From contig NZ_LR215979.1 of NCBI RefSeq assembly GCF_900683735.1, forward strand, positions 3,596,001 to 3,660,000: a stretch of 64,000 nt of DNA. The letters are read 5' to 3'. Shown in pieces: positions 1 through 64,000 of the stretch. A model generated the notes under the pieces. It did no database searches. It was not told the DNA's origin and saw only the letters and a program-made list of their open reading frames with translations. A program made the translations under genes and the position numbers. Each line of letters starts with the position of its first letter. Positions within the stretch are counted from its first letter, which is position 1. The stretch is from Fusobacterium ulcerans ATCC 49185 (GTDB lineage Bacteria > Fusobacteriota > Fusobacteriia > Fusobacteriales > Fusobacteriaceae).

Positions 1-50
1 AAATTATTTTCTGCCACACATACTATCATGTTTAATTTTGGTTTATTCAT
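1..50 (-). CDS. folA: Dihydrofolate reductase, N-terminal fragment (cut by window edge)
   Basis: Only the first 16 codons are inside the window. They read MNKPKLNMIVCVAENN, which fits the opening beta strand of dihydrofolate reductases (pattern M-x-I-V-A-x-A-x-N). The ATG shares its A with the TAA stop of the upstream thymidylate synthase gene (TAATG), so the two are translationally coupled. The pairing is functionally sensible because ThyA oxidises methylene-tetrahydrofolate to dihydrofolate, which DHFR reduces again. The name rests on a short stretch plus this neighbourhood. Confidence 0.75.
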   Translation of the reverse strand, partial: MNKPKLNMIVCVAENN

Positions 51-874
51 TATATTGCCACCTCATAAGAAATTTTATCTCCATATTGATAGTTTTCAAC
101 AACTACATCATCAGGTTTAAAATCATAGATAGATTTAAAGTTTTCAATTCTTACAGTTGCTCCATCAATTGAAGGTCTTTTTATCTGCTCTAAAAGTTCA
201 GGCATGTGTCTGTCATAAATATGTACGTTATGAATATTCCATATAATTTCAGCAGGTTCCAGATTGCATTCCATAGCCACTAACTTGTGGAGTATAGAAT
301 ATTGAAACACATTAGCTACAAGTCCAAGTGCTACATCACAGCTTCTTTGTCTTACCTCTAAGTAAAGTTTATTTCCAATAACACTCCATTGAGTAAGATG
401 TACACAAGGAGTAAGAGCCATTTTGTCGAGATCTTCTGGCACCCATATCTCTGTCATTATTCTACGGCTGTTAGGATTTTTTTTCAATTCTCCTATAACA
501 TAATCAAGCTGACTTTTATATCCAAATGTTTGTTTTGCTATTTGGTATCCATAGGCTTTTCCTATAGTGCCATCTTTCATTTTCCATTCATCCCAGAATT
601 TACATTTTAATTTATTTAATTCATCTACATCATTAGACTGCATTACCCATATCCAGTAAAGTTCTCTGATAGGAGCTTTGTTTGGAGCAAACCTGGTAGT
701 GATAAGATGTGCTTCATCAGTAGAATTATCAAGCCTGAATTGATATCCTATATAGCTTTTGTAATGAGCAGGAGTTCCATCAGCATATTTTGTTCTGACA
801 TTTCCTTCACTCCATATTCCTTTTTTATCTATAGTTTCAACAATTTCTTTGTATATTTTATCAAATTTAGCCAT
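50..874 (-). CDS. thyA: Thymidylate synthase
   Basis: Makes dTMP from dUMP with methylene-tetrahydrofolate in the cytoplasm. The product has 274 residues, close to the family's usual 264-316. The catalytic Cys lies in TPCVHLTQWS (about residue 157), followed by the dUMP-phosphate motif RQRSCD (about 176-181) and the conserved NVFQYS segment. I start at the ATG at 874 because AAAGGAG lies six bases before it; a TTG two codons earlier falls inside that ribosome-binding site. It overlaps folA by one base at its end, forming a dTMP/folate operon on the reverse strand. No promoter hexamers were strong enough to assign. Confidence 0.96.
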   Translation of the reverse strand: MAKFDKIYKEIVETIDKKGIWSEGNVRTKYADGTPAHYKSYIGYQFRLDNSTDEAHLITTRFAPNKAPIRELYWIWVMQSNDVDELNKLKCKFWDEWKMKDGTIGKAYGYQIAKQTFGYKSQLDYVIGELKKNPNSRRIMTEIWVPEDLDKMALTPCVHLTQWSVIGNKLYLEVRQRSCDVALGLVANVFQYSILHKLVAMECNLEPAEIIWNIHNVHIYDRHMPELLEQIKRPSIDGATVRIENFKSIYDFKPDDVVVENYQYGDKISYEVAI

Positions 875-1073
875 ACTCAACTCCTTTAGACAATCAAATT
901 TTATCGTTATATTTTATCATAAATTTATGATTATTACAAAGAGAGAAATTTGGTGTAGTTTATTAAAAAAAAGAAAAATAGCAGAACATCTAAAGAATGA
1001 AGGTTGATTTTTTATGAAAAAACAAATATAATTATTGAATATAGGAAACATAAAAGTATTTTGGGGGTAAGAT

Positions 1074-1859
1074 ATGCCAGTTATTTTTTTGTTAGTCAGT
1101 TTTTTTTCTTCTCTTGTAGGGTCAATATGTGGTATAGGTGGGGGAGTAATAATTAAACCTGTTCTTGATGCAACAGGGACTATGAGTGTAACAGCTATAA
1201 GTTTTTTATCAGGATGTACAGTTCTTTCTATGTCTGTTATTTCTGTAGCTAAAGCAATGAAAAATAGTACTGTAAAGATAAATACAAAGATTACTACTTG
1301 GCTTGCATTAGGAAGTGTATTGGGAGGAATGACAGGAAAAGTTATGTTTCAAGCTGTAAAAGAGGTTCTTCAAAATGAGAACAGGACAGGAGCAGTTCAA
1401 TCAATTGTTATGATATTTATAACATTGGGAACTTTAATATATACAGCTAAGAAAAATGATATAAAAACACATAATTTTGAAAATAAGATTCTATGCTTTA
1501 TTATAGGAGTTATTCTAGGGATATTTTCATCATTTCTAGGAATTGGAGGAGGACCTATCAATCTTGTAATATTGATTTTCTTCTTTTCAATGACTACTAA
1601 GGAAGCAGCTATTAATTCTATATACATAATACTATTTTCACAAATAGCAAGTCTGGCACATACTATATTTGCAAGAAAAACTCCAGATGTAAGTGTTCTT
1701 TATCTTGGACTTATGGTGTTGGGAGGAGTATGTGGAGGAATGGCAGGAAGCATGGTTAATAAAAAGATATCTGAAGAAAAAGTGGATAAACTTTTTATGG
1801 GACTTATGCTGGTTATAGTATTCATAAATATTTACAATGCATATGTTTTTATGAAATAG
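1074..1859 (+). CDS. TauE/SafE (TSUP) family membrane transporter
   Basis: A 261-residue polytopic membrane protein with about eight hydrophobic segments. The two halves each carry the family hallmark: CGIGGGVIIKP near residue 20 and LGIGGGPINLV near residue 157. This internal duplication is typical of the sulfite exporter TauE/SafE family, whose members move small organosulfur or sulfur oxyanions across the inner membrane. The substrate cannot be read from the sequence. GGGGG lies just before the ATG. It is followed 62 bp later by a small membrane protein gene with its own GAGGAGAAG site. Confidence 0.85.
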   Translation: MPVIFLLVSFFSSLVGSICGIGGGVIIKPVLDATGTMSVTAISFLSGCTVLSMSVISVAKAMKNSTVKINTKITTWLALGSVLGGMTGKVMFQAVKEVLQNENRTGAVQSIVMIFITLGTLIYTAKKNDIKTHNFENKILCFIIGVILGIFSSFLGIGGGPINLVILIFFFSMTTKEAAINSIYIILFSQIASLAHTIFARKTPDVSVLYLGLMVLGGVCGGMAGSMVNKKISEEKVDKLFMGLMLVIVFINIYNAYVFMK

Positions 1860-1921
1860 AAATTAATATTCTCTAAATGATATTACATTAAAAAATTACT
1901 TGAAAACATGAGGAGAAGAGA

Positions 1922-2260
1922 ATGAAAATAGATTATGAAAAAAATATAATGGGAACAATATCTTTAGTAATAGGAATACTTCTGCTTATTGCTAGTGGAT
2001 TGTCAGTTGGACTCTTAAAAATATGTTTGATAAATTCTAGAAATGGATGGTTTGTCATATTGGGTCATATCATGGTGCTTGTTATGATTGCCATAGCATT
2101 AATTGGACCAGCAGTTTCAGTAATGGGATTGATTTTTAGTGGAATTGGAATATTTGGTTCCTTTAAGAAAAAAAGATTGGCTTTTATTGGATTAATTATT
2201 AATTTACTCTCATTGATTGTCTGTATTTTAATATTTAAAGAAATGGGAATAAAATTTTAA
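1922..2260 (+). CDS. Small membrane protein of unknown function
   Basis: 112 residues with three clear hydrophobic segments (about 12-33, 42-75 and 86-106) separated by short basic loops such as FKKKR. It resembles small DUF4190-like membrane proteins in size and layout, but I cannot assign a family with confidence. A good ribosome-binding site (GAGGAGAAG) precedes the ATG. It sits between the TSUP transporter and a VOC protein in the same direction with short gaps, so it may be co-transcribed. Confidence 0.7.
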   Translation: MKIDYEKNIMGTISLVIGILLLIASGLSVGLLKICLINSRNGWFVILGHIMVLVMIAIALIGPAVSVMGLIFSGIGIFGSFKKKRLAFIGLIINLLSLIVCILIFKEMGIKF

Positions 2261-2299
2261 TAAAAAGAAATCTATTTCATATGCTAGGAGGAAAAAGAT

Positions 2300-2668
2300 A
2301 TGATTAAAGAAATAGCAGGATTTGCCTATGATTGTAAAAATGCTGATGCATTAGCAGATTTTTATGTAAATTTGCTTGGTTGGGAGAAAATTCTTTCAGG
2401 AAATGGCTGGGCTGGGTTACGTTCACCTCAAGGATGGATTTTTGCTTTTCAGGAAGTTGAAGAATATATTCCACCAGTATGGCCATGGGAAAAAGGAAAG
2501 CAGCAGCAAATGGCACATATAGATTTTCTTGTTGAAAATTTAGAAGAGGGAGTTTCTCATGCTGTAAAGTGTGGTGCAAAAATATCAGAAATACAATATT
2601 TTGAAACATCAACAGTTTTATTTGACCCAGAGGGACATCCATTTTGTTTAAGTACAATAAAGCAGTAG
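2300..2668 (+). CDS. VOC (glyoxalase/bleomycin-resistance fold) protein
   Basis: 122 residues forming one vicinal-oxygen-chelate domain with two beta-alpha-beta-beta-beta modules. The first runs through FAYDCKNADALADFYVNLLGW and the second through HIDFLVENLEEGVSHAV to the closing FDPEGHPFCLS. Candidate metal ligands (His near 74 and the terminal region) are visible, but VOC proteins range from lyases to antibiotic-binding proteins, so no substrate is claimed. TAGGAGGAAAA precedes the ATG. Last gene of a rightward run before a convergent reverse gene. Confidence 0.8.
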   Translation: MIKEIAGFAYDCKNADALADFYVNLLGWEKILSGNGWAGLRSPQGWIFAFQEVEEYIPPVWPWEKGKQQQMAHIDFLVENLEEGVSHAVKCGAKISEIQYFETSTVLFDPEGHPFCLSTIKQ

Positions 2669-2786
2669 ATTGATAAGTACAAATTTAATTTTAAAATATG
2701 AAAAAGAAAATTCAAAGAATTATTAGGATATATTTAGATGAATTTAAATAATGACTTAAAAGATAGAATTATATAAAAATGTAAAA

Positions 2787-2813
2787 AGAGGTATGGAAAA
2801 AATCCATACCTCT
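2787..2813 (-). terminator. Intrinsic terminator between convergent genes
   Basis: An 11-bp perfect inverted repeat (AGAGGTATGGA / TCCATACCTCT) with a 5-base loop. On the reverse strand it is followed by TTTTTAC, so it best serves the hydrolase gene that ends at 2817. The forward side has only a weak T run. Confidence 0.8.
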
Positions 2814-2816
2814 GAT

Positions 2817-3410
2817 TTATTTTATACACTGATTTATAAACTGAGTAATAACTGATTCAACTTTTTTTCTCTGATAGTCATTATAATATTTGGAATAAGG
2901 GTCAATAAATCCATGAGAAGCCTCAAATACAGTAATAGATAAATTTTTTTTATATTGTAATTCATTAACTGTTGCTGACACATCAAAAGAATCTTCCTTT
3001 GCAAACAACAAAAGAGTAGGGCAGACAGGATTTAAATCAGTGTAATCTCTTATACGAGAACCATAACATGCAATGATTCCACTGTATAAAGATTTTTCAC
3101 AACATCTCCATGCAATAGTAGCACCTGCACTAAAACCTAAAAGAAATATTTTATTGTACTGTTTCTTTAAATTATTGGCTAGACTATTTATTTCTGTATA
3201 TTTATCAAAACCAATATTTTGAATAAAATAATTATATGCTTCATCAGCTTCTTCATATGAAAATGGAGTATGCTCAAGAAGATTTGGGCAAAAAATATCA
3301 AATCCCATTTTTTGATATTTTTGGCATTGTTTTTTTATAAAATCATTAACTCCATATATTTCATGAAGCAATATGATTGCCTGTTTCTTTATTTTTTTAT
3401 TTCTTTTCAA
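2817..3410 (-). CDS. Dienelactone-hydrolase-like alpha/beta hydrolase
   Basis: 197 residues with an alpha/beta-hydrolase core like the dienelactone hydrolase family: an opening LLHEIYGVND, a nucleophile elbow GFSAGA with Ser94, an acid in FAKEDSFD (about 140-143) and His166 in EASHGFIDP. Classical dienelactone hydrolases use Cys in the elbow, so the Ser points to a different esterase or thioesterase substrate. It starts with TTG at 3410, preceded by GAGGTGG; the next internal Met would delete the first conserved strand. It is monocistronic. Confidence 0.82.
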   Translation of the reverse strand: MKRNKKIKKQAIILLHEIYGVNDFIKKQCQKYQKMGFDIFCPNLLEHTPFSYEEADEAYNYFIQNIGFDKYTEINSLANNLKKQYNKIFLLGFSAGATIAWRCCEKSLYSGIIACYGSRIRDYTDLNPVCPTLLLFAKEDSFDVSATVNELQYKKNLSITVFEASHGFIDPYSKYYNDYQRKKVESVITQFINQCIK

Positions 3411-3668
3411 GTAGCCACCTCATAAAATATGAATTTTTATTATGATGTTCTTTCACATTTCTTCCTAAAATTATACTATATTAATTTTTATTTGTCTATT
3501 TTCCCTCAGCTCTATTTTTATTAAAATAGTTCTTAATAAAGGAAAAAAATTAAGAATAAGAATGATTTAATAATATATTTGAATAGTTTTTTATAAGGTG
3601 GATACCAATATTTTTGTAAGAAATAAAGACAAAACAAAAATAAATAAAACATTTAATTTGTAAAAATA

Positions 3669-3697
3669 TTGACATTTAAATAAATTATTGGTATAAT
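3669..3697 (+). promoter_or_regulatory. Sigma-70 promoter P1 of the GntR operon
   Basis: TTGACA at 3669-3674, a 17-bp spacer and TATAAT at 3692-3697: both hexamers match consensus exactly. The start site would fall inside the palindrome immediately downstream. The rest of the intergenic stretch back to 3411 is AT-rich with nothing else recognised. Confidence 0.85.
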
Positions 3698-3698
3698 T

Positions 3699-3716
3699 CA
3701 AATGTCTAGACATTTG
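3699..3716. promoter_or_regulatory. Palindromic operator, probable GntR/HutC-type site
   Basis: CAAATGTCTAGACATTTG is a perfect 18-bp palindrome two bases after the -10 box of P1. Its core TGTCTAGACA resembles operators of HutC-subfamily GntR regulators such as NagR/DasR (core GTCTAGAC). The adjacent gene encodes such a regulator, so autorepression is the simplest reading. Confidence 0.75.
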
Positions 3717-3750
3717 AACAATTGAATATCTGTATATGGTTTTAATATTC

Positions 3751-3779
3751 TTGACAAGTATTGCTACACTTTATACAAT
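3751..3779 (+). promoter_or_regulatory. Second promoter P2 of the GntR operon
   Basis: TTGACA at 3751-3756, a 17-bp spacer and TACAAT at 3774-3779. It lies downstream of the palindrome, so the operator sits between two tandem promoters. The resulting leader to the ATG at 3818 would be short. Confidence 0.7.
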
Positions 3780-3817
3780 GTAGAAGAGTTTTAAAATTTG
3801 GATAGGGTGTGGTTTGT

Positions 3818-4612
3818 ATGAAAAAATTAAAAAGTGATAGTCCAATCCCTCTTTATTATCAGCTCAGAGAAATCATAAGAGATAAAATAATGAATGAAGA
3901 TTGGGGATATGGAACAGAGATACCTTCAGAATTGAAGCTTTGTGATGAGTTTAATTTATGCAGAGCCACAGTAAAACAGGCAATGGATGGTCTTGTAAAT
4001 GAGGGACTTATTGTAAGGAAAAAAGGAAAGGGATCTTTTGTAGTCTATCAAAAGATTACAGAAAATTTTCTGCTAGAACCAGCTTTCAGCAAAAAAAGTG
4101 GAGAAGCAGGACTGAATGATTACTCAACAGTGATTTTTTCAGATTTTACAGAAACAGACAGAAGAATGCAAAAAGTATTGGAGCTAGAAGAGAATGGAGA
4201 GGTGTATCAAATAGAGAGGCTTCATTATATAGACGGAAAACCAGTTCTTTTAGATACACACTATATCAATCCTAAATGGGCAGGAAATATTTCAAAGGAA
4301 GATATTAGAGAAATAGCTGTATATAAATATATTGAAAATACCTATGAAAAAAGTTTTACTAATTATAAAATAGGGGTACAGGCAATAATGCTTGATCAAT
4401 ATGAAAAAGAGCAGCTTGATTTTCCAGAAATTCCTACAGGGATGGTAGTAGAATGTCTGTCATTTATAGGGAAAGAGCCTGTAGTATTCAACAGGAGAAC
4501 TTATAGAGGAGATAGATGTGATCTTTGTTTAGAATTCATAGCTGTTAATCAAAAAATGGAAGTTGTCAATTCAGAGATTTCTATTGAAGAGAGAAATGGA
4601 AAACGTCATTAA
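3818..4612 (+). CDS. GntR-family transcriptional regulator (HutC/UTRA type)
   Basis: 264 residues. The N-terminal winged helix (about 5-75) has the GntR pattern PLYYQLREII, then ATVKQAMDGLVNEGL as the recognition region and KKGKGSFV as the wing. The rest is a UTRA effector domain, with the typical VYQIERLHYIDGKPVLLD stretch. HutC-type regulators usually sense a catabolite of the system they control. Here the downstream genes are an organic-acid/amino-acid symporter and an amino-acid-racemase-like protein, so the effector may be a dicarboxylic amino acid (inference). I start at ATG 3818, ten bases after AGGG; an in-frame GTG at 3809 lies too close to it. Confidence 0.9.
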   Translation: MKKLKSDSPIPLYYQLREIIRDKIMNEDWGYGTEIPSELKLCDEFNLCRATVKQAMDGLVNEGLIVRKKGKGSFVVYQKITENFLLEPAFSKKSGEAGLNDYSTVIFSDFTETDRRMQKVLELEENGEVYQIERLHYIDGKPVLLDTHYINPKWAGNISKEDIREIAVYKYIENTYEKSFTNYKIGVQAIMLDQYEKEQLDFPEIPTGMVVECLSFIGKEPVVFNRRTYRGDRCDLCLEFIAVNQKMEVVNSEISIEERNGKRH

Positions 4613-4695
4613 AACCTTCATCAAGTATTGAGCTGCAAAATAGTCAAGAATAGCGATCTTTCATATACTACTTAATTTTAAGTGGGGGGATTATT

Positions 4696-5919
4696 ATGTT
4701 AAAGAAGAAGATAGGATTGGCCAATAAGATATTGATTGGTATGATTCTGGGGGCAATAGCTGGACTTGTTATAGGACCAAAAATAACGGCAATAGCTGTC
4801 GTTGGGGATGTATTTTTAAGACTTCTTAGAATGTCAGTTGTACCTCTTATTTTTGCCAATGTTGTTTTGGCAGTAGCAGGTATGGGAGATTTGAGACGTC
4901 TTGGGAAGATTGGAGTTAAACTTGTTGTTATCTTTTTAGCTACAACATTTGTTGCAGCAGGTATTGGATTATTTTCTGCTCTTGTGATAAAACCAGGGGT
5001 AGGATTTGTAATGACAGATGTCAGTGGAATAGTTGAAAAAGGGGCTCCTACTGTAAGCAGTGTTATTTTAGGATTTTTCCCTGTTAATATAATGCAGTCA
5101 TTCTCAGAAGGAAATATGCTTCAGATAATTACTTTTGCTATATTTTCTGGTATAGCTATCCTTCTATTAAAAGAAGAGGACAAAAAACGTGTGTTGGATA
5201 TGTTTGGAACTCTTTCTCGTTTCATAATGATGATATTGAAATTTGTTATGGGATTCACTCCATATGGTGTTTTTGCTCTTATGGCAACAACAACAGGAAA
5301 ATATGGAACAGACATATTAGGACCTTTAGGAAAGTTTATAATTACTATTTACATTGGATTAATCATACATGCTTTTGTAGTTTATGGTGGAATGTATCTG
5401 GCAGCTTCTGGAAAGAGCCCGATTGCGTTCTATAAGAAAATAGCTCCAGTATGGACTACAAGTTTTGCTACATGTAGTACTGCTGCAACTATACCAGTAT
5501 CTATAAAAGTTTGTGAAGATGAATTGAAATTGAAAAAAGATATAGCTGGATTTACTATTCCAGTAGGGGCAACAATGAATATGGATGGAAATGGGCTTTG
5601 GTATGGAGTCGTAGCAGTGTTTGTATCACAGGTACTGGGAATAGAAATGTCTTTATATCAAATGTTTATAGCTGTATTTACAGGAGTATTGATGACTTTA
5701 GGAAGTCCTGGTATCCCTGGTGGAATATTTGTTGCAACAACTATTTTCCTTACAACTTTAGGGCTACCAATAGAATTTGTAGGTCTTTTAGGTGGAATCT
5801 TCCGTATAATGGATATGGGAATCACTACTGTAAATGTAGTGGGATCTGTAGTCGTAGCTGCTGTATTAGATGCTGGTGAAAGAAAGAATGAGCAGAGAGA
5901 AGCAGTTGAGGAGGGATAA
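4696..5919 (+). CDS. Sodium/proton:dicarboxylate (glutamate/aspartate) symporter, DAACS family
   Basis: 407 residues, about the usual length of bacterial GltP/GltT/DctA-type carriers. The two hairpin regions are visible: TSFATCSTAATIPVS near 255-270 (the Ser-rich first hairpin) and GATMNMDGNGLWY near 290-302, the NMDG motif that binds sodium and substrate. The second hairpin is represented by LGSPGIPGG. It should import glutamate, aspartate or a related dicarboxylate across the inner membrane. It lies 83 bp after the GntR gene and two bases before the racemase-like gene, so all three probably form one operon for an acidic amino acid. Confidence 0.9.
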   Translation: MLKKKIGLANKILIGMILGAIAGLVIGPKITAIAVVGDVFLRLLRMSVVPLIFANVVLAVAGMGDLRRLGKIGVKLVVIFLATTFVAAGIGLFSALVIKPGVGFVMTDVSGIVEKGAPTVSSVILGFFPVNIMQSFSEGNMLQIITFAIFSGIAILLLKEEDKKRVLDMFGTLSRFIMMILKFVMGFTPYGVFALMATTTGKYGTDILGPLGKFIITIYIGLIIHAFVVYGGMYLAASGKSPIAFYKKIAPVWTTSFATCSTAATIPVSIKVCEDELKLKKDIAGFTIPVGATMNMDGNGLWYGVVAVFVSQVLGIEMSLYQMFIAVFTGVLMTLGSPGIPGGIFVATTIFLTTLGLPIEFVGLLGGIFRIMDMGITTVNVVGSVVVAAVLDAGERKNEQREAVEEG

Positions 5920-5921
5920 TA

Positions 5922-6629
5922 ATGAAAGAAAAAGTTGTGGGAATATTAGGTGGAATGGGACCAGAAGCTACTATAGATCTTTTTGCCAAAATAGTAGAAG
6001 AAACACATGCAAAATGTGATGAAGATCACTTGAGAATAATAGTGGACAATAATCCAAAAATGCCAAGCAGACAGGATGCAATCATGAAAGGGACAGAAAG
6101 CCCAGTTGCAGCTATGGTTGCTACAGCAGAAAATTTAAAAAAAGCGGGGGCTGACTTTATAATAATCGGGGCAAATACAGCACATTATTTTTATGACGAA
6201 GTTGCCAGTCAGGTAGACATACCATTTCTACATATAATAGAGGAAGCAGTTAAAGAGATGATGCGTCAGGTGCCAGGAATAAAAAAAGTGGGGGTAATGG
6301 CAACTAATGCAGCTGTGAAGATTAAATTATATGATAAATGCTGTGCAAAGTTTGGAATAAAAGTAATAGCTGCAAAAGAGGAAGTACAGAATAAAGTACA
6401 TGATACTATATTTGACTTTAAATACAATGGGGTTACAGAAAAGAATGTAAAAGATGCTACAGATTGTGCTAAATATTTCATAGAAAATGGAGCAGAGGCA
6501 TTAATAATGGGATGTACAGAAATTCCAATTATATTAAAAGGAAAAAGTTTTACAGTGCCTCTTATAGATCCTAATGATATTATAGGAAAAGTGGCAGTAG
6601 CTTACGCAAAAAATAAATACGAATTATAA
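5922..6629 (+). CDS. Aspartate/glutamate racemase family protein with one catalytic Cys replaced
   Basis: 235 residues of the Asp/Glu/hydantoin racemase superfamily: N-terminal GILGGMGPEAT (8-18), middle GANTAHYFYDE (83-93) and C-terminal MGCTEIP (196-202). The second catalytic Cys is present (Cys198). The first catalytic position, normally Cys in PCNTAH or Thr in the L-Asp/Glu racemase YgeA, is Ala84 (codon GCA). A two-base racemase with only one acid/base residue may be restricted to one direction or to another reaction. The close coupling to the symporter suggests that it acts on the imported substrate. Confidence 0.85.
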   Translation: MKEKVVGILGGMGPEATIDLFAKIVEETHAKCDEDHLRIIVDNNPKMPSRQDAIMKGTESPVAAMVATAENLKKAGADFIIIGANTAHYFYDEVASQVDIPFLHIIEEAVKEMMRQVPGIKKVGVMATNAAVKIKLYDKCCAKFGIKVIAAKEEVQNKVHDTIFDFKYNGVTEKNVKDATDCAKYFIENGAEALIMGCTEIPIILKGKSFTVPLIDPNDIIGKVAVAYAKNKYEL

Positions 6630-6674
6630 AAAACAAGGTGGTTCAAAGTAATTTTGAGCCACCTTGTTTTCTAT
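6629..6674. terminator. Bidirectional terminator between convergent operons
   Basis: A long hairpin with AACAAGGTGG..CAAA on the left and TTTG.CCACCTTGTT on the right, flanked by A and T runs on both sides. It serves the racemase operon on the forward strand and the small gene ending at 6671 on the reverse strand. Confidence 0.85.
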
Positions 6675-6865
6675 TTCTTAGGTGAGAATTTTTTTAAAAA
6701 CTCACTTTTTTCTCTTACAAAAAGTTTTCCTTCAGCTTCTTTACAGATATAAACTATCACTATCAATCCATCTCTTTCATTAGTACAATCAATAGCTTCA
6801 CTTACAGTTTGGTATTCTCTTCCATTTTTATTATTTATCCAAAGGGAATTTTTTTCTATTATCAT
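6671..6865 (-). CDS. Small protein, DUF1653-like
   Basis: 64 residues. The layout, a short W-x-N-x-x-G-x-x-Y strand, then AIDCTNERDG, then VIVYICKEAEGKLFVREKSEF, resembles DUF1653-type proteins that end in a conserved (V/Y)-V-R-x-x-x-x-F motif. The function is unknown. GAGGAAAA precedes the ATG. It follows the DUF1847 gene by 12 bp, so the two are probably co-transcribed. Confidence 0.7.
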   Translation of the reverse strand: MIIEKNSLWINNKNGREYQTVSEAIDCTNERDGLIVIVYICKEAEGKLFVREKSEFLKKFSPKK

Positions 6866-6877
6866 TTTTCCTCGCTT

Positions 6878-7501
6878 TTATTTAAAAAGTTTTTTCTTAT
6901 AATATCCTTCAGCCATATATATAGCAGCAAGAGGATTGTGACCTAGAACTCTGTCTTTTACTGCAAACACTGTAACAGGAGCTTCAGAATGTTTCAGGAA
7001 TAAAGAGTCATGTCCTACACAAAGTCCTAAAAGTATATTTAATTCAGTTCCAGACTGATTTAAAAGTTTTGCCTGACCAATAGGATTACACATAGGTTCA
7101 TAAGTACAAGGTCTTACCTGCTCTTCATTAGAGATATTGATAAATTCTTTGAGGACAGACCCATTTTTGCATGATAAAGATTCCACTGTAAAGCCCTGAT
7201 TTCTAAGGATAGAAGCAAAAAGTTTAGCCTCTTTTGAAAGACCTACACAAAATGCAAGACCAAGTTTTTTATACCCGCATTTATTAGCAAAATTTATTAT
7301 TTCTTCTACTCTTGTCTGTTTACAATACCCTTCACTTTCGACAAGGGCTGAATTATGAGCAAGCTTCATATTTTCTTTTTCAAGATAGAATTTTTTGATT
7401 TCCTCTATGTTGTCAAGTTCTCTGCATGGGCAATTAAGAGGAGCTTCAGCAAGATTCCCAGTTCTGCAAACGTATTTAGTACAAACATCACAAGTGTACA
7501 T
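6878..7501 (-). CDS. DUF1847 family cysteine-rich putative metal-binding protein
   Basis: 207 residues. The N-terminus carries a Cys cluster (CDVCTKYVCRTGN and CPCREL), followed by a Rossmann-like half with AFCVGLSKEAK and LGLCVGHDSLF. These are hallmarks of the DUF1847 family of uncharacterised proteins from anaerobes. At least nine cysteines suggest metal or Fe-S binding, but no reaction is known to me. AAGGAGATGA precedes the ATG. It sits between a lipase-like hydrolase upstream and the DUF1653-like gene downstream on the reverse strand. Confidence 0.85.
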   Translation of the reverse strand: MYTCDVCTKYVCRTGNLAEAPLNCPCRELDNIEEIKKFYLEKENMKLAHNSALVESEGYCKQTRVEEIINFANKCGYKKLGLAFCVGLSKEAKLFASILRNQGFTVESLSCKNGSVLKEFINISNEEQVRPCTYEPMCNPIGQAKLLNQSGTELNILLGLCVGHDSLFLKHSEAPVTVFAVKDRVLGHNPLAAIYMAEGYYKKKLFK

Positions 7502-7525
7502 AAAATCATCTCCTTAAATATATAT

Positions 7526-8380
7526 TTAAATTCTAATTTCTAACCATTTTTCAATATCATTAAATACTTCATCTCTGTTTATTTCATTGTGAAGCTCATG
7601 TCTTGCATTTTTATACAAATGACAGGTAACATCTTTAAATCCAATTTTGTTGTAGAATTTCTCAAGCTCTGCAACTCCCTTTCCAAATTTTCCCACAGGA
7701 TCCATATCTCCTGATACTATCATTATAGGAAGTTCTCTGGATATGTTTTTAAAAGATTCTTCTGAATAGAGAGAATTTAAAAACTCAAAGAAAGTAGTAT
7801 AAAAAGTACTACTGTAGGTAAAATCACATAATTTATCATTACAATATTTTTTAACTTCTTCAATATCTCTGGAAAGCCATGAATTTTCATTATAATAATA
7901 TTCAGATTTTGTTTTGCTGTTGGAATTTAGAAAAACAAGTTTTTTAATTATAGAGGCTCTCCTATTTTTATATATTTTATCTAAAAAATAACTTGCTATT
8001 TCTCCTGTTTTCCATAGAAAAGGCTGTTTATAACATGAACCGCAAAATATATACCCATCTATTTTATTCCAACAGGTTTTCATATGTTCTTGTGCAATGA
8101 AAGATCCCATACTGTGCCCAAATACAAAAAAAGGAATATTAGGATACTCTCTTTTTAATTTTTCAGTATACAATATTTGCTCTCTTATTAAGATAGGAAA
8201 ATCACTTTGAAATATACCCAGTTCTTCTTTTGCAGCAACATTATTTCCATGATGTAAATGTTCATGTAAAAAGACAAGATAACCTTGTTCTGTAAAATAT
8301 TTAAAGAAGTGAATATATCTTCCTTTATGTTCACTCATTCCATGTATAACTTGTATAATTCCTTTTATATTTTCTGTCAT
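7526..8380 (-). CDS. Alpha/beta hydrolase, monoacylglycerol-lipase/lysophospholipase-like
   Basis: 284 residues of the Hydrolase_4/serine aminopeptidase S33 group. The oxyanion start is VIHGMSEHKGRY (11-22), the nucleophile elbow is GHSMGS with Ser90, the acid lies in SGDMDPVGKFG and the His in ARHELHNE near the C-terminus. Family members cleave monoglycerides or lysophospholipids. There is no signal peptide, so it should be cytoplasmic. GAGGTGA precedes the ATG. It is the first gene of a reverse-strand trio ending at 6671. Confidence 0.85.
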   Translation of the reverse strand: MTENIKGIIQVIHGMSEHKGRYIHFFKYFTEQGYLVFLHEHLHHGNNVAAKEELGIFQSDFPILIREQILYTEKLKREYPNIPFFVFGHSMGSFIAQEHMKTCWNKIDGYIFCGSCYKQPFLWKTGEIASYFLDKIYKNRRASIIKKLVFLNSNSKTKSEYYYNENSWLSRDIEEVKKYCNDKLCDFTYSSTFYTTFFEFLNSLYSEESFKNISRELPIMIVSGDMDPVGKFGKGVAELEKFYNKIGFKDVTCHLYKNARHELHNEINRDEVFNDIEKWLEIRI

Positions 8381-8595
8381 AAAATTTCACCTCTGTAATA
8401 TTATTATATCTCATAAACAGTAAAAATAAAATAAAATTACATATATAATTTTATAGTAAACACTTGTTAAAAATCAGAAAAAATATTATAATTAGTGTGA
8501 ATGAACAGAAAATTTGTTAAAAAATAAAAGAATAAGTATGGTATTTTAGTATAATTATATAAATTTAAAATAATTTTAAAGGAGTGATATACATT

Positions 8596-9420
8596 ATGCA
8601 TGCATTATTAGAAAGTTTTCTTACAGATATTTTTACTGCTCTTCCAGGGTTGGTAATCAGAGGTTTAATTCTGATAGTTTTATTTATAATTTGGCCTAAA
8701 CTTTTAGGAATGATTTTAACAACTTATAAAAAGACACTTGAGAAGAAAAATGTTGATCCATTACTTGAAAGTTTTACAGTTTCATTACTTAAAACAATTG
8801 CCTATATAGCTTTATTCTTTGTGGTAGTCAGTGTAATAGGAATAAAAGCAACATCTCTTGTTACAGTTTTAGGTACAGCAGGTATCGCAGTTGGTTTGGC
8901 ATTACAGGGAAGTTTATCTAATTTGGCTGGAGGAGTTCTTATCCTTTTCTTCAAACAGTTTTCAAAAGGAGATTATATCTCTAATAATGGGGGAATAGAA
9001 GGAACAGTAGACCAGATACATATTCTTTATACTACTCTTATCACAACAGATAATAAAGTGATAGTAGTTCCTAATGGACAGCTTGCAAATAATGCGATAA
9101 TAAACTATTCTAGAAAACCAGAGAGAAGATTGGACATGGTATTTTCTGTGTCATATGATACTTCAACAGATAAAGCTAAAGAATTATTGAGACAAATAGC
9201 AGAAAACCATCCAGCAGTATTAAAGGATAAAGCAATAACAATAAGAATGGCTAAACAAAATGCAAGCTCTCTTGATTTCAATTTCAGAGTTTGGGTGAAA
9301 AGTTCAGATTACTGGGATACATTATATGACTTCAATGAAGAGGTAAAAAAAGTCTTTGACGAAAATGGCATAGAAATTCCATATCAGAAAATTGATATAT
9401 ACAATAGAACTGAAAAGTAA
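8596..9420 (+). CDS. mscS: Small-conductance mechanosensitive channel, MscS family
   Basis: 274 residues with three N-terminal membrane helices and the MscS signature: the pore helix GIAVGLALQGSLSNLAGG, then the beta-domain motif FKQFSKGDYI and VPNGQLANNAIINYSR. The C-terminal alpha/beta portion ends near IPYQKIDIY. Such channels open under membrane tension and release solutes during hypo-osmotic shock. I start at ATG 8596; an in-frame GTG at 8584 lies inside the ribosome-binding site AAAGGAG. A TATAAT at about 8545 could be its -10 box. Confidence 0.93.
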   Translation: MHALLESFLTDIFTALPGLVIRGLILIVLFIIWPKLLGMILTTYKKTLEKKNVDPLLESFTVSLLKTIAYIALFFVVVSVIGIKATSLVTVLGTAGIAVGLALQGSLSNLAGGVLILFFKQFSKGDYISNNGGIEGTVDQIHILYTTLITTDNKVIVVPNGQLANNAIINYSRKPERRLDMVFSVSYDTSTDKAKELLRQIAENHPAVLKDKAITIRMAKQNASSLDFNFRVWVKSSDYWDTLYDFNEEVKKVFDENGIEIPYQKIDIYNRTEK

Positions 9421-9446
9421 TATTTATAAAAAATATCTTTTTTTAT

Positions 9447-9476
9447 GTGACAAAATTCTTAAATTTGTGCTATAAT
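9447..9476 (+). promoter_or_regulatory. Probable guaB promoter (extended -10)
   Basis: TGCTATAAT gives an extended -10 (TG, then TATAAT at 9471-9476). GTGACA 18 bp upstream is a weak -35. The leader to the guaB ATG is about 80 bases. Confidence 0.6.
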
Positions 9477-9565
9477 AATCAAAATATATATATGAAGTTT
9501 TTTGGTTATTAAATTTTGATTTTATGAAGTATAAATATTAAGTTTTTATGAAAAAGGAGAGGGAT

Positions 9566-11020
9566 ATGAACGGAAAAATAGTAAAAGAAGCTATTACATT
9601 TGATGATGTGCTATTGGTGCCAGCAAAATCAGACGTTTTACCACATGAGGTAAGTCTAAAAACTAATCTTACAAAGGATATAGTACTTAATGTACCAATT
9701 CTTAGTGCTGCAATGGATACTGTAACTGAATCAGATTTAGCTATTGCTTTAGCAAGACAAGGAGGGATTGGATTTATTCATAAAAATATGAGTATAGCTG
9801 ATCAGGCTGCTGAAGTAGACAGAGTAAAAAGAATTGAAAGCGGAATGATAAGAAATCCTGTTACTTTAAAAGAAGATTGTACAGTAGGATTTGCTGAAGA
9901 TTTGATGAGAAGATATAAAATATCTGGACTTCCAGTTATTGAAGATGATGGAAGACTTATAGGTATAGTTACAAATAGAGATATAAAATACCACAAAGAT
10001 ATGGAACAGCTTGTTGGTGAAATAATGACTAAAGAAAACCTTATCACGGCTCCAGTGGGAACTACTTTAGAACAGGCAAAAGAAGTTCTTCTTTCTAATA
10101 GAATAGAAAAGCTTCCTATAACTGATGAAGCAGGATATTTAAAAGGTCTTATTACAATAAAAGATATAGATAATCTGGTAGAATATCCAAATGCTTGTAA
10201 AGATACTCATGGAACTCTTAGAGTAGGAGCAGCAGTAGGAATTGGAGCAGATACATTAGAAAGAGTAGAAGCTTTAGTAAGAGCAGGAGTAGATATTATA
10301 ACTGTTGATTCAGCACATGGTCATTCAGCAGGAGTTATAAAGAAAATAAGAGAAATAAGAGAAGCCTTTCCTGATTTAAACTTAATTGGAGGAAATATAG
10401 TAACTGCAGAAGCTGCATTGGATCTTATAGCTGCAGGAGTAAATGCAGTGAAGGTAGGAATTGGACCAGGGTCAATCTGTACAACAAGAGTTGTAGCAGG
10501 AGTAGGAGTTCCTCAACTTACAGCTGTAAATGATGTATACCAAGTATGCAAAGACAGAGGTATAGGAGTAATAGCTGATGGAGGAATAAAACTTTCTGGA
10601 GATATTGTAAAAGCATTAGCTGCTGGAGCAGATTGTGTAATGCTTGGAGGACTTTTAGCTGGAACTAAAGAGGCACCAGGTGAAGAAATTATCCTTGAAG
10701 GAAGAAGATATAAAATATATGTAGGAATGGGTTCTATTGCAGCAATGAAGAGAGGATCAAAAGATAGATATTTCCAAAATGATGCTCAGAAACTAGTTCC
10801 AGAAGGAATAGAAGGACGTATTGCATATAAAGGAAATCTTAAAGATGTGATATTCCAACTTTGTGGTGGAATTAGAGCAGGTATGGGATACTGTGGAACA
10901 CCAACTATAGAAGATCTTAAAATAAATGGAAGATTTATAAAAATAACAGGAGCAGGTTTAAAAGAAAGCCATCCACATGATATTACTATAACTAAAGAGG
11001 CTCCAAACTATTCTAAATAG
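9566..11020 (+). CDS. guaB: IMP dehydrogenase
   Basis: Oxidises IMP to XMP, the first committed step to GMP, in the cytoplasm. The product has 484 residues and starts with the family's [12 protein letters not shown]. Two CBS domains are inserted at about 90-205. The catalytic loop is [11 protein letters not shown], with the nucleophilic Cys near residue 302, followed by the IMP-binding DGGIK and GGLLAGT and the flap motif [13 protein letters not shown] chose ATG 9566 because AAAGGAGAGG lies just upstream; an ATG 18 bases earlier is upstream of that site. Confidence 0.97.
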
Positions 11021-11075
11021 GATGTGTTTTCTCTTTGGACTAATTTATATTATTTTTAAGTTTAAGGAGAGGAAA

Positions 11076-11885
11076 GTGAAAAAAGGAACAAGAATAATTA
11101 TTTTCTTATCAGCTGTATTTATATATAGTTCACAGATTTTTGCGGAGGGACTTAGAGAAATAAAAACTCTAGATGAAATCAACAAAGGAATAACATCAAC
11201 TGTAACAAAACCTGTATCAAATATAAATAATGAGTTGAAACCTTTGGAAAAGTTAAACACATCTGAAAAAAAAGAAGAAGTGAAATCTGAAACAACTGTA
11301 ACAGATAAGTCAATTGAAAGTGGAGATAAATTAACTGATGCACAAAAGGCATTAATGAGAAGTGGTGTGAAAATAATTGACATCAGTAAAAAGATTTATG
11401 GAGCAGATAAACTTGTATATGCTCAGGGAGAGGATAAACCCTTCACTGGAGAGTTTGCATTATTCCTTGGGGATATTATTGAATATAGTGAAGCTTATGT
11501 AAATGGAAAACTGAATGGACAGAAAATATGGTATTCTGATGAAGGAAATATCGTTTTGACTGAAAGCTATATAGATGAAAAACTAAATGGTGAACAGAGA
11601 TCATATTATTCAGATGGAAGTATAAAAGCAATAACAAGATATAAAAATAATAGAGTTACAGGTGTTGAATTTTTTGCTCAAAACGGTAAACTTCTTCATA
11701 AAAGTGATATGAGTGCTGGAACTGGCGAATGGAAATTTTTCTGGGACAATGGAAAAATATTGGAAGAAGGAAAGTACAAGAACTGGGTTAAAGATGGTAC
11801 ATGGAAAAGATATCAAGAAGATGGAACTGTTGATAGTATAGCTGTTTATGAGAATGGAAGATTGAAAAGCCAGACTTGGAATTAA
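11076..11885 (+). CDS. Secreted MORN/YwqK-type repeat protein
   Basis: 269 residues. A signal peptide (VKKGTRIIIFLSAVFIYSSQIFA) is followed by a charged low-complexity linker and then repeats of the form Y-x-(D/N)-G-x-(L/I)-x-G-x-x-x-x-Y, typical of MORN-variant YwqK-like proteins (for example YVNGKLNGQKIWY and YKNNRVTGVEFF). Proteins with these repeats are common in fusobacteria, usually exported and of unknown role. I start at GTG 11076 because AAGGAGAGG precedes it and the signal peptide begins there; an ATG at 11022 has no such site. A terminator follows. Confidence 0.8.
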   Translation: MKKGTRIIIFLSAVFIYSSQIFAEGLREIKTLDEINKGITSTVTKPVSNINNELKPLEKLNTSEKKEEVKSETTVTDKSIESGDKLTDAQKALMRSGVKIIDISKKIYGADKLVYAQGEDKPFTGEFALFLGDIIEYSEAYVNGKLNGQKIWYSDEGNIVLTESYIDEKLNGEQRSYYSDGSIKAITRYKNNRVTGVEFFAQNGKLLHKSDMSAGTGEWKFFWDNGKILEEGKYKNWVKDGTWKRYQEDGTVDSIAVYENGRLKSQTWN

Positions 11886-11896
11886 TAAAAATATTT

Positions 11897-11938
11897 AAAG
11901 CTGCAAGCAGTTAAAACTGCTTACAGCTTTTTTTTTCT
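11897..11938 (+). terminator. Intrinsic terminator
   Basis: AAAGCTG.AAGCAGT and ACTGCTT.CAGCTTT form a long stem with a TAAA loop, followed by nine T. It ends the YwqK-like gene. Confidence 0.9.
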
Positions 11939-11986
11939 TTGCTGATATGATATAATTAAAAGAATTGGAAGGCAAGGAGAAAAAGT

Positions 11987-12838
11987 ATGGATATAAGAAC
12001 AATAGAAAAAAGTAAGAAATGGGGATATATGTTCTATATCTCATATAATGGACAAAAATTTCAATCTTTTGATGAAATGGACGGAAAGAAAAGCATAAAA
12101 GGAAAATTCAGAGAAATAATGGAAAAAATAGGATTTACTTGGGCAAAGGGAGTACAGCAGGCAGGAAGAACTGATGCTAAAGTAAGTGCAAATGAGAATA
12201 TTCTCTATGTCAGTAGTAATTTTAATGGAGATATAAATAAAGTACAAGAGGAGTTTAATAAAAATTCTGATGCTGACTTAAGGGTTACCATGATAAAAAA
12301 AACTTTCCCTAATCTTGTTTTTCCAGATATGATAGAAAAAAGAGAGTATATATATTCATATCCTGAAAAACTTATAAAAAATACAAAGGAAGAAATAGAA
12401 AAACTTTGTGAAAAACTTAGTGGAATATATGATGTAAGTGAATTTACTGATAAAAAAGGACTTGAACTTAAGAAGCATATAAGAGAGGTAAGAATTATAT
12501 ATGAAAATGGGAAATTAAGATTTTTAGGGAATTCTTTTATGCCTAAACAGGTAAGAATAATGTCTGGGTATATACTTACTGGGAAAAAAGAACCTCTTAT
12601 GGGAAAATACTTAACTCTTGAAAAAATTTATTTAAAAGATGAAATGAAAAATATGATTCTTCAAGAAGTGCCAGATATATCAGAAGAAAATGTAATAAAG
12701 GTTGAAAAAACAACAGATGAAAGTTTATATGTTTTCTATGTTTCTCAAGGAAAAAGAGGAGAATTTATAGGAAAAAATGGTAAGAATATTAAAGAGATGA
12801 AGAGAAAATATGGAGATATAGTAGTAAGGGAGAAATAA
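11987..12838 (+). CDS. Divergent TruA-like pseudouridine synthase fused to a C-terminal KH domain
   Basis: 283 residues. The N-terminal two thirds have TruA landmarks in order: FYISYNGQKF, the catalytic loop AGRTDAKVSA with the conserved Asp (about residue 63), REYIYSYP, YDVSEFTD and FMPKQVRIMSGYI. The C-terminus (about 225-283) is a KH RNA-binding domain with the GxxG loop in EFIGKNGKNIKEM. Canonical TruA isomerises U38-40 in tRNA anticodon arms and has no KH domain, so this paralogue may have another RNA target (inference). Its stop is followed directly by the ATG of an HD-domain gene, which suggests translational coupling. Confidence 0.8.
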   Translation: MDIRTIEKSKKWGYMFYISYNGQKFQSFDEMDGKKSIKGKFREIMEKIGFTWAKGVQQAGRTDAKVSANENILYVSSNFNGDINKVQEEFNKNSDADLRVTMIKKTFPNLVFPDMIEKREYIYSYPEKLIKNTKEEIEKLCEKLSGIYDVSEFTDKKGLELKKHIREVRIIYENGKLRFLGNSFMPKQVRIMSGYILTGKKEPLMGKYLTLEKIYLKDEMKNMILQEVPDISEENVIKVEKTTDESLYVFYVSQGKRGEFIGKNGKNIKEMKRKYGDIVVREK

Positions 12839-13258
12839 ATGTTAAATAGGCTCAGACAAGGGATCATCTATGTGTTTGGAAAATATGATGTGGAAAAAGA
12901 TGAGACTGTGAAAAAAATTCTTTCAGAAGATGAATTTAAGATTTTTGATACTATGATGGAGTATGACAAGGTCCATTCTTTTAGATTATTAAATTTTGTT
13001 AAAGAAAATGAAGTATTAAAAGATGATATTTTATATTGGAAACTTGCTCTTCTGCATGACAGTGGAAAAGGAAAAACTACATTTTTGAAGAGAATGAAAA
13101 AAGTAGTAGTAGGAGATAGAAAACTTGAAGGACATACTGAGAATGCCTATGAAAAATTAAAAAATATAAATAAAGAGTTAGCTCAATTATGCAGAATACA
13201 CCATGATAAAAGTGATGATTCTAAAATGAAAGAGTTTCAAAAATTAGATGATAAGTAA
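12839..13258 (+). CDS. HD-domain phosphohydrolase-like protein
   Basis: 139 residues. HD-type metal ligands are visible: His in KVHSFRLL, the His-Asp pair in LLHDSGKGK, His in EGHTENAYE and HH in CRIHHDK. HD proteins hydrolyse phosphomonoesters, cyclic nucleotides or RNA 2',3'-cyclic phosphates. No base separates it from the TruA-KH gene, so a joint role in RNA metabolism is plausible but unproven. The substrate is unknown. Confidence 0.82.
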   Translation: MLNRLRQGIIYVFGKYDVEKDETVKKILSEDEFKIFDTMMEYDKVHSFRLLNFVKENEVLKDDILYWKLALLHDSGKGKTTFLKRMKKVVVGDRKLEGHTENAYEKLKNINKELAQLCRIHHDKSDDSKMKEFQKLDDK

Positions 13259-13323
13259 AAAAAACAGGTAATTTTAATAAGAAAATGATAAAATAAATGT
13301 AATAATAAAAAAGCGAGGAAAAA

Positions 13324-15084
13324 ATGAGAGTAAATTTAGATAAATATTTATTGAAAGTTGAAAAACCAGCTCAATACCTGGGAAATGAAATAAACAGTAT
13401 ACATAAAGATGAATTTAAAGCAAGAATGTGTCTGTTTTTTCCTGATATATATGAAGTAGGAATGTCTAATCTGGGAATTAGAATATTGTATAGCCTTATG
13501 AACAGAGTAGAGGGATTTTCTTTAGAAAGAGGATTTTCTCCTATGGAAGATATGGAAAATTTGATGAGAGCAAACAAAATACCTATGTTTTCTTTGGAAA
13601 GTAAAACTCCATTAAAAGAGTTTGATGTAGTAGGATTCTCATTATCATATGAAATGTGTTATCCAAATGTATTGAATGCTTTAGATTTAGCAGGAATACC
13701 AGTTGAAAGTAAAGACAGAGGAGAAGAATATCCATTGATAATGGCAGGGGGAACTTGTATGATGAATCCTGTTCCTATGGAGAAATTTCTTGACTTCGTA
13801 GTAATAGGAGATGGAGAAGAAGTTATGATGAAAATAGCTGAAATACTTACAGCTAACCATGATAAAAGCAAGATGGAAAAGTTAAAACTGATAGAAGGTT
13901 TTGATGGAGTATATGTTCCTGTCCTTCATAAAGGAAGGAAAAGAGTAAGAAGAGCTATTGTTGAGGATTTAGACAGAACAGAATTTTATGATGATCAGCT
14001 TGTACCATATATAAATATAGTGCATGACAGGGCTTCTGTAGAAATACAAAGAGGTTGTACAAGAGGGTGTAGATTCTGTCAGGCTGGAATTGTATACAGA
14101 CCTGTAAGAGAGAGAAGCTTTAAAAATAACTGCGAACTGATAGAGAGAATGATAAAAAATACTGGATATTCAGAAATATCTCTTTCATCTTTGAGTAGCA
14201 GTGATTACAGTAAAATAGACGAACTTATTAAAGGATTGAAAAATAGATATGAAAATAGAAATCTAGGAATTTCACTTCCATCTTTGAGAATGAATCCATA
14301 TTCTGTACAGGTAGCAGATGACATCAGTGGAGGAAAAAGAACTGGATTTACATTTGCTCCAGAAGCTGGTTCACAAAGACTAAGAGATATAATAAATAAA
14401 GGTGTAGAAGAAGAAGATGTACTGGCTACTGCAGAAGCTGCTATAAGAGGAGGATGGGAAAATCTTAAATTTTATTTTATGATAGGACTTCCTTTTGAAA
14501 CAGATGAAGATGTAGCAGAAATATTTGAACTTGCTTCTAAGGTTATAAAAAGATGCAGACCTATAAGCAAAAGAATAAATGTAACAGTAAGTGTTTCAAA
14601 CTTTGTTCCAAAGCCTCATACCCCATTCCAATGGTCTGAACAGATGGATATAGAAGAGATGAAAAGAAAGCATAGAATATTAAAGGACTTGTTTAAGACA
14701 TCAAAGCATTGTACTTTAAGAATACATGATATGAGAAAATCCTATCTTGAAGGATTTCTTTCAAGAGGAGATGAAAGAACAGGAGATCTTATAGAGCTTG
14801 CTTGGAAAAAAGGAGCAAAACTTGATGACTATAAAGATAACTATGATATCTGGAAATCCTCAGCTGATGAACTTGGAATAAATGAAAAAGATTATCTTGG
14901 AGTAAGGGATTTGGAAAATGATCTTCCATGGGATGTGGTAGATATAGGAGTAGAAAAGAGTTTTCTTTTAAGAGAATATAAAAAAGCAGAAGAGGGAGCA
15001 CTAACACCAGATTGCAGAGAAATGTGTTCTGGATGTGGAATGAAAAAGAGATTTCCTAACTGTTTAAAAATAGCAGCAGAATAA
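13324..15084 (+). CDS. B12-binding-domain radical SAM protein (TIGR03960 type)
   Basis: 586 residues. The N-terminal cobalamin-binding-like fold (about 20-190) includes [13 protein letters not shown] and [12 protein letters not shown]. The radical SAM core has the cluster motif CTRGCRFC near 244-251 and [13 protein letters not shown] further on. The C-terminus ends with a Cys-rich stretch ([17 protein letters not shown]). This matches the TIGR03960 family, which is widespread in anaerobes, often next to a DUF2344 protein, and has no confirmed substrate that I know of. No DUF2344 gene is adjacent here. CGAGGAAAAA precedes the ATG. Confidence 0.88.
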
Positions 15085-15112
15085 TAAAAAATTTAAAATT
15101 GGAGGAGAGAAA

Positions 15113-15787
15113 ATGGTAAATCTAGGAAACGATTGGGATGAAGTACTAAAAAATGAGTTTGAGAAGGAATATTATCAAAAGTTGAGAAAATTTCTAATAG
15201 CAGAATATAAAACTGAAACTATTTATCCAAAAATGGAAAATATATTTTCAGCATTAAAACTTACTAGTTATAAAGATTGTAAAGTATTGATTTTAGGACA
15301 AGACCCTTATCATGGTCCTAATCAAGCACATGGATTGGCATTTTCAGTGAATATAGGAATAAAAACTCCTCCATCACTGCAAAATATGTATAAAGAATTA
15401 AGAGATGAATTAGGATTATATGTACCAAATAATGGGTATTTAGTTCCTTGGGCAGAACAGGGGATACTTCTTTTAAATACTGCTCTTACTGTAAGAGCAG
15501 GAGCAGCAAACTCTCATTCAAAAATAGGATGGGAAATATTTACAGATAATATAATTAAATATTTAAATGATAGGGAGGATCCAGTTATATTCGTTTTATG
15601 GGGAGGAAATGCAAGAAAGAAAAAATCTTTTATTAATACTGATAGACATTATATACTTGAAGCAGCACATCCAAGTCCTCTGTCAGCTCATAATGGATTT
15701 TTTGGTTGTGGTCATTTCAAAAAAATAAACGAAATATTGAGTAGTTTAGGTAAGAAAGAAATCAATTGGCAGATAGAAAATATATAA
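15113..15787 (+). CDS. ung: Uracil-DNA glycosylase (family 1)
   Basis: Removes uracil from DNA in base-excision repair. It has 224 residues, the usual length. The water-activating loop GQDPYHG (about 62-68, with the catalytic Asp) is followed by AHGLAFSV, the Pro-rich [21 protein letters not shown] and the uracil-specific minor-groove loop [26 protein letters not shown] precedes the ATG. The gap to the radical SAM gene is 28 bp, so co-transcription is likely. Confidence 0.97.
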
Positions 15788-15907
15788 ATAGAATGAAATA
15801 TCAGTTTGTCTTTTATTTAAGTTGTATTAAATAAATGTTGTTGTCACAAATATGACACAGATGTTTAATATAATTGTGTAAAAGAGGTTATAAACTGGAG
15901 GCTAATT

Positions 15908-16285
15908 ATGAAGTATATTAGTATGTTGATTTTAATATTTTCTATTTCTACTCTATGTATATATGCTGATGAAATCATAATTGATGGATGTACTGTTTAC
16001 TTCAATGAATTAAGCAGCGAGCAGAAAGAGGAAGTTATAGAGCTTAGAGAGGATCTTTTGGTTAAATCAAATGAAATAAAAGATCAACTGAAAAGTATTA
16101 GATACAAGATACAACAGGAAATGAGAAAAGAAACTCCAGATTGGGGATATATGGATGATCTTAATAAGAGATTTTTTGCTTTGCAAGGGCAACTCACAAA
16201 TGAACTTTTAAAGTATAAAAATAAATTAGAAGAAATCACATACCAAAATAATTCAAAACCAAATTCTTTAACTACTATAGATTAG
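15908..16285 (+). CDS. Small exported helical protein, possibly Spy/CpxP-like
   Basis: 125 residues with a signal peptide (about 1-20, ending ...LCIYA) and a mature part that is almost entirely amphipathic helix: LSSEQKEEVIELREDL, IKDQLKSIRYKIQQEM, then PDWGYMDDLNKRFFALQGQL. The helix-PDW-helix layout resembles periplasmic metal-sensor/chaperone proteins of the Spy/CpxP/ZraP group, but the canonical LTxxQ repeats are weak. Function is therefore only suggested. GGAGGCTAATT precedes the ATG. Confidence 0.7.
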   Translation: MKYISMLILIFSISTLCIYADEIIIDGCTVYFNELSSEQKEEVIELREDLLVKSNEIKDQLKSIRYKIQQEMRKETPDWGYMDDLNKRFFALQGQLTNELLKYKNKLEEITYQNNSKPNSLTTID

Positions 16286-16361
16286 TCTTTTTCTATGAAA
16301 ATGATAAAATTTATGTTAGAATTATTACAGTATCAAAATTTCTTTTTAAGGAGAATATAAG

Positions 16362-17813
16362 ATGGAAAAATTTCTTAATGGACTGGAATATGAAATTTTA
16401 AAAGATGTAGTTAAAGAAGAAGAATATACTGGGATAGAGTATGATTCTAGAAAAATAAAAACTGGGGATATATTTGTTGCTTTAGAAGGTGCAATATCTG
16501 ATGGACATAATTATATAGAACAAGCAGTAAAAAATGGAGCAAAATGCATATTAGTGTCTAAAAAAATAGAAACAGCTTTTCCAGTTAAATATATTTGGAT
16601 TAAAGATCTAAGAAGAAAATTAGGAGTGTTAGCTTCTAATTTTTATAATTGGCCTCAAAAAAAATTGAAAATAATAGGAATAACTGGAACTAATGGAAAA
16701 ACTACAACAACTTATCTGATAGAGTCTATACTGGGAAGTGATAAAACTGCAAGGATAGGAACTGTAGAATATAAAATAGGAGATGAAGTAATAGAGGCTC
16801 CTAATACTACTCCAGAATCTTTGGATATTGTGAAGATGTGCAAGAGATCTGTAGAAAAAGGAATGGAATATCTTGTAATGGAAGTGAGTTCTCATGCTCT
16901 TGATCTTGGTAGAGTGGATATGCTTGAATTTGATGTAAGTATGTTTACTAACTTGACTTTAGATCACCTTGATTTTCATAAAACAATGGAAGATTATTTT
17001 CAGGCAAAAAGAAAACTTTTTACAATGATGAAAAAAGGTTGTGAAAAGAATTGTGTTATCAATATAGATGATTTATATGGAAAAAGACTTTCTTCAGAGT
17101 TTGGAGGAATTTCTTATGGTATGCACAATGAAGGAAGAGTAAGAGGAAAAATCGTAGAGTTTCATGGAGATGGACAGGAAGTAGAATTTCATATAGATGA
17201 TTTTTCAACAAGAATAAAACTCGCTATACTTGGAAGATATAATGTGTACAATGTACTTGGAGCAATTTCTATAGCATTGCTTTTAGGAATAAAAAGGGAA
17301 ATTGTTCTTGATAAAATAAAAAAATTAAAAGGAGCACCAGGAAGATATGAATTAGTAAACTGTGGACAGGATTTTACAGTAATTGTAGACTACTCACATA
17401 CAGGAGATGCTCTTGAAAATATATTGAAAAGTATAAATGAATTGAAAAAAGGAAAAGTAATAACAGTTTTTGGATGTGGTGGAGACAGAGATCCAAGCAA
17501 AAGACCTGTTATGGGAGAAATAGCTGAAAGATTGAGTGATATTGCAATAGTGACATCAGATAATCCAAGAACAGAGGATCCTCACAAAATAGTGGAACAA
17601 GTACTGGAAGGAATGAAAGGAAAAAATCATATTGTGGTGGAGGATAGAGATCATGCTATATCTAAAGCTATAAAATTAGCAGAAGCAAAAGATATCATTC
17701 TTATAGCTGGAAAAGGACATGAAACTTATCAAATATTGGGCAGAAAAAAAATACATTTTGATGATAGAGAAATAGCCAGAAGAGAGATAGTGAAAAAGAA
17801 AAAGATGAAATAA
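16362..17813 (+). CDS. murE: UDP-MurNAc-L-Ala-D-Glu:diamino-acid ligase
   Basis: Adds the third, diamino residue to the peptidoglycan precursor, using ATP, in the cytoplasm. It has 483 residues. The ATP loop is GITGTNGKTTTT (106-117), then EVSSHALDLGR and the NLTLDHLDFH motif. The substrate-selecting motif near residue 400 is SDNPRTEDP. DNPR is the signature for meso-diaminopimelate-type substrates, unlike the lysine-type motif. In fusobacteria this enzyme may also accept meso-lanthionine, so the exact diamino acid is open. It is followed 9 bp later by kdsA, joining wall and LPS synthesis in one operon. Confidence 0.94.
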   Translation: MEKFLNGLEYEILKDVVKEEEYTGIEYDSRKIKTGDIFVALEGAISDGHNYIEQAVKNGAKCILVSKKIETAFPVKYIWIKDLRRKLGVLASNFYNWPQKKLKIIGITGTNGKTTTTYLIESILGSDKTARIGTVEYKIGDEVIEAPNTTPESLDIVKMCKRSVEKGMEYLVMEVSSHALDLGRVDMLEFDVSMFTNLTLDHLDFHKTMEDYFQAKRKLFTMMKKGCEKNCVINIDDLYGKRLSSEFGGISYGMHNEGRVRGKIVEFHGDGQEVEFHIDDFSTRIKLAILGRYNVYNVLGAISIALLLGIKREIVLDKIKKLKGAPGRYELVNCGQDFTVIVDYSHTGDALENILKSINELKKGKVITVFGCGGDRDPSKRPVMGEIAERLSDIAIVTSDNPRTEDPHKIVEQVLEGMKGKNHIVVEDRDHAISKAIKLAEAKDIILIAGKGHETYQILGRKKIHFDDREIARREIVKKKKMK

Positions 17814-17822
17814 GGGGGAATC

Positions 17823-18662
17823 ATGCTGGTAAGTGAAGTAAAGAAAGTTAAAATAGGAAAAAATATAGAGATTGGTGGCAATAATAGATTCACTTTGATA
17901 GCAGGTCCATGTGTAATAGAATCTGAAGAATTAGTAATGGAAGTAGCAGGAAAAGTAAAAGAAATATGTAACAAATTAGGAATAAACTATATATTTAAAG
18001 CTTCTTTTGATAAAGCTAACAGATCATCTATCCATTCATATAGAGGACCTGGAATAGAAGAAGGACTTAGAATATTGCAAAAAGTAAAAGATATATATGA
18101 TCTTCCAGTTGTAACAGATGTACATGAAGTATGGCAGTGTAAAAAAGTAGCAGAAGTAGTAGACCTTATACAGATACCAGCATTTTTATGCAGACAGACA
18201 GATTTACTCATAGCAGCAGCTGAAACAGGACTTCCTGTAAATGTAAAAAAAGGGCAGTTTCTTGCTCCATGGGATATGAAAAATGTAGTAACTAAAATGG
18301 AAGAAAGTGGAAATCCTAATATTATGCTTTGTGAAAGAGGAAGCACTTTTGGATATAATAATATGGTAGTAGATATGAGATCTTTCATGGAAATGAGAAA
18401 ATTTGGATACCCAGTGGTATTTGATGTAACTCATGCAGTACAAAAGCCAGGAGGGTTGGGAACAGCTACTTCTGGGGACAGAGAATATGTTTATCCATTA
18501 ATGAGAGCAGGACTTGCAATAGGAGTAGATGCAATATTTGCAGAGGTACATCCAAATCCTGAGAAAGCTTTGTCAGATGGACCTAATATGCTTTATTTAT
18601 CTGAGCTTGAAGAGATACTGAAAATGGCAGTAAAGATAGATGATCTTGTAAAAGGAAGATAA
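17823..18662 (+). CDS. kdsA: 3-deoxy-D-manno-octulosonate 8-phosphate synthase
   Basis: Condenses arabinose 5-phosphate with phosphoenolpyruvate to Kdo8P for lipopolysaccharide. It has 279 residues. Family landmarks are LIAGPCVIES, FKASFDKANRSS, SYRGPG, VVTDVHE, IPAFLCRQTDLL, NVKKGQF and FDVTHAVQKPGG. The C-terminal EVHPNPEKALSDGPN is typical. The Cys in IAGPCVIES is retained by both metal and non-metal classes. It lies between murE and kdsD with 9- and 17-bp gaps. Its presence confirms an LPS-bearing outer membrane. Confidence 0.97.
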   Translation: MLVSEVKKVKIGKNIEIGGNNRFTLIAGPCVIESEELVMEVAGKVKEICNKLGINYIFKASFDKANRSSIHSYRGPGIEEGLRILQKVKDIYDLPVVTDVHEVWQCKKVAEVVDLIQIPAFLCRQTDLLIAAAETGLPVNVKKGQFLAPWDMKNVVTKMEESGNPNIMLCERGSTFGYNNMVVDMRSFMEMRKFGYPVVFDVTHAVQKPGGLGTATSGDREYVYPLMRAGLAIGVDAIFAEVHPNPEKALSDGPNMLYLSELEEILKMAVKIDDLVKGR

Positions 18663-18679
18663 TAGGAGATGACAAAGGA

Positions 18680-19642
18680 ATGGATATAATTAATTATGCC
18701 AAGGAAGTTTTTGATTCAGAAATAGAAGAGTTAAAAATAGTAAGAGATAAAATTAATAGAGAGATAATAGATGTGGTGGAAGAAATACTGAAATCAGAAG
18801 GAAAAGTAGTAGTAACAGGTATAGGAAAATCAGGATTGATTGGGAAGAAAATAGCTGCTACGCTCGCTTCAACAGGAACGCATTCAGTATTTATGAATTC
18901 AGCAGAAGGACTTCATGGAGATCTTGGAATGATATCTAAGGAGGATATAGTTATAGCTATATCAAATAGTGGAAATAGTGATGAAATAGTTGCCATAATT
19001 CCATCTATCAAGAAGATAGGTGCCAAGATAGTTGCTATGACAGGGAACAGAAATTCAAAACTTGGAAGAGAAGCAGACTATATATTAAATATAGGAGTAA
19101 AGAGAGAGGGATGTCCTCTTAATCTTGCACCAATGTCATCTACTACAAGTACATTGGTAATGGGAGATGCTCTTGCAGCAATCCTTATTAAAAAAAGAGA
19201 TTTCAAACCAGAAAACTTTGCATTATATCATCCAGGAGGAAGTCTGGGAAAAAGACTTTTAATGAAAGTAAGAGATGTGATGCATAAAGAGGATATGCTT
19301 CCTCTGTGTGATAAGGAAAGTATAATAGACGATGTAATATTAACAATGACAGATAAAAGACTTGGAGCTGTCTGTGTAATGAATGGTGATCTGATGGTTG
19401 GAATAATCACAGAGGGAGATATAAGAAGAGCTTTGAAAAGAAGAGAGGAATTCTTTGGATTTAAAGCAAAAGATATTATGACTAGAAACTTTACTAAGGT
19501 AGACAGTGAAAGTATGGCAATAGATGCACTGGAACTTATGGAAAATAGAGAAAGCCAAATATCAGTTCTTCCCGTATTTGACAAGGATAAATTAGTAGGA
19601 ATGGTAAGAGTACATGACCTTTTAAATGTTGTAGGAAGATAA
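18680..19642 (+). CDS. kdsD: Arabinose 5-phosphate isomerase
   Basis: Converts ribulose 5-phosphate to arabinose 5-phosphate, the substrate of the KdsA encoded just upstream. It has 320 residues. The N-terminal SIS domain (about 30-180) contains VTGIGKSGLIGKKIA and IAISNSGNSDEIV. The C-terminal half is a pair of CBS domains (about 200-320) starting VRDVMHKEDMLP and KAKDIMTRNFTKV. The domain order matches KdsD/KpsF/GutQ proteins. It is the last gene of the murE-kdsA-kdsD run. Confidence 0.94.
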   Translation: MDIINYAKEVFDSEIEELKIVRDKINREIIDVVEEILKSEGKVVVTGIGKSGLIGKKIAATLASTGTHSVFMNSAEGLHGDLGMISKEDIVIAISNSGNSDEIVAIIPSIKKIGAKIVAMTGNRNSKLGREADYILNIGVKREGCPLNLAPMSSTTSTLVMGDALAAILIKKRDFKPENFALYHPGGSLGKRLLMKVRDVMHKEDMLPLCDKESIIDDVILTMTDKRLGAVCVMNGDLMVGIITEGDIRRALKRREEFFGFKAKDIMTRNFTKVDSESMAIDALELMENRESQISVLPVFDKDKLVGMVRVHDLLNVVGR

Positions 19643-19653
19643 TTGGAAAATAG

Positions 19654-19682
19654 TTGACATGGGAAGTAAATTTTTATATAAT
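19654..19682 (+). promoter_or_regulatory. Sigma-70 promoter of the DUF1858 gene
   Basis: TTGACA at 19654-19659, a 17-bp spacer and TATAAT at 19677-19682. Both hexamers are perfect, so this small gene is probably well expressed on its own. Confidence 0.85.
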
Positions 19683-19724
19683 CTTAGATATATACAAAAA
19701 TTAAATTTTTAAGGAGTGATAATA

Positions 19725-19925
19725 ATGATAACTAAAGATATGAATATTCTAGAAGCAGTTCAACAATACCCTATATTAGCAGATGTATTTAGAAAACATG
19801 GATTGGGATGTGTAGGATGTATGATAGCTGCTGGAGAAACTTTAGGAGAAGGAATTTCTGCTCATGGATTAGATGCAGATGCTATAATAGCTGAAGCTAA
19901 TGAATTAGTAGCAGCACAAAAATAA
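19725..19925 (+). CDS. DUF1858 redox-disulfide small protein
   Basis: 66 residues matching the DUF1858 / hybrid-cluster-protein-associated redox disulfide domain: ITKDMNILEAVQQYP, then FRKHGLGCVGCMIAAGETL, with the diagnostic C-x-x-C pair, then HGLDADAIIAEAN. Such proteins occur in anaerobes and are thought to handle redox or nitrosative stress with hybrid cluster proteins; none is nearby here. AAGGAG lies eight bases before ATG 19725; the in-frame GTG at 19716 is part of that site. Confidence 0.88.
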   Translation: MITKDMNILEAVQQYPILADVFRKHGLGCVGCMIAAGETLGEGISAHGLDADAIIAEANELVAAQK

Positions 19926-19942
19926 TCAAATTATTAAAAATA

Positions 19943-19976
19943 AAAGGCAGATTTTATAAAAATCTGCCTTTTTTAG
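19943..19976 (+). terminator. Intrinsic terminator
   Basis: AAAGGCAGATTTT and AAAATCTGCCTTT form a 13-bp stem with a TATA-like loop, followed by a T run. It ends the DUF1858 gene. Confidence 0.9.
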
Positions 19977-20007
19977 TATCTATAAGCCATTTTTATAAAA
20001 TATATTA

Positions 20008-20036
20008 TTGACAAATAAGAAATCATATGATATCAT
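20008..20036 (+). promoter_or_regulatory. Promoter of the tRNA-Ser pair
   Basis: TTGACA at 20008-20013, a 17-bp spacer and TATCAT at 20031-20036, a few bases before the mature 5' end of the first tRNA. Confidence 0.65.
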
Positions 20037-20047
20037 AATTAATGCGT

Positions 20048-20131
20048 GGAAGGTTATCCTAACTGGTAAGGAACCGGTCTTGAAAACCGGCGTCGCAAGA
20101 CTTCAGAGTTCGAATCTCTGATCTTCCGCCA
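20048..20131 (+). tRNA. tRNA-Ser (anticodon UGA)
   Basis: Acceptor stem GGAAGGT / ATCTTCC (one G-U pair), anticodon stem CCGGT/ACCGG around loop CTTGAAA, so the anticodon is TGA. The variable arm is GTCGCAAGAC, typical of class II tRNAs. The T arm is CAGAG TTCGAAT CTCTG. CCA is encoded. Confidence 0.93.
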
Positions 20132-20139
20132 GATATGAT

Positions 20140-20230
20140 GGTGAAGTGGCAGAGTGGCCTAATGCACTCCCCTGCTAAGGGAGAGTACCTATAAACGGTA
20201 CCGAGAGTTCAAATCTCTCCTTCACCGCCA
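20140..20230 (+). tRNA. tRNA-Ser (anticodon GCU)
   Basis: Acceptor stem GGTGAAG / CTTCACC, anticodon stem CTCCC/GGGAG around loop CTGCTAA, so the anticodon is GCT. A long variable arm (GTACC..GGTAC) marks it as a class II serine tRNA. CCA is encoded. Only eight bases separate it from the preceding tRNA-Ser, so both come from one transcript. Confidence 0.94.
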
Positions 20231-20241
20231 TTTGTAAATTC

Positions 20242-20266
20242 AGGTAGGTGACTACCTTTTTTTTAT
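20242..20266 (+). terminator. Intrinsic terminator after the tRNA-Ser pair
   Basis: AGGTAG and CTACCT form a compact stem with a GTGA tetraloop, followed by eight T. It separates the serine tRNAs from tRNA-Arg. Confidence 0.85.
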
Positions 20267-20276
20267 ATAACCCTGT

Positions 20277-20353
<77 letters not shown>

Positions 20354-20362
20354 TTTTTATTA

Positions 20363-20406
20363 AGATAATAAGACTGTGATCTAATTAGGATTATGGCCTT
20401 TTTTAT
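20363..20406 (+). terminator. Likely terminator after tRNA-Arg
   Basis: AAGACTGTGATCT can pair with GGATTATGGCCTT through several G-U pairs around a short loop, followed by TTTT. It is weaker than the neighbouring terminators. Confidence 0.5.
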
Positions 20407-20614
20407 TTGAAATAAAACTGGATTAAGAAAAGGAAATATAAATCCTGAATTTAAGATAGAAAAATTTATTTGCAAAAAATTATAAATTTTCAAAAAATAA
20501 AAAAGGAAAGTATATAGTTTTAGCAGTATAAATATAATAGATACAAAAAAATAAATTATGAAAATATGGGTAATCTATTTATTTAAACTAAAATAATAAC
20601 TAGGAGGAAATGGC

Positions 20615-20773
20615 ATGAAAAAATATGAATGTAAAGTATGTGGATATATTTATGATCCAGTTGAGGGAGATCCTGATGGAGGAATAGCTCCAGGAACAGC
20701 ATTTGAAGATATTCCTGATGATTGGGTATGCCCTTTATGCGGAGTAGGAAAAGACGATTTTGAAGCAATCTAA
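20615..20773 (+). CDS. Rubredoxin
   Basis: 52 residues, the standard rubredoxin length. The two iron-binding pairs are [11 protein letters not shown] (Cys6, Cys9) and [11 protein letters not shown] (Cys39, Cys42). Between them lie the family segments [14 protein letters not shown] and FEDIPDDW. It carries single electrons in the cytoplasm, usually to oxidoreductases that detoxify oxygen or peroxide. TAGGAGGAAAT precedes the ATG. A TATAAT near 20533 may be its -10 box. No partner is adjacent. Confidence 0.97.
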
Positions 20774-20790
20774 TAAAAAATTAAAAGATA

Positions 20791-20826
20791 TAAGGCAGGA
20801 TGATTACATTCTGCCTTTTTGTTTTT
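20791..20826 (+). terminator. Intrinsic terminator after rubredoxin
   Basis: AAGGCAG and CTGCCTT form the stem, with an 11-12-base loop, followed by a T run. Confidence 0.85.
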
Positions 20827-20950
20827 AAGGAATAAAAGAGAATATATAGCAACTTTAACTAAACAAATTTTAAAATAAAAGCAACTGCTGATATGTAGAA
20901 GAGAGTAAAATTTTATGTTAGAATAATAAAAAACAGCATAAGGGGGAAGA

Positions 20951-21955
20951 ATGAAGTACAAAAGCAGTTTTTTTATAATGATATATAATTTTATCTGGAG
21001 CATATTGGGATGTGCAGGAATAATATTTTTTCTAACATATGTACTATCAATATTTGTATATATAAGATTTTCTTATTTATACCCAATAGGAATAATAATT
21101 TTTATAGTTTGTGCCATTTATTCTATAACAGTAGGATATATTACTGTAGACATAGGAGAAAAGGAAGTCAGCATAAAAAGTCTGATATCTAAAAAAGAAA
21201 AACTAGAATTTGACAGATACCTTTTTTCATCAAGAGTATGTACTCATTCTGTGAATTTTATACCAACACAGAAAGAGAGATTTTTAATTATATTTGATGG
21301 AAATGTTGAAAGAGAGATAAAGCTTTCAAACTTTTCTAAAAAATCATTTGATAAGGTATTGTCTGTTTTAAATAAAAGGACATTGGATAAAGAAGAGATA
21401 AAAGAAACACTGAAAAAAGAGATATTCACTATTCCAAAGGAAGATATTTTAGAAGAGCATATGAGATTACTGAAAAAATATATAATAATAGCAACAGGAG
21501 CAGCTATAGTTTTAAGCAGTGGACTTTATTTCTTAATTAAAAAAAATTCTGGTGGAAAAGAATTAACTTCGTTTTTTGGAATGATGGTTTTATTCAATAT
21601 TTTAATGTTTGGAATACCTGGGATAGCTATATTTTGTGAATATATAAGGAAGGGAAATGAAACTCCTGAAAGGATACATGTAGATATAGACAGTATTAAT
21701 ATTGATGGAAAAGTTTATAATATGAGAGAGATAAAAAAGATAGTTGCTACTCCAGCCTCATATGAAGAGGGGCTGATTGGAAAAAATTTCAGGAAAATAA
21801 TCATTCATACAGGCAGAAATAAAAAAATACTGCATTTAGGTGCAAGGGCAGTTGTTGGAATAAATAAAATAGTTTATGAAGAATATAATGAATTATGTAA
21901 TATTATAGAAAAATCAGCTGCAATGAATGATGTAGATTTTATATACGATCTCTAA
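20951..21955 (+). CDS. Membrane protein of unknown function
   Basis: 334 residues with a two-part layout. The first has two adjacent membrane segments (about 7-35 and 38-60), then a beta-rich cytoplasmic part beginning VDIGEKEVSIKSLI. The second has two more membrane segments (about 173-195 and 206-228), then another beta-rich part beginning IHVDIDSINIDGKVY and ending with a helix. The repeated TM-pair plus beta-domain pattern is reminiscent of bacterial PH-like membrane proteins, but I do not recognise the family. AAGGGGGAAGA precedes the ATG. Confidence 0.75.
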   Translation: MKYKSSFFIMIYNFIWSILGCAGIIFFLTYVLSIFVYIRFSYLYPIGIIIFIVCAIYSITVGYITVDIGEKEVSIKSLISKKEKLEFDRYLFSSRVCTHSVNFIPTQKERFLIIFDGNVEREIKLSNFSKKSFDKVLSVLNKRTLDKEEIKETLKKEIFTIPKEDILEEHMRLLKKYIIIATGAAIVLSSGLYFLIKKNSGGKELTSFFGMMVLFNILMFGIPGIAIFCEYIRKGNETPERIHVDIDSINIDGKVYNMREIKKIVATPASYEEGLIGKNFRKIIIHTGRNKKILHLGARAVVGINKIVYEEYNELCNIIEKSAAMNDVDFIYDL

Positions 21956-22049
21956 AAAATATTTATATAGAAAAAGGATATGTTTCTGGACAACAGAATA
22001 ATTCTATAAAGTAAAATTTTTTATAAAATGTTTTTTAGGAGGAGTATTT

Positions 22050-22700
22050 ATGGCAGAGGATAAAGATAAAAAGGGAATGATAGTTTTTACAAAATTCAGT
22101 CCTTATACAGTTGTGGATACTAAAATAGAAAATTACAAAGGGGAAGAATACGAAACACCAAGAACAGTTTCATTGTGCAGATGTGGACATTCTAAAAATA
22201 AACCTTTCTGTGATGGTACTCATGCAAGAGGAGTAGAGTTTAATAATGAGAGAGAAGAAGAAAAAACTAGAGGAATAAAAGGGTATAATGGAGAAAAAAT
22301 AGTAGTATATTTTGACAAATATATATGCAAACATGCTGCTAAATGTGTAAAGGGCTATCCAGAAGTATTCAACCCAGATAAAATTCCTTGGATAGAAATG
22401 AAAAATGCAACAGATATAGAAAAATTAATAAAAGTAATAAAAAGCTGTCCATCAGGAGCTCTTTCATATCAATTAGAAGGTGGAGAAAGAGAAACAATTT
22501 ATCATGATGTAGAAAAAATAACTATTGAAAAAAATGGTTCTATAAATATCACTGGTGGAGTAAAGGTGATAGATGATAATAATTCTGAGGAAATATTAGA
22601 TAGCAAAGAACACTACTCACTATGCAGATGTGGACAATCAAAACATAAACCTTTCTGTGATGGGACTCATAAACATATAAACTTTAATGATGAAGAATAA
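22050..22700 (+). CDS. CDGSH iron-sulfur protein with a central ferredoxin-like domain
   Basis: 216 residues with three Fe-S modules in a row. CDGSH motif 1 is CRCGHSKNKPFCDGTH (about 49-64) and CDGSH motif 2 is CRCGQSKHKPFCDGTH near the C-terminus; both have the C-x-C-x(8-9)-C-x3-H ligand set for a [2Fe-2S] cluster. Between them is a divergent Fer4_19-type domain with CKHAAKCVKGYPEVFN and SCPSGAL. The architecture is known in anaerobes and suggests electron or cluster transfer, but the partner is unknown. AGGAGGAG precedes the ATG. Confidence 0.88.
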   Translation: MAEDKDKKGMIVFTKFSPYTVVDTKIENYKGEEYETPRTVSLCRCGHSKNKPFCDGTHARGVEFNNEREEEKTRGIKGYNGEKIVVYFDKYICKHAAKCVKGYPEVFNPDKIPWIEMKNATDIEKLIKVIKSCPSGALSYQLEGGERETIYHDVEKITIEKNGSINITGGVKVIDDNNSEEILDSKEHYSLCRCGQSKHKPFCDGTHKHINFNDEE

Positions 22701-22706
22701 AAATAT

Positions 22707-22743
22707 GAGAGGGATGATTCTAAATTTTAGAATTAAACCTCTC
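22707..22743. terminator. Bidirectional terminator
   Basis: GAGAGG..GATTCTAA and TTAGAATT..CCTCTC form a long stem between the convergent CDGSH and GNAT genes, with T-rich tails on both strands. Confidence 0.75.
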
Positions 22744-22751
22744 TTTCTTAA

Positions 22752-23213
22752 TTAAAGCTCTAATTTAAAATATAATACATTGTCTAAAGGGTTTTCATAA
22801 TATGCATTAACTTCATGAAAACCAGACTTTTTATAAAGAGCAACAGCTCCATGTAAGTTTGAAAGAGTATCTAATACCATATATTTGTATTTCAGTTCAT
22901 GAGCATCTTCTATTATTTTATCTACTAATTTTTTTCCTATTTTCAAATGTCTATATTCAGGTCTGACAAAAAGTCTTTTCATTTCACAGCCATTTTCTTC
23001 AAATTTTCTTAGGGCAATACAACCAGCAGCGTTGTTGTTATAATATGCAATATATAATCTTCCATAGGGCATAGCATACTTTCCAGGAAGATTTTTTATT
23101 TCATCATCATATCCTTGAAAATTAAGATTTACACCTAGCATAGTAGTATATTCATTAAAAAGCAGTTTTACATTTGCTAAATCATCATAAGCGGATTTAA
23201 TATCAATTTCCAT
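22752..23213 (-). CDS. GNAT-family N-acetyltransferase
   Basis: 153 residues with the GNAT core: AAGCIALRKF (strand 4), then MKRLFVRPEYRHLKIGKKLVDKII, where R-x-x-x-I-G-K binds the acetyl-CoA pyrophosphate (usual Q/R-x-x-G-x-G/A), then YMVLDTLSNLHGAVALYKKSGF. It acetylates an amine on an unknown small molecule or protein. GGAGGGAAAA precedes the ATG. It is transcribed alone. Confidence 0.88.
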   Translation of the reverse strand: MEIDIKSAYDDLANVKLLFNEYTTMLGVNLNFQGYDDEIKNLPGKYAMPYGRLYIAYYNNNAAGCIALRKFEENGCEMKRLFVRPEYRHLKIGKKLVDKIIEDAHELKYKYMVLDTLSNLHGAVALYKKSGFHEVNAYYENPLDNVLYFKLEL

Positions 23214-23343
23214 TTTTCCCTCCTGAATGTTTTTATGATATTTTAACGCATAATAGTTACAAAGTCTATAAGTTTAATGAAAAAATAGTTTTTTCAATTT
23301 TTTTATGGTATAGTTTAAATATAACTGAAAATGGGAGGAAGAA

Positions 23344-24039
23344 ATGAAGAGATTTGTTATTGAAGAGAAAGTATTTGAGATGTTTCCTCATTTGGAAATA
23401 GGAGTTTTATCTTTTAAAGATGTTGATAATAGTGGAATTGGAAAAGCAGACATGCTGGAAAATGTATGCAAATCTCTTTATGAAAGATTAAATTCTGAGG
23501 GTGAGGCAGAGGGATACATAAAAGAATACAGTCTTGCTATGAAAAAATTTAAAACTAAAAAAGGTGCTAAAGCTTCAATAGAGGCAATGGCCTTAAGAAT
23601 TGCAAAGGGACACATATTAGGCTCTATAAATCCTCTTGTAGATATATATAATGTAATATGTCTGAAAAATCTTGTTACATGTGGAGGAGAAGACATGGAC
23701 AGGATAGAAGGGGATATGGTATTGTGTTTTGCAAATGGAGATGAAGAGTTTATTCCTTTAGGAGAAGAGGAAAATAAGCCTCCTAAAGAAGAGGAGCTTA
23801 TATATAGAGATGATAAAGGAGCAGTAGTAAGAGGATGGCTCTGGAGAGAGGCTGACAGAACTAAAATAACAGAGAATACTAAAAATGCTCTTCTTTATAT
23901 GGAATTAATAGATGGAAATAGAAAAGAAGAATTTAAAAAAATAGTAAAAGAATTGGAAGAACTTGTACTTAAAGAATTAGGAGGACAATGTAAATCCACT
24001 ATAATAAATAAAAATAATCCTATATGTGAAATAGGATAG
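23344..24039 (+). CDS. B3/4-domain protein (PheRS beta editing-domain homologue)
   Basis: 231 residues matching stand-alone B3/4-domain proteins, homologues of the tRNA-editing module of phenylalanyl-tRNA synthetase beta. Family segments are GSINPLVDIYNVICLK, TCGGEDMDRIEGD and GWLWREADRTKIT. The predicted role, by family analogy, is hydrolysis of mischarged tRNA or a related RNA/amino-acid ester; that is inference. TGGGAGGAAGA precedes the ATG. It is followed by the promoter of the infC operon. Confidence 0.85.
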   Translation: MKRFVIEEKVFEMFPHLEIGVLSFKDVDNSGIGKADMLENVCKSLYERLNSEGEAEGYIKEYSLAMKKFKTKKGAKASIEAMALRIAKGHILGSINPLVDIYNVICLKNLVTCGGEDMDRIEGDMVLCFANGDEEFIPLGEEENKPPKEEELIYRDDKGAVVRGWLWREADRTKITENTKNALLYMELIDGNRKEEFKKIVKELEELVLKELGGQCKSTIINKNNPICEIG

Positions 24040-24053
24040 TATATAAAAAAAGC

Positions 24054-24081
24054 TTGACTTTATTTATGTTTCTGATATAAT
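24054..24081 (+). promoter_or_regulatory. Promoter of the infC-rpmI-rplT operon
   Basis: TTGACT at 24054-24059, a 16-bp spacer and TATAAT at 24076-24081. Transcription would begin near 24088, giving a leader of about 194 bases. Confidence 0.8.
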
Positions 24082-24087
24082 AATAAA

Positions 24088-24254
24088 GGAACTAAATAAA
24101 AGTTGGATAAAGAAGAAACGCCTGTTTCTCACCTTTTGGGTCTTAGGGCTTACATTAGGTATAAAAAAAGATTTAATAGAGTACGAGATTTTAATCCTCT
24201 ATATTTCAATTTTAGGAGTAATAACAGGGCGTAGTATTGTCCTGTTTTTTTTAT
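24088..24254 (+). promoter_or_regulatory. Structured leader with attenuator before infC
   Basis: This untranslated stretch contains a hairpin AGAAAC/GTTTCT (24114-24129) followed by CACC, a possible TAGAG/CTCTA hairpin near 24178-24203, and an intrinsic terminator AACAGG/CCTGTT with eight T (24223-24254) upstream of the infC ribosome-binding site. Autogenous control of infC-rpmI-rplT by L20 or attenuation is established in Bacilli (L20 leader). I infer the same logic here, but I cannot match this leader to the Rfam model by eye. Confidence 0.65.
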
Positions 24255-24281
24255 TGTGTAACTAAATGGAGGTGTTGAATT

Positions 24282-24788
24282 ATTTCTGAAAAAATTAGAA
24301 TCAACGAAAAAATTAAAGGAAGAGAATTTAGAATTATCTCTTCAACTGGTGAACAATTAGGAGTTATGTCAGCTAATGAAGCTTTAGAGTTAGCAAGACA
24401 GGAAGATTTAGATCTAGTTGAGATTTCACCTACTGCGAAGCCCCCAGTATGTAAAATAATGGACTTCGGAAAATACAGATATGAACAAACAAGAAAAGCT
24501 AAAGAAGCTAAGAAAAATCAAAAGCAGGTAGTAATAAAAGAAGTAAAAGTTACTGCTAGAATAGATACTCATGATTTAGAAACAAAAATGGGTCAAATTG
24601 AAAAATTCTTATCTAAAGAAAATAAGGTAAAAGTTACTTTAGTTCTATTTGGAAGAGAAAGAATGCATGCAACACTTGGAATAGATACTCTAAATGAGAT
24701 AGCAGAAAAATTTGCTGAAGTTGCAGATGCAGATAAAAAATATAATGAAAAACAGAAACACATTATATTAACACCTAAAAAGAGTTAA
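24282..24788 (+). CDS. infC: Translation initiation factor IF-3, with AUU start codon
   Basis: 169 residues. It binds the 30S subunit and checks start codons. Conserved segments are IRINEKIKGREFRII, STGEQLGVMSANEALELA, DLVEISPTAKPPVCKIMDFGKY and the C-terminal lobe with KEVKVTARIDTHD. The homology begins 28 codons before the first ATG. In that stretch, back to an in-frame TGA at 24276, there is no ATG, GTG or TTG. The only reasonable start is ATT at 24282, seven bases after GGAGGTG. An AUU start with IF-3 autoregulation is known from E. coli infC. Confidence 0.93.
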   Translation: MSEKIRINEKIKGREFRIISSTGEQLGVMSANEALELARQEDLDLVEISPTAKPPVCKIMDFGKYRYEQTRKAKEAKKNQKQVVIKEVKVTARIDTHDLETKMGQIEKFLSKENKVKVTLVLFGRERMHATLGIDTLNEIAEKFAEVADADKKYNEKQKHIILTPKKS

Positions 24789-24830
24789 TAATTATATTAA
24801 TATTTATATATTCGAGAGGAGGGTATTATT

Positions 24831-25037
24831 ATGCCAAAAATGAAGACTCACAGAGGAGCAAAAAAAAGAATTAAAGTAACAGGGACTGGGAAATTTATAG
24901 TTAAACATTCTGGAAAAAGCCATATCTTAACTAAAAAAGATAGAAAAAGAAAAAATAGCCTAAAGAAAGATTTAGTAGTTACTGACACTTTAAAGAAACA
25001 TATGCAAGGGTTACTACCATACGGAGTAGGAAGATAA
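24831..25037 (+). CDS. rpmI: 50S ribosomal protein L35
   Basis: 68 residues, slightly longer than the usual 64-66. It starts with the canonical PKMKTHRGAKKRIKVTGTGK and continues with KSHILTKKDRKRKN and a basic C-terminus. A component of the large ribosomal subunit. GAGAGGAGGG precedes the ATG. It sits between infC and rplT in the universal order. Confidence 0.98.
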   Translation: MPKMKTHRGAKKRIKVTGTGKFIVKHSGKSHILTKKDRKRKNSLKKDLVVTDTLKKHMQGLLPYGVGR

Positions 25038-25082
25038 TAAATAATTCAAATTATTGAGATTTATATTTAGGAGGAAAAAACA

Positions 25083-25433
25083 ATGAGAGTTAAGACTGGT
25101 ATAGTTAGAAGAAGAAAACATAAAAAAATATTACAAGCAGCAAAAGGATTTAGAGGAGCATCTGGTGACGTTATAAAACAAGCTAAGCAAGCTACAATGA
25201 AAGCAGCAGCTTACTCAACAAGAGATAGAAAAGTTAACAAAAGAAGAATGAGATCACTTTGGATCATCAGAATAAACTCAGCAGCTAGAATCAATGGATT
25301 AACTTATTCAACTTTAATCAATGGATTAAAAAAAGCTGGAATTGTATTAGACAGAAAAGTTTTAGCAGATATTGCTTTAAACAATGCAGCTGAATTCACT
25401 AAATTAGCTGAAACTGCAAAAGCTGCTCTATAA
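25083..25433 (+). CDS. rplT: 50S ribosomal protein L20
   Basis: 116 residues, standard length. It begins [20 protein letters not shown], then [20 protein letters not shown] and [21 protein letters not shown]20 is an early assembly protein of the 50S subunit and, in several bacteria, represses its own operon by binding the leader. The terminator after it ends the operon. Confidence 0.98.
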
Positions 25434-25455
25434 TTAATAAAATTATGAGAATATA

Positions 25456-25487
25456 AGGGAGTATTTTTGATACTCTCTTTTTTTATT
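25456..25487 (+). terminator. Terminator of the infC operon
   Basis: GGGAGTAT and ATACTCTC form the stem around a TTTTG loop, followed by seven T. Confidence 0.88.
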
Positions 25488-25526
25488 TTTTGAAAAAATT
25501 ATTTTGAAGATATATTTAGAAAATAT

Positions 25527-25554
25527 TTGACAAGTTGTATTTTTTTATGATAAT
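25527..25554 (+). promoter_or_regulatory. Promoter of the iron alcohol dehydrogenase
   Basis: TTGACA at 25527-25532, a 16-bp spacer and GATAAT at 25549-25554. The leader that follows includes a near-palindromic stretch around TACGTA. Confidence 0.7.
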
Positions 25555-25624
25555 ATTAAAGTATAAATACGTATATAAGAATTATGTGCGAATATACGAA
25601 CAAAAATATAAAAAGGGGGATAAA

Positions 25625-26767
25625 ATGATTTACTACATACCACCAATTAATCTATTAGGAAGAGGGTGTCTTGCTGAACTTAAGCAACCACTATTAACAA
25701 CAGGATGTAAAAAAGCTTTAGTTGTAAGTGATAAATTTCTTACAGGAAATGGAACAGTAAAAAAAGTAACTGATATATTAAAGGAAGCAGGTGTAGATTT
25801 TGTTGTTTATGATGAACCCAAACCAAATCCTACAGTAAAAAATGTAGAAGATGGATATAAGATATTAACTGATGAAAAATGTGACCTTGTTGTAAGTATT
25901 GGAGGAGGATCACCTCAAGACTGTGGAAAAGCTATTGCTGTACTTGCAACTAATGGTGGAAATATAAAAGACTATGAGGGAGTGAACAAAACTAAAAATA
26001 AATCACTTCCTATAATAGCTATAACTACTACAGCTGGAACATCTGCTGAAGTAACTATCAACTATGTAATAACTGATGAAGAAAGACATGTAAAAATGAT
26101 TATGGTAGATACAAACTCTTTGGCAGCAATAACAGTAAATGATCCTGAGCTTATGATGAGCAAACCTGCTCCTCTTACAGCAGCAACAGGAATGGATGCT
26201 TTAACTCATGCTATAGAAGCAGTTGTAGCTAAAGGAGCTATGGATGTTACTGATTGTACAGCTCTATATGCTATAAAAGAAATTTTTGATTATCTTCCAA
26301 GAGCAGTAAAAGATGGAAGTGATATAGAAGCCAGAGAACAAATGTGCTACTCTTGTTTTTTAAATGGAATAGCATTTAGTAATGCTGGACTTGGAAATGT
26401 ACATGCAATGGCACATCAGCTTGGAGGATTATATGATCTTCCTCATGGTGTATGTAATGCTATGCTTCTACCAATAGTAGAAGAAGAAAATGCAAAGAAT
26501 GCTCCTGAAAAATTCAGAGTAATAGCTCAAACTATAGGTTATGATGTAAATGGAAAAACTGATAAAGAATGTGTGGATTATGTAATTAGAAGAATAAAAG
26601 CACTTTCTGAGGAAGTAGGAATACCAAAATCATTAAAAGATGTAGGAGTAGATAATCCAGATTTTGAATTATTAGCAGAAAATGCTATGAAAGATGCCTG
26701 TGCTGGAGCGAATCCAGTATACTTTGATAAAGAAAAACTTATAGAATTATTCAAAAAAATATCTTAA
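25625..26767 (+). CDS. Iron-containing alcohol dehydrogenase
   Basis: 380 residues of the group III (iron-dependent) alcohol dehydrogenases. The NAD-binding motif is VVSIGGGSPQDCGKAIA; the metal region includes GMDALTHAIEA and HAMAHQLGGLYDLPHGVCNA, with the His ligands. Members interconvert alcohols and aldehydes (for example butanol, 1,3-propanediol or lactaldehyde), so the substrate is open. I start at ATG 25625, which follows AAAGGGGGAT; an upstream in-frame ATG at 25535 lies inside the promoter and would add a non-homologous extension. The gene has its own promoter. Confidence 0.92.
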   Translation: MIYYIPPINLLGRGCLAELKQPLLTTGCKKALVVSDKFLTGNGTVKKVTDILKEAGVDFVVYDEPKPNPTVKNVEDGYKILTDEKCDLVVSIGGGSPQDCGKAIAVLATNGGNIKDYEGVNKTKNKSLPIIAITTTAGTSAEVTINYVITDEERHVKMIMVDTNSLAAITVNDPELMMSKPAPLTAATGMDALTHAIEAVVAKGAMDVTDCTALYAIKEIFDYLPRAVKDGSDIEAREQMCYSCFLNGIAFSNAGLGNVHAMAHQLGGLYDLPHGVCNAMLLPIVEEENAKNAPEKFRVIAQTIGYDVNGKTDKECVDYVIRRIKALSEEVGIPKSLKDVGVDNPDFELLAENAMKDACAGANPVYFDKEKLIELFKKIS

Positions 26768-26786
26768 TAAAACTCTTTCCACTCAA

Positions 26787-27043
26787 ATGAATAAATAAAA
26801 TAAAAAACAAGCAGAAGAGAAAATAGAACTTTTTTGGAATGCTCTTTTTGAAACATTAGATGCTTATGGAAACGTAACATTAAAAGATTGAGGAGTATTT
26901 GCTAAAAAGAAGGAGCTCCAAGAAAGGGATCAATTCTAACTAAAGAAGGTTATTTTTATACTGAGCCAAAAATAGTAATAAAATTTAGAGAAGGAAAAGG
27001 TCTAAGAAAAAGAATAAATGAAAAAACTGAAATTACTGAATAA
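26787..27043 (+). pseudogene. Degenerate HU-family DNA-binding protein gene
   Basis: The reading frame from ATG 26787 gives MNK, a TAA, then NKKQAEEKIELFWNALFE..TLDAYGNVTLKD, a TGA, then GVFAKKK. After a one-base frameshift near 26917 the HU-like sequence resumes as KGAPRKG, then FYTEPKIVIKFREGKGLRKRIN, stopping at 27041. The order (Q-A-E-E-K-x-E-L-F-W, then F-G-x-F, then P-R-x-G, then K-x-x-F-x-x-G-K-x-L) is that of HU proteins. Two nonsense codons, a frameshift, a shortened N-terminus and no ribosome-binding site show that it is decayed. A terminator still follows. Confidence 0.82.
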
Positions 27044-27058
27044 TTTTTTATAGAAAAT

Positions 27059-27093
27059 AAAGACAGCTTTGATTTTAAAGCTGTCTTTTTATA
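27059..27093 (+). terminator. Intrinsic terminator
   Basis: AAAGACAGCTTT and AAAGCTGTCTTT form a 12-bp stem around GATTTT, followed by T. It lies just after the HU pseudogene, a remnant of its former unit or the end of the dehydrogenase transcript. Confidence 0.88.
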
Positions 27094-27188
27094 ATTAAAA
27101 ATTAGAAAAGCTCAATAACTTTAACAGGAATTTTATCATTGTCATTGAATAATTTATCATAGAGAATAAATTCTTTTATATAAAATAG

Positions 27189-27217
27189 TTGAAAAAAGTT
27201 AAAATATGTGTAATAAT
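27189..27217 (+). promoter_or_regulatory. Putative nrd operon promoter
   Basis: TTGAAA at 27189-27194, a 17-bp spacer and AATAAT at 27212-27217. Weak but properly spaced, directly before the putative NrdR boxes. Confidence 0.5.
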
Positions 27218-27265
27218 ATCGCTATATGTTGTAATACGTGTTGATGAATTCACAAGATATTGTAC
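27218..27265 (+). promoter_or_regulatory. Putative tandem NrdR boxes
   Basis: ATCGCTATATGTTGTA (27218-27233) and TCACAAGATATTGTAC (27250-27265) both resemble the 16-bp NrdR box, whose consensus is close to ACACTATATATTGTGT. They are 32 bp apart, about three helical turns, which is the usual arrangement for tandem NrdR boxes before ribonucleotide reductase genes. The first box is the poorer match. Confidence 0.5.
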
Positions 27266-27277
27266 TTAGGAGGAAAA

Positions 27278-27481
27278 ATGATAAAAGTATTTGGTAAAGA
27301 AGGATGTAGTAAATGTGAGTCTTTAAAAAAGACTTTAGATAATAAAGGGATTGAGTATGAATATATTCAGGATTTGAAAACTTTAATGACTGTAGCCAGT
27401 AAGAACAGAATTATGAGTGCACCAGTTATTGAAAGAGATGGGGAATACTATCCAATGGAAAAATTTTTAGAGGTTATATAA
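27278..27481 (+). CDS. Glutaredoxin/NrdH-like thiol reductase
   Basis: 67 residues with a thioredoxin fold. The active-site pair is GKEGCSKCESLKK (Cys8 and Cys11 of the predicted protein), and the cis-Pro region is IMSAPVIERDG. Its stop overlaps the ATG of the reductase alpha subunit (TAATG), so it very likely supplies electrons to that enzyme. AGGAGG lies before ATG 27278. Confidence 0.88.
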   Translation: MIKVFGKEGCSKCESLKKTLDNKGIEYEYIQDLKTLMTVASKNRIMSAPVIERDGEYYPMEKFLEVI

Positions 27482-29727
27482 TGAGAGAAGTAATAAATAG
27501 AGCTGGAATAAGAGAAAATTTAGATATAACAAAAATAAGAGAAAAACTTGTAAGAGCCTGTAAAGGACTTGAAGTCAGTATGGTTGAATTGGAAAGTTAT
27601 ATAGAGTCAATATACCAGGAAAATATAACAACAAAAAAAATACAAGAATCCCTTATAAATCAAGCTGTTACAATGACAAGCTTTGAAGAAAGCGATTGGA
27701 CATATGCAGCTGGAAGGCTTCTTATGATGGAAACTGAAAGAGAAGTTTTTCATAAGAGAGGTTTTTCATATGGAGAGTTCTATAAAACAATAAAAACTCT
27801 TACAGAAAACGGAATATATGACAGCAGACTTCAGGAATATACAGAGGAAGAAATCAATGAACTGGAAAAAGCTATTGATATATCAAGGGATATGTTGTAT
27901 GACTATGCAGGAGCTAATATGTTTACAAATAGATATCTCTTAAAATTTAAGGGGAATATCTATGAGCTTCCACAGGAAGTATTCATGTGTATAGCTATGC
28001 TGTTAGCAATAAATGAAGAGGACAGAGTTGCAGTAGCCAAAAAATTCTATAATGCTTTATCATTAAAAAAAATATCATTAGCTACACCTATTCTGGCAAA
28101 TTTAAGAATACCAAAAGGAAATCTATCATCATGCTTTATCACTGCAATGGATGATAATATAGAATCTATTTTCTATAATATAGACACTATTGCTAAAATA
28201 AGTAAAAGTGGTGGTGGAGTGGGACTTAATATTTCAAGAATCAGAGCTAAGGATTCCATGGTAAATGGATATTATAATGCAAGTGGCGGAGTTGTTCCAT
28301 GGGTAAAAATAGTAAATGACACTGCTGTAGCTGTAAATCAGCAGGGAAGAAGAGCAGGAGCTGTAACAGCAGCCCTTGATTCTTGGCATCTGGATATTGA
28401 GCTGTTCTTAGAGCTTCAGACAGAAAATGGAGATCAAAGAGGAAAAGCTTATGATATATATCCTCAGGTTGTATTATCTGATTTGTTTATGAAAAGAGTG
28501 GAAGATAATTTAGAGTGGACATTGGTAGATCCATATGAAGTACGTAAAAAATATGGAGTAGAATTATGTGAACTTTATGGAGAAAAATTTGAAGAAATTT
28601 ATGATAAATTAGAAAAAGATGATTCTCTGAAGCTTAAAAAAGTAATAAAAGCCAGAGAATTATTTAAAGAAATAATGAAAGTGCAGATAGAAACAGGAAT
28701 GCCTTATATCTTTTTTAAAGATAGAGCAAACCTGATGAATCATAACAGTCATAAAGGAATGATAGGAAATGGAAATCTGTGTATGGAGAGTTTTTCTAAT
28801 TTTTCTCCAAGCAAAAACTTTGCAGAAGAAACTGCAGAAGGAAATGGAATAAGAACTGTAAAGCTGGGAGAAGTTCATACATGTAATCTGGTATCTCTGA
28901 ATATGGCAGAAATAATGAGAGAGGAACTTGAAAGTATAGTTGATACTGCTGTGAGAATGCTTGATAATACTATAGATTTAACAAAAACACCTATAAAGGA
29001 ATCAGATAAACATAATATGAAATATAGAACTATTGGTGTAGGAACTATGGGATTGGCAGATTATTTAGCAAGAGAATTTATGATTTATGATGAGTCAATG
29101 AATGATATAGATGAGCTTTTTGAAGAAATTGCTCTATACAGTATAAAATCATCAGCACTGCTGGCTAAAGACAGAGGAGAATATCCAATGTTTAAAGGGT
29201 CAATGTGGGATAGAGGATTATTTTTCCAGCAAGATAAAGAATGGTATATAAAAAATTCAAAATATGCAGATAAATGGAGTGAAGTATTTGAACTGGTGAA
29301 AAAATATGGAATGCGTAATGGGGAACTTACTGCAATTGCACCTAATACATCAACATCACTTCTTATGGGGGCAACAGCTTCAGTTAATCCTACATTCTCA
29401 AGATTCTATATAGAAAAAAATCAAAAGGGAGCTGTGCCAAGAGTAGTAAAATATTTGAAGGACAGAGCATGGTTCTATCCAGAATTTAAAAATGTAAATC
29501 CTCAGACATATGTAAAGATAATGAGCAGAATAGGAAAGTGGACTACTCAGGGAGTTTCAATGGAATTGATTTTTGATTTGAATAAGGATATAAGAGCAAA
29601 GGATATCTATGATACTCTTATGACAGCATGGAAAAATGGCTGCAAATCAGTTTACTATATAAGAACAATTCAGAAAAATACTAATATAATGAATGAAAAA
29701 GAGGAGTGTGAAAGCTGCAGTGGATAG
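27481..29727 (+). CDS. nrdA: Class I ribonucleoside-diphosphate reductase, alpha subunit
   Basis: Reduces ribonucleoside diphosphates to deoxyribonucleotides with the NrdB radical. It has 748 residues. The N-terminus carries an ATP-cone-like allosteric domain (about 1-90). Substrate-site motifs include GNLSSCFITAMDD (first redox Cys), SGGGVGLNIS, GNGNLCMES (catalytic radical Cys, near 430-436) and PNTSTSLLMGATASVNPTFS. The C-terminal tail ends ECESCSG with the shuttle Cys pair. It is translationally coupled to the thiol reductase before it and overlaps nrdB. Confidence 0.96.
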   Translation: MREVINRAGIRENLDITKIREKLVRACKGLEVSMVELESYIESIYQENITTKKIQESLINQAVTMTSFEESDWTYAAGRLLMMETEREVFHKRGFSYGEFYKTIKTLTENGIYDSRLQEYTEEEINELEKAIDISRDMLYDYAGANMFTNRYLLKFKGNIYELPQEVFMCIAMLLAINEEDRVAVAKKFYNALSLKKISLATPILANLRIPKGNLSSCFITAMDDNIESIFYNIDTIAKISKSGGGVGLNISRIRAKDSMVNGYYNASGGVVPWVKIVNDTAVAVNQQGRRAGAVTAALDSWHLDIELFLELQTENGDQRGKAYDIYPQVVLSDLFMKRVEDNLEWTLVDPYEVRKKYGVELCELYGEKFEEIYDKLEKDDSLKLKKVIKARELFKEIMKVQIETGMPYIFFKDRANLMNHNSHKGMIGNGNLCMESFSNFSPSKNFAEETAEGNGIRTVKLGEVHTCNLVSLNMAEIMREELESIVDTAVRMLDNTIDLTKTPIKESDKHNMKYRTIGVGTMGLADYLAREFMIYDESMNDIDELFEEIALYSIKSSALLAKDRGEYPMFKGSMWDRGLFFQQDKEWYIKNSKYADKWSEVFELVKKYGMRNGELTAIAPNTSTSLLMGATASVNPTFSRFYIEKNQKGAVPRVVKYLKDRAWFYPEFKNVNPQTYVKIMSRIGKWTTQGVSMELIFDLNKDIRAKDIYDTLMTAWKNGCKSVYYIRTIQKNTNIMNEKEECESCSG

Positions 29728-30754
29728 AAAAAAACTTTTTAATCCTCTAGGAGATGATTCTCTGTCTAAAAGAAGAGTAATAAAAGGTGACAGTACAAAT
29801 ATATTTAATCTTAACAATGTTAAATATCAATGGGCAAACCAGCTTTATAGAACAATGATGGGAAATTTCTGGATACCAGAAAAAATAGACTTAACACAAG
29901 ATAAAAATGACTATAAAAATCTGACAGATCAGGAAAAGGAAGCTTATGATGGGATTTTATCATTTTTAATATTTCTTGACAGTATTCAGACTAATAATAT
30001 TCCAAATGTATGTGACTATATAACAGCTCCCGAAATAAATCTAATACTTTCTATACAGACATTTCAGGAAGCGATACATTCTCAATCTTATCAATATATA
30101 ATAGAATCTATTCTTCCCAAAGAAGTAAGAAATTCCATATATGATAAATGGAGAGAAGATAAAATTTTATTTGAAAGAAATAAATATATTGCTGAAATGT
30201 ATCAGAAGTTTTTGGAAAATTCTAATGATGAAAATTTCTCAAAGGTTATAATAGCAGATTATCTTTTAGAAGCAATATACTTCTATAATGGATTTAATTT
30301 CTTTTATCTTTTGGCAAGCAGAAACAGAATGATGGGAACATCAGATATAATAAGGCTTATAAATAGAGATGAATTATCTCATGTAGTTATTTTTCAGCAT
30401 TTATTAAAAGAAATAAGAAATGAAAATCCAGATTTTTTTAATGATGAAGAAATCTATGATATGTTTAGAAAAGCAGTGGAACAGGAAATAAACTGGACTA
30501 ATCACATAATAGGAAATCAGATTTTGGGAATAACAGAGGAAACAACAGAGCAATACACGAAATGGCTGGCTAATGAAAGATTGAGAAGCATTGGGCTGAA
30601 GCCAATATATGAAGAATTCAATAAAAATCCATATAAACATTTGACAAAGTTTGCAGATACAGAAGGAGAAGGAAATGTTAAAGCAAACTTCTTTGAAGGT
30701 ACAGTGACAAGCTACAATATGAGCTCATCTATAGATGGGTGGGATGAAATATAA
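29720..30754 (+). CDS. nrdB: Class I ribonucleotide reductase, beta (radical-generating) subunit
   Basis: About 344 residues. All six metal ligands and the radical Tyr can be placed: Asp in FLDSIQTNN, Glu, His and Tyr in EAIHSQSYQY, Glu in LLEAIYFYN, and Glu/His in RDELSHVVIF. This fits a Tyr-radical dimetal (Ia/Ib-like) enzyme rather than the Tyr-less Ic type. The start is uncertain: GTG 29720 gives MDRKKLFNPLG, the usual N-terminus, and lies after GAGGAG. An ATG at 29693 is also in frame but has no ribosome-binding site. It overlaps nrdA. Confidence 0.94.
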   Translation: MDRKKLFNPLGDDSLSKRRVIKGDSTNIFNLNNVKYQWANQLYRTMMGNFWIPEKIDLTQDKNDYKNLTDQEKEAYDGILSFLIFLDSIQTNNIPNVCDYITAPEINLILSIQTFQEAIHSQSYQYIIESILPKEVRNSIYDKWREDKILFERNKYIAEMYQKFLENSNDENFSKVIIADYLLEAIYFYNGFNFFYLLASRNRMMGTSDIIRLINRDELSHVVIFQHLLKEIRNENPDFFNDEEIYDMFRKAVEQEINWTNHIIGNQILGITEETTEQYTKWLANERLRSIGLKPIYEEFNKNPYKHLTKFADTEGEGNVKANFFEGTVTSYNMSSSIDGWDEI

Positions 30755-30776
30755 TAGAGTAAAAAATTTTTTTATG

Positions 30777-30811
30777 GAAAAGGTTTCAAGATAAAATTGA
30801 AGCCTTTTTTA
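30777..30811 (+). terminator. Terminator of the nrd operon
   Basis: AAAGG.TTCAA and TTGAA.CCTTT form the stem around GATAAAA, followed by T. Confidence 0.85.
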
Positions 30812-31007
30812 TTTTGTAGAAAATTATAGAGAATTGAGAAAGATACAAGTTTATACTTGTTGAAAGGTGTATAAAATGCGATTTTACATTTTTATGAATT
30901 TTTAATACTATATAGCTATAAGGAAGATAGATTGAGATTTGAAACTATAGTTTTAATTAGTGGTATGGTTCTAAGGGTATTTTTAATTTGGGGTTGGACT
31001 TGGAGGG

Positions 31008-31244
31008 ATGAAAATGAAAGAAATGACTAATTTAGATATTATATTTGAAATGTATGAAAAACCATATATAAAAAAAGAGGAAGAGAAAAAAAGCAGTTAT
31101 TATGAAATAACCAATTTTGATATCATACTTTATGCATCTAAAAAAATTGAAGAAAGAACTGAAATGAGAAAGAAAATAGAAAAGAATAAATCTGATGAAA
31201 TGAAAGGTTCTTTTTTCAATGGAAGATTGGGAACAAGTAGATAA
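31008..31244 (+). CDS. Small charged protein of unknown function
   Basis: 78 residues, rich in Lys and Glu. A short motif is repeated: TNLDIIFEMYEK near residue 7 and TNFDIILYASKK near residue 35. There is no membrane segment and no Cys. TTGGAGGG before ATG 31008 is a good ribosome-binding site and a terminator follows, so I consider it a real gene. I do not recognise a family. Confidence 0.65.
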   Translation: MKMKEMTNLDIIFEMYEKPYIKKEEEKKSSYYEITNFDIILYASKKIEERTEMRKKIEKNKSDEMKGSFFNGRLGTSR

Positions 31245-31253
31245 TTTTATAAA

Positions 31254-31291
31254 TCAGATCTGATATTTACAAAATATCAGGTCTTTTTTAT
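31254..31291 (+). terminator. Intrinsic terminator
   Basis: AGATCTGATATTT and AAATATCAGGTCT form a 13-bp stem with one G-U pair, followed by six T. Confidence 0.88.
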
Positions 31292-31628
31292 TTTTTGTAA
31301 AACGAATTAGATATAAAATTAACAAAAAAAATATAAAAATAAAATTGCATAAATTATATAAATAGAAAATGATAAAAACCAAATTAGTTAGATTTTTTAT
31401 AAATAAATATCTTAAATTCTTGATGTATATTTTTTCAAAAAATAAATAAATGAAATTTAAATTCTATTCAACTAAAATAATGGTTGACATACGTTGTGTA
31501 AAGGAGTATAATCCTAACAATATCAAAAAGTTTTGTAACTCATGTACTTAAATAATGGTACTTTTTTATTGCGTGTATCAATAAGAATAGAGATTACTAA
31601 GAAGATAATTAAATTTAAGGGGGAACTT
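31292..31628 (+). promoter_or_regulatory. Promoter region of the DUF3798 ABC operon
   Basis: TTGACA at 31484-31489, a 17-bp spacer and TATAAT at 31507-31512 form a strong promoter. The roughly 110-base leader to ATG 31629 includes a weak hairpin (GTAC/GTAC near 31535-31552) followed by a T run, which could be an attenuator. The part before 31480 is AT-rich and I see nothing in it. Confidence 0.7.
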
Positions 31629-32804
31629 ATGAAAAAATATTTTGTTGTATTTTTTGTGTTTTTATTTTCAGTATTAAGCTTTGCAGCTGATTACCACATT
31701 GGAGTGGTAAGCGGAACTGTATCTCAATCAGAAGACAGCCTTCGTGGAGCTGAAGAACTAATAAAAATGTATGGTTCAAGCGATAAAGGTGGAATGGTAA
31801 CTCATGTTACTTATCCAGATAACTTTATGCAGGAAATGGAAACTACTATTTCTCAAATGGTAGGATTGGCAGATGATCCTCAAATGAAAGTTATACTGGT
31901 AGCAGAAGCTATTCCTGGAACTGTTGAAGCTTTCAGAAGAATAAGAGAAAAAAGACCTGATATACTATTAATAGCCAATGCACCTCATGAAGATCCTGAA
32001 ATTATAAGTGACGCAGCTGATTTAGTAACTAACCCAGATAACGTAGCAAGAGGATATTTAATTGTAAAAGCTGCTAAAGAGATGGGAGCTACTAAATTTA
32101 TGCATATATCTTTCCCAAGACATTTAAGCTATGAATTATTATCAAGAAGAAGAAATATAATGGCAGAAACTGCTAAGGATCTTGGAATGGAGTTTATAGA
32201 TATGTCAGCTCCAGACCCAGTAAGTGATGTTGGAGTAGCAGGAGCTCAACAATATATATTAGAGCAAGTACCTAACTGGTTAGAAAAATATGGTAAAGAT
32301 ACAGCATTCTTTGCAACAAATGATGCTCATACTGAGCCATTATTAAAAAGAGTAGCTGAGGTTGGAGGATACTTTGTAGAAGCTGACTTACCATCTCCTA
32401 CAATGGGGTACCCTGGAGCTTTAGGAATAAAATTCTCTGAAGATGAAAAAGGGAATTGGCCAAAAATATTAAAGAAAGTTGAAGATACAGTAGTAGCAAA
32501 AGGTGGAGCTGGAAGAATGGGAACATGGGCTTATTCATATAACTTTATTTCTGTAATTGCTTTAGGAGAACATGCAAGAGCAGTTGTAGAAAAAGGTGTA
32601 GATGCTACTGATTTCGACTCTATCATGGATTCATTGAAAAAATTTACTCCAGGTGCTGGATGGAACGGAAGCAACTATACAGATGTTAATGGAGTAGAGA
32701 AAGATAACTTCTACTTATTATATCAAGACACTTATGTTTTAGGAAAAGGTTACATGAATATGACTAATGAAACTGTTCCTGAAAAATATTTCAAAATAAA
32801 ATAA
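31629..32804 (+). CDS. DUF3798-type ABC transporter substrate-binding protein
   Basis: 391 residues. A signal peptide (about 1-19, ending LSVLSFAAD) is followed by a periplasmic type-1-like binding fold: YHIGVVSGTVSQSEDSLRGAEE, then VILVAEAIPGTVEAFRRIRE, DILLIANAPHEDPE, KFMHISFPRHLSYEL and FFATNDAHTEPLLKRV. I match it to the DUF3798 family. Its neighbours are a double ATPase and two BPD_transp_2 permeases, so it delivers an unknown solute, probably a sugar- or nucleoside-like compound, to that importer. AAGGGGGAAC precedes the ATG. A hairpin separates it from the ATPase gene. Confidence 0.82.
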   Translation: MKKYFVVFFVFLFSVLSFAADYHIGVVSGTVSQSEDSLRGAEELIKMYGSSDKGGMVTHVTYPDNFMQEMETTISQMVGLADDPQMKVILVAEAIPGTVEAFRRIREKRPDILLIANAPHEDPEIISDAADLVTNPDNVARGYLIVKAAKEMGATKFMHISFPRHLSYELLSRRRNIMAETAKDLGMEFIDMSAPDPVSDVGVAGAQQYILEQVPNWLEKYGKDTAFFATNDAHTEPLLKRVAEVGGYFVEADLPSPTMGYPGALGIKFSEDEKGNWPKILKKVEDTVVAKGGAGRMGTWAYSYNFISVIALGEHARAVVEKGVDATDFDSIMDSLKKFTPGAGWNGSNYTDVNGVEKDNFYLLYQDTYVLGKGYMNMTNETVPEKYFKIK

Positions 32805-32805
32805 T

Positions 32806-32832
32806 AAGGGAGGGGTAATCCCCCTCCTTTAA
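32806..32832 (+). terminator. GC-rich hairpin between binding-protein and ATPase genes
   Basis: AAGGGAGGGG and CCCC.CTCCTTT pair around TAAT, followed by a short T run. This position suggests partial termination or mRNA stabilisation, which would give more binding protein than membrane components. Confidence 0.75.
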
Positions 32833-32850
32833 TTTTCAAGGGGTGAAAAT

Positions 32851-34446
32851 GTGGATAAAGTATTATTGAAAATAGAGGGGCTTTCAAAGTCTTTTGGAGA
32901 AAATGTAGTATTAAAAGATATAAATTTGGAGGTTAAACCTGGTGAAATAGTAGGACTGGTAGGAGAAAATGGAGCTGGAAAATCTACTTTGATGAAGGCT
33001 ATTTTTGGTATGCCAGTTATTTCAGAAACAGGAGGGTATGGAGGAAAAATAATCTTCAATGGAGAAGAAACTCATTTTAAATCTCCATTTGATGCTCTTG
33101 CTGTAGGAATAGGAATGGTTCATCAGGAATTTTCTTTAATACCTGGGTTTAAAGCAAATGAAAATATAGTTTTAAATAGAGAGTCTACTGCCAACAGCTT
33201 TCTGGAAGGTTTTTTTGGGGAAAGAATAAGAAGTATAGATTCAAAGAATATAGAGGAAAGAGCAGATAATGCAATTTCTCAACTGGGTATAGAAATAGAT
33301 CCTAATACTGTTATCAGTGAAATGCCAGTGGCACACAAACAATTTACAGAGATAGCTCGTGAAATAGAAAGAGAGAAAACAAAACTTCTGGTATTAGATG
33401 AGCCTACTGCTGTTTTAACAGAGGAAGAGGCAAAAGTATTGCTTGAAACTATGAGAAGATTATCTGAAAAAGGAATTGCTATAATATTTATTACACATAG
33501 GCTGAATGAAATAATGGATGTATGTGATACAGTTGTAGTTTTGAGAGATGGGCTTTTAATCAATGCTGTAAATACAAAAGAAACAAATGTAAATCAGATA
33601 ACAGAATGGATGATAGGAAGAAAAATGGGAGAGTCTGAAGAGAAAGTTGAAACTTTAGATGAAAACAAAGAAACTATTCTTTCTGTAAAAAATTTCTGGG
33701 TGGATATGCCAGGAGAAATGGTCAAAGGTCTGAACCTTAATATTAAAAAAGGGGAGATATTAGGACTGGGAGGTATGGCTGGTCAGGGTAAAATAGGAAT
33801 AGCTAATGGAATAATGGGACTGTATGATGCAAGTGGAAAAGTAGAGTTTAAAGGACAGGGTATTAAATTAAACAATCCTAATAATCCATTAGAAAAAGGA
33901 ATATTTTTTGTTTCAGAGGACAGAAAAGGAGTAGGGCTGCTTCTTGAAAGTTCTATTGAAGAAAATATAGCCTATCCAGCTATGCAGATACAAAAAAAAT
34001 TCTTCAAGAAGAGATTTGGAGGCTTGTTCAATCTTGCAGATGAAGAAGCAATGAAGGAAAATGCTCAGGACTATATAAAGAAACTGGAAATAAGATGTAT
34101 GAGTGAAAAACAGAAAGTTCAGGAGTTAAGTGGAGGAAATCAACAGAAAGTATGTCTGGCAAAAGCTTTCACTATGGACCCTGAAGTTTTATTCGTATCA
34201 GAACCTACAAGAGGAATAGATGTAGGAGCTAAAAAATTAGTTTTGGATACTTTGAAAGAGTATAACTCAACTAAGGGAACAACTATAATAATAACATCTT
34301 CTGAAATAGAAGAGCTAAGAAGTGTATGTGACAGAATCGCAATAATAAATGAAGGAAGAGTTGCTGGAATACTACCACCTACAGCAGATATATTAGAATT
34401 TGGAAAAATGATGGTAGGAGTATCAGAGGAGGGAAACAATGAATAA
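32851..34446 (+). CDS. ABC transporter ATP-binding protein with two nucleotide-binding domains
   Basis: 531 residues. The first domain (about 5-245) has Walker A GENGAGKST, signature-region MPVAHKQFTEIAREIE, Walker B LLVLDEPTAVLT and the switch His in FITHRLNE. The second (about 265-520) has a degenerate Walker A GMAGQGKIGI, an intact signature LSGGNQQK and LFVSEPTRGID. This arrangement is typical of sugar/nucleoside importers of the RbsA/NupA type. It energises the two permeases encoded next. GTG start at 32851 after AAGGGGTG; the out-of-frame ATG two bases before is ignored. Confidence 0.93.
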   Translation: MDKVLLKIEGLSKSFGENVVLKDINLEVKPGEIVGLVGENGAGKSTLMKAIFGMPVISETGGYGGKIIFNGEETHFKSPFDALAVGIGMVHQEFSLIPGFKANENIVLNRESTANSFLEGFFGERIRSIDSKNIEERADNAISQLGIEIDPNTVISEMPVAHKQFTEIAREIEREKTKLLVLDEPTAVLTEEEAKVLLETMRRLSEKGIAIIFITHRLNEIMDVCDTVVVLRDGLLINAVNTKETNVNQITEWMIGRKMGESEEKVETLDENKETILSVKNFWVDMPGEMVKGLNLNIKKGEILGLGGMAGQGKIGIANGIMGLYDASGKVEFKGQGIKLNNPNNPLEKGIFFVSEDRKGVGLLLESSIEENIAYPAMQIQKKFFKKRFGGLFNLADEEAMKENAQDYIKKLEIRCMSEKQKVQELSGGNQQKVCLAKAFTMDPEVLFVSEPTRGIDVGAKKLVLDTLKEYNSTKGTTIIITSSEIEELRSVCDRIAIINEGRVAGILPPTADILEFGKMMVGVSEEGNNE

Positions 34447-35479
34447 TATAAAAACTATGTTGAAGAATGCAGGGTGGCCTAGAATAATAATAGCTCTGTT
34501 TCTTTTATCTATGTATGTAGTTTCTCCCTTTATAGGAATAAATTTAAAATCAGCTTTAGGAGATACATTAGTAAGATTTGGAATGAATGCAATATTAGTT
34601 TTATCTCTTGTACCAATGATACAGTCTGGAACAGGACTAAATTTTGGAATGCCTCTAGGAGTAGAAGCGGGACTTTTGGGAGCTGTAATAAGTATAGAGA
34701 TTGGACTTAGTGGATTTGCAGGTTTTATAGGAGCAATAATAATATCAATACCCTTTGCTGTTTTATTTGGATGGTTATATGGACATATCCTTAATAAAGT
34801 AAAAGGTGGAGAGATGATGATTGCTACATATATTGGATTCTCATCTGTTGCTGTCATGTGTATAATGTGGCTTGTTCTTCCATTTAAAAGTCAGGATATG
34901 ATCTGGGCTTATGGAGGGGAAGGACTTCGTACAACTATCAGCGTTGAGAGCCACTGGCATAGAATTCTTGACAAGGTGCTCCATATGCCTAGTGATATGC
35001 TTCCAGTGGGAGAAATAGTATTTTTTGCTATTTTGGCTTTTGGAATGTGGGTATTTTTCAGATCAAGAACAGGTTATGCAATGAAGGCTGTTGGAACTAA
35101 TGATAAATTTGCAAAGGCAACTGGAATCAATATAGATAAGATAAGAATAAAATCTGTTGTTATGTCTACAGTACTAGCAGCAGTTGGAATAGTAGTATAT
35201 CAGCAAAGTTTTGGATTTGTACAGTTATATCTTGCACCATTTTATATGGCATTCCCTGCTATAGCAGCAATTCTTATAGGGGGAGCCTCTGTAAATAAAG
35301 TTACTATTGTCAATGTTATAGTTGGAACATTTCTATTTCAAGGGATACTGACAATGACACCTACAGTTGTTAATAATATAATCCAGACAGATATGTCAGA
35401 AACAATAAGAATTATAGTATCTAATGGAATGATATTATATGCTTTGACAAGAAAGGAAGGTGCTGGAAGTGGAAAATAA
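34439..35479 (+). CDS. ABC transporter permease (BPD_transp_2 family), first subunit
   Basis: 346 residues with about eight to ten membrane helices. Family motifs are GLNFGMPLGVEAGLLGA and FRSRTGYAMKAVGTNDKFAKATGIN, the cytoplasmic loop that contacts the ATPase. The C-terminal IAAILIGGASVNK is typical of branched-chain/ribose-type permeases. It overlaps the ATPase gene by 8 bp and the second permease by 11 bp. The two permeases should form a heterodimer in the inner membrane. Confidence 0.92.
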   Translation: MNNIKTMLKNAGWPRIIIALFLLSMYVVSPFIGINLKSALGDTLVRFGMNAILVLSLVPMIQSGTGLNFGMPLGVEAGLLGAVISIEIGLSGFAGFIGAIIISIPFAVLFGWLYGHILNKVKGGEMMIATYIGFSSVAVMCIMWLVLPFKSQDMIWAYGGEGLRTTISVESHWHRILDKVLHMPSDMLPVGEIVFFAILAFGMWVFFRSRTGYAMKAVGTNDKFAKATGINIDKIRIKSVVMSTVLAAVGIVVYQQSFGFVQLYLAPFYMAFPAIAAILIGGASVNKVTIVNVIVGTFLFQGILTMTPTVVNNIIQTDMSETIRIIVSNGMILYALTRKEGAGSGK

Positions 35480-36575
35480 AATTAAAAAATTCTTAGTAAA
35501 TAATGTAGTTCCTATATTTATGGTAATAATAATACTTTTGTCTATACCAATATCTGGATTGAGTATAGAGTATCTTATTCAGGAAATAATTCTAAGATTA
35601 TCTCGTAATCTTTTCCTTGTACTATCTCTTTTGATACCTATAATAGCAGGAATGGGACTTAACTTTGGTATAGTATTGGGAGCGATGGCTGGACAGATAG
35701 CCCTTATATTCATAACTGACTGGAATGTAGTTGGACTTCAGGGCTTTTTTCTTGCAGTGATAATAACTCTTCCAATAGCAGCTTTTATGGGATATATAGG
35801 TGGAGTTGTTTTAAACAGAGCAAAGGGAAGAGAAATGATTACATCTATGATACTTGGTTTTTTTATAAATGGTGTATATCAACTTTTAGTTCTATATGGA
35901 ATGGGAAAAGTTATACCTATAAAAAATGAAGCCATACTTCTTTCAAGAGGACATGGAATAAGGAATGCAATAGATTTGAAAAATATAAGAAGAGCTTTAG
36001 ATGATGGAATCGTATTTAATATAGGGCAGTACTCAATTCCTGTATTAACTATTCTTGCCATAGTACTTTTATGTATCTTCATAGTATGGTTCAGAAAAAC
36101 TAAGCTTGGTCAGGATATGAGAGCAATAGGACAGGATATAGAAGTATCGAAATCTTCTGGTATAGCAGCTGACAGAACAAGAATACTGGCTATTGTTATT
36201 TCTACTATTCTTGCAGGGATAGGGCAGTTGATATTCCTCCAAAATATTGGAACTATGAATACATATAACAGTCATGAGCAGATAGGAATGTTTGCTATTG
36301 CTGCTCTTTTAATAGGGGGAGCAACTGTATCTAAGGCTAGTATTCCAAATGCTCTTAGTGGAGTTATCCTTTTTCATACTATGTTTGTCCTTGCTCCAAG
36401 AGCAGGAAAAGAACTCATAGGTTCAGCACAGATAGGAGAATATTTTAGAGTATTTGTATCTTATGGAATAATTGCATTGGTTCTTATTCTTCACCAATGG
36501 AGGAGAGAGAAAGAAAAAGAAGCAGAAAGGAAAAGAGTGCTTGAGATGAACTCTAGTCAGGCAGGTGGTAATTAA
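35469..36575 (+). CDS. ABC transporter permease (BPD_transp_2 family), second subunit
   Basis: 368 residues, clearly paralogous to the permease before it: GMGLNFGIVLGAMAGQ and FRKTKLGQDMRAIGQDIEVSKSSGI align with the first subunit's motifs, and IAALLIGGATVSKA with its C-terminal motif. GTG 35469 lies eight bases after AAAGGAAGG and overlaps the end of the previous gene. A GTG nine bases earlier falls inside that site. Its stop overlaps the start of the next small gene. Confidence 0.9.
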   Translation: MENKIKKFLVNNVVPIFMVIIILLSIPISGLSIEYLIQEIILRLSRNLFLVLSLLIPIIAGMGLNFGIVLGAMAGQIALIFITDWNVVGLQGFFLAVIITLPIAAFMGYIGGVVLNRAKGREMITSMILGFFINGVYQLLVLYGMGKVIPIKNEAILLSRGHGIRNAIDLKNIRRALDDGIVFNIGQYSIPVLTILAIVLLCIFIVWFRKTKLGQDMRAIGQDIEVSKSSGIAADRTRILAIVISTILAGIGQLIFLQNIGTMNTYNSHEQIGMFAIAALLIGGATVSKASIPNALSGVILFHTMFVLAPRAGKELIGSAQIGEYFRVFVSYGIIALVLILHQWRREKEKEAERKRVLEMNSSQAGGN

Positions 36576-36934
36576 TGAAAATAGTGAGAAACTGGATAAT
36601 TTTAATAATTGTCCTTATAGGAATTGCTGCTGCTCTTTTTGTCAGTGGGAAACAGCATAAAGTATTTATAGACAATAAAAAAGCTGGAGAATATGCAGCT
36701 GTGGAAGTTTCATATTCTATAAATGGAGAAAAGGCAAAAAAAATCAGAGTAAATAAAAAGGCTATGGTATATGTAAAAGGACCTAAGCATAAATTAATTA
36801 TTGAATTCAAAGATAATACTGGTAAAAATGTTACATTGGAAAATGAATTTAAACTTACACCAACTGAAGATGCAACTATCTACCTTCCTCTGTTAATAAA
36901 TGGAGAAGCAGACTGGATAAAAAGCGACAATTAA
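36575..36934 (+). CDS. Membrane-anchored small protein of the ABC operon (DUF6672-like)
   Basis: 119 residues. One N-terminal membrane segment (about 6-25) is followed by an exported beta-rich domain: HKVFIDNKKAGEY, VEVSYSINGEKAKKI, KHKLIIEFKDN and ATIYLPLLINGEADWI. It is probably the DUF6672 family, which I recall beside DUF3798 transporters. The start overlaps the permease stop by one base, so it is part of the transporter unit, perhaps as a periplasmic accessory. Function unknown. Confidence 0.72.
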   Translation: MKIVRNWIILIIVLIGIAAALFVSGKQHKVFIDNKKAGEYAAVEVSYSINGEKAKKIRVNKKAMVYVKGPKHKLIIEFKDNTGKNVTLENEFKLTPTEDATIYLPLLINGEADWIKSDN

Positions 36935-36953
36935 TTCAAGTATAAATATAATA

Positions 36954-36985
36954 TTAAAGGCTCTCTTTTTTGGAGAGCTTTTTGT
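36954..36985 (+). terminator. Terminator of the DUF3798 ABC operon
   Basis: AAAGGCTCTC and GAGAGC.TTT form the stem around a T-rich loop, followed by T. Confidence 0.88.
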
Positions 36986-37039
36986 TTCTTTTGACTAAAA
37001 AGTGCCAAAAAAAAGTTATCTTTTTTTCAATTAGTATGG

Positions 37040-37235
37040 TATAATATATTGTTATTTAATTGAAAAAAAATATGTCTTTTTTATATATTTATAATAATGT
37101 TCTGAAAGACGTATTCTGACGCTGATATGGGGATAGGCAGAAAAATTGATCGCCAGAAATAGGGGTCAATATAACAGAGATGTATTAGGAAAATCAATGG
37201 GATTTTCTGCTGACTTTATTAACTCGGAGGAAAAA
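37040..37235 (+). promoter_or_regulatory. Promoter and structured leader of the glucosaminidase gene
   Basis: TGGTATAAT gives an extended -10 at 37040-37045. The leader of about 185 bases can form a 14-bp helix: 37137-37150 (GCAGAAAAATTGAT) pairs with ATCAAT at 37193-37198 and TTTTCTGC at 37203-37210, with a 4-base bulge. The ATTGAT segment can alternatively pair with GTCAAT at 37165-37170. The two pairings exclude each other, as in a riboswitch. I match it to no known class. Confidence 0.55.
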
Positions 37236-37946
37236 ATGAGAAAAAAAATATTTGTATTATTAATTTTTCTTTTTTCTTTTACTGCTTTTTCAGGAACTAC
37301 AATAAATGAAAGTGAACTAAAGAATAAACAGTTTTATCTAAGTAAAAGAATTGATTTTAGTGCAATACAAGGAAATGAAAGAAAAAAATTATTTATACAG
37401 ACTCTTGTACCAATAATTGAGAACATTGAAATAGAGATAAAAACTGAAAAAGAGCAGATAAAGAAAATAATAGAAAAAGGTGTAACAACACAGGAAGAAA
37501 AAGATATTTTAAATAATGCTTTTGCTAAGTACAAAGTAAAAAATATGAATACAGATGAGCTTTTGAATAGAATGATAGTGCCTCCCACTTCATTGGTAAT
37601 AGCTCAAGCTTCTCTGGAAAGTGGATGGGGGACTTCAAATGTAGCTAAAAAGGGAAATAATCTTTTTGGAATGAAATCTTTTTCAAAAGATCAGAGTAAA
37701 AGTGTTAAGGTAGGAAAAGGAACTTACTATAAAAAATATGAAACTATAGATGAGTCTGTAAAAGATTATATAATGACATTAGCAAGACATGGAGCTTACA
37801 AACAGCTTAGAACAGCAATAGTTAATGGAGAAAATTCATTAAAACTGGTAAAACATCTGAATAACTACTCTGAAATAAGAGAAGAATATGGAAGAAAACT
37901 CACTACTATAATAAAAGCTAACGATTTATTAGAGCATGATGCCTAA
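37236..37946 (+). CDS. Exported glucosaminidase-domain protein (Bax-like cell-wall hydrolase)
   Basis: 236 residues. A signal peptide (about 1-19, MRKKIFVLL to TAFSG) precedes a helical region and then a glucosaminidase domain: PPTSLVIAQASLESGWGTSNVAKKGNNLFGMKSF, containing the catalytic Glu, and the C-terminal TIDESVKDYIMTLARHGAYKQLR. It should cleave peptidoglycan glycan strands in the periplasm. I start at ATG 37236 after CGGAGGAAAA; an upstream in-frame ATG at 37146 lies inside the structured leader. Confidence 0.88.
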   Translation: MRKKIFVLLIFLFSFTAFSGTTINESELKNKQFYLSKRIDFSAIQGNERKKLFIQTLVPIIENIEIEIKTEKEQIKKIIEKGVTTQEEKDILNNAFAKYKVKNMNTDELLNRMIVPPTSLVIAQASLESGWGTSNVAKKGNNLFGMKSFSKDQSKSVKVGKGTYYKKYETIDESVKDYIMTLARHGAYKQLRTAIVNGENSLKLVKHLNNYSEIREEYGRKLTTIIKANDLLEHDA

Positions 37947-38030
37947 TCTGAATATGAAGAAAGTGTATTAAATTAATTTGGCAATCAAAATATAAGTGTT
38001 TGAAAATACAACATTTTTTTTAAATTACAC

Positions 38031-38057
38031 TTGACAAGATATAAAAAATGATATAAA
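38031..38057 (+). promoter_or_regulatory. Probable ferredoxin promoter
   Basis: TTGACA at 38031-38036 and TATAAA at 38052-38057, with a short 15-bp spacer. Confidence 0.5.
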
Positions 38058-38101
38058 CTTTAGGTAGTTAAAAAAATTTATGAATATTAGGAGGGATTAT
38101 A

Positions 38102-38272
38102 ATGCACGTAATAGATAAAGATGCTTGTATAGGGTGTGGAGCTTGTGAAGGAACTTGTCCAGTAGGAGCAATTTCTGCAACTGATGATGGAAAATATGGA
38201 ATATCAGACGCATGTGTTGATTGTGGAGCTTGTGCAGGTGGATGTCCTGTTTCAGCTATATCAGCTGAGTAG
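38102..38272 (+). CDS. 2[4Fe-4S] ferredoxin
   Basis: 56 residues, the classic clostridial-type length. Two CxxCxxCxxxCP motifs are visible: CIGCGACEGTCPVGAI (Cys9-Cys19) and CVDCGACAGGCPVSAI. Each set binds one [4Fe-4S] cluster with the last Cys donated across to the other. It is a low-potential electron carrier in the cytoplasm. GGAGGGATTATA precedes the ATG. A terminator follows, so it is monocistronic. Confidence 0.98.
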   Translation: MHVIDKDACIGCGACEGTCPVGAISATDDGKYGISDACVDCGACAGGCPVSAISAE

Positions 38273-38283
38273 TTTTTAAATTA

Positions 38284-38313
38284 GAAGGAGCCTTTTGGGG
38301 CTCTTTTTTTTTA
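38284..38313 (+). terminator. Terminator after ferredoxin
   Basis: AAGGAGCC and GGCTC.TT form a short GC-rich stem followed by nine T. Confidence 0.85.
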
Positions 38314-38569
38314 TGGAAAAATTAACTGACAGTTAACTAAAAATTTAATTCTTTATAATTGAAATAACTATAAAGTAATTTAATGAAAGAAAAGAATCTC
38401 TCTTTTTTTATTCTGGATTGAGAATAAATATTTAGCTTAGATTGAGAAATTAAGTATAATTAAGTAGATTAGAAAATAAGGAAAATTTTCTGAGAAAAAG
38501 TTCATAAATATGATATAATATAAAATCGAGAAAGAGTAAATAATAAAACTATTAATGAAGGAGAAGCAG

Positions 38570-39190
38570 ATGAAAGTAGACTTGCATTTACATGATAATA
38601 AATATTCTTCAGATAGTCATGTATCAATAGAGGAAATTATAAAAGAAGCTCGAATAAAAGGATTAGATGGAATTGCTCTTACAAATCATGAGAGTACTGA
38701 TGTAAGAAAAGAGATAGAAGAACTTGTTCAAAAATATAATTTTCCAATTTTTCCTGGAGTGGAATATCTGACTAAAGATGGAGATATAGTTGCATTTGGA
38801 ATTGATGAACTTCCAGAGGAACAGATGACTGCTCAGGAATTTATAGATTATGTAGCAAAAGCAGGAGGAACTTGTACTGCTGCCCATCCATACAGAACAA
38901 ACAACAGAGGATTGGAAGATAAACTTAATTTGGTAAAAGGGCTTACAGCTATTGAGGGATATAATGGAAGCACTAGTGAGTACCATAATGGACTGGCTGT
39001 AGCAACTGCAAATAAACTTGGAATACAGGTGCTTGGCTCAAGTGATGCTCATGTAAAGGAAAAAGTAGGAGTATTTGCCACTCTTCTCCCTTATAGAGTC
39101 AATAATGTAAAAGAACTTATAGAAGCTTTGAAAACTAACAAGTGTAAACCTTTAGTATATAAAAATAATAAATATGAAGTAATAGAATAA
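38570..39190 (+). CDS. PHP-domain metal-dependent phosphoesterase
   Basis: 206 residues with the PHP motifs: VDLHLHDNKYSSDSHVS (motif I), LDGIALTNHEST (motif II), FPGVEYLTKDGDIVAFG (motif III), TAAHPYR and VLGSSDAHVKEKVG (motif IV). Homologues include nucleoside 3',5'-bisphosphatases (TrpH/RNase AM type) and histidinol-phosphatase-like enzymes, so the substrate is open. I start at ATG 38570 because GGAGAAG precedes it; an ATG at 38555 overlaps that site. Only 18 bp separate it from the ABC transporter genes. Confidence 0.88.
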   Translation: MKVDLHLHDNKYSSDSHVSIEEIIKEARIKGLDGIALTNHESTDVRKEIEELVQKYNFPIFPGVEYLTKDGDIVAFGIDELPEEQMTAQEFIDYVAKAGGTCTAAHPYRTNNRGLEDKLNLVKGLTAIEGYNGSTSEYHNGLAVATANKLGIQVLGSSDAHVKEKVGVFATLLPYRVNNVKELIEALKTNKCKPLVYKNNKYEVIE

Positions 39191-39208
39191 ATAAAACGGG
39201 AGGAATTT

Positions 39209-40201
39209 ATGAAAAAAATATCATTGTTATCTGCAATTTTTATGTTGGCTTTGAGCTTTAATATTTTTGCAGAAGGAAGTCTTAAAGTCGTAGCAGCATA
39301 TGGAGGAAAGGAAAAGATATTCCAACAGTTCACAAAGGATACTGGAATAAAAGTAGATTTTATAGATATGTCATCTGGAGAGGTTTTATCAAAACTACAG
39401 GCTGAAAAAGGGAAACCATCTGCTGATGTATGGTTTGGTGGAGGACTGGATAGTTTTATCACTGCTAAAAATAAAGGACTTTTAGAACAATATATTTCAC
39501 CAGAAATGAAAGAAGTGCCTTTGAAATATAGAGATAAAGATGGATACTGGTCAGGTGTTTCTCTAGTTCTTGTAGGCTTTATGGTAAATAATGAAATATT
39601 GGCAGATAAAAAACTAGCAGCTCCTAAAACTTGGGCAGATTTGACAAAACCTGAATACAGAGATGAAGTTATTATGGCTAATCCAGCTATTTCAGGAACT
39701 AACTATGCATTAGTAGATAATCTTATCCAAGAGCTTGGAGAGGATAAAGCATGGGAATATTTTGAAGCATTGAATAAAAATGTACCTTTTTTAGCTAAAA
39801 GAGGAGGAGAGCCTCCAATGAAAGTTACTACTGGAGAATTTGGGGTGGCTGTAATTCCTATGTCTGGGGAGTTTATATTAATGGAAGGAAAATATCCTGT
39901 AACAACTATTTATCCCGAAGATATGATACCTTGGGTTCCAGCAGGGATGGCAATATTTAAAAATGCTGAAAATTTACCAGAAGCTAAAAAGTTTATAGAC
40001 TGGGCATTATCAGAAAAAGGACAGACAGTTATTAGAGATGAAGATCCTAGAGCTATGGTTAGAAATGGTATCAAGACACCTGAAAGTATAAAGACTATTG
40101 ACATGGACAAATTAATCAATATTGATATTGAGAGATTAGGAAATGAGAGAGAAAAGGTTTTAAATGAATGGAATAAAAGATTTGGAAATAAAGCAAAATA
40201 A
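39209..40201 (+). CDS. Ferric-type ABC transporter substrate-binding protein
   Basis: 330 residues of the FbpA/AfuA (class II ferric-type) binding family. The signal peptide (about 1-21) ends LSFNIFAEG. The mature protein has LKVVAAYGGKEKIFQQFTK, DVWFGGGLDSFITA, AAPKTWADLTKPEYRDEVIMANP, GTNYALVDNLIQELGEDKAWEYF and a C-terminal WALSEKGQTVI. Relatives carry Fe3+ but some carry phosphonates or other anions, so iron is the likely substrate, not a certain one. It overlaps the permease gene by 38 bp. Confidence 0.86.
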   Translation: MKKISLLSAIFMLALSFNIFAEGSLKVVAAYGGKEKIFQQFTKDTGIKVDFIDMSSGEVLSKLQAEKGKPSADVWFGGGLDSFITAKNKGLLEQYISPEMKEVPLKYRDKDGYWSGVSLVLVGFMVNNEILADKKLAAPKTWADLTKPEYRDEVIMANPAISGTNYALVDNLIQELGEDKAWEYFEALNKNVPFLAKRGGEPPMKVTTGEFGVAVIPMSGEFILMEGKYPVTTIYPEDMIPWVPAGMAIFKNAENLPEAKKFIDWALSEKGQTVIRDEDPRAMVRNGIKTPESIKTIDMDKLINIDIERLGNEREKVLNEWNKRFGNKAK

Positions 40202-41795
40202 TTTTATATATAATCTTATATTATTTCTAGTTATCAGTGGGGTAGTACTTTTTTGTTTCTACCCCATTTATAGAATAATTGAAACAAGTTTTTTTGATAA
40301 TAATAGTTTCACATTGAAATTTTATAGAGGTATTTTCAGTGAAAATTATGTTCTGCTGAAAAATACATTGATGACTTCAACAGTATCAGCTGGAGTATCT
40401 TCTATATGTGGAGCTGTTATAGCTTTTTATATGATTTTTTCAGGAAAAAAAATTAGAAATTTTTTCTATTATTTATTAATGCTGACTATGATATCGCCAC
40501 CTTTTATTTTTGGAATATCGTATATTATGCTTTTTGGAAGAAGAGGGCTTATTACATATAGGGTTTTGGGATTGCATATCAATCCTTATGGTTTAAAAGG
40601 AATTATACTATTGCAGATTATAGGGGAAATTTCTTTTGCTGCTTTTATGCTTTATGAAATATTTAAGAATATTGACTATAATTTGATTGCAGTATCAAGA
40701 TCACTAGGTGCTTCACCATGGGAAACTGTAAAAAGGGTTATTTTTCCTTTATCAGTTCCAGCACTTATAGGAACATTTTTTATTTTATTTACAAAGAATC
40801 TGGCAGATTTTGGAAGTGCTGTTATTATTGGGGGGAGATATAGCACACTGGCAACAGAAGCATATTTGACTGTGATTGGTGAGGGTAATATGCCTAAGGC
40901 AGCAGCTATGACATTGCTCCTCATTTTACCTGCACTTTTAGCATTCTGGCTCTACAGAAAAGTTTTAATTAAAAATTTAAATCTGGCTTCTGATATAAAG
41001 GGTAGTGGATTGAAAAATATATCATTTAAACTTCCAGTTTGGGTAAAAACTATTTTAGGAATAACAGCATGGTTTTTCTTTTTAATCATGCTTTTACAAT
41101 ATTCAGCAATATTTTTTTCAGGATTCTATAACTATACTTCTAAAGGAATAGAATTTACTTTTGAATATTTAGAAAGATTTCAGCTGTCTGCCTTGAAAGT
41201 ATTTTTAAGAAGTATAATTTATGCTTTTATAGCTGGGATTCTTTCATCAGTAATAGGAATTTTAATCTCTTATTATAACAAAAATAGAGATAATAAATTT
41301 ATGCAGATCATTGAATTTTTTGCCAGCCTTCCATATATTATTCCAGGAACATTTTTTGGATTGGGATATATACTGGCTTTTAACAGAGGAATATTTACTT
41401 TGACTGGAACAGCTGCTATAGTTATACTAAACTGTACTTTCAGACAGATAAGTATAGGAGCAAAGGCAGGAGATTCAATATTGACTAAACTTAATCCTAA
41501 TATGGAGAAGGCAGCTAAAGATTTAGGAGCTTCTAAAATTAGAATATTATTGGATATAATATTTCCTGTATTAAAACCAGCTTTTCTAATTTCTTTTATC
41601 AACTGCTTTATTGCTACTATGACAACAATAGGAGCTATTATTTTCCTGATTTCTCCAGGAACTAATGTAGCTACGGTTGTACTGTTCACTCATGTAGCAC
41701 AGGGAGAATATGGACTGGCTTCTATAACAGCACTAGCTATAACTATTGTTACTTTTTCTTTGAATATTGCAGTTTACAGATTTTTAAAAAAATAG
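40164..41795 (+). CDS. Ferric-type ABC transporter permease (fused dimer)
   Basis: 543 residues with about twelve membrane helices and two copies of the EAA loop: AVSRSLGASPWETVKRVIFPLSVPA near 174-200 and KAAKDLGASKIRILLDIIFPVLKPA near 450-475. One polypeptide thus supplies both transmembrane halves, as in FbpB/SfuB. The start at ATG 40164 lies within the end of the binding-protein gene after AAAAGG, so the genes are translationally coupled. Confidence 0.92.
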   Translation: MNGIKDLEIKQNNFIYNLILFLVISGVVLFCFYPIYRIIETSFFDNNSFTLKFYRGIFSENYVLLKNTLMTSTVSAGVSSICGAVIAFYMIFSGKKIRNFFYYLLMLTMISPPFIFGISYIMLFGRRGLITYRVLGLHINPYGLKGIILLQIIGEISFAAFMLYEIFKNIDYNLIAVSRSLGASPWETVKRVIFPLSVPALIGTFFILFTKNLADFGSAVIIGGRYSTLATEAYLTVIGEGNMPKAAAMTLLLILPALLAFWLYRKVLIKNLNLASDIKGSGLKNISFKLPVWVKTILGITAWFFFLIMLLQYSAIFFSGFYNYTSKGIEFTFEYLERFQLSALKVFLRSIIYAFIAGILSSVIGILISYYNKNRDNKFMQIIEFFASLPYIIPGTFFGLGYILAFNRGIFTLTGTAAIVILNCTFRQISIGAKAGDSILTKLNPNMEKAAKDLGASKIRILLDIIFPVLKPAFLISFINCFIATMTTIGAIIFLISPGTNVATVVLFTHVAQGEYGLASITALAITIVTFSLNIAVYRFLKK

Positions 41796-41815
41796 AGTGA
41801 AAAGAGTGATGGAAA

Positions 41816-42742
41816 ATGTATCTAAAAATTGAAAATATAAGAAAAATGTTTGATAAAACCAGAGGGATAAAGGATATAAATTTTTCAATAGAAAAAGGAG
41901 AATTGATATCTTTTTTAGGACCGAGCGGCTGTGGGAAAACAACTCTTTTAAATATAATAGGAGGATTTATTCAGCCTGAAACTGGAAAAATATATCTCGA
42001 AGGGGAAGAAATTACTAATTTTCCTCCTGAAATAAGAAATATATCTACAGTTTTTCAAAATTATGCTCTTTTTCCTCATATGAATGTTATTGAAAATATA
42101 AAGTATGGACTTAAATATAAAAAAATATCTAAAAAAGAGCAGGAAGATTTAGTTCAGGATTATCTGAAAATAGTTGGCTTGGAAGGATATGAAAAAGTTT
42201 CTATTCACGAATTAAGTGGAGGGCAGCAGCAGAGAGTTGCTTTAGCCAGAGCTTTAGTTCTTCACCCTAAGCTTTTATTATTAGATGAACCTTTCAGCAA
42301 TCTTGATGCAAAATTAAAAATAAGTATGAGAGAGGAGCTAAAGCAGCTTCAAAAAAAACTGAATATCAGTATGATATTTGTAACCCATGATCAAGAAGAA
42401 GCTTTGAGCCTTTCTGATAAAATAGTAGTTATGAATATGGGAGAAATCATACAAATTGGGACACCAGAGGAAATATATTATAATCCAGCGAATGATTATG
42501 TAGCTGATTTTATAGGGAAAGCAAATTTTATTACAAAAGATGGAAAAAAAGTTTTGCTGCGTCCAGAGGATATTTCTATGAGGAAATCAGAAAATGGAGA
42601 ATGGGTAATTGTTTCAAAAGAGTTTATGGGAGCTTACACAATTTTTAAAATAAAAAATTCTCAATCTGAACTATATACAAGTATTCAGGGAGAAGAGAGT
42701 AAAAATTTCAAAATAAATGAAAAAGTAAAAATAAGCTATTAA
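41816..42742 (+). CDS. ABC transporter ATP-binding protein (FbpC/PotA type)
   Basis: 308 residues. Walker A is GPSGCGKTT (about 39-47), Q-loop VFQNYALFPHM, signature LSGGQQQRVALARAL, Walker B LLLLDEPFSNLD and switch His in FVTHDQEEA. A short C-terminal TOBE-like part follows (VLLRPEDISMRKSE). It energises the permease encoded 20 bp upstream. A long terminator ends the operon. Confidence 0.93.
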   Translation: MYLKIENIRKMFDKTRGIKDINFSIEKGELISFLGPSGCGKTTLLNIIGGFIQPETGKIYLEGEEITNFPPEIRNISTVFQNYALFPHMNVIENIKYGLKYKKISKKEQEDLVQDYLKIVGLEGYEKVSIHELSGGQQQRVALARALVLHPKLLLLDEPFSNLDAKLKISMREELKQLQKKLNISMIFVTHDQEEALSLSDKIVVMNMGEIIQIGTPEEIYYNPANDYVADFIGKANFITKDGKKVLLRPEDISMRKSENGEWVIVSKEFMGAYTIFKIKNSQSELYTSIQGEESKNFKINEKVKISY

Positions 42743-42754
42743 AATAAGTAATTA

Positions 42755-42815
42755 AAAGACAGAGAATAAATATTACATTAAAAAAAGTGTAGTATAAATC
42801 TCTGTCTTTTTTTAG
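42755..42815 (+). terminator. Terminator of the ferric-type ABC operon
   Basis: AAAGACAGAGA and TCTCTGTCTTT form an 11-bp outer stem. The inside can fold again as TTACATT/AGTGTAG. Seven T follow. Confidence 0.85.
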
Positions 42816-43019
42816 TTAGATAATCTAATAAATTTCTATATTATTAATTTTTTAAATTTGTCTATGTAAATTTTAATAGAAATTTTTTCCATCTATAAAT
42901 ATTTTTTCTGATATCTAACCTTTACCTATCATAACAAATTCTTCTTGCATTTCATAGACTTAATTTTTACAATGCTAAAAATATCTTAAAATCTGATTAA
43001 AATTCAAAAACAAAAAATA

Positions 43020-43045
43020 GTTCGTGTTTATATAATAAAGCGAAC
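43020..43045 (+). repeat. Inverted-repeat element, copy 1
   Basis: GTTCG and CGAAC flank a TATATAATA core that could be a -10 box. It shares 19 of 26 aligned positions with copy 2 (counted by eye). Confidence 0.5.
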
Positions 43046-43160
43046 ACTTATTTATATTTATTATATCCTTTAAATTTAAAAAAATCAAGATTTATATATT
43101 TTAAAAAAAATAGGTATAAAAAAATGAAATTCTAAAAAAAGGAACTTTAGAGCACTTACT

Positions 43161-43186
43161 GTTCGCCTTCTTATATAAAAGAGAAC
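43161..43186 (+). repeat. Inverted-repeat element, copy 2
   Basis: GTTC and GAAC flank TTATATAAAA. It begins 141 bp after copy 1, in the same orientation and with the same length. Confidence 0.5.
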
Positions 43187-43247
43187 ATTAGATTTTTTAA
43201 TGATTTAGAGAATATTTTAGAGAAATGAATATTAAAGGGGAAAGAAT

Positions 43248-46200
43248 ATGAAGAAAAATTCTAAAAAAAGGTTTAAAGAAAAAATAAAAGTAACATTGAA
43301 AATTTTAGTTTTATTTGTAATTATTAAAAATATAGGATATAGTGAAGAAAATTTACAAGATATAGAAATGGGAATAGAAATTAAAAATAAAAGTAATGAA
43401 GTAATAGATGTGTCTGATATAAATCTTGGGGCCTATAAAGAAGTGAATGGATTAAAAATAGAAAATTCAGAAAACATTTCAGTTAATATAGATGAAATAA
43501 ATACAATATTAAATAAGAAAACAGGAACTATAAGTAGTGTTCTCTATGGAAAAGGATTAATAAATGATACAAGTGAAGTTTATATGTCAGATGAGTTGAA
43601 AATAAATGTTACTACAGAAGAATTAGAAGGAAATACAACAAGCCTTGTTGGAGTTACTAATGGAGGAAAATTAATTTTGGGAGAAAATACCAAAATAAAT
43701 ATTGCAGCAAATGGAAATGTTGCTTCAAATTCAATAACTTATGGAGTATATCTTAATGGGACATCATTAACTCATTTTGGAAGAGGAAGTGAAATAAATG
43801 TTTCAGCTTCAGCAGGATTTGTAGCAGGAATTAGTACAAATTTTAGTGAAATTAATGATAACTATGGTATTGTTATTGGAGATAACGTAAAAATAAAAGC
43901 AGAAGTAACAAATGCAGTGAGTGGAAATAATAATCAGGCACTAGGGATTTATAGTGTTACTGGAAATACAGTAACAATTGGGAACGATTTAATAATAGAA
44001 ACAGAAATAAATCTTTTTAATGGAGCAACTGGTGGATCTTATGCAATCAAAAATGTAAAGAATGGGAAAATGATAATAGGAAATAATGCAATATTAAGTA
44101 CAAAAGGAAATAATGCAACTTCACAGTCAGCAATATATAATAATACAAATTCAAATTTTGAAATAGGAAATGGAGCTAAAATAACATCTGTTCTTAATTC
44201 AGAAAATCAAAAAAATTCTGCATATACTGTTTATAATTCTGGAAATTCAACAATGAATATAGGGACAGACTCTGAGATAAATGTAAAAGGAAGTAATGCA
44301 AGACAAGTGTCAGCAGTATATAATGGATTATCTTCAGAACTTGTGATAGAAGATAAGAGTATTATAACAGCTTGGGCAGAAAATACTAATTTTCTAATGG
44401 GATTGTATAATAATAGTGGTGGAAAAATGAAGATAGGAAATGAAGGAAAAATAACTTCAATTTTCAATTCAAAAAATCAAGAAAATACTGCTCATTCTGT
44501 ATATAATATGAAAGGTTCAATGTTGAATATTGGAAAAAATTCTGAAATAAATGTAATAGGAAAAGATGCAAATCAAATATCAGCAGTATATAATAGTGAT
44601 TCATCTTCAGAGTTGGTAATAGAAGATGGAGGAACTATAACAGCTTTGGGAGAAAATACTGCTTTTGTAGTAGGAATGCATAACACAAAGGAAGGAAAAA
44701 TGAAGATAGGAAATGAAGGAAAAATAACTTCAATTCTTAACTCAAAGGATCAAGAGAATAAGGCTTATTCTGTATATAACAAGGAAGGTTCAATGTTGAA
44801 TATTGGAAAAAATTCTGAAATAAATGTAATGGGAAAAGATGCAAATCAAATATCAGCAGTATGCAATCGTGATTCATCTTCAGAGTTGGTAATAGAAGAT
44901 GGAGGAATTATAACAGCTTCAGGGGAAAATACTAATTTTATAATGGGGTTGTATAACATGAATGAGGGGAAAATGAAGATAGGAAATGAAGGAAAAATAA
45001 CTTCAATTATTGATTCAAAAGATCAAAAGAATTCTGCTTATTCTGTATATAATACAGGAAATTCAACATTAAATATAGGGAAAAATTCTGAAATAAATGT
45101 AATGGGAAAAGGTGCAAGACAGATCTCAGCGGTGTATAATAACGGAGCATCTTCAGAGTTGATAATAGAAGAAGGGGGAACTATAACAGCTTCAGGAGAA
45201 AATACTGTTTTTGTAATGGGATTATACAGTGAGAATAGTGGAAGTATTAAAATAGGAGATAGAGTAAAGATTATATCAAGTCTGGATTCTATAGGTCAAG
45301 AGAATAATGTTTTTGGAATTAGCAATACAAAAAATTCAACATTAAATATAGGGGAAAAAGCTGAAATAAGTGCAGTAGGAAAAGATGCAAATCAGGTAGT
45401 AGCAGTATATAATGGTGGTTCATCTTCAAAACTTACAATAGAGAATGGAAGTATAATAACTGCTTCAGGATTGGGAAATAATAATATAATAGGAGCAGTA
45501 TGGAATGAAGAAGGAAATATAAAACTTAATGGAGGAACCAGCATATATTCAGATGGATATGCAGTATATAATGAGAATGGGAGTGTATCAATAGAAGATG
45601 AAGGATACAGTAAAAAAATTCAAGGGGATATATTCTCAACAAAAGCTGGGGCTGTAACAGACATCTTATTAGATACTGATGATTCATATTTAGAAGGAGC
45701 TTCTTTTAAAAATAATGGAGGCATATTTAATTTTGGATTAAAAAATAATGCAGTATGGTATGTTCCACAAAATAGTGCAGTAACAAATTTTGATATAGAA
45801 AATGGAATAGTAGATATGACACAGAATTACAGTGGAGAAACTATCAAAGGAAAACAGGTTATATCAATTGATAAGACATCTGGAAGTGGAGGAACATATA
45901 TTATGGATATATCTCCAGAAGATAGAGATCAGACAGGAGATAAAACAGATGGTATCAATATAGAAAAAGCAGATGCAGCACAAAAAAATTATATTCAAGC
46001 AGGAAAAACTTCTATTACAGGTTTAGTAAATCATAATTTTTCTGACAAAGAAAGCTCTTCTATTAAGATAGCTTCTGCAGATAAAAATGTAACTTTTGAA
46101 GGAACTAAATTTACAGACACAGCAAGTATATATGATTATGTATTGTCACTTGAAGAAAATATAAAAGGAGAAGCAGGAGAAAAGAATACATGGTATGTAA

Positions 46201-47132
46201 CTGGAGTAGAGAAGCAAGAAGGAGAAGTAATAAAAAATATAGAAACTGCAATAACTTTAAATTATATGAGTGCTGTGTCATCACGTTCAGAATTAAATTC
46301 TGTCCATAAAAGACTTGGTGAGATACATAATGGTACTTCTGAAAATGGTACATGGGCAGGAACATCAAGTGGACAAATGGAGCACAATAAGTCATCTGAA
46401 AAATTTAAAAATGAATACAATGCATTGCAGATAGGATATGATAAGAGAAAAGAAACAGAAAAAAGAAGTATTTTTACAGGGTTTGCAGTACATAAAAAAG
46501 AGGGAAAAACAGATTTCAAAAATGGGGATGGTAAAAATTATGATATAGGAATATCTCTATATAAATCTTTTGTAATGGAGGATAATAGCTATGCAAATTT
46601 AGTAGTTAAATATAGTTATATAAATAATGAACATAAAAATTATACAAGTGATATGCAGGAAATGAAAACTGATTATGATACATGGTCAGGGAGTATAAGT
46701 TTTGAGTATGGAAAAAAATATACAAAGAATAGCTGGTATATGATCCCACAAATGCAAATGGACTATACATTTGTAAAAGGAGCTGATTATGCAATGAACA
46801 GTGGTATAAAAGTAGAGCAGAAAAATATTAACAGCTTGGTGGGAAGAGCAGGAATGTATGCAGGTTATGATTTTGAAAGAAGCAGTCATTTTATAAAAAC
46901 AGGAATACTACAGGAATTTTCAGGAGATTATGGAGCTAGAATAACGGGCATAGATACAACAGTAAATAAAAAATATAAAGGGAAAGATACATGGCTGGAA
47001 GCAGGTATAGGAGGATATTTTGAAGTAGGAAAAACAGGAACAACAAATATATATTACAATATAGAAAAAACATTTGGAAGTAAATTTGAAAGAAATTGGC
47101 AAGTAAGTTTAGGATTGAGAATAAAATTTTGA
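43248..47132 (+). CDS. Type V autotransporter adhesin-like protein with tandem repeats
   Basis: 1294 residues. A basic N-terminus followed by a hydrophobic stretch (to about residue 31) is the export signal. The passenger is Gly/Asn/Ser-rich with beta-helix character (recurrent N-I-G-x-N-x-E-I-N and K-I-G-N-E-G-K-I-T). Residues about 304-757 hold five copies of a 91-residue repeat. The C-terminal 280 residues form an autotransporter beta-barrel, with alternating strands (WYMIPQMQMDYTFVKG, YNIEKTFGSKFERNWQVSLG) and the terminal Phe. Related fusobacterial autotransporters act in adhesion. It stands alone; no cargo or regulator gene is adjacent. Confidence 0.9.
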   Translation: MKKNSKKRFKEKIKVTLKILVLFVIIKNIGYSEENLQDIEMGIEIKNKSNEVIDVSDINLGAYKEVNGLKIENSENISVNIDEINTILNKKTGTISSVLYGKGLINDTSEVYMSDELKINVTTEELEGNTTSLVGVTNGGKLILGENTKINIAANGNVASNSITYGVYLNGTSLTHFGRGSEINVSASAGFVAGISTNFSEINDNYGIVIGDNVKIKAEVTNAVSGNNNQALGIYSVTGNTVTIGNDLIIETEINLFNGATGGSYAIKNVKNGKMIIGNNAILSTKGNNATSQSAIYNNTNSNFEIGNGAKITSVLNSENQKNSAYTVYNSGNSTMNIGTDSEINVKGSNARQVSAVYNGLSSELVIEDKSIITAWAENTNFLMGLYNNSGGKMKIGNEGKITSIFNSKNQENTAHSVYNMKGSMLNIGKNSEINVIGKDANQISAVYNSDSSSELVIEDGGTITALGENTAFVVGMHNTKEGKMKIGNEGKITSILNSKDQENKAYSVYNKEGSMLNIGKNSEINVMGKDANQISAVCNRDSSSELVIEDGGIITASGENTNFIMGLYNMNEGKMKIGNEGKITSIIDSKDQKNSAYSVYNTGNSTLNIGKNSEINVMGKGARQISAVYNNGASSELIIEEGGTITASGENTVFVMGLYSENSGSIKIGDRVKIISSLDSIGQENNVFGISNTKNSTLNIGEKAEISAVGKDANQVVAVYNGGSSSKLTIENGSIITASGLGNNNIIGAVWNEEGNIKLNGGTSIYSDGYAVYNENGSVSIEDEGYSKKIQGDIFSTKAGAVTDILLDTDDSYLEGASFKNNGGIFNFGLKNNAVWYVPQNSAVTNFDIENGIVDMTQNYSGETIKGKQVISIDKTSGSGGTYIMDISPEDRDQTGDKTDGINIEKADAAQKNYIQAGKTSITGLVNHNFSDKESSSIKIASADKNVTFEGTKFTDTASIYDYVLSLEENIKGEAGEKNTWYVTGVEKQEGEVIKNIETAITLNYMSAVSSRSELNSVHKRLGEIHNGTSENGTWAGTSSGQMEHNKSSEKFKNEYNALQIGYDKRKETEKRSIFTGFAVHKKEGKTDFKNGDGKNYDIGISLYKSFVMEDNSYANLVVKYSYINNEHKNYTSDMQEMKTDYDTWSGSISFEYGKKYTKNSWYMIPQMQMDYTFVKGADYAMNSGIKVEQKNINSLVGRAGMYAGYDFERSSHFIKTGILQEFSGDYGARITGIDTTVNKKYKGKDTWLEAGIGGYFEVGKTGTTNIYYNIEKTFGSKFERNWQVSLGLRIKF
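44157..45518 (+). repeat. Five tandem repeats of about 273 bp inside the autotransporter
   Basis: Units begin near 44157, 44427, 44700, 44973 and 45246; the steps are 270, 273, 273 and 273 bp. Units 2 to 4 are nearly identical in DNA over long stretches (each has GAAGATAGGAAATGAAGGAA), whereas the outer units have diverged. Each unit encodes K-I-G..K-I-T-S-I, Y-S-V-Y-N, L-N-I-G-K-N-S-E-I-N-V, I-S-A-V-Y-N and E-L-V-I-E-D-G-G-x-I-T-A segments. Such arrays change length by recombination. Confidence 0.88.
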
Positions 47133-47183
47133 TTAAAAAATTAGTTGAAGAGTATTAAGAAAAATATTGTATATAATTATATG

Positions 47184-47226
47184 AAAAACTACACCCAGAA
47201 TTAAGATAAAGGGTGTAGTTTTTTTG
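47184..47226. terminator. Bidirectional terminator
   Basis: AAAACTACACCC and GGGTGTAGTTTT form a 12-bp stem between the convergent autotransporter and DXS-like genes, with T runs on both strands. Confidence 0.88.
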
Positions 47227-47284
47227 TAGTAAGTTAAAATAAATAGAAAATTATAAATTGTTTTACAAGGTAATTTTACAGTGC

Positions 47285-49042
47285 CTATAGAATATTACAC
47301 TTGAGAATATCTTTGATTATTTGTTCTTTTGTAATGCCATTTTCATTCATGATTTCTTTTACATCATATCTATCAATAAATTCTTTCTTGAAGCCATAAT
47401 TTTTAACTTTCATATCTGCTGTTCCATAGAAAGATGCTATTTTTTCTCCAAATCCACCATTTAAGATACCATCTTCTAAAGTGATAATCATATCATGATT
47501 ATTTTGAAGTTCTTGAAGCATTGTTTCATCAAGTCCTGTAATATATCTTGGGTTAATCAATGTAGGTATAAATCCAAGTTCCTTTTCTATCTCTTTTGAA
47601 ACTTCTTCTCCCAATTGATAGAAATCTCCTAATGCTAGTATTGCCACTTTGCTTCCTTTTACATCCAGCTGATATTTATTAATATTGCTGTAATTAGTAT
47701 CAACGTGTCTATTGTCTGATATAACATCATTACTAGGAATACGAATTGCCACAGGATATTGAGTTTGTTCTATACTCCAGTCCAGCATAGCAAGATATTC
47801 ATCTTTAGAAGTAGGTGCCAGATAAACAATATTAGGAATATTTGAAATCAATGGAATATCAAAAATACCTAAGTGTGTAACATCGTTCATGCTGTAAATA
47901 GATGCTCCATTTACTAGAATAGTTGCAGGATTATTGTTAATGCATAAATCTTGTGATATTTGATCATATGTTCTTTGGATAAAGCTTGAATATGTAGCAA
48001 ATACTGGTTTGCAGCCATTTTTAGCAATTCCTGAAATCATAGCAACAGCATGTTCTTCAGCAATTCCAACATCTATAAATTGTTTTCCTGCTTCTTTTCT
48101 TTTTTCAGAAGTAAATCCAATATTAGTTGGAACACCTGCAACAACAGCAGTTACTTTAGGATCTTTTTTCATTTTATTCAATAGATATTCCCCAGTTATT
48201 GAACCATAATCTTCACCAAAAGACAGTGATACATTTCCTGTTTCTATATCAAATGGGAAGTTCCAGTGCCAGTTTTCTTTGTTTTCTTCAGCAAATTTAT
48301 ATCCTTTACCTTTTTGAGTATTGATATGAACAACTATTGGGTGATCAATATCTTTTACTTTTGTAAATGCTTCAATTAATTTTTCAATATCATTTCCTTC
48401 GTTTTCATAGATATAGTCTAATCCCATTGCTTTAAAGAAATTACATTCGTTAGCTCCATTGCTTTCTCTAAGTTTTTTTAGATTCTTGTATAATCCTCCA
48501 TGGTTTTCAGCAATAGACATATCATTATCATTGACAATAATGATGAAATTACTCTTTAATTCTCCAGCAAAATCCAGTCCTTCTAATGCTTCTCCGCCGC
48601 TTAGAGAACCATCTCCAATAACAGCAATAATATTTTCAGCATCATTTTTTAAATCTCTTGCTTTTGCTAGACCGGAAGCTAGACTGACAGATGTTGAAGT
48701 ATGTCCTATATTAAACATATCATGCTCACTTTCTTCAGGATTTGTATATCCTGAAACATCATGAAAACGTTCTTCATAAAGATAAGCATCTTTTCTTCCA
48801 GTAAGCATTTTATGAGGATAGCTTTGGTGAGATACATCAAATACAAATTTATCTATTGGAGAGTTGAAAACATAATGCATAGCAATTATTGCTTCAACCA
48901 TTCCAAGATTTGGGCCTATATGTCCTCCAGTTTTGCTCAGTTTATTAAGCAGGGCAGTTCTCATTTCAGTTGCCAATTTTTTTAATTCTTCAATATTCAT
49001 TCCTTTTAAATCTTTTGGACTGTTTATTTTTTCTAAATACAT
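47285..49042 (-). CDS. Divergent DXS-like thiamine-diphosphate enzyme
   Basis: 585 residues, shorter than the usual 620 or so of 1-deoxyxylulose-5-phosphate synthase. The cofactor machinery is intact: GGHIGPNLG, HQSYPHKML, GHTSTSVS, GDGSLSGGEALEG..VNDNDMS and GIAEEHAV. However, the conserved DRAG segment that precedes THQG reads NGAS (before VTHLG), and the second Arg of RYPRG is Ser (RIPSN). In E. coli DXS these two arginines are reported to bind the phosphate of glyceraldehyde 3-phosphate. The acceptor may therefore differ, and the label 'dxs' should be used with care. AAGGAGAAAAAG precedes the ATG; the promoter is MerR-like. Confidence 0.82.
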   Translation of the reverse strand: MYLEKINSPKDLKGMNIEELKKLATEMRTALLNKLSKTGGHIGPNLGMVEAIIAMHYVFNSPIDKFVFDVSHQSYPHKMLTGRKDAYLYEERFHDVSGYTNPEESEHDMFNIGHTSTSVSLASGLAKARDLKNDAENIIAVIGDGSLSGGEALEGLDFAGELKSNFIIIVNDNDMSIAENHGGLYKNLKKLRESNGANECNFFKAMGLDYIYENEGNDIEKLIEAFTKVKDIDHPIVVHINTQKGKGYKFAEENKENWHWNFPFDIETGNVSLSFGEDYGSITGEYLLNKMKKDPKVTAVVAGVPTNIGFTSEKRKEAGKQFIDVGIAEEHAVAMISGIAKNGCKPVFATYSSFIQRTYDQISQDLCINNNPATILVNGASIYSMNDVTHLGIFDIPLISNIPNIVYLAPTSKDEYLAMLDWSIEQTQYPVAIRIPSNDVISDNRHVDTNYSNINKYQLDVKGSKVAILALGDFYQLGEEVSKEIEKELGFIPTLINPRYITGLDETMLQELQNNHDMIITLEDGILNGGFGEKIASFYGTADMKVKNYGFKKEFIDRYDVKEIMNENGITKEQIIKDILKCNIL

Positions 49043-49094
49043 ATCTTTTTCTCCTTATACAATAATATTTTTTGATTTATTTCTTGATATATCA

Positions 49095-49125
49095 AGTCTA
49101 ACATCTGGAGTGGACTCTAGGTCAA
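49095..49125 (-). promoter_or_regulatory. MerR-type promoter of the DXS-like gene (19-bp spacer)
   Basis: On the reverse strand, TTGACC (49125-49120) and TAGACT (49100-49095) are separated by 19 bp, TAGAGTCCACTCCAGATGT, which contains the dyad CTAGAGT / ACTCCAG. Long 19-20-bp spacers with a central dyad are the hallmark of promoters untwisted by MerR-family activators. A 14-bp palindrome, CTTGATATATCAAG, covers the -10/start region (49083-49096). Confidence 0.7.
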
Positions 49126-49154
49126 GAATTAATTTTAATTTTTTTTATTGTGAT

Positions 49155-49186
49155 AAAAATCCCTTCCAAATATTATTTGAAAGGGA
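49155..49186 (-). terminator. Terminator of the alpha/beta hydrolase gene
   Basis: On the reverse strand, CCCTTTCAAA and TTTGGAAGGG pair and are followed by ATTTTT. It separates the hydrolase gene from the DXS-like gene's promoter. Confidence 0.8.
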
Positions 49187-49197
49187 AAGGAAAGTAA

Positions 49198-50259
49198 TTA
49201 TTTTAAATTTGTCTTGAAGAAATTACCTAATTTATCAAAAGGTATTATATCAACACGGTCATATAAATCAACATGTCCAGCACCAGGAACAACAAGTAAT
49301 TCTTTTGGTTCAGCTGCATGTCTGTATGCATCTTCACTAAATTCTTTTGAGTGAGCCTGATCTCCAGTAATAAATAACATTGGACGAGGAGAGATAGTTT
49401 CAATGTCATTAAATGGATAGAAGTTCATAAATTTTATATTGCTTGTAAGAGTTGGATGGGTAGTTGTTTCAGTAGTAGCTTCTTCAGGAGTAAATTCTCC
49501 ACGTGAAGTACGATAGAAATCATAAAATTCTTTTTCAATTGATGATGAGTTTTCATCAATTTTATGTACAGTTCCACTTGTGTATTCAGTTTTTCCACCA
49601 TTAAATTCTACATAACGTTGTTCAGCAGCAGCAGCAATAAATTGTTTACGCTGCTCTAATGTCAATGAATGATTAAGTCCATTACGGTTAGCAGATCCCA
49701 TATCATACATACTTACTGTGGCAATAGCTTTCATACGAGGATCAATTTTTGCTGCACTGATAGCGAAGCTTCCACTTCCACAGATACCAAGAGCTCCAAT
49801 TTTGTTTTGATCAATGAATGGTCTAGTTCCAAGATAGTCAACAGCTGCACTGAAGTCTTCAGTATAGATATCAGGAGATACAGCATTACGAGGCTGTCCT
49901 TCACTTTCACCCCAGAATGATAAGTCTATTGCTAGAGTTACAAATCCCTGTTCTGCAAGTTTTTGAGCATAGAGATTAGAAGATTGTTCTTTCACTGCTC
50001 CCATAGGATGCCCAATAATTATTGCAGAATTTTTAGCATTTTGATTCATATTTTTAGGAATAAAAAGATTACCTGCAACCTTCATCTTATACTGATTTTG
50101 AAATGTAACTTTTTGTAAAGTTACTTTATCACTTTTATAGAAATTATCTGCACCATTGGACATATCAGCAGCAAAAACACTCCCTACTCCAGCAGTCATT
50201 AAAGTCATTCCGATCATTGCCCTTTTACAAATTGATAATAAAGATGATGATTTTTTCAT
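49198..50259 (-). CDS. Exported alpha/beta hydrolase, DLH/YcjY-like
   Basis: 353 residues. The N-terminus has a positively charged stretch and a hydrophobic segment ending GVGSVFAADMS, so it is probably exported. The hydrolase core has IIIGHPMGAVKEQSS, VTLAIDLSFWGESEG, the nucleophile elbow GICGSGSFA (Cys or Ser, near 160), LFITGDQAHSKEFSEDA and GAGHVDLYDR with the His. It resembles YcjY-type dienelactone-hydrolase-like proteins. The substrate is unknown. AAGGAGG precedes the ATG. It has its own weak promoter beside an inverted-repeat element. Confidence 0.82.
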   Translation of the reverse strand: MKKSSSLLSICKRAMIGMTLMTAGVGSVFAADMSNGADNFYKSDKVTLQKVTFQNQYKMKVAGNLFIPKNMNQNAKNSAIIIGHPMGAVKEQSSNLYAQKLAEQGFVTLAIDLSFWGESEGQPRNAVSPDIYTEDFSAAVDYLGTRPFIDQNKIGALGICGSGSFAISAAKIDPRMKAIATVSMYDMGSANRNGLNHSLTLEQRKQFIAAAAEQRYVEFNGGKTEYTSGTVHKIDENSSSIEKEFYDFYRTSRGEFTPEEATTETTTHPTLTSNIKFMNFYPFNDIETISPRPMLFITGDQAHSKEFSEDAYRHAAEPKELLVVPGAGHVDLYDRVDIIPFDKLGNFFKTNLK

Positions 50260-50328
50260 TTTTAACCTCCTTGAATTTTAATGTTTTTAATCTTGAGTAA
50301 AGTATATAACAAAAACATTTGGATAACT

Positions 50329-50376
50329 AATACTTATATTAAAGATTGTTTTATGCTTAAAAGGTATATAAGTATT
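50329..50376 (-). promoter_or_regulatory. Operator-like inverted repeat before the hydrolase gene
   Basis: AATACTTATAT (50329-50339) and ATATAAGTATT (50366-50376) are an 11-bp perfect inverted repeat enclosing TTATGCTTAA. Read in the same plus-strand direction, it shares AATACYTATATTA and TATGCTTAAWA with the element at 51640-51682. A weak promoter (TAGTTA, 17 bp, TATACT at 50306-50301, reverse strand) lies right next to it, as expected for an activator site. Confidence 0.6.
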
Positions 50377-50425
50377 TGAATTTAAAGATTAAGAATTAGA
50401 TTATAGATTTTAAATATTTAAAAAA

Positions 50426-50968
50426 TCAAATATTTTTTCCCATAGTGTAAGCTTCTTTTAAAACATTAGGGAAATTTTTAATAGATCCTGCAGTATCAGC
50501 ACCAAGTCCTTTTACTACACCTTTTAAATTTGTCTTTTCAAAACAGTCTATCCAGCCCTGCAGTCCTTTAATAACTCCATCTATTGAATTTTTGTTGTCA
50601 TCAGCTGCTGCTGTCAGAAGGTAGATGTCAGTAAATGAATAATTTGATGGAAACAGAGGATTTGTTCTGTCTAATAAAGTTTTCATCTGTCCACACATTT
50701 CATAGAAATATATTGGAGTAGCAAATACAACAACATCATTATGAAGCATCTCTCCCACAATGTCACTGGCATCATCTTTTATAATACATTTTTTAGTTGA
50801 CTGGCAAACTAGACACCCTTTACAGAAATTAATAGTTTTGTTATAAAGATCTATTTTTTTTACTTCATGTCCAGATTCAAGTGCACCTTTTTCAAATTCA
50901 GATGCTAATATATCTGAATTTCCTCCTTTGCGTAGGCTTGCAGAAATAATTAAAACATTTTTTTTCAT
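50426..50968 (-). CDS. Flavodoxin-like NAD(P)H:FMN reductase / iron-sulfur flavoprotein relative
   Basis: 180 residues with the flavodoxin-like fold of the NADPH-dependent FMN reductase family. The FMN phosphate loop is ISASLRKGGNSDILAS (9-24). KGCLVCQSTKKC (about 49-60) is the Cys segment common in the iron-sulfur flavoprotein group, and FATPIYFYEMCGQMKTLLDR is the second flavin-binding region. It should reduce a quinone, azo or similar compound with NAD(P)H. It lies 37 bp after the acetyltransferase gene on the reverse strand. Confidence 0.87.
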   Translation of the reverse strand: MKKNVLIISASLRKGGNSDILASEFEKGALESGHEVKKIDLYNKTINFCKGCLVCQSTKKCIIKDDASDIVGEMLHNDVVVFATPIYFYEMCGQMKTLLDRTNPLFPSNYSFTDIYLLTAAADDNKNSIDGVIKGLQGWIDCFEKTNLKGVVKGLGADTAGSIKNFPNVLKEAYTMGKNI

Positions 50969-51005
50969 ATTTTTTCTCCTTTTACATTTTAAATTTCTTT
51001 GATGA

Positions 51006-51578
51006 TTATATTTCTTTCAAAATTCTTGCTGGTATTCCTCCAGCAACTACATTTGCAGGGATATCTTTTGTAACTACTGCTCCTGCTGCAATTATTGCAT
51101 TTTCTCCTATTCTGACACCAGATACAATTGTTACATTAGCACCAATCCAGACATTTTTTTCCAGAATAATTGGTGCTGGATATGTAGTACCTCTGTCTTC
51201 AGGAGCAAAACCATGATCAAGAGTTGCCAGAGTTACATTGTGTCCAATGAGTACTCCATCTCCAATGAAGATACCCCCTTGATCTTGAAAGTGACAGCAG
51301 GTATTTATAAAAACATTTTTTCCAATATGAATATTTTTCCCACAGTCTGTGTAAAATGGTGGAAATATACAAAAGGAACTGTCTATTGTATTTCCAGTAA
51401 GCTGAGTAAACAACTCTCTGATTTCTTCTGGAGTATGATAAGAACTATTCAACTTAGTTGTAATTTTCATAGCTTCATTGCTTAGTCCTACCATAAAATT
51501 ATGAATTTCTGTTCCAGTAGGAATTGGCTTCCCACTGTTTACATGATTTAAAAATTTTTCTATATTTATTTTAATCAC
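51006..51578 (-). CDS. Sugar O-acetyltransferase (LacA/Maa type, hexapeptide repeat)
   Basis: 190 residues. The N-terminal Mac domain includes FLNHVNSGKPIPTG and LTGNTIDSSFCIFPPFYTDCGKNI. The left-handed beta helix follows, with GKNVFINTCCHFQDQGGIFIGDG, the active-site His in ATLDHGFAPEDRG, then GANVTIVSGVRIGENAIIAAGAVVTKDIPANVVAGGIPARI. It acetylates a sugar or related small molecule with acetyl-CoA. It starts with GTG at 51578 after AAGGGCAG. It is first in a reverse-strand unit with the flavodoxin-like gene. Confidence 0.88.
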   Translation of the reverse strand: MIKINIEKFLNHVNSGKPIPTGTEIHNFMVGLSNEAMKITTKLNSSYHTPEEIRELFTQLTGNTIDSSFCIFPPFYTDCGKNIHIGKNVFINTCCHFQDQGGIFIGDGVLIGHNVTLATLDHGFAPEDRGTTYPAPIILEKNVWIGANVTIVSGVRIGENAIIAAGAVVTKDIPANVVAGGIPARILKEI

Positions 51579-51611
51579 CTGCCCTTATAACAATTTATAC
51601 TTTTTAATCTT

Positions 51612-51640
51612 ATTATATAGCAGAAGTAATTCAATATCAA
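51612..51640 (-). promoter_or_regulatory. Promoter of the acetyltransferase-reductase unit
   Basis: On the reverse strand, TTGATA (51640-51635), a 17-bp spacer and TATAAT (51617-51612). The palindromic element lies directly upstream of the -35 box. Confidence 0.7.
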
Positions 51641-51682
51641 ATACCTATATTACATATAAATCTATGCTTAATAAGCATATGA
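51640..51682 (-). promoter_or_regulatory. Operator-like element before the acetyltransferase gene
   Basis: Contains the perfect palindrome TATGCTTAATAAGCATA (51663-51679) and, next to it, AATACCTATATTA. The same two blocks occur before the hydrolase gene at 50329-50376, so one regulator probably controls both units. No candidate regulator gene lies in the window. Confidence 0.6.
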
Positions 51683-51770
51683 TAAAGAACAGTTCTCTGG
51701 CACAAAATGATATAATCAAACTAAAAGATTTATAGAATTACATTAGAATAAAAAATATTTTGGGAAAAAC

Positions 51771-51801
51771 TTGTCTTAGAGTTAACTTCCAGTGATATAT
51801 T
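51771..51801 (+). promoter_or_regulatory. Second MerR-type promoter (19-bp spacer), no obvious target gene
   Basis: TTGTCT (51771-51776) and TATATT (51796-51801) are 19 bp apart, with TAGAGTTAACTTCCAGTGA between them. The dyad CTTAGAGTTAAC / GTTAACTTCCAG is centred on GTTAAC. TAGAGT-x2-AC and CCAG are shared with the promoter of the DXS-like gene. From 51802 to 52018 there is no convincing reading frame; the next gene is the small DUF6485-like one. Confidence 0.55.
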
Positions 51802-52018
51802 AATGTTATCAAAGTAAATATTTTTGTGAAGATAAGAAGGAGAACAGTATTTAAAAAAGTATTAATGATTGACAGAGATATTAATTAAATGTAAGATAAA
51901 GAGAAGCAGATAATTTTATACTGATATGAAAGAGTTCTGACAGCAATAAAAAGGAATATTACTGTATAAAAGAGCTGAAGAAATTATGTAATGTAATAAA
52001 AAAGGAGATGAAATTACT

Positions 52019-52237
52019 ATGAATGTTAAAGAATTTTGCAGCTGTACAGATCATAAATGTCCATTTAATCCTGTTAACCATGATAAAGGATGTGATTTAT
52101 GTATATCGAAATGTTTAAAACTAAATGAGATTCCATCATGCTTTTTCAAAAAAATATCGACAGAAAGACCAGAAAATGAAGATTATACATTTAAAGGATT
52201 TGCTGATTTTACAACAAAACATTGGAAGAAAAATTAA
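52019..52237 (+). CDS. DUF6485-like small cysteine-rich protein
   Basis: 72 residues with Cys at 7, 9, 14, 25, 28, 32 and 41 (FCSCTDHKCPFNP, GCDLCISKCLKL, PSCFFKK). The pattern C-x-C-x4-C, H-D-K-G-C-x-x-C and I-P-S-C-F-F matches the DUF6485 family of putative metal-binding proteins from anaerobes. Function unknown. AAAAGGAGATGAAAT precedes the ATG. It may be the target of the MerR-like promoter upstream. Confidence 0.78.
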   Translation: MNVKEFCSCTDHKCPFNPVNHDKGCDLCISKCLKLNEIPSCFFKKISTERPENEDYTFKGFADFTTKHWKKN

Positions 52238-52307
52238 AAAATATAATTATATTTTTAATGTAACGTGATTGAAAATACTAAAAATATAGTATAAATAACT
52301 GGTGAAG

Positions 52308-52342
52308 AAAATAGAGAATTATTTTTCTCTATTTTTTTATTT
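52308..52342 (+). terminator. Terminator after the DUF6485-like gene
   Basis: AAATAGAGAA and TTCTCTATTT form a 10-bp stem around TTATTT, followed by T. It isolates the eut operon from the gene before it. Confidence 0.85.
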
Positions 52343-52543
52343 TAAATTTAGGAATAAAAAAATAATATTATAAAAAAAATTTTTTTAATAATTTTTTTTA
52401 CTAAAGAAATCCAATCAGTTTCAGTGTTTAGAAGTAGATAAAAAAGTTTGAAAAATAAAAGCATTTGAAAAAAAATAAAAAATGTGCTTATATATAATAA
52501 AATTGTGTATAAAAAAATCTTTTTATATCAAAAGGAGATAAAA
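52343..52543 (+). other. AT-rich region before eutS
   Basis: No gene. TATAAT at about 52494 could be a -10 box, but no -35 box is at a good distance. AAAGGAGA before ATG 52544 is the eutS ribosome-binding site. I found no ANTAR-type double hairpin here. Confidence 0.45.
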
Positions 52544-52885
52544 ATGGAAAAAAATAGAGTAATACAGGAATATGTTCCTGGGAAACAAGTAACTTTAGCA
52601 CATTTGATAGCTCATCCAGATAAGGATATTTGTAAAAAAATAGGATTAAATACTGAAACTACACAAGCGATAGGAATACTGACAATTACACCAGGTGAAG
52701 CAGCTATAATAGCAGCAGATATAGCTACAAAATCTGGGAACATAGAGATAGGATTTTTAGATAGATTTAGTGGAACACTAGTAATAAATGGAGATGTATC
52801 AAGTATAGAGAGTTCATTAAAAAGTGTGATTAGCTTTCTTTCTACAACATTAAAATTTTCCATATCTGAACTTACAAGGTCGTGA
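52544..52885 (+). CDS. eutS: Ethanolamine microcompartment shell protein EutS (BMC-H, permuted)
   Basis: 113 residues. It begins [25 protein letters not shown] and includes [37 protein letters not shown], the circularly permuted BMC domain of EutS/PduU. It forms a bent hexamer in the shell. I start at ATG 52544 after AAAGGAGA; an in-frame ATG 60 bases earlier is in the promoter region. First gene of the operon, seven bases before eutP. Confidence 0.95.
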
Positions 52886-52892
52886 CATTTAT

Positions 52893-53342
52893 ATGCGAAT
52901 GATGCTGATAGGGAGAACAGGGTGTGGAAAAACTACTCTTGCCCAAAGAATTAATGGACTTGATATAAATTATAAAAAGACACAGATGATACTATTTGAG
53001 GAAAATATTATTGATACTCCTGGGGAATATATTGAAAATAAATTTTACTACAAAGCTTTGACAGTTACAGCAAACGATGTTGATATAATAGCATTTGTCC
53101 AATCAGCCTTAGATGAAGAAACATTCTTTCCACCTAAATTTTCTACTATGTTCACAGGAAAAATTATAATAGGAATAATAACTAAAAAAGATCTCCAGCT
53201 TGATTGTAGTAATGCAGAGAGTTTTTTAAGATGTGCAGGAGCAGAAGAAATATATTATATGGGATTAGATGATGAAATTGAGATTGTAAGGCTTAAAGAA
53301 AGGTTGGGTATAGGGGATGAAAGTAAGAATAGTAATAGCTGA
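52893..53342 (+). CDS. eutP: EutP/PduV-family GTPase-like protein
   Basis: 149 residues. P-loop GRTGCGKTTLAQ (7-18), switch region ENIIDTPGEYIENKFYYKAL and the base-recognition motif ITKKDL (T/N-K-x-D). The EutP/PduV family is associated with microcompartments; acetate kinase activity has been reported for EutP of Salmonella. It overlaps eutV by 26 bp and so is coupled to the regulators. Confidence 0.94.
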   Translation: MRMMLIGRTGCGKTTLAQRINGLDINYKKTQMILFEENIIDTPGEYIENKFYYKALTVTANDVDIIAFVQSALDEETFFPPKFSTMFTGKIIIGIITKKDLQLDCSNAESFLRCAGAEEIYYMGLDDEIEIVRLKERLGIGDESKNSNS

Positions 53343-53898
53343 AGATGAAACATTGACAAGAATGGATATTGCAGAAATGCTTAAAGAAAATGGTTATGAA
53401 GTCGTGGGAGAAGCTTCTGATGGGTTGGAAGCTTTAAAAATATGTCGTGAAAAAAAGCCAGATATTCTACTATTGGATGTAAAGATGCCTTTGATGGATG
53501 GACTTCAAACGGCAAAAGTTCTCAATGAAGAGGGATTTTCTGGTTGTATCATTATGCTGACAGCATATAATATTAAAGAGTATATTCATGAAGCAACAGA
53601 AAGTTCTGTGATGGGATATTTAATAAAACCTATAGACGAAGAGATATTTCTTTCAAGATTAGAAATGATTTACAGTACTCATATGAGATTGCTTAGATTT
53701 AAAGATGAGGCTGAGGGAGCAAAACAAAAATTAGAAGAGCGAAAGAAGATAGAAAAAGCTAAAGGAATATTAATGAAAAACAAGAATATTTCTGAGAAGG
53801 AAGCTTACCAAGAAATGAGAAATATAAGTATGAAGAAAAGAATAGCTTTAATTGATTTGGCTGAAATAATAATATTGACAGGTGGAATATTGATATGA
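53317..53898 (+). CDS. eutV: Response regulator with ANTAR RNA-binding domain, EutV
   Basis: 193 residues. The receiver domain (1-125) has the acidic pair in IAEDETLTR, the phosphoacceptor Asp in DILLLDVKMPLMDG and Lys in YLIKPIDEE. The C-terminal ANTAR domain (about 130-190) has KIEKAKGILMKNKNISEKEAYQEMRNISM. In Enterococcus, phosphorylated EutV binds double hairpins in eut mRNA and prevents termination. A matching double hairpin lies after eutW here. Confidence 0.95.
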   Translation: MKVRIVIAEDETLTRMDIAEMLKENGYEVVGEASDGLEALKICREKKPDILLLDVKMPLMDGLQTAKVLNEEGFSGCIIMLTAYNIKEYIHEATESSVMGYLIKPIDEEIFLSRLEMIYSTHMRLLRFKDEAEGAKQKLEERKKIEKAKGILMKNKNISEKEAYQEMRNISMKKRIALIDLAEIIILTGGILI

Positions 53899-55289
53899 TA
53901 AGAAATTACTGTAAAATGTGTTCAACATTGACAGCTTCAGATATTGAAAAAATAGAAAGAGTGTCTGAAACTGTTTCTATACTCAGCAATATACTTAATA
54001 TGGATGTATTTTTAGATTGTCCTACAAAAGATAAAGACAATGCTGTTGTTGTATATCATGCAAGACCTAAAACAAACAGTCTTTATTCAAAAAATATAGA
54101 TGGGGAAATGGCACACTCATCAAAGGAACCAGCAGTTTTTCGAACTTTTTTAACAGGACTACCTTCTAAAAACTATAAAGCTATTACTCAGGAAGAACAG
54201 CATGTATTTCAAAATATAATGCCAGTTTTTAATGAATTAAAAGAGGTTATAGGAGTTATAATTGTAGAGTATAGAGAGAGCCAGGAACATGAATTTAATT
54301 CAGATCTTTTTAACTTTACAGCAACAAAGCTTATTAGAGATATAGATATTTCAAGAAGCAGAATTCCAGAATTTGTAAAGGATGGTATAGTAGTATTTAA
54401 TCAAGATGGAATAGTGACATATATTAATAAAATAGCTGAAAAAATATATGCCTCTTTGGGGTTTTCAAAATCAATTGTAGGAGAACAGTTTGAAAATATA
54501 GCTCTTACAAAAACGAGCATTCAGGAAATCTTAAAACAAAAAACAGATAAAACCATAGAAATTACTATTTCAAATATAATTTTAGCAATAGCTTATTTTA
54601 TTACATCTTTGGAGGAAGATAATTACAGTATAGTAATGGTAATCAGAGATATAACCAAAGAAAAAAACAATGAACAGGAGATTTTATTAAAATCAGTGGT
54701 GATAAAAGAGATTCATCATAGAGTAAAAAATAATCTTCAAACAATTGCAAGTCTTTTAAGAATACAGAAAAGACGTGTGGAAAATGATGAAACTAAAAAA
54801 ATATTAGATGAAACAATAAGCAGGATATTAAGTATAGCTGTAACACATGAAGTACTATCTGAAAATGGAATGGATAGTCTTAATATAAAAACAATATTAC
54901 AGTTATTATATAAAAATTCTTTTGAAAATATTATTGACAAAACAAAAAAAATAGAGTTTAATATGATAGGAGATGACTTTATCATTAGTTCAGATAAAGC
55001 AACATCTGTAGCTTTAGTAATAAATGAACTTATTCAGAATGCAATACATTATGCTTTTCACAACAGAGTAGAAGGAAAAATTGATGTCATTATAGAAAAG
55101 AAAACTTTTTTTTCTAAAATAACAATTTCTGACAATGGCGTTGGAATGGATGCAAAAAAATACAGAGAAAACAGTTTAGGGCTAATGATAGTAGAAAAGC
55201 TTGTTACTGACAAACTGGAAGGAAATTTTGAACTAAAAAGTAAAATCAATGAAGGAACTACAATAGAATTTGAAATAAAAAATAATTAA
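53895..55289 (+). CDS. eutW: Ethanolamine-sensing histidine kinase EutW
   Basis: 464 residues with no membrane segment, so it is a cytoplasmic sensor. The N-terminal sensory half has a GAF/PAS-like layout (PAS-like FVKDGIVVFNQDGIVTYINKIAEKIY near 160-190). The HisKA_2 phosphoacceptor box is IKEIHHRVKNNLQTIASLLRIQ, and the ATPase has VINELIQNAIHYAF (N box) and ISDNGVGMD (G1). EutW homologues autophosphorylate with ethanolamine and activate EutV. The ATG overlaps the eutV stop by 4 bp. Confidence 0.95.
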   Translation: MIRNYCKMCSTLTASDIEKIERVSETVSILSNILNMDVFLDCPTKDKDNAVVVYHARPKTNSLYSKNIDGEMAHSSKEPAVFRTFLTGLPSKNYKAITQEEQHVFQNIMPVFNELKEVIGVIIVEYRESQEHEFNSDLFNFTATKLIRDIDISRSRIPEFVKDGIVVFNQDGIVTYINKIAEKIYASLGFSKSIVGEQFENIALTKTSIQEILKQKTDKTIEITISNIILAIAYFITSLEEDNYSIVMVIRDITKEKNNEQEILLKSVVIKEIHHRVKNNLQTIASLLRIQKRRVENDETKKILDETISRILSIAVTHEVLSENGMDSLNIKTILQLLYKNSFENIIDKTKKIEFNMIGDDFIISSDKATSVALVINELIQNAIHYAFHNRVEGKIDVIIEKKTFFSKITISDNGVGMDAKKYRENSLGLMIVEKLVTDKLEGNFELKSKINEGTTIEFEIKNN

Positions 55290-55325
55290 TACACAAGGAT
55301 GTGTATTCAAAAAGGCAATGAAGCC
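55288..55325 (+). promoter_or_regulatory. ANTAR-type double hairpin (EutV target) before eutA
   Basis: Hairpin P1 is AATACAC, loop AAGGAT, GTGTATT (55288-55307). Hairpin P2 is GGC, loop AATGAA, GCC (55314-55325). Both loops are hexaloops with A at position 1 and G at position 4, the recognition features of ANTAR antiterminators. The 3' arm of P2 overlaps the 5' arm of the terminator at 55321, so stabilising P2 would block termination. The P2 stem is short (3 bp). Confidence 0.85.
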
Positions 55326-55363
55326 AAAGAGATAGGTTATCCTATTTTTCTTTGGCTTTTTTT
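55321..55363 (+). terminator. Regulated terminator before eutA
   Basis: AAGCCAAAG (55321-55329) pairs with CTTTGGCTT (55350-55358), with an inner ATAGG/CCTAT stem, followed by T. It is mutually exclusive with ANTAR hairpin P2. Confidence 0.9.
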
Positions 55364-55388
55364 ATTTTGATTTTTCAGGAGGAAGTTG

Positions 55389-56816
55389 ATGAAAGAAGAA
55401 ATCATCAGTGTAGGAATAGATATCGGAACTTCAACTACTCAGCTAGTATTTACCAGAATTACATTGGAAAATATAGCTTCTGGTGCAAGAGTTCCACAAA
55501 TAAAAATTATATCCAAAGATGTATTTTACAGAAGTGAAATATATTTTACCCCTCTTCTAAGTCTGACTGAAATAGATGCTGAAAAAGTTAAGCAGATAAT
55601 ACAGAATGAATATAGAAAAGCAGGGGTATTTATCAAAGATGTTTCTACAGGAGCAGTAATAATAACTGGAGAAACAGCAAGAAAATCTAATGCTAGAGAT
55701 GTACTTAATGCTTTAAGTGGAATGGCAGGAGATTTTGTAGTAGCCACAGCAGGTCCTGATCTGGAAAGTGTAATAGCTGGAAAAGGAGCAGGGGCAATGG
55801 ACTATTCTGAAAGAAATAATACAACAGTCTATAATCTGGATATAGGTGGAGGAACAACTAATATAGCTTTATTTAAAAATGGAGAAGTGGTAGATACTAC
55901 CTGCATGGATATTGGTGGAAGACTTATAAAGTTTAAGGATAATTCACTGGAAATAATATATATCTATAAAAAATTCGAAAAGCTAATAGATGATATGAAG
56001 CTTCAAACATTAAAAATAGGCAAAACAGCAGATAGGGAAGAAATAAGAAAATTATGCAGAAAGCTGGGAGAGATACTTTTAAGTTCTGTAGGAGCAATAC
56101 CTAAAAGTGATGAATATAGGTATCTTATCACTGATAAAGATTTTAGAGGAGAAGCTGAATTAAAATTTGTAAACTTTTCAGGAGGTGTAGCAGATTTTAT
56201 ATATAATCAATACTCTGGAGATGAATTCAAATATAGAGATATAGGAATTGTTCTGGGGAAAGAGATACTTAAAATTTTTAAAGAAAAAAATATAAGCATT
56301 ATAAAAAGTGGTGAAACAATAGGTGCAACAGTTGTAGGAGCAGGATCTCATACTACAGAAATCAGTGGAAGTACAATAACTTACACTGAGGATATTTTTC
56401 CAATCAAGAATATACCAGTATTAAAAATTGCTCAAAGTGATGAAAAAGAAATAGAAAGCCTTAAAATGAATTTACGAAAAAAAAGAGAATGGTTCAAGGT
56501 TGAAGATGGAATTCAAGAGGTGGCTATAGGTCTTACAGGAAAAACCAATATGAAATACAGAGAAATATTAGAACTGGCAGATGGAATTTATGATGTTTTC
56601 ACAAATGTGGACAGAGTAATACTGGTAATAGAAAATGATATAGGAAAGGCTCTTGGGCAGGGACTTTCACTAAAATATGGCAATAAAGTTCCAATTATCT
56701 GCATAGATAGTATCAAAGTAGCAGATGGAGATTTTATTGATATAGGCAGACCATTAGGGAGCGGAAGTGTGCTTCCTGTTATAGTAAAAACTTTAGTATT
56801 AAGTAGTTATCAATAG
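55389..56816 (+). CDS. eutA: Ethanolamine ammonia-lyase reactivating factor EutA
   Basis: 475 residues with an ASKHA/actin-like fold: [14 protein letters not shown] (phosphate 1), [20 protein letters not shown] (phosphate 2) and the C-terminal [20 protein letters not shown]. It exchanges damaged cobalamin out of EutBC at the expense of ATP. I start at ATG 55389 after AGGAGGAAG. It is the first gene behind the regulated terminator and lies 15 bp before eutB. Confidence 0.95.
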
Positions 56817-56831
56817 GTGGGGTGAATATTA

Positions 56832-58196
56832 ATGAGATTAGAAGCGAGACTTTTTGGTCAAGATTACAAATTCAATTCTTTGATGGATGTAATGGCCAAA
56901 GCGAATGAACAAAAGTCTGGAGATGAACTGGCAGGAATAGCAGCAAGATCGATGAAAGAAAGAGTGGCAGCTAAAGAAGTTCTTTCAAACATTCAGCTGA
57001 AAGACTTAAAGGAAAATCCAGCAGTACCTTATGATGAGGATGAAGTAACAAGAATAATCATTGATGGTTTAAATCTGAAAATTTATGATGAGATTAAAGA
57101 ATGGACAGTTGGAGAATTAAGAGAATGGCTTTTAAGCGATGAGGTAGGAGATACTGAAATCAAATGGATTAGAAGAGGACTTACTTCTGAGATGATCGCA
57201 GCAGTAGCAAAGCTTATGTCAAACCTTGATTTGATTAAGGCTGCAAGAAAAATGATAGTTACAGCTCATTGTAATACAACAATTGGAGGAGAGGGAATAT
57301 TAGCTGCAAGATTACAGCCAAATCATACTACTGATGATCCAGATGGAATAATGATTTCACTTCTTGAAGGACTTACTTATGGAGTAGGAGATGCTGTTAT
57401 AGGTCTTAATCCAGTTGATGATACAGCTGACAGTGTAATAAGAGTTCTGGAAAGATTCCATGAAATTAAACAAAAATATCAAATACCAACACAAACTTGT
57501 GTTTTGGCTCATGTAACTACACAGATGGAAGCTATCAGAAGAGGAGCACCAACTGATTTGATTTTCCAAAGTATAGCAGGATCACAAAAATCAAATGAGG
57601 CATTTGGGATTACAGGGGATATGATTGAAGAGGCTAGATTACTTGCATTGAAAGAAGGAACAGGAGCAGGACCAAATGTTATGTATTTTGAAACAGGACA
57701 AGGCTCTGAACTTTCTTCAAATGGACATCATGGAGTAGATCAAGTAACTATGGAAGCAAGATGTTATGGATTTGCTAAAAAATTCTCTCCCTTCATGGTA
57801 AATACAGTTGTTGGATTCATAGGTCCAGAATATCTATATGACAGTAAACAGGTAATAAGAGCAGGACTTGAAGATCATTTTATGGGAAAACTACATGGAA
57901 TCCCTATGGGAGTTGATGTTTGTTATACAAATCATATGAAGGCAGATCAAAATGATATTGAATGTTTATCAGTTCTATTGACAGCAGCAGGATGCAATTA
58001 TTTTATTGGAGTTCCAGCAGGAGATGATATTATGCTTAACTACCAATGTACAGGATATCATGATATTCAGACTCTAAGAGAAACATTGGGAGTAAAACCA
58101 ATAAAAGAGTTTGATGAGTGGTTGGAAAAAATGGGAATAAGAAAAAATGGAAAGCTGACAGAAATAGCAGGAGATGCATCAATATTTTTAAAGTAG
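56832..58196 (+). CDS. eutB: Ethanolamine ammonia-lyase large subunit
   Basis: 454 residues, the standard length. It forms the TIM barrel of the B12-dependent lyase, which cleaves ethanolamine to acetaldehyde and ammonia. Landmarks are CNTTIGGEGILAARLQPNHTTDDPDG, GLNPVDDTADSV, YFETGQGSELSSNGHHGVDQ and MGVDVCYTNHMKADQND. GGTGGGGTG precedes the ATG. eutC follows 9 bp later. Confidence 0.98.
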   Translation: MRLEARLFGQDYKFNSLMDVMAKANEQKSGDELAGIAARSMKERVAAKEVLSNIQLKDLKENPAVPYDEDEVTRIIIDGLNLKIYDEIKEWTVGELREWLLSDEVGDTEIKWIRRGLTSEMIAAVAKLMSNLDLIKAARKMIVTAHCNTTIGGEGILAARLQPNHTTDDPDGIMISLLEGLTYGVGDAVIGLNPVDDTADSVIRVLERFHEIKQKYQIPTQTCVLAHVTTQMEAIRRGAPTDLIFQSIAGSQKSNEAFGITGDMIEEARLLALKEGTGAGPNVMYFETGQGSELSSNGHHGVDQVTMEARCYGFAKKFSPFMVNTVVGFIGPEYLYDSKQVIRAGLEDHFMGKLHGIPMGVDVCYTNHMKADQNDIECLSVLLTAAGCNYFIGVPAGDDIMLNYQCTGYHDIQTLRETLGVKPIKEFDEWLEKMGIRKNGKLTEIAGDASIFLK

Positions 58197-58205
58197 GAGG
58201 ATAAA

Positions 58206-59066
58206 ATGGTTTCTGAAAGAGATTTAAAAGAAATAATTTCACAGGTTCTAAAAGAGATGGGGACTGATAATAAGTTTAAAGAAAAGGCAGAGCAAAAGAC
58301 AGAAAGTGATCTTATAGATATTACAAAAATTGATCTTAGAGATGTAATTGAATTAAAGAATCCTGCAAATGAAGCTGAATTGATGAAATATAAAAAGAAA
58401 ACTCCAGCAAGAATAGGAATATCAAGAGCAGGGACTAGATATACAACAAATACAATGCTGAGATTCAGAGCAGACCATGCTTCAGCAGTAGACGCAGTAT
58501 ATACAGATGTTTCAGAAGAATTTCTGAATGCAAATAATCTTTTTACAGTACAGACTAAATGTCATTCAAAAGATGAATATATGACAAGACCAGATTTAGG
58601 AAGAAGATTGAATGAAGAATCAATAAATATTCTTAAAGAAAAAGCTAAAAAATCTCCAAAAGTAGAAATTTTTGTATCTGATGGGCTTAGTTCTACAGCT
58701 ATTGAAGCAAATGTAGAAGATACACTTCCAGCTATAATCAATGGATTAAAATCTTATGGAATAGAAGCAGGAACACCATTTTTTCTAAAATATGGAAGAG
58801 TAGGAGCTGCTGATGAAGTATCAGAAATACTAGATGCAGAAGTTACTTGCGTACTTATTGGAGAAAGACCTGGACTGGCAACTTCAGAAAGTATGAGTGC
58901 TTATATCACTTATAAAGGATATATGGGAATTCCTGAATCAAAAAGAACAGTAGTTTCAAATATTCATAAGAATGGAACACCAGCTTCTGAAGCTGGAGCA
59001 CATATAGCTCACATAATCAAAAAAATATTAGATGCTAAGGCAAGTGGACAAGACTTAAAACTTTAA
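58206..59066 (+). CDS. eutC: Ethanolamine ammonia-lyase small subunit
   Basis: 286 residues. The N-terminal 30 or so residues (VSERDLKEIISQVLKEM) form an amphipathic helix like a microcompartment targeting peptide. The core includes TPARIGISRAGTRYTTNTMLRFRADHASAVDAVY, VFVSDGLSSTAIE, GRVGAADEVSEIL, LIGERPGLATSESMSAYITY and a C-terminal GAHIAHIIKKIL. It completes the cobalamin-binding site of EutBC. AGGAGGATAAA precedes the ATG. Confidence 0.97.
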   Translation: MVSERDLKEIISQVLKEMGTDNKFKEKAEQKTESDLIDITKIDLRDVIELKNPANEAELMKYKKKTPARIGISRAGTRYTTNTMLRFRADHASAVDAVYTDVSEEFLNANNLFTVQTKCHSKDEYMTRPDLGRRLNEESINILKEKAKKSPKVEIFVSDGLSSTAIEANVEDTLPAIINGLKSYGIEAGTPFFLKYGRVGAADEVSEILDAEVTCVLIGERPGLATSESMSAYITYKGYMGIPESKRTVVSNIHKNGTPASEAGAHIAHIIKKILDAKASGQDLKL

Positions 59067-59081
59067 TTTGTGGAGGGAAAA

Positions 59082-59735
59082 ATGATTAATGATCCTTTAA
59101 AACCAAATGTATTAGGGGTAAAACTTATTCCTAATGTAGATGACAAAATGGCAGAAGAATTAAATTTACCAGCAGGATATAAAAGTATTGGAATAGTAAC
59201 AGCAGACTGTGATGATGTTACATATACAGCACTGGATCAGGCTACAAAAATGGCAGAAGTAACAGTGGTATATGGGAAATCTTTTTATGGAGGAGCTGCA
59301 AATGCTAATACAAAACTGGCTGGAGAGGTAATTGGAATAATAGCTGGACCTACACCAGCAGAAGTAAGAAGCGGATTGAATGCAATAGTGGATTTTATAG
59401 AAAACGAAGCATCTTTCTATAGTGCAAATGAAGATGATACAATAGCATACTATGCTCACTGTGTATCAAGAACAGGAAGCTATCTTTCTAAGACAGCTGG
59501 TGTGGAGGAAGGAGAAGCACTGGCTTATCTAATAGCTCCCCCAATTGAAGCTATGTATGCTTTAGATGCAGCATTAAAAGCAGCTGATGTTACTCTTACA
59601 GCTTTCTTTGGACCACCTTCTGAAACAAACTTTGGTGGAGGACTTCTTACAGGAAGTCAGTCAGCTTGCAAAGCAGCTTGTGAAGCTTTTGCTGATGCAG
59701 TAAAGTTTGTTGCTCAGAATCCTACAAAATATTAA
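59082..59735 (+). CDS. eutL: Microcompartment shell protein EutL (tandem BMC, BMC-T)
   Basis: 217 residues, the usual EutL size. It begins with NDPLKPNVLGVKLIPNVDDKMA and includes VTADCDDVTYTALDQATKMAEV, YAHCVSRTGSYLSKTAGVEEGEALAYLIAPP and GPPSETNFGGGLLTGSQSACKAACEAF. EutL trimers are shell tiles with a gated pore that can bind ethanolamine. ATG 59082 follows GGAGGG; an upstream in-frame GTG overlaps that site. Confidence 0.97.
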   Translation: MINDPLKPNVLGVKLIPNVDDKMAEELNLPAGYKSIGIVTADCDDVTYTALDQATKMAEVTVVYGKSFYGGAANANTKLAGEVIGIIAGPTPAEVRSGLNAIVDFIENEASFYSANEDDTIAYYAHCVSRTGSYLSKTAGVEEGEALAYLIAPPIEAMYALDAALKAADVTLTAFFGPPSETNFGGGLLTGSQSACKAACEAFADAVKFVAQNPTKY

Positions 59736-59745
59736 GGAGTAAAAT

Positions 59746-60195
59746 ATGAAGGCTTTGGGAATGATAGAAACTATTGGATTAGTAGGAGCTATTGAAGCAG
59801 CAGATGTAGCTTTAAAAACAGCTGAAGTAGAAATAGTAAATAGACATATTGTAAAAGGTGGTATAGTTACTGTTGAACTTAGTGGAGATGTAGGAGCTAT
59901 AAAAGTTGCTGTAGAAGCTGGGGCAGAAGCAGCTAAAAAGTTAGGAGTCTTTGTAAGCAGCCATGTAATAGCAAGACCTGATGAGATGGTTTCTAAAATG
60001 ATAGAGGAAAATAGTATAACTACTATTGAAAATATTAATGAAGAAATAACAGAAAAAAAAGATTCAGAAATAGAAGAAATAAAAATGGAAGTACAAGAAG
60101 AAGTCAAGATTGAAGAAACAGAAATAATTGAAAAATCAGTTGATACTTTAGCAGAAAAACCAATGATAAAAGAAAATAAATCTAAAAGAAAATAA
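59746..60195 (+). CDS. BMC-H shell protein with long charged C-terminal tail
   Basis: 149 residues. Residues 1-85 or so are a canonical BMC hexamer domain (KALGMIETIGLVGAIEAADVALKTAEV, SGDVGAIKVAVEAGAEAA, VIARPDEMV). They are followed by a tail of some 60 residues, very rich in Glu, Ile and Lys (EEITEKKDSEIEEIKMEVQ) and ending in a basic patch (ENKSKRK). EutK of enterics has a C-terminal helix-turn-helix domain; this tail instead looks disordered or coiled and may bind lumen enzymes or the cytoskeleton (inference). It lies 10 bp after eutL and 13 bp before eutM. Confidence 0.9.
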   Translation: MKALGMIETIGLVGAIEAADVALKTAEVEIVNRHIVKGGIVTVELSGDVGAIKVAVEAGAEAAKKLGVFVSSHVIARPDEMVSKMIEENSITTIENINEEITEKKDSEIEEIKMEVQEEVKIEETEIIEKSVDTLAEKPMIKENKSKRK

Positions 60196-60208
60196 GGAGT
60201 TGATTTGA

Positions 60209-60493
60209 ATGGCAACATTAAACGCATTAGGAATGATAGAAACTAGAGGATTAGTAGCAGCAATTGAAGCAGCAGATGCAATGGTAAAAGCAGCAAATGT
60301 AACATTAGTAGGAAAAGAGATGGTAGGAGGAGGACTTGTAAGTGTTCTTGTAAGAGGAGATGTAGGAGCAGTAAAAGCAGCTACTGATGCAGGTGCAGCA
60401 GCAGCTGACAGAATAGGAGAATTAATCTCTGTTCATGTAATACCTAGACCTCACTCAGAAGTTGAGATCATATTACCAAAATCTTCAAAATAA
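60209..60493 (+). CDS. eutM: Major microcompartment shell protein EutM (BMC-H)
   Basis: 94 residues, canonical length. It has [26 protein letters not shown], then the pore loop region around [27 protein letters not shown] and the C-terminal [10 protein letters not shown]. EutM/PduA hexamers form the bulk of the shell facets. AAGGAGTTGA precedes the ATG. A strong hairpin without a T run follows, which could stabilise its mRNA. Confidence 0.97.
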
Positions 60494-60498
60494 TTCTG

Positions 60499-60531
60499 AT
60501 AGGAGGCTGGCTGCTTCAGTTAGCCTCCTAT
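60499..60531 (+). ncRNA. Strong intercistronic hairpin after eutM
   Basis: ATAGGAGGCT (60499-60508) pairs perfectly with AGCCTCCTAT (60522-60531). The 13-base loop can fold further by CTG/CAG. It is followed by ATTAAAAAA, not T, so it is not an intrinsic terminator for this strand. It is better explained as an mRNA-stabilising or processing element, as known in operons with a highly expressed middle gene. Confidence 0.65.
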
Positions 60532-60548
60532 ATTAAAAAAGGGGTTCT

Positions 60549-61064
60549 ATGAAAACTATTGGGATAGCAGAATTCAACAATATTCCAGAAGGACTAAAAA
60601 ATCTGGATATGGTTTTAAAAAAAGCAAATGTGACTATATATAAAGCTGGGGTTACATGCCCTGGAAAATATTATTTTATTGTTTATGGGGAAAATGAAGA
60701 TGTGAAAAGTGCTTTTCAAGAAGTTGCTGGTGAAATAAAATTTGAGATTATTTCTGGTGTTTCTAATAAAATAATAGAAATATTAGAAAAAAGAGATAAA
60801 AAAGAATTAGGAAGTTCTATGGGAATAATAGAATTTTTTACAATATCTGAAAGTGTAAAAGCACTGGATATGATTTTAAAAAGCAATACAGTAGAAACTT
60901 TGAAGCTTATATTAGGAAATGGAATAGCAGGGAAGAGCTATTTTGTTATTACAGGAGATACTAGTTCTGTAACAGAAGCAATGACTTCCATTGACGAAAA
61001 AATAAAATATAGAGAGAAATCTCTAATAAATAATCCAGACAAGAATATAATTAAGTTTATTTGA
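60549..61064 (+). CDS. pduT: PduT-like tandem BMC shell protein with a candidate pore [4Fe-4S] Cys
   Basis: 171 residues holding two BMC domains in tandem (about 1-75 and 88-165). The first has the pore loop KAGVTCPGKYYF, with Cys37 where PduT has the single Cys of TICPGK that holds a [4Fe-4S] cluster at the trimer centre. The second has the loop GNGIAGKSYFVITGD, matching PduT's GIGGKCYMVVAGD. It should form a pseudohexameric trimer that passes electrons or a cofactor through the shell. The protein is somewhat shorter than PduT (about 184). AAAGGGG precedes the ATG. Confidence 0.82.
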   Translation: MKTIGIAEFNNIPEGLKNLDMVLKKANVTIYKAGVTCPGKYYFIVYGENEDVKSAFQEVAGEIKFEIISGVSNKIIEILEKRDKKELGSSMGIIEFFTISESVKALDMILKSNTVETLKLILGNGIAGKSYFVITGDTSSVTEAMTSIDEKIKYREKSLINNPDKNIIKFI

Positions 61065-61081
61065 TATAGAAGGAGATACAT

Positions 61082-62527
61082 ATGGATAAAGATTTATTAT
61101 CAATTCAACAGGTGAGAGATTTACTGAAAGCAGCAAAAACTGCTCAGGCTATATATGCAGAATTTACTCAGAAACAGGTAGACAAGGTAGTAGAAGCTAT
61201 GTCTATGGAAGTGAGAAAACACGCAGAAAGACTTGCAAAAATGGCTAATGAAGAAACTGGTTTTGGGAAATGGCAGGACAAAGTAATTAAAAATAGATTT
61301 GCAAGTGAAATTGTTTATGAGTCTATAAAGGATATGAAAACTATAGGGATACTTGGAGAAAAGGATTCAGTTATGGATGTAGCTGTTCCAGTGGGAGTAA
61401 TAGCAGGACTTATTCCATCAACTAATCCAACATCTACAGTGATATATAAAACACTTATAGCATTAAAAGCAGGAAATGGAATAGTTATAAGTCCACATCC
61501 TAATGCAAAAAAATGTATTATTGAAACAGTTGAAATCTTGAAAAAAGCTGCTTATGAGGCAGGAGCACCTGAAGGATTGATAGGAGTAATAGAGATTCCT
61601 ACAATGGAAGCGACAGATGAACTTATGAAACATAAGAATACAGCATTGATTTTAGCTACAGGTGGAGAAGCTATGGTAAGGGCAGCATATAGTTCTGGAA
61701 CTCCAGCTATAGGAGTAGGACCAGGAAATGGACCAGCATATATAGAAAAAACTGCTGATGTAAGAAAGGCAGTAAAAAGAATAATGGATAGTAAAACTTT
61801 TGACAATGGAGTTATATGTGCTTCTGAACAATCTATTATAGTAGAGCCTTCAAATAAACAGGAAGTAATGAATGAATTGAGAAGACAGGGAGGATATTTT
61901 CTAACACCAGAGCAATCAGAGAAACTAGGTAGATTTATATTGAGAGCAAATGGAACTATGAATCCTCAAATAGTAGGAAAAGATGCACAAACATTAGCTG
62001 GATTAGCAGGAATTGAAATACCAGAAGGAACAAGAGTATTACTTTCTGAGCAGTCAACTGTATCAAAGAGCAATCCATATTCAAGAGAAAAATTAACTAC
62101 AATACTTGCATTCTATACAGCTGAGAACTGGGAAAAAGCTTGTGAAAGAGCTATAGAACTTCTTATGAATGAAGGAAAAGGGCATACAATGATTATTCAT
62201 ACAGAAAATAAAGAGCTTGTAAAAGAATTTGCATTGAAAAAACCAGTATCAAGACTTCTGATTAATACTCCAGGATCATTGGGGGGAATAGGTGGAAGTA
62301 CAAATTTAGCTCCTGCTTTAACTTTAGGATGTGGAGCAGTAGGAGGAAGTTCAACTTCTGATAATGTAACTCCTATGAATCTTTTAAATATAAGAAAAGT
62401 AGGATGGGGAGTAAAGGAGTTGGAAGATTTTAGAGAAAAAGAGAATTGTAGAGAGTGTGATTCTTTAGAAGAATTGAACCTAGAGGAGTTAGTGAAAAAA
62501 GTCCTTTCTGAAATTGCTAAAGGATAG
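61082..62527 (+). CDS. eutE: CoA-acylating acetaldehyde dehydrogenase EutE
   Basis: 481 residues. It converts acetaldehyde, NAD+ and CoA to acetyl-CoA inside the microcompartment. The catalytic Cys is in NGVICASEQS (about 239-248), preceded by ALILATGGEAMVRAAYSSGTPAIGVGPGNGPAY. The extreme C-terminus (LNLEELVKKVLSEIAKG) is an amphipathic helix like encapsulation peptides, joined by a linker with CRECD. AGGAGATACAT precedes the ATG. It shares the operon with EutBC, which supplies its substrate. Confidence 0.95.
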   Translation: MDKDLLSIQQVRDLLKAAKTAQAIYAEFTQKQVDKVVEAMSMEVRKHAERLAKMANEETGFGKWQDKVIKNRFASEIVYESIKDMKTIGILGEKDSVMDVAVPVGVIAGLIPSTNPTSTVIYKTLIALKAGNGIVISPHPNAKKCIIETVEILKKAAYEAGAPEGLIGVIEIPTMEATDELMKHKNTALILATGGEAMVRAAYSSGTPAIGVGPGNGPAYIEKTADVRKAVKRIMDSKTFDNGVICASEQSIIVEPSNKQEVMNELRRQGGYFLTPEQSEKLGRFILRANGTMNPQIVGKDAQTLAGLAGIEIPEGTRVLLSEQSTVSKSNPYSREKLTTILAFYTAENWEKACERAIELLMNEGKGHTMIIHTENKELVKEFALKKPVSRLLINTPGSLGGIGGSTNLAPALTLGCGAVGGSSTSDNVTPMNLLNIRKVGWGVKELEDFREKENCRECDSLEELNLEELVKKVLSEIAKG

Positions 62528-62539
62528 AGAGGTGTGGTT

Positions 62540-63304
62540 ATGGTTTTGACAGAAGATAAACTAAAAAGTCTATATAAAAAAGAAGAATTTAAAAAGTTCA
62601 TAGTGGAAAATGGAACTATAATAACTCCATCAGCAAGACAATTTCTTACAGATAAAGGAATAGAAGTTGTAAAAGAAGGAGCTGTTGAAGAAAAAACTGC
62701 AGTGCATGAAAAAGTAGTAGAAAGAATTATAGAAAAAACAATAACTCCTAAATATATTGGACTTTCTGGAGAAAGTTATTTTGAAAAGCCAGAACATATG
62801 ACACAGATATCTGGGAATATACTTGTAAATAAAAATGATAAGAGAATAATATTCAGAGGAAAACTTGATAGTTTGAAATCTAAATGGTTGATACTGCAAA
62901 AAGAACTTGAAAATTATGGAAATGAAAAACTTAATAAAGATATGGAAAGTGTAACTGATTTTATAAAAAAAATAGTATTGGCAGAAGTTTTAGATACAGA
63001 ATTAGAAGAAATAAAAGTGTTGGGAGAAACTTTAGATAAAATAAAAGAGATATCTCATAATCCTAAAAAATTCTTTGAAATTGGGCATATGTTTGATATT
63101 TCAGTGAAAAACAGTATGTTAGTTTTAAAGCTAAATGAAATGAGAAGTAATTGCAGAGAGTGTGAAATAACAGGGGTTACTACTTTTTTAACTGAAAAGG
63201 GAATAGCTGAAAAAAAGGAGATACTGAAAGCATTGAATAGACTTAGCAGCATAATATATGTAATGATGTTAAAAGGAGAAAAGGGTGAATATGGAGATAG
63301 ATAA
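62540..63304 (+). CDS. eutT: Cobalamin adenosyltransferase EutT
   Basis: 254 residues. The N-terminal part (VLTEDKLKSLYKKEEFKKFIVENGTIITPSARQFL) is the EutT-type N-terminal region. The C-terminal helical half contains a Cys cluster (SNCRECEITG, near 200) as expected for the metal-dependent EutT type. It makes adenosylcobalamin for EutBC from ATP and reduced cobalamin. I start at ATG 62540; GTG 62534 is in frame and overlaps GAGAGG. It overlaps pduL by 14 bp. Confidence 0.88.
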   Translation: MVLTEDKLKSLYKKEEFKKFIVENGTIITPSARQFLTDKGIEVVKEGAVEEKTAVHEKVVERIIEKTITPKYIGLSGESYFEKPEHMTQISGNILVNKNDKRIIFRGKLDSLKSKWLILQKELENYGNEKLNKDMESVTDFIKKIVLAEVLDTELEEIKVLGETLDKIKEISHNPKKFFEIGHMFDISVKNSMLVLKLNEMRSNCRECEITGVTTFLTEKGIAEKKEILKALNRLSSIIYVMMLKGEKGEYGDR

Positions 63305-63914
63305 AATAGTAGAACTTGTAAAAAAGCAGCTGGAAAATTATGAGAAAAAAAGAATCCCCATAGAAGCTTCTGGAAGACACATTCATTTATCAGAAAAAGA
63401 TGCAGAATTCCTTTTTGGAAAAGACTATAAATTTACAGCAGTAAAGGAACTTTCTCAGCCAGGACAGTTTGCCTGTAAAGAAAGAGTGAGATTAATAGGA
63501 CCTAAAGGAATGATAGAAGGTGTAGTTATTTTAGGTCCTGTAAGAGAAAAAACTCAGGTAGAGATATCTATGACAGATGCAAAAATTTTGGGGATAAAAG
63601 GGATAGTAAGATTATCTGGAGATACTAATGAAACTCCAGGAATATTAGTAACTAATCAAGATAAAATATTAAATTTAAGTGAAGGAGTAATAGTAGCTAA
63701 AAATCATATTCATATGACATCAGAAGATGCTGAAAGAATGAATGTAAAAGATAAACAGTTGGTAAAGGTAAAAGTATTCTCTAAAAGACCTTTAATATTT
63801 GAAGATGTTATAATAAGAGTTACAAGCAAGTCAAAATTCAGTATGCATATAGATTATGATGAAGCTAATGCCTGCCTTTTAGAAAAAGATTCATATGGAG
63901 TTATTTATGAATGA
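63291..63914 (+). CDS. pduL: PduL-type phosphotransacylase
   Basis: 207 residues. It converts acetyl-CoA and phosphate to acetyl phosphate and CoA, recycling CoA and leading to ATP through acetate kinase. The N-terminal helix (MEIDKIVELVKKQLENYEKK) resembles a shell-targeting peptide. The two beta-barrel domains have the metal motif SGRHIHLSEKDAEFLFG and, later, AKNHIHMTSEDAERMNV, the HxH motifs of PduL. ATG 63291 follows AAGGG; GTG 63285 is a possible alternative start. Confidence 0.94.
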   Translation: MEIDKIVELVKKQLENYEKKRIPIEASGRHIHLSEKDAEFLFGKDYKFTAVKELSQPGQFACKERVRLIGPKGMIEGVVILGPVREKTQVEISMTDAKILGIKGIVRLSGDTNETPGILVTNQDKILNLSEGVIVAKNHIHMTSEDAERMNVKDKQLVKVKVFSKRPLIFEDVIIRVTSKSKFSMHIDYDEANACLLEKDSYGVIYE

Positions 63915-64000
63915 ATACGAATTAATAGAGATAATAAAAAGAGAGATAGAGAAATATTATTTAAAAACAGAAGCGAATTCTAAAAAAACTATTGGCTTTT
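63907..64000 (+). CDS. Start of the next eut-operon gene (cut by window edge)
   Basis: ATG 63907 overlaps the pduL stop by 8 bp and opens a frame that runs to the edge. Its 31 residues are helical and charged (EYELIEIIKREIEKYYLKT). I cannot name it. By comparison with other eut/pdu loci, eutN, eutH, eutQ, eutG or a microcompartment accessory gene could lie here. Confidence 0.55.
   Translation, partial: MNEYELIEIIKREIEKYYLKTEANSKKTIGF

Follow-up and report, generated by a model that had tools for sequence, protein, structure and literature searches.

DXP synthase (DXS) is the first enzyme of the MEP pathway and a drug target. In E. coli DXS, the R478A replacement brought the Km for GAP up to 1400 uM (PMC11019550). 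The R420A replacement resulted in extremely inefficient turnover, and R99, D427 and H431 were reported to support the persistence of lactyl-ThDP (PMC11908136). The acceptor used by DXPS can also be another aldehyde or O2 (PMC11908136). The dxsA gene of Lactococcus lactis was interpreted as encoding a non-mevalonate pathway enzyme, and its deletion resulted in little phenotype (PMC7864038). On the side of regulation, known MerR promoters have spacers of 19-20 bp that contain the operator, and their regulators act by kinking the DNA (PMC9909328); in the AdhR protein of B. subtilis, Cys52 is essential (PMC4776306).

The DNA analysed here, called the window below, is a whole stretch of 64,000 nt of Fusobacterium ulcerans ATCC 49185 (contig NZ_LR215979.1, positions 3,596,001-3,660,000; its genome is referred to as G000), in which a gene for a DXS-like protein lies behind a long-spacer promoter. 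The joint reading, that this gene is under AdhR/NmlR-type control and that its product is not an ordinary DXP synthase, is assigned a probability of about 0.8. The promoter type itself is already known, but the product of its recurrent partner gene is probably not what it is called.

The promoter and its surroundings

Read directly on the minus strand from 49125 to 49095, the element before the DXS-like gene is TTGACC-TAGAGTCCACTCCAGATGT-TAGACT. The -35 element TTGACC (49120-49125) agrees with the consensus at five of six positions and the -10 element TAGACT (49095-49100) at only four of six; both are kept in the congeners G002 and G003. The spacer (49101-49119) is exactly 19 bp long, within the range of MerR promoters, and direct reading together with a motif scan found in it the MerR-type dyad CTAGAGT-CC-ACTCCAG. 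The arms of this conserved dyad, CTAGAGT (49120-49114) and ACTCCAG (49111-49105), pair at six of seven positions around a symmetric core GAGT-NN-ACTC. The sequence-only reading, which had pointed to these two boxes on the reverse strand and to the dyad between them, was correct in letters and coordinates. A ribosome-binding site AAGGAG (49051-49056, minus strand) precedes the ATG at 49042 on the same strand. Upstream, a strong intrinsic terminator of the alpha/beta hydrolase gene (49186-49160, minus strand) splits that gene from the DXS-like gene, so that the latter needs its own promoter. A riboswitch or other known RNA was looked for with Rfam, and no match was found within 47000-56000.

The DXS-like gene is present in three of 12 members of the genus, and the site is kept in all three. 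The spacer and its dyad, whose conservation among relatives had been proposed as a check, are identical in G003 and changed at one central base in G002, and are thus kept in both congeners carrying the gene, while the sequence downstream of the promoter diverges. Based on this conservation, on the regulon in the genome and on recurrence at other DXS-like loci, the claim that a MerR-type promoter drives the DXS-like gene has strong comparative support, and the element at 49095-49125 is a well-supported prediction of a MerR-family-activated promoter of the AdhR/NmlR type.

A 14-bp palindrome CTTGATATATCAAG (49083-49096) lies over the expected start site and, as had been noticed earlier, overlaps the -10 element, by 2 bp. 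Its role as a second operator was rejected because perfect palindromes of this length are common in such A+T-rich sequence (nine in the window) and because it is absent as a palindrome from G002; it is probably incidental.

The neighbours are syntenic in G002 and G003. They comprise the alpha/beta hydrolase (DLH/S33-like, 49198-50259, minus strand), with a signal-peptide-like start, an NADPH-dependent FMN reductase or flavodoxin-fold protein (50426-50968, minus strand), and a hexapeptide-repeat acetyltransferase (51006-51578, minus strand) of a family that adjoins other DXS-like genes as well. Downstream of the DXS-like gene, a large repetitive autotransporter-like ORF of 1294 aa occupies 43248-47132. 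The stress cluster is adjoined by an ethanolamine-utilisation locus (52484-63914), in which EutS and EutP were recognised by model and EutV/W, A, B, C, L and E by reading; this locus yields acetaldehyde, a possible inducer. A required link between the two was rejected, since they occur apart: G003 has the DXS-like gene and its site but no eutB, while in G001 and G004 eutB is present without the DXS-like gene.

A candidate regulator and its regulon

Genome-wide, the motif TTGACYTRGAGTNNACTCYARNNNNTANANT was found at six sites, against none for the reversed pattern that served as control in the same search. Besides the site before the DXS-like gene (window 49095-49125, minus strand), it stands directly before a gene for a 128-aa MerR protein (site at G000:C1 1852641-1852671, gene at 1852694), before a flavodoxin gene (3759396), directly before an NfnB-like NAD(P)H oxidoreductase gene (G000:C1:1537807-1537837, equal to L016:4808-4838) and before a gene for a YqhD-like iron alcohol dehydrogenase (2234104). 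The NfnB-like gene has the same MerR-type promoter in G001 and G002 too, which would put the NADPH supply under the stress switch. The sixth site is weaker, with three mismatches, and lies between the acetyltransferase gene and a DUF6485 gene (window 51771-51801, plus strand), facing the latter; the small Cys-rich DUF6485 protein (52019-52237, plus strand) is a possible target. In G003, the region matching 51771-51801 contains a perfect motif site (L192:8584).

The genome has nine MerR_1 matches, among which the 128-aa protein is the sole short one of the NmlR/AdhR kind. In the genome search for the dyad and for a MerR gene, which the sequence-only reading had suggested, one of the six sites was found to precede this one short merR. 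Among NCBIfam models the protein matches NmlR NF041849 best, but its 146 bits fall short of the cut-off of 175, so that membership of the NmlR clade is likely but not formal. Cys52 is present in it, as in 18 of 19 MerR-like ORFs at DXS-like loci, the nineteenth being a short match without that region. The regulator gene carries the same operator as its targets both here and in several congeners.

Across 12 genomes of the genus, the motif occurs 36 times, compared with none in the control. The sites repeatedly precede genes for MerR, iron alcohol dehydrogenase, aldo-keto reductase (AKR), carboxymuconolactone decarboxylase-like (CMD-like) protein, cupin, flavodoxin and FMN reductase, the names at the congener sites having been read from the sequence. 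The other targets are thus carbonyl-detoxifying oxidoreductases, namely the YqhD-like dehydrogenase and flavodoxin here, and AKR, CMD-like and cupin proteins in congeners. As predicted from its genes, the motif-bearing set is an AdhR/NmlR-type carbonyl/thiol-stress regulon. Among the inducers that the sequence-only reading had named, reactive aldehyde or thiol stress fits this type of regulator and regulon, but a metal is disfavoured for the same reason. At another locus (L019:3233-3529), a 98-aa MerR-like ORF that reaches scarcely beyond the DNA-binding domain adjoins a carboxymuconolactone decarboxylase-like gene.

The DXS-like enzyme

The DXS-like ThDP enzyme (585 aa, 47285-49042, minus strand) belongs to the NCBIfam NF008968/PRK12315 subfamily, which it matches over its full length at 935 bits (cut-off 510). 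It also passes TIGR00204, the NCBIfam DXS model, at 499.9 bits (cut-off 465.95). In a tree, the DXS-like proteins group apart from canonical DXS, and a canonical 610-aa DXS is encoded elsewhere in the genome (2770266-2772062). Compared with E. coli DXS, the ThDP and catalytic residues H49, H80, D152, N181, H299, E370, R398 and H431 are kept in all 92 DXS-like proteins, whereas in E. coli numbering R420 is kept in 3, R478 in 2, R99 in 2 and D427 in 1 of the 92. In the F. ulcerans protein the replacements, E. coli residue first, are R99 to E91, R420 to G379, D427 to N386 and R478 to S437, and the loop near residues 198-235 is shorter by about 35 residues. DXP synthase is defined in part by its GAP-binding residues, and because R420 and R478 are absent here, the protein was not filed under that name. 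The surprise expressed earlier at a DXS under MerR control stands as to the control, but the arrangement is less odd than claimed because these residues are lost and a separate canonical DXS exists. The DXS-like protein is probably a stress enzyme and not the DXS of the isoprenoid pathway, as judged from its residues and its promoter.

What such an enzyme would do can be read in more than one way, and its loss of gating residues might also allow pyruvate decarboxylation with no aldehyde as acceptor. A pyruvate oxidase-like or flavodoxin-coupled ThDP enzyme for oxygen or quinone stress is a real rival on that account, albeit an unlikely one. Flavodoxin and FMN-reductase genes adjoin DXS-like genes and have the same motif, O2 is usable as a DXPS acceptor (PMC11908136), and both R99 and D427, which are reported to help lactyl-ThDP persist (PMC11908136), are lost; however, the protein is without an electron-acceptor domain, and the co-regulated ADH and AKR genes point to aldehydes.

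Less likely still is a true second DXS that is stress-inducible through the MerR-type promoter and provides DXP for thiamine/PLP or isoprenoids once the usual route has suffered damage. The DXS model is passed, the catalytic residues are intact, and the solved relative 9kpq, which spans the whole protein and has the best score of any PDB chain, was deposited as a DXP synthase. Nevertheless, R420 and R478 are lost in nearly all members, the canonical DXS lies elsewhere without such a promoter, and the DXS-like gene is carried by genomes without DXR: DXR is absent from 10 of 10 Leptotrichiaceae-like genomes with the DXS-like gene, while F. ulcerans has DXR. The mild deletion phenotype of dxsA in L. 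lactis (PMC7864038) would also fit the DXS-like reading, should the dxsA product be a member of the NF008968 subfamily. In one Leptotrichiaceae-like genome a second DXS-like copy is split into two adjacent reading frames (G034:C1:279671-281411).

Recurrence across bacteria and the level of chance

Eighty DXS-like loci from GTDB species-representative genomes, 958 kb in total, were surveyed with a looser motif pattern that was not derived from those loci. With up to two mismatches, this pattern was found within 300 bp upstream at 11 of the 80 loci versus none of 1600 shuffled regions. When whole loci were counted, the motif lay 60-1493 bp upstream on the same strand in 21 of the 80, and an NmlR-type merR was nearby in 17, often as the gene immediately upstream. 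Either or both were present at 26 loci, and neither was found at 54 with these searches. Throughout the 958 kb the motif occurred only upstream of DXS-like genes, and the reversed control gave no site; at 17 canonical DXS loci of relatives, the motif was found in none. The hosts include Oscillospiraceae, Lachnospira, Roseburia, Clostridium, Enterococcus and Gastranaerophilales, and both the switch and the altered active site are thus found again in numerous bacteria of the gut. Within Fusobacteriota the motif stands at 11 of 25 DXS-like genes, with several merR-dxs or flavodoxin-merR-dxs operons. Along the tree, the link of promoter or merR to the DXS-like gene changes about 15 times, a coarse figure from a fast tree with a long outgroup branch, so that the link is recurrent and not one inherited arrangement. 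At three loci, from Clostridium celatum/cuniculi and a Gastranaerophilales genome (L100:7794-8198, L102:7794-8186 and L096:7768-8160), the order is reversed, with merR lying after the DXS-like gene.

The genome's eight further MerR_1 matches leave room for a different regulator, one of the MerR proteins of 271-291 aa, with a drug-like ligand as the signal. This is improbable: only the NmlR-like merR has the motif before itself, and the regulators that adjoin DXS-like genes in other genomes are similar to it, with Cys52 retained.

The evidence does not lie in the geometry. A blind scan for any promoter with 19-bp spacing and a dyad found three in the window versus 2.1 (maximum 4) in shuffles, and the spacing was not relied on. 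The claim that this geometry is specific to MerR promoters has to be dropped, since alone it stands at chance level, and the specific part is the sequence GAGT-NN-ACTC. For the motif TTGACYTRGAGTNNACTCYARNNNNTANANT with up to three mismatches, chance predicts 0.01 sites in a window; two were found, the one at the DXS-like gene having no mismatch. This pattern was written with that site in view, so that the independent tests in congeners and at other loci weigh more. A mere chance match, with the gene read from an ordinary nearby promoter such as the weak 17-bp-spaced TTGATA-17-AAAAAT at 49095-49067, draws on the roughly two dyad-bearing geometries that a window holds by chance but is very improbable given the rarity of the specific motif, its persistence in congeners despite downstream divergence, and its presence upstream of orthologues in unrelated genomes.

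Proposed mechanism and meaning

In the proposed mechanism, the CTAGAGT-CC-ACTCCAG dyad is probably bound by the 128-aa NmlR-like regulator (G000:C1, about 1852694), which is autoregulated through this motif. Without a signal, the regulator would keep the promoter, over-long with its 19-bp spacer, switched off. When a reactive carbonyl or thiol stressor is sensed through Cys52, the regulator would kink the spacer so that sigma engages both boxes, and the DXS-like ThDP enzyme would be induced. This enzyme keeps the catalytic core seen in ThDP enzymes that decarboxylate pyruvate and has lost both the binders of the D-GAP phosphate (R420 and R478) and the residues that hold lactyl-ThDP until GAP arrives (R99 and D427). 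Its most likely job would be the condensation of pyruvate-derived acetyl units with small unphosphorylated aldehydes, making it an aldehyde sink alongside two co-regulated proteins, the YqhD-like alcohol dehydrogenase and the flavodoxin. The sink role is tentative and is suggested by the residue losses and the company in the regulon. The best reading is thus an AdhR/NmlR-controlled ThDP carboligase inducible by carbonyl or thiol stress, in which we infer both inducer and substrate.

Many genomes list a protein of the NF008968 type as DXP synthase. The evidence points instead to a stress enzyme without the usual GAP binding that, in Fusobacteriota, Bacillota, Gastranaerophilales and others, is tied to carbonyl/thiol sensing. 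If this is true, isoprenoid-pathway annotation would be corrected, including in genomes without the MEP pathway, and an unexpected enzyme would be added to the anaerobic aldehyde response. A further conjecture, somewhat short of even odds, is that the "DXS" subfamily NF008968, found in gut and oral anaerobes, has been misannotated and is an enzyme in its own right, a ThDP carboligase inducible through NmlR/AdhR. Such an enzyme would clear toxic aldehydes by coupling each to an acetyl unit derived from pyruvate, a way of dealing with carbonyl stress that is not described in bacteria. A search of open-licence papers for MerR-controlled DXS, 9kpq and DXS induction by aldehydes in Clostridium gave nothing usable, and in that literature the repeated association between an NmlR-type switch and a DXS look-alike minus the GAP-binding residues appears undescribed.

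Comparison with known systems

The closest described systems are the AdhR (YraB) regulon of Bacillus subtilis and the NmlR regulons of Haemophilus, Neisseria and Streptococcus. They share with the present system a MerR-family regulator with conserved Cys52/54, long-spacer promoters with a central dyad, and targets that include alcohol dehydrogenases and carboxymuconolactone decarboxylase. They differ in that a DXS-like ThDP enzyme, a flavodoxin and an NfnB-like oxidoreductase are among the targets here, and in that no glutathione-dependent pair of the adhC-estD kind turned up behind the motif. With canonical DXS, the DXS-like protein has in common the three-domain ThDP architecture, the catalytic H49, E370, H299 and H431, and a score above the NCBIfam DXS cut-offs, but R420, R478, R99, D427 and the loop are missing, and its gene occurs in DXR-less genomes and with a stress-type promoter. 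Finally, the protein is a full-length match to the NF008968 (PRK12315) subfamily, whereas the name of that subfamily, DXP synthase, reflects neither the missing GAP-binding residues nor the link to MerR.
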